DNA of 28,613 nucleotides from a virus. Numbering within the stretch: position 1 is the first letter of the stretch; every line of letters begins with the position of its first letter. Positions 1 through 28,613 of this stretch are shown here, piece by piece. The DNA lies in the IMG/VR virus record IMGVR_UViG_3300034418_002344, positions 1 through 28,613 of that record, one strand, 5' to 3'. The notes beneath the pieces are model-generated. The model was not told the origin of the DNA. It searched no databases and saw only the letters and a program-made list of their open reading frames with translations. The translations under genes and the position numbers were made by a program.

Positions 1-50
1 TTCAGTTCCCTGCTGCTGCGGCTGCTACTGCGATTATTCGCATCGCCTAA
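1..50 (+). CDS. C-terminal end of an upstream gene (partial)
   Basis: The third reading frame is open from the window edge to a TAA at 48-50 and encodes an Ala-rich end that reads QFPAAAAATAIIRIA. The stop lies 12 bases before the next ATG, with AGGA in between, which is the spacing seen throughout this operon. Only 15 residues are visible, so no function can be given. The position, directly upstream of tail-fibre genes, suggests a virion protein. The other two forward frames are also open over this short stretch, so the call rests on the spacing and the Ala/Ile composition. Confidence 0.5.
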   Translation, partial: QFPAAAAATAIIRIA

Positions 51-62
51 TAGGACTGCCTC

Positions 63-989
63 ATGGCTTATTCAGGGCCAACAAGCGGCTTTGGTGAAAG
101 AAGCTGGGGCAGTAACGGATGGGGTGGTTATGGAACCGTCCTAGACCTCGGGGCGACTTGGGGTAATAACGGCTGGGGCGAAGGTGCTTGGGGAGACAAC
201 GGTAATGTCTCTGTACAAGGCACTGGAGCAGTAGGAACAGTCTCTATCGCTGTATCGGAAAACATCATTCCGGTCGGTGTAGAAGGCACAGGTGCAATAG
301 GCACCGTCGCAATAAACGTCGGAGACTCCGTAGTTGTAGATGGAGTTGAAGGCACCGGCGCTGTAGGTACCGTAGTAACGAACTACAGCAGTGTCCAGAT
401 ACCCACAGGGGTGCAGGGCACAGGCCAGATGGGTGGCTTTGTTGTCGTAGTTGATGACATCGTAATCCCAGTAGGCGTTGAAGGAACCGGTGCGGTTGGT
501 GATGTAAATATATTCATTGCCGACATTGTTGTACCAGACGGTGTAAGTGCTACAGGTTCTGTAGGAGACGTAACAACTCAGGTGACCTTTGCGGTCTCTG
601 GAGTAAGCGGAACCGGAGAGCTTGGCGACGAAGGCGATACTGTAGTTCCTGTATTCAACGGGGTTGCAGCGACCGGAGCCATAGGCACAGCAGTACCGGC
701 CTACAATACAGATGTTGCTGTTACTGGAGTAAGCGGAACAGGTGCGATAGGTGAAGACGGCGCTACCGTAGTTCCAGTAATATCTGGGGTAGCAGCAACC
801 GGTGCAATAGGCACCGTAGCGATTTCGGTAGACGATTCAATTATCCCCACGGGGGTAAGCGGGACAGGTGCAGTAGGTGACGTAAGTTTCTTTATATGGA
901 CTACAATAGACGATAGCCAAACACCTAACTGGACAGACGTAACAGATACACAGACGCCCGGATGGGTGGATATAGATAAAGCCGCCTAG
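63..989 (+). CDS. Gly-rich repeat virion protein, probable tail or decoration protein
   Basis: This 308-residue protein has three visible parts. Residues about 10-47 are rich in Trp and Gly (GWGEGAWGDNG type). Residues about 51-276 hold 11 copies of a GVxGTGAVGxV motif spaced about 20-25 residues apart and separated by short Val/Ile-rich strands, often ending in IP or VP. The tail carries a doubled DxQTPxW motif (DSQTPNW, DTQTPGW). Alternating Gly turns and beta strands suggest a fibrous beta-solenoid or strings of small beta units. The ATG is preceded by AGGA. The next gene's ribosome binding site overlaps its stop codon. Similar repeat proteins are common among marine phage virion genes. 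The exact role (fibre, decoration or tail-tip protein) cannot be decided from the sequence. Confidence 0.75.
   Translation: MAYSGPTSGFGERSWGSNGWGGYGTVLDLGATWGNNGWGEGAWGDNGNVSVQGTGAVGTVSIAVSENIIPVGVEGTGAIGTVAINVGDSVVVDGVEGTGAVGTVVTNYSSVQIPTGVQGTGQMGGFVVVVDDIVIPVGVEGTGAVGDVNIFIADIVVPDGVSATGSVGDVTTQVTFAVSGVSGTGELGDEGDTVVPVFNGVAATGAIGTAVPAYNTDVAVTGVSGTGAIGEDGATVVPVISGVAATGAIGTVAISVDDSIIPTGVSGTGAVGDVSFFIWTTIDDSQTPNWTDVTDTQTPGWVDIDKAA
213..890 (+). repeat. 11-copy GVxGTGAVGxV coding repeat
   Basis: Eleven degenerate units of about 60-75 bases encode the motif GV(E/S/A/Q)(G/A)TG(A/S/E)(V/I)G(T/D)V. The peptide is better conserved than the DNA. Some neighbouring pairs, such as the two GVAATGAIGT copies near 664 and 787, are closer to each other than to the rest, which suggests a block duplication of about 120 bases. 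Confidence 0.75.
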
Positions 990-999
990 GAGCTGACAA

Positions 1000-1947
1000 A
1001 TGGCTACTTATGTAAACAATCTAAGACTCAAAGAAATTACCACGGGTGACGAAGACGGCACTTGGGGTACGAGTACAAACACCAACCTTGAGCTAATCAC
1101 TGACGGTTTTAGCTACGGCACAAAGCAGTTAGCAGCAGATGCTAACGAAACTTTCACGATGCCTGATGGCACTGCTGATGACAGCCGTTCTTTCTACCTG
1201 AAGATTACTTCCGCCGTATCTCTTACAGCTACCAGAGAAGTGACGCTGGGGCCAAACACTGTATCTAAAGTATGGATGATCGAGAACGCTACTACCGGTA
1301 GCCAGATTATCACCATCAAACAGGGTTCAGGTGCGACCGTAGACGTAGCCAACGGCTCAAAAGTCATGGTGGTTACAGACGGTGCAGGTGCAGGGGCTGC
1401 GGTTTTTAACGCCAACCCAACGGAAGTTGGAGGCACCGTCACCAGCGTAAGCGGTACGGGTACGGTCAACGGCATTACCCTGACCGGCACAGTGACTAGC
1501 TCAGGCAGCTTAACCCTCGGCGGTACACTGGCTAACGTAGACCTGACTTCTCAGGTGACTGGCACACTACCTATCGCCAACGGCGGTACAGGTACTACCT
1601 CTACTACTTATGTTGATTTAACGGCTAATGTCTCGGGCGAACTGCCTTTCGCTAACGGCGGTTCGGGTGCGATTGTTCCTCTGCATAAAGGCACAAGCTA
1701 CGCAGCGTCAAACAGAGACTATGTGGTAGCTACTGCTGGTGGGATCACGATTACTCTGCCTGCTTCTCCCAGTGCGGGCGATACGGTGGTTGTCAAAGAC
1801 GGCACAGGAGCTGCGGCCACTACAAGTTTTACAGTTGCCAGAAACGGCGAGAACATTGCCTCAAGCGCAACTGACCTGACCTTTGATAAGAACTTTGCAG
1901 AGATCGTAATGACCTACGTCGATGCCACCATAGGATGGACTGTCTAA
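1000..1947 (+). CDS. Tail fibre protein
   Basis: The 315-residue product begins with a segment typical of marine phage fibres (YVNNLRLKEITTGDEDGTWG, residues 3-22). It continues through an apparent fibre shaft rich in Thr, Ser and Gly, with the repeated GTLPIANGGTGT / GELPFANGGSGA motif at about 187-220 that is characteristic of phage and cyanophage tail fibres. It ends in a beta-rich tip at about 225-315 (DYVVATAGGITITLPASP, then TVVVKDGTGAA). It probably forms a trimeric fibre that attaches to the tail or contacts the host surface. The ribosome binding site AGGAG overlaps the stop codon of the preceding gene. The TAA is followed immediately by the ATG of the next gene. The DNA is GC-rich (36 of 60 bases in the line starting at 1441). 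Confidence 0.85.
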   Translation: MATYVNNLRLKEITTGDEDGTWGTSTNTNLELITDGFSYGTKQLAADANETFTMPDGTADDSRSFYLKITSAVSLTATREVTLGPNTVSKVWMIENATTGSQIITIKQGSGATVDVANGSKVMVVTDGAGAGAAVFNANPTEVGGTVTSVSGTGTVNGITLTGTVTSSGSLTLGGTLANVDLTSQVTGTLPIANGGTGTTSTTYVDLTANVSGELPFANGGSGAIVPLHKGTSYAASNRDYVVATAGGITITLPASPSAGDTVVVKDGTGAAATTSFTVARNGENIASSATDLTFDKNFAEIVMTYVDATIGWTV

Positions 1948-3381
1948 ATGAGTAATCTATCGGAGTTATTACCCTCCGGTGGAGGGCAGAACGTAGTTGA
2001 GTTTACTGCTGACGGTTCGATTAGTAGTGGTGCGGCTGTGGCTTTGCAGAGTGACGGGACAGTAAAAGCAGTCTCTGGAGTAGCATCCGATGTTGGTACG
2101 GAAACTAACATAACAACAGATTATGTACCTGCGTTCAAAATGCTTGCTTACGACACTAACGCATCAAGAGGTTTGATGTTTAGGCAAAATTCAGGGGATA
2201 CGTCTGGTTATGTTCAAGTATTCTCTGTTTCTGGAACGACAGCTACTTTTCAAGCCGTAACATCATTTGCGTCCAACGTGTATACCGCGCTAAATGCTTG
2301 GATGGGCGCAGCTAGTGCCTATGACGCAAACGCACAAAAAATATTAATCGTTTACTCTGATGCAAATAACAGTTTTTACGGGACAGCTAGAGTTGCGACC
2401 ATAAGCGGCAACTCCGTATCTTTCGGAACGGCTGTTGTATTTGAGTCTCAGCAAGCTACACATATGGCTGCTACATATGATTCAAATGCTCAGAAGGTTG
2501 TTGTTTTTTATGGGGCAACTGATGGGTACGGCATTGTAGCAACAATATCTGGTACGTCAGTATCTTTTGGAACCAGAACATCGTATGTCACTGGTTTTCC
2601 TACATATGTGCAGGCTACGTTTGATTCCAACAATAACAAAACAGTAGTGGGATTTGTTAGAGCGGCGAGTGGTTATGCTAGTGCGGTTGTAGGCACAGTT
2701 TCGGGTACATCTATATCGTTCGGTTCTTACTCTGAGGCTGGAACGGCGACTTCTACATTTTTAGATATTCAATATGATCCTACTTCTCAGAAAACATTGT
2801 TGGCGTGGAAAGAGAGCAACACTTTAAAAACTTCAGTGGGAACAATAAGCGGAACAAGCATCAGTTTTGGAACGCCTGTATCTAATTCTCAATCTAGCCC
2901 AAGGGATACTAGTCTTGCGTATGACGCAACCTTACAAAAAGTAGTTGTTTCGTCAGGTCAATCACCAGTTAACGCTTATGTTATTACAGTTTCTGGAACC
3001 TCTTTGACGTATAGTGACGCTCAAAGATTAAGTGTTGATAATATTGGTTATTACAATTCTTCTGTCTATGTTCCTGACGCGGGTAAAGAAATATCAGTTT
3101 TTACTGCAAGTAGTGGCAGTGAAATAAATTATATTGTTTATCAAATTGGTGAGACAAACGTCGCTGACTTCATCGGCCTAGCCTCTGCTGCTATATCCGA
3201 TACCGCTACTGGTGACATCAACGTCAAGGGCGGGATAAACGAAGCCCAGACAGGGTTGACTATTGGCTCTGACTATTACGTTCAAGCTGATGGCACAGTG
3301 TCCACTACAAGCACAAGCCCGGCTGTGAAGATCGGCCAAGCAATTTCCGCAACCACAATTAACATGATGGATTTGACATGA
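1948..3381 (+). CDS. Seven-repeat beta-propeller-like tail/adhesin protein, copy 1
   Basis: This is the simplest of three adjacent paralogues (477 residues). It has an N-terminal module of about 50 residues (MSNLSELLPSGGG, then a segment ending VALQSDGTVKAV). A repeat domain at about 51-400 has seven copies of a (F/Y)D-x-NNKVVV strand motif separated by six GTVSGTSISFG-like strands. The C-terminal module (about 406-477) runs ADFIGLASAAISDTATG, YYVQADGTV, then IGQAISATTINMM. Seven evenly spaced beta units fit a seven-bladed propeller, a fold often used for carbohydrate or receptor binding. No enzyme motif is visible. The ATG abuts the previous stop; AGGA lies 12 bases upstream. Its blades are the most diverged of the set. 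Family role in phage adsorption is inferred from context. Confidence 0.78.
   Translation: MSNLSELLPSGGGQNVVEFTADGSISSGAAVALQSDGTVKAVSGVASDVGTETNITTDYVPAFKMLAYDTNASRGLMFRQNSGDTSGYVQVFSVSGTTATFQAVTSFASNVYTALNAWMGAASAYDANAQKILIVYSDANNSFYGTARVATISGNSVSFGTAVVFESQQATHMAATYDSNAQKVVVFYGATDGYGIVATISGTSVSFGTRTSYVTGFPTYVQATFDSNNNKTVVGFVRAASGYASAVVGTVSGTSISFGSYSEAGTATSTFLDIQYDPTSQKTLLAWKESNTLKTSVGTISGTSISFGTPVSNSQSSPRDTSLAYDATLQKVVVSSGQSPVNAYVITVSGTSLTYSDAQRLSVDNIGYYNSSVYVPDAGKEISVFTASSGSEINYIVYQIGETNVADFIGLASAAISDTATGDINVKGGINEAQTGLTIGSDYYVQADGTVSTTSTSPAVKIGQAISATTINMMDLT
2095..3159 (+). repeat. Seven-unit blade repeat, about 150 bases per unit
   Basis: Seven strand motifs (MLAYDTNASR, SAYDANAQK, ATYDSNAQK, ATFDSNNNK, IQYDPTSQK, LAYDATLQK, SVYVPDAGK) alternate with six SGTSISFG-type motifs. 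Units are about 45-50 residues long. The DNA of the units is strongly diverged while the peptide pattern is kept. Confidence 0.8.
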
Positions 3382-5894
3382 CGAATCTAACAGATTTATT
3401 ACCTGCGGGTGCGGGCGGCAAACAGGTTAGCTTCACGGCTAGTGGGGCGATTAGTAGTGGTCAGACTGTAGGGCTAAAAAGTGATGGCACAGTAGGCGCA
3501 ATTACAGGGAAAACAGGTTCATCGTCTGTGTTTGAATCGGCTGGGACAAATTATCATGCGGCTGTTTTTGACTCTAACAGTAACAAGGTAGTTATTGCGT
3601 ACCAAGATGAGGGTAATTCAAATTACGGAACAGCAGTGGTTGCTACGGTTTCAGGCAGCACAATATCTTATGGAACCCCGGTAGTTTTTGAGTCAGCCAG
3701 TACAAGTTCTACGTCTATTGTTTTTGATTCTTCTAATAATAAAGTTGTCATATCTTATCAAGACGCTGGCAATGGATTCTACGGCACATCTGCTGTAGGA
3801 ACAGTTTCTGGAACCAGCATTAGCTTTGGCACACCCGTAGTATTTGCTTCTGTATTTATTTCAACCCCAGCATCTACGTTTGATTCTAATGCCAATAAAG
3901 TTGTTATTACTTATGGGTATCAAAGTGGCAGTTATTCTGCTTGTGTGGTTGGGACAGTCAGCGGAACCAGTATATCTTTTGGCACTAAAGTAAACTTAGC
4001 AAACTACGGATTATTCCAAAACATAGTTTTTGATTCTACGAACAATAAGGTGATTGTCTTACAAAGGAAACAATCAGATAATCTCGGAGAGGCTTATGTT
4101 GGTACTGTCTCAGGCACATCTATAAGTTATGGCACACCCGTAGTATACAGTACCAGCACTGTAGTATATGTCGCCGCAGCTTTTGACAGCAACTCTGGCA
4201 AAGTTGTTATTGCTTACGATCAAGGAAACACAGGAACAGCAGTTGTTGGGACGGTATCCGGCACATCTATTTCATTCGGTTCTGAAAGAGTATTTACCAA
4301 CGTAAGCGTTACTATTAACAGAAATAATGGGACATTTGATTCTACGAATAATGTGTGTCTTGTAATTTACAAGAACGACAGCACTGGCTACCAAGAAGTA
4401 GTAGAGCTTTCAGTTAGTGGTACGACTACAACACAGTCAGGGCCATTTGTTGTATTAACGGACACCGTAAGAGATCAGGCTAAGGCTTTAGCTTATGACT
4501 CAAATGCCAATAAAACCGTTATATCTTATGATGACGGGTCAAATAGTAGTTACGGAACTGCTGTTGTCTACGACACAGATGGTTTATCAAACGCTGACTT
4601 CATAGGCATAACAGACGCTGCCATCTCAGACACTGCATCTGGCTCGGTGACAATCAAAGGCGGCATTGCAAGTAATTCGGACATAACTACTCCGCCTGTC
4701 AATTCTGCGGGGTCTAAAGTAGTGTTTGATGACGGCGGCCCTACCACCGGTATTTCTTCCGCGTATGACCCAGACACAGCTAAAGTAGTTAATGTGTTTT
4801 GTACTACTAACGTTCAGGGCATAGTAGGTACTGTTTCCGGCACTTCAATTAGTTACGGCAGCGCATCGTCAGCAAATGGCAACAGTAGCAGCGCCGCTCA
4901 GGTGGCATACGATACTGTAAATAATAAAATTGTTGCGGTGTATAAAGAAGGTTTTACTGATGCGCGTGTTGTTATAGGTACTGTGTCAGGAACAGCTATA
5001 AGCTGGGGAACTCCAGTAGTGTTTGCAAGTATTAACGCAGCTACTCCAAATGTGGCATTTGATACCAACGCTGGGAAAGTTCTTATAGTATATAAAGATC
5101 AAGCTGATAATAACTATGGAAAGGCGGTAGTGGGTACAGTTAGCGGGACGAGTATTTCTATAGGCTCACCCGTGACTTTTATGAATGCAAATGCTAATAA
5201 AATAGAACTTGTTTACGACGCAAATGCTCAAAAATCTGTCCTTGTAGTACAGGATGCTAGTAATAATATAGGAGTAGCATACGTAGCAACTATTAGCGGC
5301 ACCTCAGTATCTTTCGGCAGCCCGACTAATTTCTTAGCCTCTGCTGTTACCAACAACGCTTTATCTATTGTATACAATAGTACCGACAACAAGGTTATTG
5401 TGGGGTACGGAAAATCAAGCGACAACAAAGGTTACCTAACCACAGGTACAGTAAGTGGTACGTCGATTAGCTTTGCCGGGGAGACAGAGTTTAGTGGCAG
5501 CACCACTACTAATTACATTTCTTTGGCGTACAAAGCATCTGGCAATATCCTTGGAATGGTTTACAACATTGGCGGCTCCACCACTATAAAATTCAATAGC
5601 GCTGTTATATCAGGAACCTCTTTTTCTTTTGGCACAGAGCAAGAATTGGCGGCGGGGGCGACGGACACTACTGCTGCTGTTTTAGACGGGGCTTCAGGTA
5701 ATTTTGTTGCTAGTTATGGGGATGGCTCTAACAATTCTGATGGTACTACTAATGTAGCGTCGGTAAGCACTTCGTTAGTCACTAATAGCACCTACTACGT
5801 TCAAGCAGACGGCAGCTTGTCCACGACAACCTCTTCGGTACTAGCAGGCAAAGCCCTGTCCTCCACTAGCATTAACTTGGATTACACAACATGA
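3378..5894 (+). CDS. Double seven-repeat beta-propeller-like tail/adhesin protein, copy 2
   Basis: This 838-residue paralogue has the same N-terminal module (MTNLTDLLPAGAGG) and then a first seven-repeat domain (about residues 48-400). The C-terminal module starts at 406 with ADFIGITDAAISDTASG. Soon after its GG the module is interrupted by a second complete seven-repeat domain (about 445-798), and it resumes at about 806 with YYVQADGSLSTTTSS and GKALSSTSINL. The gene therefore carries two probable propellers, one inserted within the C-terminal module. It overlaps the preceding stop by four bases (ATGA) and the next start by four bases, with weak ribosome binding sites at both joints, which suggests translational coupling. 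It probably acts in host recognition on the tail; no catalytic motif is seen. Confidence 0.78.
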   Translation: MTNLTDLLPAGAGGKQVSFTASGAISSGQTVGLKSDGTVGAITGKTGSSSVFESAGTNYHAAVFDSNSNKVVIAYQDEGNSNYGTAVVATVSGSTISYGTPVVFESASTSSTSIVFDSSNNKVVISYQDAGNGFYGTSAVGTVSGTSISFGTPVVFASVFISTPASTFDSNANKVVITYGYQSGSYSACVVGTVSGTSISFGTKVNLANYGLFQNIVFDSTNNKVIVLQRKQSDNLGEAYVGTVSGTSISYGTPVVYSTSTVVYVAAAFDSNSGKVVIAYDQGNTGTAVVGTVSGTSISFGSERVFTNVSVTINRNNGTFDSTNNVCLVIYKNDSTGYQEVVELSVSGTTTTQSGPFVVLTDTVRDQAKALAYDSNANKTVISYDDGSNSSYGTAVVYDTDGLSNADFIGITDAAISDTASGSVTIKGGIASNSDITTPPVNSAGSKVVFDDGGPTTGISSAYDPDTAKVVNVFCTTNVQGIVGTVSGTSISYGSASSANGNSSSAAQVAYDTVNNKIVAVYKEGFTDARVVIGTVSGTAISWGTPVVFASINAATPNVAFDTNAGKVLIVYKDQADNNYGKAVVGTVSGTSISIGSPVTFMNANANKIELVYDANAQKSVLVVQDASNNIGVAYVATISGTSVSFGSPTNFLASAVTNNALSIVYNSTDNKVIVGYGKSSDNKGYLTTGTVSGTSISFAGETEFSGSTTTNYISLAYKASGNILGMVYNIGGSTTIKFNSAVISGTSFSFGTEQELAAGATDTTAAVLDGASGNFVASYGDGSNNSDGTTNVASVSTSLVTNSTYYVQADGSLSTTTSSVLAGKALSSTSINLDYTT
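3520..4580 (+). repeat. Seven-unit blade repeat, first domain of copy 2
   Basis: The seven motifs are AVFDSNSNK, IVFDSSNNK, STFDSNANK, IVFDSTNNK, AAFDSNSGK, GTFDSTNNV and LAYDSNANK. Six strand motifs of the GTVSGTSISFG type lie between them; the last is degenerate (LSVSGTTTTQSG). Confidence 0.8.
4710..5772 (+). repeat. Seven-unit blade repeat, inserted second domain of copy 2
   Basis: The seven motifs are SAYDPDTAK, VAYDTVNNK, VAFDTNAGK, LVYDANAQK, IVYNSTDNK, LAYKASGNI and AVLDGASGN, with six intervening SGTSISFG-like strands. The last two blades are the most degenerate. A sample line inside the domain (4921-4980) has only 20 G or C in 60 bases. Confidence 0.8.
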
Positions 5895-8131
5895 GCAATT
5901 TGAGTGAATTACTACCTGCCGGGGCAGGGGCAAAAAGTGCAGAGTTCGTGGCTAGTGGCACGTTGGGTAGTGGGGTTACTGTTGCTTTGCAAAGTGATGG
6001 GACGGTTGAGGCTGTTGGAGAGACTGTTATTAGTGAAGCAGTTGGAAGCTCGACTGTGTTTGAAACAGGACGGTCGTCATACCAAGCAACTGTTTACGAC
6101 TCTAGCAACAATAAGATAGTCGTGGCCTATCGAGACGAAGGAGACTCTACGGGCAAAGCTGTAGTTGGAACAGTAAGCGGGTCTACTATATCTTTTGGCT
6201 CGCCAGTTACTTTTAGGGCAGCGGACGTACAGTATGTTACCGCCGCATTTGATTCCAATGCGAATAAGGTAGTTATTTCTTACAGGGATAATGGCAATTC
6301 TACCTATGGCACTGCAATCGTAGGAACGGTAAGTGGAACTAGTATTTCTTTTGGCACTGCGGTTGTCTTTCTTACTGCTGCTACTCAATGGCCCACTATA
6401 ACTTTTGATTCTACAAACAACAAAATAGTTATTGCCTATTACTATTGGACTGGTTCGGCAAACCAAGGCACTGCGATTGTAGGAACAGTTTCAGGAACAA
6501 GTATTTCTTTTGGGGCAGGAGTAGCAATGGCATCTTCCATCCCCACTCAGACCGGCATAATATATGATTCAACTTCTAAAAAAATCATTGTAGCGTATAG
6601 AGATGCAGGTAATTCAGATTATGGAACTGCAATAGTAGGGACAGTATCTGGTACCTCTATATCTTTTGGTTCTGCAACAGTATTTGAGTCCGCCAATGTT
6701 GGATACATATCCTTAACACATGATTATACAAGCAATAAAGTAGTTATATCGTATAATGACGTTGCAAATTCTAGTTACGGAACTGCTATTGTCGGAACAG
6801 TTAGCGGAACTTCAATATCATTTGGAACAGCGGTTGTTTTTGAATCTGCTTCTACGCAATACACTTCTTGTGTCTATTTTCCACAAGGAAACGTAAACGT
6901 CATTGCTTATCGCGACCAAGGTAATTCTTATTACGGGACAGTAATTACAGGAACAGTCAGCGGAACAAGCATTTCTTTTGGCGCACCAACAGTGTTCAAA
7001 ACAACCCAATCTGATTATATATCTATGGCTTTAGATTCTACCAATAACAAAATGTTAATAGCCTACACTAATGACGCAACACCTTCTGGAGAGTCTGTCG
7101 TCTACCAACCTGCCTACACAACCACCAACTCCGCAGACTTCATAGGCATAACAGACCAAGCCATAGCAGACACAGCTACAGGCGCAGTGATTGTGCAGGG
7201 TGGGGTTAGTGAGAAGCTAAGTGGACTGACGGTCGGCGCGGATTACTATGTGCAGGATGATGGCACACTAAACACGGCAACTTCTGCTGTTAATTACGAT
7301 ATTGCCAACGGCTCTTATACGCAAGCATTTAGTGTTTCCTCGCAAGATACTTTTCCGTCAGGAGTAGCTTTTAATCCTGCGGGTACTAAGATGTTTGTTG
7401 TCGGTAATACTGGAGATGACGTAAACGAGTACACCCTAAGCACGGGCTTTGACGTAAGCACTGCATCATTCGTCGATAGCTTTAGTGTAAGCGGACAACA
7501 AGCAGCACCTATGAGCGTAGCTTTTAACACCGATGGCACTAAAATGTACATTGTTGGTGAGACAGAGGACACCGTGGCCGAGTATGCTTTAAGTGCTGGC
7601 TTTGATGTGTCTAGCGCGTCCTACACTCAAGCGTTTTCAATCGCCGCACAAGAAACAGAGGCACAGGGTATAACTTTTAATACCGATGGCAGCAAGATGT
7701 TTATTGTCGGTGATACCGGAAATGATATTAATGAGTACACCCTAAGCACGGGTTTTGACGTATCAACTGCATCATTCGTGGATAGCTTTAGTCTGGCTTC
7801 TCAAACTACTCAGCCTAAAGAAGGGGTCTTTAACACAGACGGAACAGAACTATATGTGCTTGCTAGAGACACCCAGAAAGTTTACAAATATACCTTGACC
7901 ACTGGCTTTGACGTATCAACTGCATCGTATGCCAGCGTAGAGTTTTCCGTTAGTTCTCAAGAAACCAGTCCTCAAGGATTAGCCTTTAGTGCTGATGGCA
8001 GCAAGATGTATGTTTGCGGTGATACTGGAGACGATATTAACCAGTACGCAACTACTTCCACCGCTACAAACTCAACCACCGTCCCCGCAGGGCGGGCTTT
8101 ATCAACAACCTCAATCCTATTGGAAGGATAA
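5891..8131 (+). CDS. Hybrid beta-propeller-like tail/adhesin protein, copy 3
   Basis: This 746-residue paralogue has the N-terminal module (MSNLSELLPAGAGAK), then a seven-repeat domain (about residues 52-405). The C-terminal module starts at about 415 (ADFIGITDQAIADTATG) and runs through YYVQDDGTLNTATSA. There it is interrupted by a different repeat domain (about 468-723) with five copies of a FN-DGTKMFIVG-TGDDINEYTLS-GFDVSTAS motif. The module finishes with VPAGRALSTTSILLEG. The interruption point differs from that in the preceding gene. The start overlaps the previous stop as ATGA, with a weak ribosome binding site. It is likely a receptor-binding tail component. The five-repeat type resembles YVTN/NHL-like propeller repeats found in bacterial and phage surface proteins, which is a resemblance and not a proven assignment. 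Confidence 0.78.
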   Translation: MSNLSELLPAGAGAKSAEFVASGTLGSGVTVALQSDGTVEAVGETVISEAVGSSTVFETGRSSYQATVYDSSNNKIVVAYRDEGDSTGKAVVGTVSGSTISFGSPVTFRAADVQYVTAAFDSNANKVVISYRDNGNSTYGTAIVGTVSGTSISFGTAVVFLTAATQWPTITFDSTNNKIVIAYYYWTGSANQGTAIVGTVSGTSISFGAGVAMASSIPTQTGIIYDSTSKKIIVAYRDAGNSDYGTAIVGTVSGTSISFGSATVFESANVGYISLTHDYTSNKVVISYNDVANSSYGTAIVGTVSGTSISFGTAVVFESASTQYTSCVYFPQGNVNVIAYRDQGNSYYGTVITGTVSGTSISFGAPTVFKTTQSDYISMALDSTNNKMLIAYTNDATPSGESVVYQPAYTTTNSADFIGITDQAIADTATGAVIVQGGVSEKLSGLTVGADYYVQDDGTLNTATSAVNYDIANGSYTQAFSVSSQDTFPSGVAFNPAGTKMFVVGNTGDDVNEYTLSTGFDVSTASFVDSFSVSGQQAAPMSVAFNTDGTKMYIVGETEDTVAEYALSAGFDVSSASYTQAFSIAAQETEAQGITFNTDGSKMFIVGDTGNDINEYTLSTGFDVSTASFVDSFSLASQTTQPKEGVFNTDGTELYVLARDTQKVYKYTLTTGFDVSTASYASVEFSVSSQETSPQGLAFSADGSKMYVCGDTGDDINQYATTSTATNSTTVPAGRALSTTSILLEG
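6046..7110 (+). repeat. Seven-unit blade repeat, first domain of copy 3
   Basis: The seven motifs are TVYDSSNNK, AAFDSNANK, ITFDSTNNK, IIYDSTSKK, LTHDYTSNK, CVYFPQGNV and MALDSTNNK. Six near-identical GTVSGTSISFG strands lie between them. This is the most regular of the four seven-repeat domains, with NSxYGTAIVGTVSGTSISFG nearly invariant at the peptide level. Confidence 0.82.
7292..8061 (+). repeat. Five-unit GFDVSTAS repeat, inserted domain of copy 3
   Basis: Five units of about 45-47 residues share the order SxQ, FNTDGTKM(F/Y)(I/V)VG, GDDxNEYTLS and GFDVSTAS(F/Y). Units 1 and 3 are nearly identical in peptide and similar in DNA, for example around 7429-7480 and 7735-7790. This repeat is unrelated in motif to the seven-repeat domains beside it. 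Confidence 0.8.
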
Positions 8132-8133
8132 TC

Positions 8134-8400
8134 ATGAAAACTATAGTATGCGAAATGAACTGCTCAAAGTATCTTTTTGCTGATGACAAGCAGGTAAACA
8201 TCACTGCAGACCACATCGAAGTGGGCGACCCTGCTAACTTGGACTTTATTATTGGCGATATGAACTCTAGCAACGCTACTCTTATTGAAGGCGTGACTGA
8301 GCCAGACGATTGGTATGGTTGTAAATACAACTACGTCAACGGCGCTTGGGAACTCTGCCCTGATTGGGTTGATCCGCGCTTGGAAGAAAATCAGGTATAG
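8134..8400 (+). CDS. Small tail-fibre-associated protein, unknown function
   Basis: This 88-residue acidic protein ends in a conserved pattern (EPDDWYGCKYNYVNGAWELC, then PDWVDPR). The same C-terminal pattern recurs in small proteins beside tail-fibre genes of marine phages, so a role in fibre assembly or as a small fibre-tip subunit is plausible but unproven. Four Cys are present (residues 6, 10, 67 and 77). There is no signal peptide or membrane segment. A good ribosome binding site (GAAGGA) lies seven bases before the ATG, within the end of the previous gene, so it can be translated independently of the propeller genes. Confidence 0.7.
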   Translation: MKTIVCEMNCSKYLFADDKQVNITADHIEVGDPANLDFIIGDMNSSNATLIEGVTEPDDWYGCKYNYVNGAWELCPDWVDPRLEENQV

Positions 8401-8427
8401 TTTCTGAAAGGAAGACTATTATAAATA

Positions 8428-8697
8428 ATGGCAACCCCAAAACTAAACGATAGATCAGAGCTAACAATAAGCATAGTTTGGCTTTTGCAGATCATATCTA
8501 TCGTAGCGGTTGCTACTTGGGGTTATGCCAGTATTAGTGAAAGAATAGACGTTAACGCTCAAGAGACGCGGAGTCTTAGGGGTAACCAAAACAACTATGT
8601 CTTCCCGGATATACGCAAACTCGAAGAAGAACTTGTAGAATTGCAAAAAGAAGTGCTAATACTTCAGACAGATTTGAAATATTACAAAGAAGGGTAG
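8428..8697 (+). CDS. Small membrane protein with coiled coil, candidate inner-membrane spanin or holin
   Basis: The 89-residue product has one membrane segment (about residues 13-35, ISIVWLLQIISIVAVATWGY). The flank before it carries Lys and Arg; after it comes a charged region and a coiled coil (about 60-88, LEEELVELQKEVLILQTDL). By the positive-inside rule the N-terminus should be cytoplasmic and the coiled coil periplasmic, which is the arrangement of Rz-type inner-membrane spanins. A holin role is also possible. It opens a cluster that contains a lipase, a lipoprotein and a lysozyme. AAGGAAG lies about 13 bases before the ATG, a rather long spacing. Function is inferred from topology and neighbours only. 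Confidence 0.7.
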   Translation: MATPKLNDRSELTISIVWLLQIISIVAVATWGYASISERIDVNAQETRSLRGNQNNYVFPDIRKLEEELVELQKEVLILQTDLKYYKEG

Positions 8698-8701
8698 TGC
8701 G

Positions 8702-8923
8702 GTGGAATACCAAGTAATTTTTAACGTAGGCATTGCGCTAGTCGGGTTTATTGGCGGGTGGATGGTAAACCGTGTATTTGTTTTGCTAGATCGGATAGAC
8801 GCGGAGATGCGCGAGATACCCATGCAGTATGTGTCTAAAGACGATTACCGCGAAGACATTCGCGAGATCAAAGAAATGCTTGGGGCTATCTTCAAGCGAC
8901 TGGACAACAAGGCAGACAAATGA
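8702..8923 (+). CDS. Small membrane protein, holin-like candidate
   Basis: This 73-residue protein starts at GTG with a GAAGGG site eight bases upstream. It has an N-terminal hydrophobic segment (about residues 5-27) followed by Asn-Arg and a charged helical tail with a likely coiled coil (DREDIREIKEMLGAIFKRL type, about 45-70). The positive charges follow the membrane segment, so the predicted topology is N-out/C-in, opposite to its upstream neighbour. Small one-span proteins with charged C-termini in lysis cassettes are often holins, antiholins or pinholins, but no family was recognised. Its stop overlaps the lipase start (ATGA), which suggests coupled translation. Confidence 0.68.
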   Translation: MEYQVIFNVGIALVGFIGGWMVNRVFVLLDRIDAEMREIPMQYVSKDDYREDIREIKEMLGAIFKRLDNKADK

Positions 8924-9693
8924 AACTCGACCCCGTACTGCTCAACATGGCCTGTAGCTGGGCTATGAAGGCTTACAATGACAAGAACAAAGACGCTATT
9001 AAAATCGAAAGTAAGTGGACATCTACTACAGTATATATAGCGAAACGTAAGTCCATCGATGTCATTGCCTTCAGGGGTACACAGCAGGGCAGGGATTGGT
9101 TAACAGATGCTTTTGTAGTACCCGTGCCATACGCGGGTAGGCTGTGCCACGGTGGGTTTGCTATGGCCCATAAGTCAGTCTGGAAAGAAGTTAAGAAACA
9201 CCTAGACCCCAAGAAGCGCACCCTGATAACCGGTCATAGCCTTGGTGGGGCGTTAGCGGAGTTGTCTGCGGCTAAACTGAACGGTAAGCACGAGAATATA
9301 AACCTGATTACTTTCGGTAAGCCGAACGTGTTTTTCAAGGGCTTCAAGAAGCCAATGACTCTTGATAATCAAATCTCCTGTGTGCAGGGCAGCGATATGG
9401 TGGCTAGAATCCCACGCTTTTGCTACGGCCCCTCAAGCTCACAGACTATGCTGTACTTCAGCAATACCGGCCCGGATTATATAAACCCCAGCAAAGACAC
9501 CAGAGTTGCTGACAGGGGTGACCTGAGAGACCGGATAGCTGACCACATGATGGACGGCTACAAGGAAAGGCTAAAAGAGTTTTTGGATGAGCAAGAAGCA
9601 CAAGCTAATAAAGTAGTGCAAATGGATAAGGACAAAAAACTAGCCCGTAAAGAACTGGAGGATATGGCGGATGAAATGTTTATTAAAGATTAG
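8920..9693 (+). CDS. Class 3 lipase (alpha/beta hydrolase)
   Basis: This 257-residue protein matches the lipase_3 family. The nucleophile elbow GHSLGG places Ser107 after the strand TLIT. ITFGKPNVF follows at about 130-138. GSDMVARIP (Asp159) corresponds to the family's GDPVPxxP region, and DHMMDGY (His209) supplies the third triad residue. An early FRGTQQGRDWLTD segment (51-63) is the usual oxyanion-side motif. It probably hydrolyses ester bonds in glycerolipids. No signal peptide is visible, so it would need a holin lesion to leave the cytoplasm or would act on the inner membrane from inside. A Lys/Glu-rich helix forms the last 45 residues. It lies between membrane proteins and a lipoprotein, so a lysis role is likely. 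A role in virion entry is the alternative. Confidence 0.85.
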   Translation: MKLDPVLLNMACSWAMKAYNDKNKDAIKIESKWTSTTVYIAKRKSIDVIAFRGTQQGRDWLTDAFVVPVPYAGRLCHGGFAMAHKSVWKEVKKHLDPKKRTLITGHSLGGALAELSAAKLNGKHENINLITFGKPNVFFKGFKKPMTLDNQISCVQGSDMVARIPRFCYGPSSSQTMLYFSNTGPDYINPSKDTRVADRGDLRDRIADHMMDGYKERLKEFLDEQEAQANKVVQMDKDKKLARKELEDMADEMFIKD

Positions 9694-9910
9694 CTTTTTA
9701 ACTGTTTTCACGTTGTCTAGCTGCACCACCGTACAGGGCGTAATCGACAACAAAGAAATTTATTGTTCTCAGCTATACAAAGGGGTTCGGGCTGTTGGCC
9801 GTTCTGCCCTGTCTGCTACAGCAGGTGTAGTGGTGCCTGATGTCTGTGACACCATAGATGAGATCGTTGCGGAGGAAAACGCCGACGGCGTAGACAAAAG
9901 CGATAGCTGA
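9671..9910 (+). CDS. Small lipoprotein, possible outer-membrane spanin
   Basis: The 79-residue product starts with a short lipoprotein signal: MKCLLK, a hydrophobic stretch, then the lipobox LSSC with Cys18 as the expected acylation site. Thr-Thr follows, which favours outer-membrane sorting in enteric bacteria. The mature part has Cys32 and Cys59 and a C-terminal acidic tail. The start lies inside the lipase gene (23-base overlap), with GGAGG nine bases upstream, so the start is well supported. In lysis cassettes an overlapping small lipoprotein is often Rz1. This one lacks the Pro-rich character of Rz1, so the spanin call is an inference from position and lipobox. It could instead be an unrelated lipoprotein. 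Confidence 0.72.
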   Translation: MKCLLKISFLTVFTLSSCTTVQGVIDNKEIYCSQLYKGVRAVGRSALSATAGVVVPDVCDTIDEIVAEENADGVDKSDS

Positions 9911-9949
9911 TATAAAGTTCCTCATCCAACTAATACTGTTGTTTCGTTG

Positions 9950-10390
9950 ATGAAAAAGCTGATTTCAATGCTTAAACGCCATGAAGGCGAGGTCAAAACT
10001 AGCGGCAGGCATGTAGCGTATAAGTGCCCAGCCGGATACTGGACTCTGGGAATCGGGCGTAATATAGACCCAGAAAACGGCATTGGGCTGTCTGACGAAG
10101 AGGTAGATTTCCTCCTAGAAAATGATATTGCCAGAGTAATCAAGGAGTTAGCCGCAGAGTACGCATGGTTTAACGATCTTGATGATGTCCGAAAAGATGC
10201 TATGATTGACATTGCATTTAACCTCGGAGCTACGCGTTTGCGGGGCTTTCGACGCGCATTAGCTGCTATGGAAGCGGCTAACTATAAAGAAGCTGCTGTA
10301 GAGTTTTTGGACTCTCGATGGGCAAGACAAGTTGGTGGGCGTGCTTTAGAGCTTACCGACATGATCGCTAGCGGTGAATATGCGGAATGA
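9950..10390 (+). CDS. T4-type lysozyme (GH24 endolysin)
   Basis: The 146-residue protein is a compact muramidase that would cleave murein between MurNAc and GlcNAc. The catalytic Glu is Glu12 in KRHEGEV, and the motif AYKCPAGYWTLGIGRNIDP (residues 23-41) carries the active-site Thr32 of the T4 Glu-Asp-Thr set. The position equivalent to T4 Asp20 is Cys26, as in many GH24 enzymes of the CPAG type. DVRKDAMIDIAFNLGATRL and SRWARQVGGRALEL are the usual C-lobe signatures. No signal peptide or signal-anchor is visible, so export should depend on a holin. A TTG three bases upstream (9947) could also start translation; the ATG is preferred. No clear ribosome binding site lies before it, unlike its neighbours. 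Confidence 0.9.
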   Translation: MKKLISMLKRHEGEVKTSGRHVAYKCPAGYWTLGIGRNIDPENGIGLSDEEVDFLLENDIARVIKELAAEYAWFNDLDDVRKDAMIDIAFNLGATRLRGFRRALAAMEAANYKEAAVEFLDSRWARQVGGRALELTDMIASGEYAE

Positions 10391-10397
10391 GGTTTAA

Positions 10398-12287
10398 ATG
10401 GCGATTAAAAAACTACAATTCAAAGCGGGTGTAAACAGAGAAACCACCCGTTACGCCGCCGAAGGTCAGTGGTACGAGACCGACAAGGTGCGTTTCAGAC
10501 GTGGCCTACCCCAGAAAATAGGCGGTTGGGAGCAGGTTTCTTCCAATACTTATCTAGGTGTAGCACGCTCACTATTCAACTGGGCCACGCTGTCCGGACA
10601 AAACCTCGTAGCTGTTGGTACCAACCTCAAATACTACATAGAACGAGGTGGGGCTTACTTCGATGTTACCCCTATTAGAGCAACCACAGCAGCGGGCGAT
10701 GTTACGTTTGCAGCCGTAAACGGCGATGCCACACTTACCGTATCTGATACAGCCCACGGTGCCATCCAGAATGACTTTGTTACCTTTTCTGGAGCTGTCT
10801 CATTAGGCGGCAATATTACGGCGGACGTGCTCAATCAGGAGTATCAGATAGCCACCATAATTAACGAAGATTCCTACACAATTGAGGCTAAGGACACTAG
10901 CGGCAACGAGGTTCTGGCTAACGCATCAGATACAGGCAACGGCGGGGCTTCTGTCGTAGGTGCCTACCAGATCAATACAGGTAATGAGATTGAAGTGCCG
11001 TTTTCCGGTTGGGGTGCGGGGCGTTGGGGGTTTGGAACGTGGGGTACAGGCGGTACAACACTGGCTCCTATGCGTATCTGGAGTCAATCTAACTTCGGTG
11101 AGGACTTGTTCTTTGCCCACCGTGGTGGGGCACCACTGTACTGGGATGCAAGCTCTGGGGTCGGTACACGGGGCGTATACGTCAGTTCTTTAGGTGGAGC
11201 GTCTGATGTACCTACTACAGTAAATTTAGCGTTTGTATCAGATATATTCCGCTTTGCGTTCTGTTTTGGGGCTAATGACATAGGCACCTCTACACTTGAT
11301 CCTATGTTAATTCGTTGGTCTGACCAAGAGGACGTGGCTAATTGGACACCTGCCGCGACTAACCAAGCGGGTAGTTTACGGCTATCAGACGGTACAGAAA
11401 TCGTTGATGCTATCCAAGCACGACAGGAAATATTAGTCTGGTCAGATGCGGCCCTGTACGGCCTACAATATCTGGGTGCTCCAGAGGTATGGGGAGCGCA
11501 GCTTCTAGGCTCAAACATCACCATAGCCAGCCCGAATGCGGCTGTGTACTCAAACAATATTGCTTATTGGATGGGTCTGAACACGTTCTACTACTATGAT
11601 GGTACGGTTAAAACACTACCTTGTGACGTGCGTAGCTATATATTTGATGACTTTAACCAAGGCCAAGCAGATCAGGTAGTCTGTGGTTCTAACGAGCAGT
11701 TTGATGAGATATGGTGGTTCTACTGCTCTGCTGGGGCTACACAGAATGATCGGTATGTGGTGTATAACTACGTCGAAAACGTCTGGTACTACGGTAATTT
11801 GTCTCGCTCAGCGTGGCTTGATGCTGATTTACGTGATTTTCCTATAGCTGCTACTTTTGGTAACAAACTGGTTAACCACGAGAAAGGTGTGGATGATAAC
11901 GAGACCGGCACGCCTACAGCATTTACAGCAAATATTACCTCAGCACAGTTCGATCTGGACGATGGCGACCGGTTTATGCTGATTAACCGTATGCTGCCTG
12001 ATATGACGTTTGACGGCTCTACAGCAGATTCTCCTGCGGCTACCATGACTCTGAACCCCTTGGAAAACTCAGGTTCTGGACGGTATAACCCAGCGTCGGT
12101 CGGGGGCAACAGCAGTGCAACGGTCACCAGAACAGCCGTATTTCCTGTAGAAGAATTTACAGGGCAGGTATTTACACGGGTACGGGGTCGGCAGATGTCG
12201 ATCAAGATTGAGTCTACAGAGCTAGGAGTAACTTGGAAACTGGGCGCACCTAGGATGGATATGCGGCCTGACGGTAGGAGAGGCTAG
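10398..12287 (+). CDS. Tail hub / packaged-DNA stabilisation protein, P22 gp10-like
   Basis: The 629-residue protein starts with IKKLQFKAGVNRETTRYAAEG and KVRFRRGLPQKIGGWEQ, the opening typical of phage neck or DNA stabilisation proteins. A beta insert at about 95-185 contains HGAIQNDFVTFSGA. A Trp/Gly segment follows at about 204-218. The remainder is rich in Trp and Tyr strand pairs (IAYWMGLNTFYYYDG, DEIWWFYCSA), like the propeller core of gp10-type proteins. The last 40 residues (FTRVRGRQMSIKIESTELG, then MDMRPDGRR) are the common C-terminal signature. It probably seals the portal and links it to the tail. GAGG overlaps the lysozyme stop and precedes the ATG. The TAG overlaps the next GTG by one base. 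The exact P22 correspondence is my inference. Confidence 0.75.
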   Translation: MAIKKLQFKAGVNRETTRYAAEGQWYETDKVRFRRGLPQKIGGWEQVSSNTYLGVARSLFNWATLSGQNLVAVGTNLKYYIERGGAYFDVTPIRATTAAGDVTFAAVNGDATLTVSDTAHGAIQNDFVTFSGAVSLGGNITADVLNQEYQIATIINEDSYTIEAKDTSGNEVLANASDTGNGGASVVGAYQINTGNEIEVPFSGWGAGRWGFGTWGTGGTTLAPMRIWSQSNFGEDLFFAHRGGAPLYWDASSGVGTRGVYVSSLGGASDVPTTVNLAFVSDIFRFAFCFGANDIGTSTLDPMLIRWSDQEDVANWTPAATNQAGSLRLSDGTEIVDAIQARQEILVWSDAALYGLQYLGAPEVWGAQLLGSNITIASPNAAVYSNNIAYWMGLNTFYYYDGTVKTLPCDVRSYIFDDFNQGQADQVVCGSNEQFDEIWWFYCSAGATQNDRYVVYNYVENVWYYGNLSRSAWLDADLRDFPIAATFGNKLVNHEKGVDDNETGTPTAFTANITSAQFDLDDGDRFMLINRMLPDMTFDGSTADSPAATMTLNPLENSGSGRYNPASVGGNSSATVTRTAVFPVEEFTGQVFTRVRGRQMSIKIESTELGVTWKLGAPRMDMRPDGRRG

Positions 12288-12940
12288 TGGCTAAGCGCCT
12301 CGTAAGTAAGGTAGAGAATCCTGCCCTACCCATACCGCCAACGGGAACTACACTGCGAAGATATTTAGATGACCTAAATAATATTTTGCGTTTGTTTTTC
12401 AACAGGTTAGCAAACAGTGTAAACTTGGTAACCGGTGAATTTGGTGGTCAGTTTATAGAAAAGCCTAATGGTTTGTTCTTCTCCACTACAGATCAACCCA
12501 TAGCAGTAGTAAACACAGCTCAGGTAGTTAGTTTTGAAAACACTTATTTGAGCGAAGCAATAACGATAAACGGCGGTTCTAACAGCCAGATTACAGTAAC
12601 ATATTCTGGTATTTATAACTTCCAGTTTGTAGCCCAAGCAGCTACTGGGTCAGCCTCGTCCAAGAACGTGTATGTGTGGATCAGGCGAGATGGTACGGAT
12701 ATAGGCTATTCGGCCAGACATTTGGTTTTACAAGGCTCCAACGACAGTACCGACATTGCGTGGAGTTTTAGTATTGATTTACAGGCAGGGTCGTACATAG
12801 AGATGATGTGGTCATCAGACGACATAGATACAAGGCTGGATACTGAGACTGCGGTAGCACCTCACCCCGGCGAACCCTCTGCTGTAATCACTGTAACTTT
12901 CGTCTCAGTATTGCCTGAGACACTACCGACACCTCCGTAG
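12287..12940 (+). CDS. Tail accessory protein with C-terminal C1q/TNF-like jelly roll
   Basis: The 217-residue product starts at GTG, overlapping the previous stop by one base, with AGGAGAGG upstream. Its N-terminal 50 residues include a helix (TTLRRYLDDLNNILRLFFNR) likely used for oligomerisation or tail attachment. From about residue 60 the order FSTTDQPIA, ITVTYSGIYNFQFVAQ, KNVYVWIRRDGTDIGYSARH and SFSIDLQAGSYIEMMWSSDD follows the strands of C1q/TNF-like trimeric jelly rolls found on phage fibres and tail accessory proteins. It ends with AVITVTFVSVLPE and a short Pro-rich tail. A trimeric adhesin or spike cap is plausible. No enzyme motif is visible. Confidence 0.72.
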   Translation: MAKRLVSKVENPALPIPPTGTTLRRYLDDLNNILRLFFNRLANSVNLVTGEFGGQFIEKPNGLFFSTTDQPIAVVNTAQVVSFENTYLSEAITINGGSNSQITVTYSGIYNFQFVAQAATGSASSKNVYVWIRRDGTDIGYSARHLVLQGSNDSTDIAWSFSIDLQAGSYIEMMWSSDDIDTRLDTETAVAPHPGEPSAVITVTFVSVLPETLPTPP

Positions 12941-12947
12941 GTGAGAG

Positions 12948-14933
12948 ATGAGTAACGGCCCCTACATAGACCCAGCAGTTTTTGACGCAATGGGTACGCA
13001 GGCAGCAGCGAAGTATGGTGCTGCAAATATAGCGGCTGAAGGAGCAGCTAGCTTAGGATTAGGGGCTTTAGCGAAGGGTCTTGGGCCACTGGCTGCCGCT
13101 TACGGTGTTTTAGACCTACTGGGCTTCTTTGATAGCACCTTGCAAGAAACTCCAATGACGCCCGAGGAAGCGGCAGAGTTTCAAGCAAAAAGCCGTATAG
13201 AGCGTGCAGTTAATGACATAGCGACGAGCGCGGAAGGCGGCACTGAAGGCGCTACGGAGGCGCTGGAAGACGCTATGGCCGAGGGAATGCTGCTAGGTAT
13301 ATCTCCTACCGAAATAGTAGCCCCAGTGCTGAATCAACGCATACCCGGTGTAACAGATGTCCCGATACTAGGAGATGTCCTTGAAGGGGCAATGAACAAA
13401 GCCGCTGAATATGTCGACAAAGGGCTTGAATACATAGGGATGAACGATGTAAGGGGTGATGCTGTTATTGGCCCCGGAGGCATAAGTATTGATTTTGAGC
13501 CTGTAGGAACAAGAAGTCAGCAAAGAGGAACGACTACACCACAAGGTACATCTACGCGTCCGGGGGGAAGCACAGCGACAGTTACAACAGGCAGTGAAAG
13601 AGGAGACATAATACTTAGTGGTGGTACGGGTGCTGACGTTGTAGAAGCGGAAGCTGGTGTAACAGGTATTGAAGCAATACATTTTGTGCTCTCACAAACT
13701 TGTGGAGATGACGAAACCTACGACCGCGCTACTTTCAGTTGTATACCTAAGTCTGGTACTGGCACCAAAAAGGCTGAGAAAGTAATTTGCCCAGCAGAGT
13801 ACGAAAATGCTGGTGCGGAAGTAGACAGTCTTGAGGAATGTGGCGACAAGAAGAGCACCGTTACTACAGATGACCTTTGTGATAACGCGATATACGCCGC
13901 TGCAAACCCCGATATATGTGGGGACACAACAGGCACTGGTGAAATCACTGTTGATGACCCATGCCTAGACCCCGAGTATAAGGCTGCAAACCCCATACAG
14001 TGTGGCGATATGGGGCCAAAACTTGATCCTTGCCTAGACCCAGCGTATGCTGCTGAAAATCCGGTAGAGTGCGGTACTCCACCCACTGATCCTTGCCTAG
14101 ACCCAGCGTATGCTGCTGAAAATCCGGTAGAGTGCGGAACAAAAACTGATCCTTGCCTAGACCCAGCGTATGCTGCTGAAAACCCAGAAATATGCGGTAC
14201 AAAAACTGATCCTTGCCTAGACCCAGCGTATGCTGCTGAAAACCCAGAAATATGCGGTACAAAAACTGATCCTTGCCTAAATCCAGCGTATGCTGCTGAA
14301 AACCCAGAAATATGTGGGACAACAACTGATCCTTGCCTAAATCCAGCGTATGCTGCTGAAAACCCAGAAATATGCGGGACAACAACTGATCCTTGCCTAA
14401 ATCCAGCGTATGCTGCTGAAAACCCAGAAATATGCGGGACAGTCCGTATTATCGAGTGTCCGCCGAATAGTGATAAGCCCGGCAGAGCAGTGCCTACGGG
14501 GCAGACTGTACAGAGTTTCTGTTATGAAGGCGCACCGCCACCTCCCGAAGACCCCTGTTTAAATCCAGCATATGCAGCAGAGAATCCGATAGAGTGCGGT
14601 ACAAAAACTGACCCGTGCTTGGATGCAGACTATGCAGCAGCAAACCCAGAGAAGTGCGGGGTAGATACTGATCTTTGTGATAACCCAGTATATGCGTACT
14701 TTAATCCAGAAATTTGTGGTGTCGTACAAACCCCCAGTACGAGTTTGCCTAGTAGTTCTCGTGGCGTTAGAGTAACAGGGCCAGAGCTAGCGCAAATTGA
14801 CTATTTATACGATATAGGTGGCGAAAGTATTTTTAACCCTAATATGGCAAGCCGCCCTTATGCAGCAAAAAGTGGCGGTATAATAGATACTTATAATGAG
14901 TTTGATGAACTTATAGATTTATTGAGAGGCTAA
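12948..14933 (+). CDS. Virion protein with 12 Cys-pair repeats
   Basis: The 661-residue protein has an Ala/Gly-rich hydrophobic or amphipathic stretch (about residues 28-60), then an acidic helical region to about 140. A Thr/Gly-rich linker (about 180-230) follows. Residues about 308-595 hold twelve copies of a motif DPCLDPAYAAENPxxCG, each with two Cys spaced C-x12-C. A different Cys segment (IIECPPNSDKPGRAVPTG, then SFCYEG) interrupts the array at about 502-530. The C-terminus is ordinary and acidic. The hydrophobic N-terminus and location ahead of internal virion genes suggest a membrane-interacting ejected protein or structural protein. No domain of known function was recognised. GTGAG lies just before the ATG. 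The Cys pairs could form disulphides outside the reducing cytoplasm. Confidence 0.72.
   Translation: MSNGPYIDPAVFDAMGTQAAAKYGAANIAAEGAASLGLGALAKGLGPLAAAYGVLDLLGFFDSTLQETPMTPEEAAEFQAKSRIERAVNDIATSAEGGTEGATEALEDAMAEGMLLGISPTEIVAPVLNQRIPGVTDVPILGDVLEGAMNKAAEYVDKGLEYIGMNDVRGDAVIGPGGISIDFEPVGTRSQQRGTTTPQGTSTRPGGSTATVTTGSERGDIILSGGTGADVVEAEAGVTGIEAIHFVLSQTCGDDETYDRATFSCIPKSGTGTKKAEKVICPAEYENAGAEVDSLEECGDKKSTVTTDDLCDNAIYAAANPDICGDTTGTGEITVDDPCLDPEYKAANPIQCGDMGPKLDPCLDPAYAAENPVECGTPPTDPCLDPAYAAENPVECGTKTDPCLDPAYAAENPEICGTKTDPCLDPAYAAENPEICGTKTDPCLNPAYAAENPEICGTTTDPCLNPAYAAENPEICGTTTDPCLNPAYAAENPEICGTVRIIECPPNSDKPGRAVPTGQTVQSFCYEGAPPPPEDPCLNPAYAAENPIECGTKTDPCLDADYAAANPEKCGVDTDLCDNPVYAYFNPEICGVVQTPSTSLPSSSRGVRVTGPELAQIDYLYDIGGESIFNPNMASRPYAAKSGGIIDTYNEFDELIDLLRG
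14025..14441 (+). repeat. Tandem 60-base coding repeat, seven close copies
   Basis: Units begin at 14025 (63 bases), 14088, 14148, 14208, 14268, 14328 and 14388 (last copy incomplete). They start with GATCCTTGCCTA and contain CCAGCGTATGCTGCTGAAAA. Units 3 and 4 differ at hardly any base, and units 5-7 share AATCCAGCG in place of GACCCAGCG. Diverged copies extend the array on both sides (about 13876-14020 and 14551-14721), giving twelve at protein level. Near-identity of the central DNA copies points to recent expansion or homogenisation. Confidence 0.9.
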
Positions 14934-14934
14934 G

Positions 14935-15837
14935 ATGGGCGAATTCTTTGATTGGGTAGGTAACACAGTAGGTGCTGCGGTTGACGTAGTTACTGACTTT
15001 TTTACTACCGACGATGGGACTATAGACATGTCCAAAGTAGCCCCTGTACTGGGGTTATTTCTGGCTTCTCGTGCCAAAGACTCTAGTACTATTTCTGATT
15101 TTTTAGGGCTTGGTGGAGATAGCCAAGGCCCTCTTGGGTACATGGGTGGTATTCCTGATTACACAGCCTACCGTCAGCAAGTACCTATGTATACTCAAGA
15201 AGATGCCGCAGCATATGACCCAGACCGCCGTCCGGGCGGAGGTGGCCGTCGGTATTTTACGCAGACCCAGTATGTAGGTACGGGGGGCGATGCTGCTGCT
15301 AACCAAGCCGCTATAGACGCTGCACAAGCCGCTACAGACGCAGAAAAATGGAATTTAGCCACACAGAATCTTACTAATCTCAGTAGGCAAACACGTCCTG
15401 TTTCAACCAAATACGCTCCCACGGTAGCTTCTACAGGAATAATTCCTGCGCAACGTAGTTATATGGCTCCTGCTTCTGGTGCAGACGTTGTACAAACTAG
15501 ATTAGACGAGTTAATAGAAGCCTCCAAACCCGGCGCTATTGGTATGATGGAAGGTGGACTAGCTTCTTTAGACGGCATGGGACAAGGCTACTACTTAGGC
15601 GGCCCAACAGATGGCATGGCAGATAGGATTCCTGCTACTATAGACGCCACGCAACCCGCTGCCCTCAGTGATGGCGAGTTCGTTATCCCTGCCGATGTAG
15701 TCAGCCATCTTGGTAATGGCAATTCCAATGCAGGTGCCGAGCAACTTTACTCTATGATGGATAGAGTGAGACAGGCCAGAACTGGCCGTCAGACACAGGG
15801 CACCCAAATAAACCCAAACAAATTTATGCCAAGTTGA
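14935..15837 (+). CDS. Internal virion protein candidate with LSDGEFVIPADVV motif
   Basis: The 300-residue protein has an amphipathic N-terminus (GEFFDWVGNTVGAAVDVVTDFF), a Gly/Arg-rich segment near residues 97-107 and an Ala-rich helix around 118-140. A conserved C-terminal block runs from about 200 to 282: GMMEGGLASLDGMGQGYYLG, then GPTDGMADRIPATID, LSDGEFVIPADVVSHLGNGN and LYSMMDRVRQAR. This block recurs in internal or neck-region virion proteins of marine phages, where it is a useful family marker, though its function is not known to me. Five of the genes from 12948 onward share tight spacing and good ribosome binding sites (here GAGAGG overlapping the previous stop). Placement ahead of larger internal proteins suggests a small ejected component. 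Confidence 0.68.
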   Translation: MGEFFDWVGNTVGAAVDVVTDFFTTDDGTIDMSKVAPVLGLFLASRAKDSSTISDFLGLGGDSQGPLGYMGGIPDYTAYRQQVPMYTQEDAAAYDPDRRPGGGGRRYFTQTQYVGTGGDAAANQAAIDAAQAATDAEKWNLATQNLTNLSRQTRPVSTKYAPTVASTGIIPAQRSYMAPASGADVVQTRLDELIEASKPGAIGMMEGGLASLDGMGQGYYLGGPTDGMADRIPATIDATQPAALSDGEFVIPADVVSHLGNGNSNAGAEQLYSMMDRVRQARTGRQTQGTQINPNKFMPS

Positions 15838-15845
15838 GGTGAATC

Positions 15846-16709
15846 ATGGGCGATGATGATCTCGATCCAAACGCAATAGCGACCGATACGTCGGACGATT
15901 TATTTTCAAATACCACAAGAGCGGAGGAATCTTCGCTTTCTTCGTGGGCTGGCCCGTATGTCACGGAAATGCTTGGTCGTGGGCAGGCTCTTGCTGGTAT
16001 GCCGTATACCGCATACCAAGGCCCCCTAACTGCTGGAGAATCTGGTCTACAAACGCAAGCCTACCAAGGTCTGGGTGCTTTAACTGCTCCGATTACACAG
16101 ATGGGGGGCTATACACCTACTTCATTTACTGAGGCTGGTGTAGCGCAGCAGTACATGTCTCCTTATCTGCAAATGTCCCTTGAGCCGCAGATCGCAGAGG
16201 CGCAACGTCAAGCTGAAATCGCCCGAACTAAACAAGCTAGTCGGCTAAGTAAAGCCGGAGCTTATGGTGGTGGCCGTCAAGCTATTATGGATTCTGAGTT
16301 AATCCGTAACACATTGCGTAACATAGCGGACATTACCGGTACTGGATACCAACAAGCCTTCACAGAAGCGCAGGGTCAGTTTAATACTGAAGAACAAGCA
16401 CGTAGACAAGCTCAAGAAATGATGAATCAGTTTGGGTTTGACGTATTTGAAGCCCAACGTCGTGCGGGTGCTGAACAACGGGGTATCGAAGGTGAGGGCA
16501 TTGCCGCAGATATCGCTCAGTTTGAAGAAGAACGTGACTTCCCTTACAAACAAGTACAGTACATGCAGTCATTGCTGCAAGGTATGCCAGTTGGCGTTGC
16601 CAGCTACGAGTACACGGAGCCTTCCGGCTTAAGTTCTTTACTAGCTGGTGCTCAAGGCGGCTCTGATATCTATACGTTGTTAAATAACATATTAAATCCT
16701 CCAGCATAG
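15846..16709 (+). CDS. Helical internal virion protein candidate
   Basis: The 287-residue product has an acidic start (MGDDDLDPN), a motif SSWAGPYVTEMLGRGQALAG, then AYQGPLTAGESGLQTQAYQGL. A long charged helical region (about 100-245) contains QYMSPYLQMSLEPQIAEAQR and SKAGAYGGGRQAIMDSEL. It ends with FPYKQVQYMQSLLQGMPVG and a short hydrophobic tail. Gln, Ala and Arg dominate the helices. The same motifs occur in internal virion proteins of marine podovirus-like phages, so an ejected core or pore protein, comparable in place to T7 gp14, is likely but inferred. GAGGTGA precedes the ATG and overlaps the previous stop. No membrane segment is obvious. Confidence 0.68.
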   Translation: MGDDDLDPNAIATDTSDDLFSNTTRAEESSLSSWAGPYVTEMLGRGQALAGMPYTAYQGPLTAGESGLQTQAYQGLGALTAPITQMGGYTPTSFTEAGVAQQYMSPYLQMSLEPQIAEAQRQAEIARTKQASRLSKAGAYGGGRQAIMDSELIRNTLRNIADITGTGYQQAFTEAQGQFNTEEQARRQAQEMMNQFGFDVFEAQRRAGAEQRGIEGEGIAADIAQFEEERDFPYKQVQYMQSLLQGMPVGVASYEYTEPSGLSSLLAGAQGGSDIYTLLNNILNPPA

Positions 16710-16720
16710 GAATATAAGTA

Positions 16721-19411
16721 ATGGCTATGCAGCAAACACCACAAGGTTTACAGGCTTTGATGCCCCAACAGCGTCCCGTACAGCAGCCTAGACCAGCTAT
16801 GCCGAATGTAAATCCACAACGTATGCAAGCGGCGGTTGATGTCGTAGATAACGATTTACAAGATTTAGGGATAGACCCTAAAACTCGTGCTGCTATGAAA
16901 GCGCAGGAAGCCGTTGATTTACTGAAATCGGCTGACCAAGATTTGGCAAAAGCGCAAGGCCAACAAGTTCCTCAAATGCCAGTACTCGATCAGCGTAAAC
17001 AACAAGCTGCTGAAGGTATCATTGGACTTATGCAACGGCTAATGCCCGGTGCTCAAGTAGCTGGTATGCAGCGTCGCCCACAACCACAACGTCGTGCTGC
17101 GCCAAACATGTTAGCCGGACTAGGTGGTATGCAGCGTCGCCCACAACCACAAGCTATGCCTCAAGCTCAACCACAACAACGTCCGATGGCAGCAGGTATA
17201 TCACAACTTTCTGCGCCAAATATGGCTCGTATGCCACAAATGGCCGCTCGTGGTGGAATTATTGGCTATGCCGAAGGCGGCCCTACAGAGGGCGAAACAG
17301 CTCAAATACAACAGCTTAACCCGTTCAATAAAATGATGAGCGAGGAGTATAACGAGCTATCTAGTGATCTAAATGTACAAAATTACATGTCGATAGAACA
17401 GCAAGTTGAGCGTTATAAAGCTGCTGGGGATATGGAAAGCGCAAGAATGGAAAGCGAAAACTTAAAGACCTTTCCGCCTGATACCTTTTTTAAAGTCCAA
17501 CGACTCAAAACTATTATGGCCGGTGGTAATCCTGATGCCGAATTAGCCTATGGTGGCGAAGTAAAAAAGTACGCAGGGCCTGATGGAAGTTTTGTAGGGG
17601 CCAATAATCCATTCAACATACGCGACTACAATCAAAATTGGCAAGGACAAACAGGCGCTACTAGAGGTTTTGTCGATTTTGAAGACGTGACTTCAAGTGT
17701 AAGAGCAGCGGATAGACTACTTAGTAATTATCCAGAGCTTGGAGATGTAGCAACTTTACGTGAAACCGTTTCTAGGTACGCGCCCCCTAACGAAAACGAC
17801 ACTGATAACTACCTAAAGTTTGTTTCTGAACAAACAGGTATTCCTACGGATGCGCCTATTGATTTAACTGATCCTAGTGTTAGACGAAGAATTTTATCTG
17901 CTATAGCCAAAATGGAATCAGGCACTGATATTAGCCCAAATCAAATGTTGGCTATGTTAGAAGGACGAAATCCAGATAGAGAAACCGTGGCAGCACAAGA
18001 TAGTAGCCCTTCAAACGATTACATAGATGATGAGTTAGAAGCAGAAATACAAGCTATTCTTGCGGCTCGACCCGAGAGAGATTTACCTCCTCGTCCTACT
18101 TATATGAGTAGCGCAGAAAGGCGAGAGCAAAGAGGTGATAGGACGCCTATGCAGATGTTTAGAGACTTTATGGCGTCTCAAGAAGAAAAAGCAGAAGAAC
18201 GAGAACGCCGTCGTGACGAGTTTAATACAAAAATTGCGCTGGCTAACCGAGGACTTACAAGAAACGAAATTGGGCAAGCTATGGGTAACGTGGAGCGCAG
18301 AAGAGAACAAGCTGCACAACCAGAAACTCCTCGTGGCGTACCGTTAGACTTGTCAAAACCTCCTAGCCGTACAGCTACTCGTGGTACTGACTTGGAAAAT
18401 ACTGGGATAGTGGCAAACTTGTTTACACCACAACAAGGTGCAGGACAACCCGCTCCTACTACACCTACAGACCCAGCGCAGGAAATAATAGGTAGAATGC
18501 GCACCGAAGCCGCTAATATTGGTAACTACCAACGCACACCAAGTGCTTTAGAAACCCAGCTAGAAGGAGTACTGGGTGAACAACTTGGTGCTATGGAAGG
18601 TGCTAGAGCCGCAGAAGAAACCGCAGCGCGTGCAGCACTTGGTATGTCTGATGTCGAGAAACAAGCTGTAGAAGACCTTATTAAAGCTGATGAAGACTAC
18701 TACGGTAAGATTCTTAGTCCTGCCGAACGCGCCAGACGTAAAAATGAACTAATTATGCAAGCGTATCTAAGTGGTAATAGTCTTGTAGATCAAGCCAGAA
18801 GAAGTGTTGGTTCTCAGTCTCAACTACGTAGACAGCAGCAACAGCAAGAACGCGAAGCCGCTAAAGTAAGACCACAAACTACTGTTGAACTTGAAAAAGC
18901 ACAACGTAATATACGCGGACAAGTATATGAAGCTGGAAGAGGGGCAGAGCAAACCGCACGCACTACTCTGAATCAGGCTATACAGTCTGCGGGTAACTAC
19001 GTAAACACCATAGCTAACCGTGATGCAGAGATGGCTATTCAACAGTCTCGCGCCAATTTAGATGTATTGAAAGCTGAAATAGACTCAGTGCTTACAGCTA
19101 GACAGCTTGATGATGCTGCTGAAGGTCGCTTAATGACTCTATACGCTAACTTAGATAGAAATATTATGACGTTAGACAATGTACTTGCCGATATGGAATC
19201 TGACCCGCTTGCTAAAGCTGACGATAAAACTAGAGTTCGTAACTACATCACAGAGTTAAGAGGTATAAAACAGACCACAATGAACGATATAGCCCGACAA
19301 ATAGGTCTTCCAGCACAGCGAGTAGGTAGGATACTAGGCGCAGGTGCAGGAGAAGGCAGTACGGGCGATCCTGAAATAGATGCTCTGGTAGAGCAATATA
19401 CAAATAGATAA
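16721..19411 (+). CDS. Large internal virion protein with NPxNIR (putative muralytic) domain
   Basis: The 896-residue protein begins with a Gln/Pro/Met-rich low-complexity region (about 1-170) and the motif ARGGIIGYAEGGPTEG (about 176-191). A compact domain (about 287-400) reads GANNPFNIRDY, WQGQTGATRGFVDFED, then RYAPPNENDTDNYLKFVSEQTGI. The NPxNIR...GF-F...RYAPPxENDTxxY order is that of a domain family found in phage virion proteins, which I associate with peptidoglycan-degrading or lysozyme-like function without seeing a proven catalytic set. The rest (about 430-896) is long charged helices, likely coiled coil. Its place before the giant gene and its length recall T7 gp15/gp16. It may be ejected and open the cell wall during entry. 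The start has only a weak AGGA upstream (ATAGGAATATAAGTA). Confidence 0.7.
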   Translation: MAMQQTPQGLQALMPQQRPVQQPRPAMPNVNPQRMQAAVDVVDNDLQDLGIDPKTRAAMKAQEAVDLLKSADQDLAKAQGQQVPQMPVLDQRKQQAAEGIIGLMQRLMPGAQVAGMQRRPQPQRRAAPNMLAGLGGMQRRPQPQAMPQAQPQQRPMAAGISQLSAPNMARMPQMAARGGIIGYAEGGPTEGETAQIQQLNPFNKMMSEEYNELSSDLNVQNYMSIEQQVERYKAAGDMESARMESENLKTFPPDTFFKVQRLKTIMAGGNPDAELAYGGEVKKYAGPDGSFVGANNPFNIRDYNQNWQGQTGATRGFVDFEDVTSSVRAADRLLSNYPELGDVATLRETVSRYAPPNENDTDNYLKFVSEQTGIPTDAPIDLTDPSVRRRILSAIAKMESGTDISPNQMLAMLEGRNPDRETVAAQDSSPSNDYIDDELEAEIQAILAARPERDLPPRPTYMSSAERREQRGDRTPMQMFRDFMASQEEKAEERERRRDEFNTKIALANRGLTRNEIGQAMGNVERRREQAAQPETPRGVPLDLSKPPSRTATRGTDLENTGIVANLFTPQQGAGQPAPTTPTDPAQEIIGRMRTEAANIGNYQRTPSALETQLEGVLGEQLGAMEGARAAEETAARAALGMSDVEKQAVEDLIKADEDYYGKILSPAERARRKNELIMQAYLSGNSLVDQARRSVGSQSQLRRQQQQQEREAAKVRPQTTVELEKAQRNIRGQVYEAGRGAEQTARTTLNQAIQSAGNYVNTIANRDAEMAIQQSRANLDVLKAEIDSVLTARQLDDAAEGRLMTLYANLDRNIMTLDNVLADMESDPLAKADDKTRVRNYITELRGIKQTTMNDIARQIGLPAQRVGRILGAGAGEGSTGDPEIDALVEQYTNR
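17063..17152 (+). repeat. 27-base exact direct repeat within the Gln/Pro-rich region
   Basis: The same 27 bases occur at 17063-17089 and 17126-17152, 63 bases apart. They encode GMQRRPQPQ in frame in both copies. The spacing is a multiple of three, so recombination between copies would shorten or lengthen the protein by 21 residues without a frameshift. Confidence 0.9.
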
Positions 19412-19422
19412 GGGCTGCAAGT

Positions 19423-22400
19423 ATGGCGACTCTTGAGGAACTCGGTAGTGCGTTAAAAAATGCGCACGCCGCTGGGGATGTAGAGGCAGCTAGAAAACTA
19501 GCTAACGCCATACAAACATACAGCCCACAGCCAGAGCCAACTGAAGACACTTCTCTGTTCGGCTACATACCTGAAACTGCCAAAGCTATTGCTGCCGGTG
19601 GTGCTGGGATGATTGAGTCTGCCCTGACCGGTGCGTCATTTATACTACCCGAAGAAGCCGAACAGGCTGCTCGCCGTAAGATTGCCGAAGTTGGCGGCGG
19701 GGTACAGGAGTTCCTTGCCCCTGATGAAGCCTACGAAGGTACCTATCTTGACCTGATGCGTGGTGTCGGTTCGACACTACCGTTCTTAGCTGCTGCTCCG
19801 TTCGGTGCCCCCGGTATTATTGCTGGTGCCGCCGTAGGTGTGGGTGCTGGTGCAGGTGAAGCTGCGCAACGTGCAGAGGCTGCTGGGGCTACTGAGGAAG
19901 AGATCAGCACTGCTGCTGGCTACGGTATGATTCCGGGCGCGTTTGAGATGATAGGCCCTACGCGGATTATCAGGCGTGCGCAGAGAGCACTTGGCCCTAA
20001 TACTAGCAATGTTGCCGATGCGTTAAATAACAGTTTCAAAGCCCGGCTTGGTAGGGTAAGCGAAGGCAAACTTGGTCGTATAACTAAAGCGGCTATGGAT
20101 GAGGCAGCGCAAGAAGCCTCGGCTGAAGTATTACAGAATCTTATTTCACAGGGTGTCTACGATCCCGACACCGGAACCTTTGAGGGTGTAGGCGAGTCTG
20201 CCAAGATCGGTGGTGGTGTAGGTGCTATCCTTGCGTTGTTTACCGAAATGATTGTTCCGGGTAGGCAGCGTGGCCCAACCCCGCAAGAACCAGCCGCACC
20301 AGAAGAACCAGCACCAGAAGAACCCGCAGCACCAGAACCTATTCCACCAGAAGGTGACCTACTGGGGCCAACAACAGTATCCGATATTTTAGATACAGAT
20401 ACTTTAGAAGAAATAGGTATCGATCTTGAAACAAATACTGCTGAAAAATTGTTTGGGTTAAATTGGGCTGATCCAGAAGAAAGAGCGGAAGCAGAACAAA
20501 TATTAGAAGATTACATTGATCGTGGTTTAGTAAGAGCTTATAAACCTCAACTTGTTTCGCGCATAAGAGCTGTTTTAGATACCACCCCTCTTGTAAAACC
20601 GGAAGAACCGGAAGATGAAGTACGAAGAGCTACGGAAGTATCGCCTGACCAAATAGATATAGAAGAACAGATAGCGGCTAGTGAGGCTGCGGAACGCGCC
20701 GAAGAGCAAGCTGTACAAGCTGAAGAGCGAGCTGCCAGAGAAGATGAGCGAGCGTTAGCTGAAGGTCGCGTAGCCGAGCGTCGCCAGCGAGAGTCCGTCG
20801 AGAAACGTAGACAAGTACTCCTACCTATTATAGAGCGTCAAGATATTGACGGCGTAGAAAACTTAAAGCGTGCATTTAGTGCGGAGTTGGGCAGACAAGG
20901 TTTTACAAATACTGAGCCTACCGAAGAAGAACTAACATTAATTAACCGTGCTGCCGATGTGCGGGGGGCTTTTGCCACCCAAGAAGCCGAACAAGAAGCC
21001 GTAGAAGCCGCACGAGATGCCGCGCAGGCAGAAGGAACCGCAGAGTTAGAAGCACTCATACCAGAGCGTAGACAGCGGCCTATTCCTGTAGAGACCACTG
21101 AACAAGATGCACAGCGTGCCGAAGCTGCTCGACTTAATAGAGAGCGAATGGATCGCACGGGTCGGGGTACTGAAGGTCAGCTTGAATTCCCAGCTATAGA
21201 GCGTGCTGAACGTGCCGCCGCCCGTGCCCCTCAGACTGAGGAAGTTGTAGAAGAAGCACCTAAAGTACGTAAAGCAGACAAGCGATTTTTTGATCGTCTT
21301 GGCGTTGCCCCTCAAGCTCCTGTACGTAAACAAGTTCGAGGTATGGACGTTACCAGCGAAGAGGTTCGTACTGCTTTGACCAACTTAGGCCGTAATCGCA
21401 ACGTCAGTGAACAGACCAAGATCAATATAAACAACTTCCTACAAGAAACCCCAGAGGCTGTTCCCCAGCAAGACTTATTTGCCCCTACCCGTCCTCGTCC
21501 GACTGCGTTACAACAAGAGCAAGCTAGGATTCAAGCAGAGAAAGAAGCGGCAAAAGCGGCACCACCTACAGCTAGGAAAAGGAAAAGGAAAAAGACAACA
21601 AAAACTAAAAAAGTAGAGAAGCAGCAAGAAAGACAAAAACGTATAGGTAGAGCGCCTGCCCCCGAAGCATTTGCCCAGCAACCTCAACTGTTAGGCCCAT
21701 TGTCCCCTACCGACAGAGACTTGTTCGCTACAGATGAAGCTCTGGCACGGTACGCAAAGGTTGCTAGAAATGCAAATAATCTTTTGGCTACGATTGCTTA
21801 CGACTCTACAGTTGCCAGACACCCTGAAGTGGCTAAAGCAGAAGCTGATACACGTAAAGTAGCTCGTAAGGCAATACGAGCGATTAGGGATAAGGGTAGC
21901 CCAGAACTATTAGAAAACCTGAATCAGCATCTACGGTACCAAACCTTTTTAGAAGACGCTGTAAACAGAAGAGATAGTAGGAACAAATCACTTGAAAGTC
22001 TAAGGGGCACCATAGCTGGCACTTTGTATACAGGAGAACAAGAGTCCCAAACAAAAGCGTGGAACCGAACAGGCTGGTGGAACAGTGCAGAAGCAAAGGC
22101 TCCGAGAGAAGTTATTCAAGTTGATGTAGATCAAGCCATCAAGGACGGTATTGTTGATGGTAACGTCCAAGAAATAGTAGCTGAGTCAGAAGTAGAAAAC
22201 GGCACAGTTGAAAACCCTGAAGGTTTAGAGGGACTTCAAAATACTAAAGACCTTCTAGTTAAGAACGCTGTTGCTGCTTCTATGCCGGAAGTGTCCGAGA
22301 CAGTAAACGATTTGTTGTTGGACAACAATATAGGTGGCGCACTAGATCAGATAGCCAGAGATAACCCCAACACTGATATCGCACGCACTGCCCGTACACT

Positions 22401-25400
22401 TGCGGAAAGGTTGCGCGGTACGAGCACCGCAGTTGAGTTTGCCGAAGGTGTTGTGGACAGAGATGGTAAACCAGCGCCCTCTGCGTACGATTTCCAGAAC
22501 GATGTTATTCAGATTAATCTGGATATGCCGGTCAGTACACACGCTGTACTGCACGAATCCGCACACGCAGCTACGCATTCAGTACTGTCTAACCCCAACC
22601 ATCCGGTCACAATTAAGCTACAGAAACTGTACAGCAATCTGAAAGACAAACTACCCAACGCTTACGCGATGGCAGGTTTACGAGAGTTTGCGGCAGAGGT
22701 GTACAGTAATACAGAATTCAAAGCTCAACTGGCTGCTTACAAGCCCAGTGGTAAAAAGCGAAGTGCGTGGCGTGATTTCTTAGACGCAGTTGCTAGATTC
22801 TTAGGGTTTAACATAGACGCAACTAACGCCACAACTAAAGCCTTAGAATACATAAACGTGATTATGGCAACTGAGCCTAACACCCGAGATGCTACCTCCG
22901 TAGTTGACAACCTGACTAACGGCGATGTAGACGAGGCGATGGTAGAACTTACCCGCGTAGGTCGCACCGGTCTGGACAAGAAAACTAAAGAGGAAGCCTA
23001 CGAGTCGTTCTTGACAAACATAAATAACAAGAGCGCCAAGTTTATGATGAATGCTATCAATGGTCTCGGTTTAGAAGCCATTGTAGATATGTCTAAAGGT
23101 AAACTCCCTACCGTCGAAGAAATGCAGGATATTCTGTACGACATAGACGGCACTCGTAATGAAGAAATGAAAACCTTCACTATGATACTAAAAGACATTT
23201 TAGGAGCTTTTAGTACCAAAGCGGGTGTGGGTGTAGACAGTGCTGCGTTAGAGAAGTTCAGTAGGCTGGTAAGTGAAAGCACTATAGACGGTATTGATGT
23301 TACCCGTCCCAGAAGCTACTACGCCAAGCACCGTGTCGAGTACGGTACTCAAGACCTTCAGAAGAAAGAACAGCTATTCGATACCAAAGAAAAAGCGGAA
23401 GAGTTCAAGAAGAAGCTGGAAGATGAACGCCGTGAAGCTAAGAAAGCCGGAAAGACTACTACTATCGGTACCATCCGACTTACTGAAGCTACACAAGAGC
23501 GTACCGATAAGTATGACGAACTCAAAGCGTTAATGCTGGAACTTAATTCGTCTCAACGTGCTGCGTACACCAAGATGCGCGACATGTACAAAAACATTAA
23601 CGACAAGATTCTTGAAGCCGAAGATGCCAACATAAATCAATTGGAGTTAGACCCCAACGTACAGAAAACTGTACGTGAAGTTCTGTTCCGTAAGCGGTTA
23701 GATGTCGGCGTCGTAGACCCATACTTCAGACTCTACCGTGAAGGCGAGTACTGGATACAGTATGAGTTTCAAAAGGCGGGAGTCGAAGGTACTGAATTTG
23801 GTTATGCTTCATTTGATAACCCCGGCGATAGGCAAGTGTTTGCGGATCGGTTGAGTAATGACCCTACTGTCATAAATATCAACCCAACACTTACTGCGGA
23901 TCAAATGCGGTCTAGGATAATTAACGGTCAACTGCCAATATCTTTGGTCACCACGTTAAAAGCCGACTTAGAAGGTATATTCAAAGACCTAGAGCTTTCT
24001 AGTAAAGAAGATAAGGCAGCTATTGACCGTAAGAAAGGCGAGATACAGGACTTCCTTGCTGACATAGTACTTAAATCGCTTCCAGAGCAATCAATTGTAC
24101 AGGCTCGCCAAGAACGTAGAGGCTTTGCCGGATTTGAAGCAGACCCAATTTATACGTTTGAAAAGTCTATGCCTGCGTTCATTAATAGTTACGCAAACAT
24201 AAAGCACAAGGTCAAACTACAGAGTGCAGCTAATCGTGTTATGGAAGAAGGCCGACAGGCTGAACTTGCTGGCGACACATTTATGAAAGAAGTCGCAGTA
24301 GCTGTAGCTGGAAGTAAAGCAGATACAGACCAACAGTTTGGCAAGCTACCAAGCTATGCAGAGTTCAGTAAGAATCCTTACTTGAACGAACATGTACGAC
24401 TAGCCCGATCACTGACCTTTATGTCTACTATCGGTTTGAGTGTCAGTTCTGTAGCTGTCAACGTATCAATTATTCCTGTGGTGCTTCAGTCTCGGCTTGC
24501 GGGTGAGTATGGTGGTTTCAAAGCTACTAAAGCTACGCTTGAAGCTATGAACTTTTACGCAGGGACATGGGGCAAAGTAAAACGAGAGGGTCTGGGTGAG
24601 GTAACTGTAGATGCAAACGGAGACTTCGTAACTACCGAACAAGATCGGTATGACCACGGTGGGTTTGCGATAACTAATGAATTTGAAGGTGAGAAGGCAG
24701 AGAGGTACAAAAACTTCGCTCCTTTGATAACCCGTATTAAAGAAATGGGTTTTGATACTCGCAGTATCGCAGCAGAAACATCTGATCCTGATAGTCCCAG
24801 TAGTCCGTTTGTGAATAAGCTAGCCTACGTATCCAGCTTTATGTTCCATCACAGTGAACGTGGTATTCGTCAAGTCAGTGCGATGAGTACCTACATACTT
24901 GAGATGGAAAAACTGACGGGTAAAAAGTTTAAAGATATTGATGCAGCAGATGTTGACCAGTACGGAGAACAAGCCTCCAGAAAAGCTACTGATGTTGCCT
25001 TGTGGGTTAACGCTTCGGCATTGCTAACTACTGGCTCTAGGTTTGGTCAAACGAATCTGGGTAGCTTGGTTATGCAATTTAAGCGTGTTCCCGGCCAGTT
25101 CTTATACACCCAGATACGTATGCTGGATGCTATATTTAAAGATATGACCGGAGCTGCCAGAACTGAAGCTGAAATTGAAGAAGCACGGATTCTAAGAAAT
25201 ACATTTATGTGGCTCACTGGTACGGGCGCTACACTGATAGGTGTTAAAGGTGTCCCACTGTACGGTGTAGCAATGGCTATATGGAACATGTTCTTAGATG
25301 ACGACGAAGATGATGCAAATACTATCGTTGCTAAAACGCTTGGGCCTGAATGGTACTACGGTGCCATCGCAAATATGGGTGGTGTAGACCTGACTGATCG

Positions 25401-26058
25401 TATTAACTTGACCAACTTACTTATACGAGATCGTGGCAATTACGTTCCTTCAAGTGAGTTGGAGTACTGGCTAGAAGCAATCGGCGGCCCAACACTTGGT
25501 GTGGGCATGCGGTACATAGACGGTGCCACAGACTTGTTTGATGGTAACCCTCAGAACATGAATCGTGCTTTTGAAAAAGTACTGCCCACCGCCATATCCA
25601 ACGGACTAAAAGCCTACAGGTTCCGTACTGAAGGTTATGACACTACCCGTGGAGACCCGATGATTAGTGGTGAAATACCTATGGGCGATGTAATAGCGCA
25701 GGGGCTTGGGTTTGCACCATTCAGTACGCGTCGAGCAAGAGACGCAGCCGCGCTTAACAACAGACTAAATAGGGGAATACAAACTCGTAGGTCTAATCTT
25801 TTAAACGATTTTGCTTATGCCCATAAAATAGCGATGGAAACTGGGGACTATTCTCTGAGAGATGAAGTAGAGGAAGATATCCAAGAATTTAATGATGACC
25901 ATCCAGAAAGACCTATAAGCGGTAAAAATTTAAGACAATCATTAGCTGCCAGAGCTAGAGGTACGGCAATTGCAGAACTCACTAGAGGGGCGATTGTAGA
26001 TCGAAGGTTTATAGAGCAAGCTGAAGAGAACTATAGATTGCTTTACGGTGAGGAATAA
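19423..26058 (+). CDS. Giant ejected virion protein with HExxH metallopeptidase domain
   Basis: This 2211-residue protein fills almost a quarter of the window. It opens with LEELGSALKNAHAAGDVEAARKLA, a common start of giant phage virion proteins. A Gly/Ala hydrophobic segment (about 117-145) and a Pro/Glu linker (284-310) follow, then an Arg/Glu/Ala coiled coil (about 415-475) and a basic patch (717-735, ARKRKRKKTTKTKK). A zinc peptidase centre is HESAH (His1044, Glu1045, His1048), with Glu1088 or Glu1092 in LREFAAEVYSN as a candidate third ligand. PYFRLYREGEYWIQYE follows near 1432. Two strongly hydrophobic segments lie at 1664-1689 and 1928-1957. This resembles large polyvalent proteins (LPD-type domains) and the T7 gp16 position, so ejection into the host is likely. 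The ATG has a weak upstream site. The peptidase target is unknown. Confidence 0.8.
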   Translation: MATLEELGSALKNAHAAGDVEAARKLANAIQTYSPQPEPTEDTSLFGYIPETAKAIAAGGAGMIESALTGASFILPEEAEQAARRKIAEVGGGVQEFLAPDEAYEGTYLDLMRGVGSTLPFLAAAPFGAPGIIAGAAVGVGAGAGEAAQRAEAAGATEEEISTAAGYGMIPGAFEMIGPTRIIRRAQRALGPNTSNVADALNNSFKARLGRVSEGKLGRITKAAMDEAAQEASAEVLQNLISQGVYDPDTGTFEGVGESAKIGGGVGAILALFTEMIVPGRQRGPTPQEPAAPEEPAPEEPAAPEPIPPEGDLLGPTTVSDILDTDTLEEIGIDLETNTAEKLFGLNWADPEERAEAEQILEDYIDRGLVRAYKPQLVSRIRAVLDTTPLVKPEEPEDEVRRATEVSPDQIDIEEQIAASEAAERAEEQAVQAEERAAREDERALAEGRVAERRQRESVEKRRQVLLPIIERQDIDGVENLKRAFSAELGRQGFTNTEPTEEELTLINRAADVRGAFATQEAEQEAVEAARDAAQAEGTAELEALIPERRQRPIPVETTEQDAQRAEAARLNRERMDRTGRGTEGQLEFPAIERAERAAARAPQTEEVVEEAPKVRKADKRFFDRLGVAPQAPVRKQVRGMDVTSEEVRTALTNLGRNRNVSEQTKININNFLQETPEAVPQQDLFAPTRPRPTALQQEQARIQAEKEAAKAAPPTARKRKRKKTTKTKKVEKQQERQKRIGRAPAPEAFAQQPQLLGPLSPTDRDLFATDEALARYAKVARNANNLLATIAYDSTVARHPEVAKAEADTRKVARKAIRAIRDKGSPELLENLNQHLRYQTFLEDAVNRRDSRNKSLESLRGTIAGTLYTGEQESQTKAWNRTGWWNSAEAKAPREVIQVDVDQAIKDGIVDGNVQEIVAESEVENGTVENPEGLEGLQNTKDLLVKNAVAASMPEVSETVNDLLLDNNIGGALDQIARDNPNTDIARTARTLAERLRGTSTAVEFAEGVVDRDGKPAPSAYDFQNDVIQINLDMPVSTHAVLHESAHAATHSVLSNPNHPVTIKLQKLYSNLKDKLPNAYAMAGLREFAAEVYSNTEFKAQLAAYKPSGKKRSAWRDFLDAVARFLGFNIDATNATTKALEYINVIMATEPNTRDATSVVDNLTNGDVDEAMVELTRVGRTGLDKKTKEEAYESFLTNINNKSAKFMMNAINGLGLEAIVDMSKGKLPTVEEMQDILYDIDGTRNEEMKTFTMILKDILGAFSTKAGVGVDSAALEKFSRLVSESTIDGIDVTRPRSYYAKHRVEYGTQDLQKKEQLFDTKEKAEEFKKKLEDERREAKKAGKTTTIGTIRLTEATQERTDKYDELKALMLELNSSQRAAYTKMRDMYKNINDKILEAEDANINQLELDPNVQKTVREVLFRKRLDVGVVDPYFRLYREGEYWIQYEFQKAGVEGTEFGYASFDNPGDRQVFADRLSNDPTVININPTLTADQMRSRIINGQLPISLVTTLKADLEGIFKDLELSSKEDKAAIDRKKGEIQDFLADIVLKSLPEQSIVQARQERRGFAGFEADPIYTFEKSMPAFINSYANIKHKVKLQSAANRVMEEGRQAELAGDTFMKEVAVAVAGSKADTDQQFGKLPSYAEFSKNPYLNEHVRLARSLTFMSTIGLSVSSVAVNVSIIPVVLQSRLAGEYGGFKATKATLEAMNFYAGTWGKVKREGLGEVTVDANGDFVTTEQDRYDHGGFAITNEFEGEKAERYKNFAPLITRIKEMGFDTRSIAAETSDPDSPSSPFVNKLAYVSSFMFHHSERGIRQVSAMSTYILEMEKLTGKKFKDIDAADVDQYGEQASRKATDVALWVNASALLTTGSRFGQTNLGSLVMQFKRVPGQFLYTQIRMLDAIFKDMTGAARTEAEIEEARILRNTFMWLTGTGATLIGVKGVPLYGVAMAIWNMFLDDDEDDANTIVAKTLGPEWYYGAIANMGGVDLTDRINLTNLLIRDRGNYVPSSELEYWLEAIGGPTLGVGMRYIDGATDLFDGNPQNMNRAFEKVLPTAISNGLKAYRFRTEGYDTTRGDPMISGEIPMGDVIAQGLGFAPFSTRRARDAAALNNRLNRGIQTRRSNLLNDFAYAHKIAMETGDYSLRDEVEEDIQEFNDDHPERPISGKNLRQSLAARARGTAIAELTRGAIVDRRFIEQAEENYRLLYGEE

Positions 26059-26063
26059 AAAGT

Positions 26064-26080
26064 GCCCCCCAGAGGGGGGC
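26064..26080 (-). terminator. Rho-independent terminator between convergent genes
   Basis: The stem is seven base pairs, GCCCCCC paired with GGGGGGC, around a three-base AGA loop. Read on the minus strand it is followed by ACTTTTTA (complement of 26056-26063), the U-run of a canonical intrinsic terminator for the 26125-28613 genes. On the plus strand the sequence after the hairpin is CTAAATCCTCT, a poor U-run, so it would be at most a weak terminator or RNA end-stabiliser for the giant gene that stops six bases upstream. Confidence 0.85.
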
Positions 26081-26124
26081 TAAATCCTCTGATAAGGAAA
26101 TGATGCGCGGCTATGGTACCACAG

Positions 26125-26346
26125 TTACTTTAGCCGCCAAACCCGAACGCCATACTTACCATCCTCTACACGAACACGTTGCTCTATATCTTTTCTAGTT
26201 ATCCGGGCAGCTCTGGTTAAATGTTCGATAGCTTTTGCAGTGTTTATGCAGGGTATAAATACTGAAGCTCCGGGTTTAAACTTATCCCAATCGACAACGA
26301 TACGTACGCCGTCAGGGGATATATCATTTAACATTACTCTTGTCAT
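26125..26346 (-). CDS. Small conserved protein of unknown function
   Basis: The product is 73 residues from the ATG at 26346. A GTG at 26361 would add five residues, but GAGGAG lies four bases before the ATG, which makes that start more likely. The sequence has a hydrophobic beta core (VRIVVDWDKFKPGASVFIP) and a basic helix (TAKAIEHLTRAARITRKDI), and ends in VRVEDGKYGVRVWRL. The mixture of strands and a basic helix could suit a small nucleic-acid-binding or regulatory protein, but no family was recognised. It overlaps the end of the primase-helicase gene by 23 bases, so the two are probably translated from one minus-strand message that ends at the hairpin downstream. Confidence 0.68.
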   Translation of the reverse strand: MTRVMLNDISPDGVRIVVDWDKFKPGASVFIPCINTAKAIEHLTRAARITRKDIEQRVRVEDGKYGVRVWRLK

Positions 26347-28613
26347 CTGGCTCCTCGTCACTCCAAGACAACTCGATCACTGCCTGATAAGGTAAGTTCA
26401 ATTTAGTACCTTTACCTAGACGCATCTTAGTAGACTTACCTTTAAGCTGTAGTTTTATCAATTCCCGTACCGCTTCGTAGTGGTGGCCTTTCTGCAAACA
26501 CCACTCTTTGAACGGAGCGGGTCGTAGGTATAGTTTATTAATGTCGTACTCATGCCTCCCAACCCAACGGTATGAGGGCACAGCATCCGGCATGATAAGG
26601 TTTTCCATCTCAGGATCATTTACCCGCGCGTCCTGCGTGCTCTTTACTCGTAATATGCCCCGTGGGTTATCGGCAATGTAATCGGCAATCAAACTATGTA
26701 TATCAATAGTCATGCTCTGCATATTTTCTCTAGCCAACTTTAGTTTCTTAACAATCCAAGCGTAGAACGCATCCAAATCCCAATCTAGTAAGCCAATGCT
26801 CTTGGCGACCATAACCCCAGCATACGTACAAGCACACTCTGCAACCCAAAATCTATGCTGAGAATCTAAATTTGCCGCTTTTATCATTGCGTCTCTTGTA
26901 GCTAAAACAAGTTTTTCTGTCGCCTTTAGGTTTTTAAGAACATGTTGTATGTATGGTTCGCCTGCATGCCCGTAATTACTAGCTAAGTCTTCCTGCAATG
27001 TGTTAGCTAACGCGGTATCTTCCTCTGAAAACAACTTCTTAGTGGCCGTAGCTTCCATACTTCTACCCACTTCACCCTCAGAGTGCTCTCTGTGCGTAGC
27101 TAGAATATCGTGCAAACTAAGGTTGCCTGTCGTACCTATGATAAACGCCCAATCCATACCTCTATATCGTTCGGAGTTTTGGCCTTGATTGTTCATCCTG
27201 TTTTTCTGCTCACCGTCAGTTGCGGCGTAACAAAACTCACTGGCGGCTTTACCGTCGTAGTTAGTAATCTCGTCTATGTAGAACGGTAAGTTCTTCCATA
27301 TCTCTGCACGATTCCACGCAGAGTTTCCTGTATCCTTACCGCGTAGTACTAACTTCTTATGGTAGCCCCATACTGATGCCCCTCCATACATGCCTGTGGT
27401 TTTTCCGTAGCCTGACTCTTTACTCATTAGATGGTAGATAGCACCCGATATGTTAGGTATGAACGCCATAAGAGGAGCACCAAAAGATATGCCAAACATA
27501 AACTGATGCTCTTCAAAGTCGGGTCGGTTGTAGAACTCTGTTACTTTCTTCCAGCCATCTAGTGTACCCTTCTTCTGAAACATAGGTAGGTACTGTGCCG
27601 TACGAGCACTTGGTGGGGCTACCTCAACTTTGTCTGCAAATATCTCTCGCTCACCTACCACAAACGACTCCATACCCTCTGTCCAACCGAACTGTGTATG
27701 CACGTCGATCATGTCTTGAGTCTGTTTTAGTTGCTCAATCCACCTACCGATGTATGTCATAAGTGCGTCTGCCTGTCTTGTAAGCACAAATATATCGTTT
27801 AATCCCATAGCCTTACGAAACTCCTCTTTAGAAGTTATTTTGGTCATGGGTAAAACAAATGTCTGTATGCCCTCTCTTTCCGTATGATGTTTGAATTCAA
27901 AGGATGGCCCTTCGATCGGGTCACGTAATCTCTTGGTGACGTACAAGTCTCTCTTGTATATTTCCTGCTGGTCTATGTTTCCGTGTTCGTCTTCCTTTTC
28001 CAAGTAAACACCACCGTTTGCCCCACGTTTGTATGGGTACGGATACGCCGGTATAGTAACTTTAGTAGGAGGGAGAGCTTCGACAGGAACTTCTTCCTCT
28101 CCCTCCATCATAACCTCCGGCTCGTCATAGACCGTAACTTCCACCTCTTGGGTTTCGGCCATGCGCACTTCCATGCACAGACTTATAGGAGACTTGATCT
28201 TGCCCTTGTGCGGACAGCCTTCACATCCTGACGGATTGTCGGATTCAAACGTAGAGCACAGGTGTGGGTATTCAATCGGTGCAGCTACTTTGTCGGTTTC
28301 CTCCGCACTGTAGCCTTCGTACTTACTGGAGATTAGATGGATTGATTGCGCTCCGTCTTCCTCACAGTGTTTAGCAATTGACAGTACGTGTAGCCAATCG
28401 GAATACGACAGATCATTAGGTTGCATAATTGCACGATTGACTTGTGCGCAACCTTTCCCTGACGCCGTAGCTATCAGTAGTTTAGAAAAACGTGTTGTGT
28501 ATTTGCTCTGACCAACTGCGCGTGCCATGTCTTTGGCATCTTGGTCTGTGTACTCTCTCGCGCTAGTAACTGGTGTCACTTTTGCGGGGAGCTTTTCTGC
28601 AAACTCGTCTAGG
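26324..28613 (-). CDS. DUF927-type primase-helicase (5' end outside window)
   Basis: The frame is open from the window edge; the GTG at 28579 is only the first in-window start and is preceded in frame by LDEFAEKLPAK, so the protein begins upstream. Numbered from that GTG, residues 108-135 hold a C-x10-C-x2-C-x12-C cluster ending GCPHKGKIKSPISLC, a zinc or metal-binding motif seen in phage primases. The DUF927 signature follows: GWTEGMESFVVGE, KGTLDGWKKV and ASVWG. Walker A is KESGYGKTT (Lys393), Walker B is LPFYIDEIT (Asp436, Glu437), and a sensor-like FIIGTTGN comes after. The family comprises ATPase helicase domains often fused to primase modules. It likely acts in phage DNA replication. 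A primase catalytic domain would lie upstream of this window. Confidence 0.85.
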   Translation of the reverse strand, partial: LDEFAEKLPAKVTPVTSAREYTDQDAKDMARAVGQSKYTTRFSKLLIATASGKGCAQVNRAIMQPNDLSYSDWLHVLSIAKHCEEDGAQSIHLISSKYEGYSAEETDKVAAPIEYPHLCSTFESDNPSGCEGCPHKGKIKSPISLCMEVRMAETQEVEVTVYDEPEVMMEGEEEVPVEALPPTKVTIPAYPYPYKRGANGGVYLEKEDEHGNIDQQEIYKRDLYVTKRLRDPIEGPSFEFKHHTEREGIQTFVLPMTKITSKEEFRKAMGLNDIFVLTRQADALMTYIGRWIEQLKQTQDMIDVHTQFGWTEGMESFVVGEREIFADKVEVAPPSARTAQYLPMFQKKGTLDGWKKVTEFYNRPDFEEHQFMFGISFGAPLMAFIPNISGAIYHLMSKESGYGKTTGMYGGASVWGYHKKLVLRGKDTGNSAWNRAEIWKNLPFYIDEITNYDGKAASEFCYAATDGEQKNRMNNQGQNSERYRGMDWAFIIGTTGNLSLHDILATHREHSEGEVGRSMEATATKKLFSEEDTALANTLQEDLASNYGHAGEPYIQHVLKNLKATEKLVLATRDAMIKAANLDSQHRFWVAECACTYAGVMVAKSIGLLDWDLDAFYAWIVKKLKLARENMQSMTIDIHSLIADYIADNPRGILRVKSTQDARVNDPEMENLIMPDAVPSYRWVGRHEYDINKLYLRPAPFKEWCLQKGHHYEAVRELIKLQLKGKSTKMRLGKGTKLNLPYQAVIELSWSDEEPDDKSNVK

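Follow-up and report, generated by a model that had tools for sequence, protein, structure and literature searches.

The receptor-binding protein of phage phi11 carries a five-bladed propeller in which an N-terminal strand closes the last blade, and the C-terminal domain of PhiKZ gp131 (PDB 4GBF) is seven-bladed (PMC4901313). Seven-bladed rings also form the Photorhabdus lectins PLL and PHL, in which the sugar sites sit between blades and rely on tryptophan (PMC6943638). In the fungal HNWD NLRs, such as HET-D and HET-E, the WD40 rings are predicted to be seven-bladed, their repeats are very similar through concerted evolution, and repeat positions 10, 11, 12, 14, 30, 32, and 39 have high dN/dS and make up the interaction surface (PMC12222747). 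Near-identical blades have been traced to recent amplification of a single blade, and blade numbers form a continuum within propeller lineages (Pereira and Lupas 2022; PMC9218822).

Host recognition by marine phages is largely obscure because many tail-tip proteins belong to no recognised family. Here we describe three tandem genes, P1, P2, and P3, in a stretch of 28,613 nucleotides of DNA from an aquatic bacterial virus (IMG/VR record IMGVR_UViG_3300034418_002344; hereafter, the window). The rings predicted for these genes are, like those of phi11 and PhiKZ, phage propellers, which in the latter two are tail-associated; a search of PDB sequences detected no sequence relation to either, and the P1-P3 rings differ in their highly repetitive blades, in the presence of several carrier-inserted rings per virus, and in a face that is diversified in relatives. 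The PLL/PHL lectins resemble them in fold, unit size, and whole-ring superposition, but no sequence similarity was found in the same search and the phage unit has no conserved Trp column corresponding to the tryptophan sugar sites. HNWD proteins are immune receptors whose alleles vary, with 10-12 conserved repeats, whereas P1-P3 are putative phage tail genes with domains of seven units; no Pfam WD40 match was obtained for P1-P3 at E up to 1, and the consensus unit lacks GH and WD. In contrast to the propellers surveyed by Pereira and Lupas, blade number in the phage family is essentially fixed. Among annotated phages, hypothetical protein gp49 of Lentibacter phage vB_LenP_ICBM2, whose laboratory host is Lentibacter sp. 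SH36, shares 26.6% identity over 95% of P1, with five units detected.

Repeats and predicted rings of P1-P3

The three open reading frames are arranged in tandem with 4-base overlaps (Table 1). P2 and P3 open with the same N-terminal carrier segment as P1, and the rings are inserted in this carrier, a small, beta-rich domain. An earlier note on this DNA had counted 28 blades and 24 linkers in four domains, and a recount with a regular expression and a repeat HMM gave the same totals. Four regions, namely P1, the two halves of P2, and the N-terminal part of P3, each contain seven evenly spaced copies of the FDSxxNK-type core, and linker motifs number six in P1, 12 in P2, and six in P3. With the HMM, all units but one scored above 3 bits (27 of 28; E of single units, 4e-4 to 2e-25); the final P1 unit reached 2 bits, yet its position fits the expected spacing. 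The linker is absent from the last unit of all four seven-unit domains, as previously described: full-match units run up to the linker, and the final unit of each domain ends at column 41-47 of 52. Across the homologous set, unit spacing is 52.25 +/- 1.6 residues (1,215 intervals), a regularity that rules out a chance origin of the repeat.

Table 1. Coordinates in the window of P1-P3, their domains, and neighbouring genes
Feature	Position	Strand	Description
Upstream tail-fibre-like gene	1000..1947	+	315 aa; phrog_31104 E 1e-22, phrog_972 tail fibre proximal subunit E 9e-8
P1	1948..3381	+	477 aa; carrier domain and one inserted seven-unit putative propeller
N-terminal carrier segment of P1	1948..2085	+	MSNLSELLP... 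to DGTV; near-invariant alignment columns
P1 putative seven-bladed propeller	2095..3138	+	~residues 50-397; inferred from alignment with P3
P2	3378..5894	+	838 aa; carrier domain, two seven-unit putative propellers inserted at two places
P2 first predicted seven-bladed propeller	3516..4592	+	~residues 47-405; predicted model on YncE
P2 second predicted seven-bladed propeller	4698..5774	+	~residues 441-799; predicted model on WDR61
P3	5891..8131	+	746 aa; carrier domain, predicted seven-bladed and five-bladed propellers
P3 predicted seven-bladed propeller	6038..7114	+	~residues 50-408; predicted model on YncE
P3 predicted five-unit second propeller	7289..8065	+	residues 467-725; unrelated repeat type; four strands per unit in model
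P22 gp10/needle-head-like virion structural protein	10398..12287	+	phrog_3287 E 5e-68; short-tailed virion marker

Searches of P1-P3 against Pfam and PHROG returned no meaningful family, and a profile search of PDB sequences gave no match. A search of annotated phages for a ring-less carrier, with a spliced query, gave one partial match only. The fold itself is already known; it is the sequence family that has no Pfam or PHROG model. In AlphaFold2 models of P3 (mean pLDDT 90.5, pTM 0.64) and P2 (pLDDT 79.6), each unit has four strands, and the P2 and P3 rings superpose on complete solved seven-bladed beta-propellers at Z 29-34 and rmsd ~2.5 A. On YncE, P3 residues 49-407 superpose with Z 32.8 (2.5 A over 305 residues) and P2 residues 41-400 with Z 33.8 (2.3-2.5 A over 305-307 residues); on WDR61, P2 residues 442-797 reach Z 31.2 (2.5 A over 292 of 293 residues). 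Whole-ring partners also include virginiamycin B lyase, PLL lectins, WD40 proteins, and the designed WRAP-T. The models thus favour the closed seven-bladed ring that had been put forward as a prediction. All four seven-unit domains are predicted to be closed seven-bladed beta-propellers, that of P1 by homology with P3. The models are also consistent with the velcro closure suggested earlier: strand D is missing from the last unit and another strand (E55-58 in P3) lies ahead of the first, so that the segment before the first blade would supply strand D of the last. Foldseek lists for the whole models consist mostly of multi-propeller eukaryotic proteins and are uninformative on function.

Blade number and the variable top edge in relatives

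The seven-unit module is common in IMG/VR, where one degenerate-pattern scan yielded at least 558 confirmed stretches. Among scored homologous domains of IMG/VR relatives, 200 of 215 have seven units (188 of these directly), bearing out the expectation that the number would be fixed in homologues. The remaining domains are double or remote, plus two clear sixes. One of these, L129, is a strong six-unit protein identical to L076 except for the loss of exactly 156 bp, which reflects either assembly collapse or recent loss; the second, L107, is also strong and is unexplained. Eight-unit counts in a first tally were rejected, the extra matches being very weak (<=1 bit), as were most short counts, in which terminal units had gone undetected and spacing was normal. 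Blades have been re-amplified in several lineages with seven retained, providing a natural test of ring geometry as a limit on repeat number. In only 26 of 130 seven-unit proteins are the blades less diverged from one another at four-fold sites than from those of the nearest other phage, and concerted evolution is therefore not universal; the HNWD-like mode, with blades alike within a protein and one diversifying face, is found in part of the relatives.

At columns 9, 11, 12, 13, 29, 31, and 35 of the 52-residue unit, comparable to the variable positions of HNWD repeats, 67-89% of blade pairs within a protein carry different residues, and all seven columns map to the DA/BC (top) edge. The selection signal is drawn from relatives whose blades are no less than 75% alike: these columns have a second-codon-position difference of 0.52, four-fold sites one of 0.26 (95% interval for the excess, 0.22-0.29), the blade pairs being non-independent and inter-blade exchange complicating substitution ratios. 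This excess was reproduced three times on held-out phages. Among relatives whose blades are similar, these seven positions thus outpace synonymous sites in their rate of change. The same seven columns are the most variable in the window (amino-acid difference 0.84-0.91 versus 0.48-0.61), where blades are more diverged and second-position change (0.65-0.75) is level with that at four-fold sites (0.64-0.66), so that the excess taken as positive selection in relatives is not seen there. Same-index blades compared between different proteins show no selection excess, with four-fold sites saturated at 0.63.

DGR hypermutation was considered as a source of this variation and rejected. RVT_1 reverse transcriptase is absent from 16 records including the window (records that may be fragments), and third codon positions at the hypervariable columns are not frozen but vary as elsewhere. 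Tentatively, we suggest that the phage ring family could diversify without a retroelement, through amplification and exchange of blades, with seven held by geometry and seven selected top-edge positions per blade (at most 49 per ring), as a counterpart of the fungal HNWD sensors.

Genomic setting and proposed role

The P22 gp10/needle-head-like protein and synteny with Roseobacter phage CRP-901 identify the window, at the level of gene content, as the short-tailed phage type. P1-P3 occupy the slot of the CRP-901 'putative tail fiber protein' gp50, which precedes lysis genes and 'constituent protein'. In relatives, the carrier-plus-ring module forms the C-terminus of PHROG tail-fibre proteins (phrog_38058, E 5e-33; phrog_30742; phrog_2631), tail-fibre genes lie immediately upstream of ring genes (L066, L085, and L086), and the ICBM2 relatives are sited among tail-fibre and tail-fibre-assembly genes. 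A class-3 lipase gene also lies near P1-P3. The earlier note had pictured the rings as stacked along the tail; this arrangement is not supported, since in a short-tailed type a long tail for stacking is probably absent, and the rings sit within a carrier, the whole module lying at the C-terminus of fibre proteins in relatives.

P1, P2, and P3 probably serve a short-tailed phage in host recognition, as receptor-binding proteins with complete rings inserted in carrier loops. Receptor binding is suggested by the tail-fibre slot, the fusion to tail fibres, and the diversifying selection seen on one face in relatives; presence in the virion, a position at the fibre tip, and binding of a glycan or protein on the host surface would follow from the same reading. 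The carrier loops would take one or two complete beta-propellers, four seven-bladed and one five-bladed in all, so that one virion could display up to five different rings from three paralogous genes. Conserved strands and bottom (AB and CD) turns would form the scaffold, and the top-edge loops DA and BC the binding surface, diversified by selected point changes and refreshed by blade amplification or inter-blade exchange. The seven variable positions per blade would then constitute a testable map of that surface, and a profile for the seven-unit module would flag probable host-recognition genes in many phages that are not in culture.

Other readings are possible to differing degrees. In phage fibres, long tandem repeats commonly adopt a fibrous form, but an open solenoid or fibrous beta-repeat is highly improbable here given the P2 and P3 models with their whole-ring superpositions, the fixed counts of seven and five, and the invariably truncated final unit. 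The propellers might instead decorate the capsid, a cement-like carrier showing them on the head, where they would attach to cells, mucus, or particles but not serve as the primary receptor-binding protein. Pieces of the carrier do weakly resemble the Phage_cement_2, Phage_cement, and XM1 minor capsid families (E 0.06-0.36), but every such match falls below curated cut-offs (best scores for the cement families 13.8 and 14.1 bits, each against 24). Membership of P1-P3 in a tail-fibre/lysis cluster, tail-fibre genes directly upstream, and the tail-fibre proteins of relatives that end in the whole module also make a place on the capsid unlikely.

Enzymatic degradation of a surface polymer by a lyase or glycosidase, as in tailspike depolymerases, would accord with superposition on virginiamycin B lyase (Z 32.0) and rhamnose-glucuronate lyase (Z 28.6) and with the nearby lipase gene. 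Propeller enzymes usually have their active site on the top face, however, and here that face carries the positions that vary most; the repeats are near-symmetric, Pfam and PHROG give no catalytic family match, and we regard this reading as very unlikely. A narrower form of the receptor-binding proposal, in which the rings are multivalent lectins like PLL/PHL that would take up a sugar at every junction of two blades, draws on the high rank of PLL lectins in the structural comparison (Z 29-31, rmsd 2.5-2.9 A) and on the inter-blade location of their sites. It is a reasonable possibility rather than a probable one: tryptophan, which PLL sites need, is only a rare aromatic substitute in the 52-column unit, and a PLL-type site is therefore not conserved. 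A sugar ligand may be bound by some other chemistry.

The five-unit second domain of P3

The repeat domain at P3 residues 467-725 had been overlooked in the earlier reading. Five units are present in 16 of the 17 proteins that carry this repeat. A relative of the five-unit ring, also with five units, is hypothetical protein gp51 of ICBM2; in that phage the seven-unit-type (gp49) and five-unit relatives are encoded in separate genes, whereas P3 fuses both ring types.

Repeat counts and predicted fold

The three tandem genes that carry the blade repeats, P1, P2, and P3, are open reading frames with 4-base overlaps in a virus record of 28.6 kb. Cutting the proteins at the GTVSGTSISFG-type linker motif gave 6 linkers in P1, 12 in P2, and 6 in P3, and P1 contains seven copies of the FDSxxNK-type core, P2 two sets of seven, and the N-terminal part of P3 another seven. 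With the repeat HMM, 27 of the 28 units score above 3 bits; the last unit of P1 is in register, though scoring only 2 bits. The final unit of all four domains stops at column 41-47 of the 52-column model, short of the linker. These counts bear out the earlier note, which had claimed seven units per domain with the final linker absent; the feature is real and was read correctly. Overlooked in that reading was a second, unrelated repeat in P3, of five units (approximately 51 residues apiece, each with 4 predicted strands). This repeat is present in 17 proteins, with exactly five units in 16 and four units scored in one divergent protein. Lentibacter phage ICBM2 encodes the two repeat types separately, as gp49 and gp51, which lie among genes for tail-fibre assembly, whereas P3 has both.

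A homologous set of 139 loci yielded 224 proteins with repeat hits, and 215 domains were scored. Seven units were seen directly in 188, and 12 further domains reach seven when undetected units at normal spacing are added; four entries consist of two sevens joined directly, fourteen units each. The remaining 11 counts come mostly from remote or truncated proteins in which units fall under the detection limit, leaving two strong six-unit proteins. One of these, L129, equals the relative L076 less exactly 156 bp, with zero mismatches elsewhere, and its count may reflect assembly collapse or fresh loss. Freely varying repeat number, which had been named as evidence against a closed propeller, was thus not seen among the 215 domains.

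AlphaFold2 models built from family alignments had a mean pLDDT of 90.5 and pTM of 0.64 for P3, and 79.6 and 0.49 for P2, in which the carrier parts (the small domain into which the rings are inserted) are poor. P3 residues 49-407 superpose on Escherichia coli YncE (Z 32.8, rmsd 2.5 Å, 305 residues), the best structural rows also including virginiamycin B lyase, PLL lectins, WD40 proteins, and the designed seven-bladed WRAP-T. P2 residues 41-400 superpose on YncE (Z 33.8) and residues 442-797 on WDR61 (Z 31.2, 292 of 293 residues). Because the matched structures are complete seven-bladed rings, we take both models as closed, as the earlier note had expected of structure prediction. P1 aligns with P3 across the ring. 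Closed seven-bladed rings are very likely in P1-P3. Although the fold is common to PLL lectins, their tryptophan sites are not conserved in P1-P3-type units.

Coordinates of the ring genes and of other features in the window and in relatives (L-numbers, IMG/VR loci)
Feature	Position	Residues	Observation
P1	window 1948-3381 (+)		one seven-unit domain
P2	window 3378-5894 (+)		two seven-unit domains
P3	window 5891-8131 (+)		one seven-unit domain
Five-unit second propeller of P3	window 7289-8065	467-725	FNTDGTKMFVVG...NEYTLSTGFDVSTAS repeat type
308-aa protein	window 63-989		short repeats (GVEGTGAVGTVSI...); no family hit
Class-3 lipase	window 8920-9693		PF01764, E 7e-20; between ring genes and endolysin gene
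Cys-containing repeat protein	window 12948-14933		nine copies of DPCLDPAYAAENPEICGT; no PHROG hit
2,211-aa protein	window 19423-26058		no family hit; one HExxH motif (HESAH, residue 1044); probably an internal virion protein that is ejected
Fourteen-unit proteins	L088:242-5334; L127:1474-6922		consecutive units; no carrier segment detected between the sets of seven
2,350-aa protein	L058:3427-10476		four consecutive carrier-plus-seven-unit modules (28 units); contig binned as Euryarchaeota MAG
1,477-aa relative	L026:2201-6631		diverged repeat region
Distant relative	L061:1473-3473		Bacteroidia MAG contig and an N-terminus resembling a signal peptide, so the repeat may extend beyond phages

Carrier and probable place in the virion

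Common to P1-P3 are one N-terminal segment (MSNLSELLP...SDGTV) and another that is C-terminal (FIGI..AI..GG.....YYVQ.DG.LST....AG.A.S.T); together they would make up the carrier. In the alignment, a seven-unit ring follows the N-terminal segment in all three proteins, and the second ring of P2 and the five-unit ring of P3 sit further down the carrier, at two other places. The resemblance of the spliced carrier to phage cement families stayed below threshold.

The earlier note had placed the rings "stacked along the tail", but several observations argue against stacking on a long tail. The virus encodes a P22 gp10/needle-head-like protein, and its gene order is that of Roseobacter phage CRP-901 (fibre genes, lysis genes, needle-head-like protein, large internal proteins, and opposite-strand helicase), in which a "putative tail fiber protein" occupies the slot of P1-P3. 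Among relatives, the carrier-plus-ring module sits at the C-terminus of proteins that match tail-fibre PHROGs in their N-terminal parts, and several loci have tail-fibre genes directly upstream. P1-P3 would be part of the virion, and the sequence context supports action of the module at the tail-fibre tip; receptor binding by the rings is likely. Phage propellers are known with five blades in the phi11 receptor-binding protein and seven in PhiKZ gp131C (PMC4901313). No paper describing the P1-P3 ring family was found in the literature searched, itself only part of the whole.

Variable face and blade amplification

Across an alignment of 1,624 unit hits, the strands are conserved, as are the AB and CD turns, and columns 9, 11, 12, 13, 29, 31, and 35 differ in 67-89% of within-protein blade pairs (pairs at least 60% identical). 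On the DSSP string of P3, these seven columns map to the DA loop and start of strand A, and to the end of strand B and the BC loop, all at one blade edge and hence on one face of the disc. In blade pairs at least 75% identical, these columns show a second-codon-position difference of 0.52, compared with 0.26 for four-fold sites (excess, 95% bootstrap interval 0.22-0.29); the comparison is limited in that pairs share history and blade exchange is likely. When columns were picked in half of the phages and tested in the other half, three splits returned the identical seven, with 0.50-0.53 versus 0.25-0.28. No second-position excess appeared when same-index blades were compared between proteins, since four-fold sites are almost saturated. 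In the window's own blades, too diverged for the selection test, the seven columns are the most variable, yet only match four-fold sites.

In some lineages (L086, L090, L076, L072, and L124), four-fold divergence among blades of one protein is 0.14-0.26, whereas divergence from the nearest other phage, at matching blade index, is 0.44-0.55. Their blades have therefore been re-amplified or homogenised, and seven units were retained despite this. Since within-protein divergence falls below that to the nearest other phage in only 26 of 130 seven-unit proteins, the process is best described as a tendency within some lineages. A reverse transcriptase was looked for in 16 records and not found. That the seven-unit family comprises diversifying rings is a plausible but tentative reading. 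The nearest known evolutionary parallel, by analogy and not membership, would be the fungal HET-D/HET-E WD40 sensor, in which seven high-dN/dS repeat positions lie on the interaction surface and repeats evolve in concert (PMC12222747).
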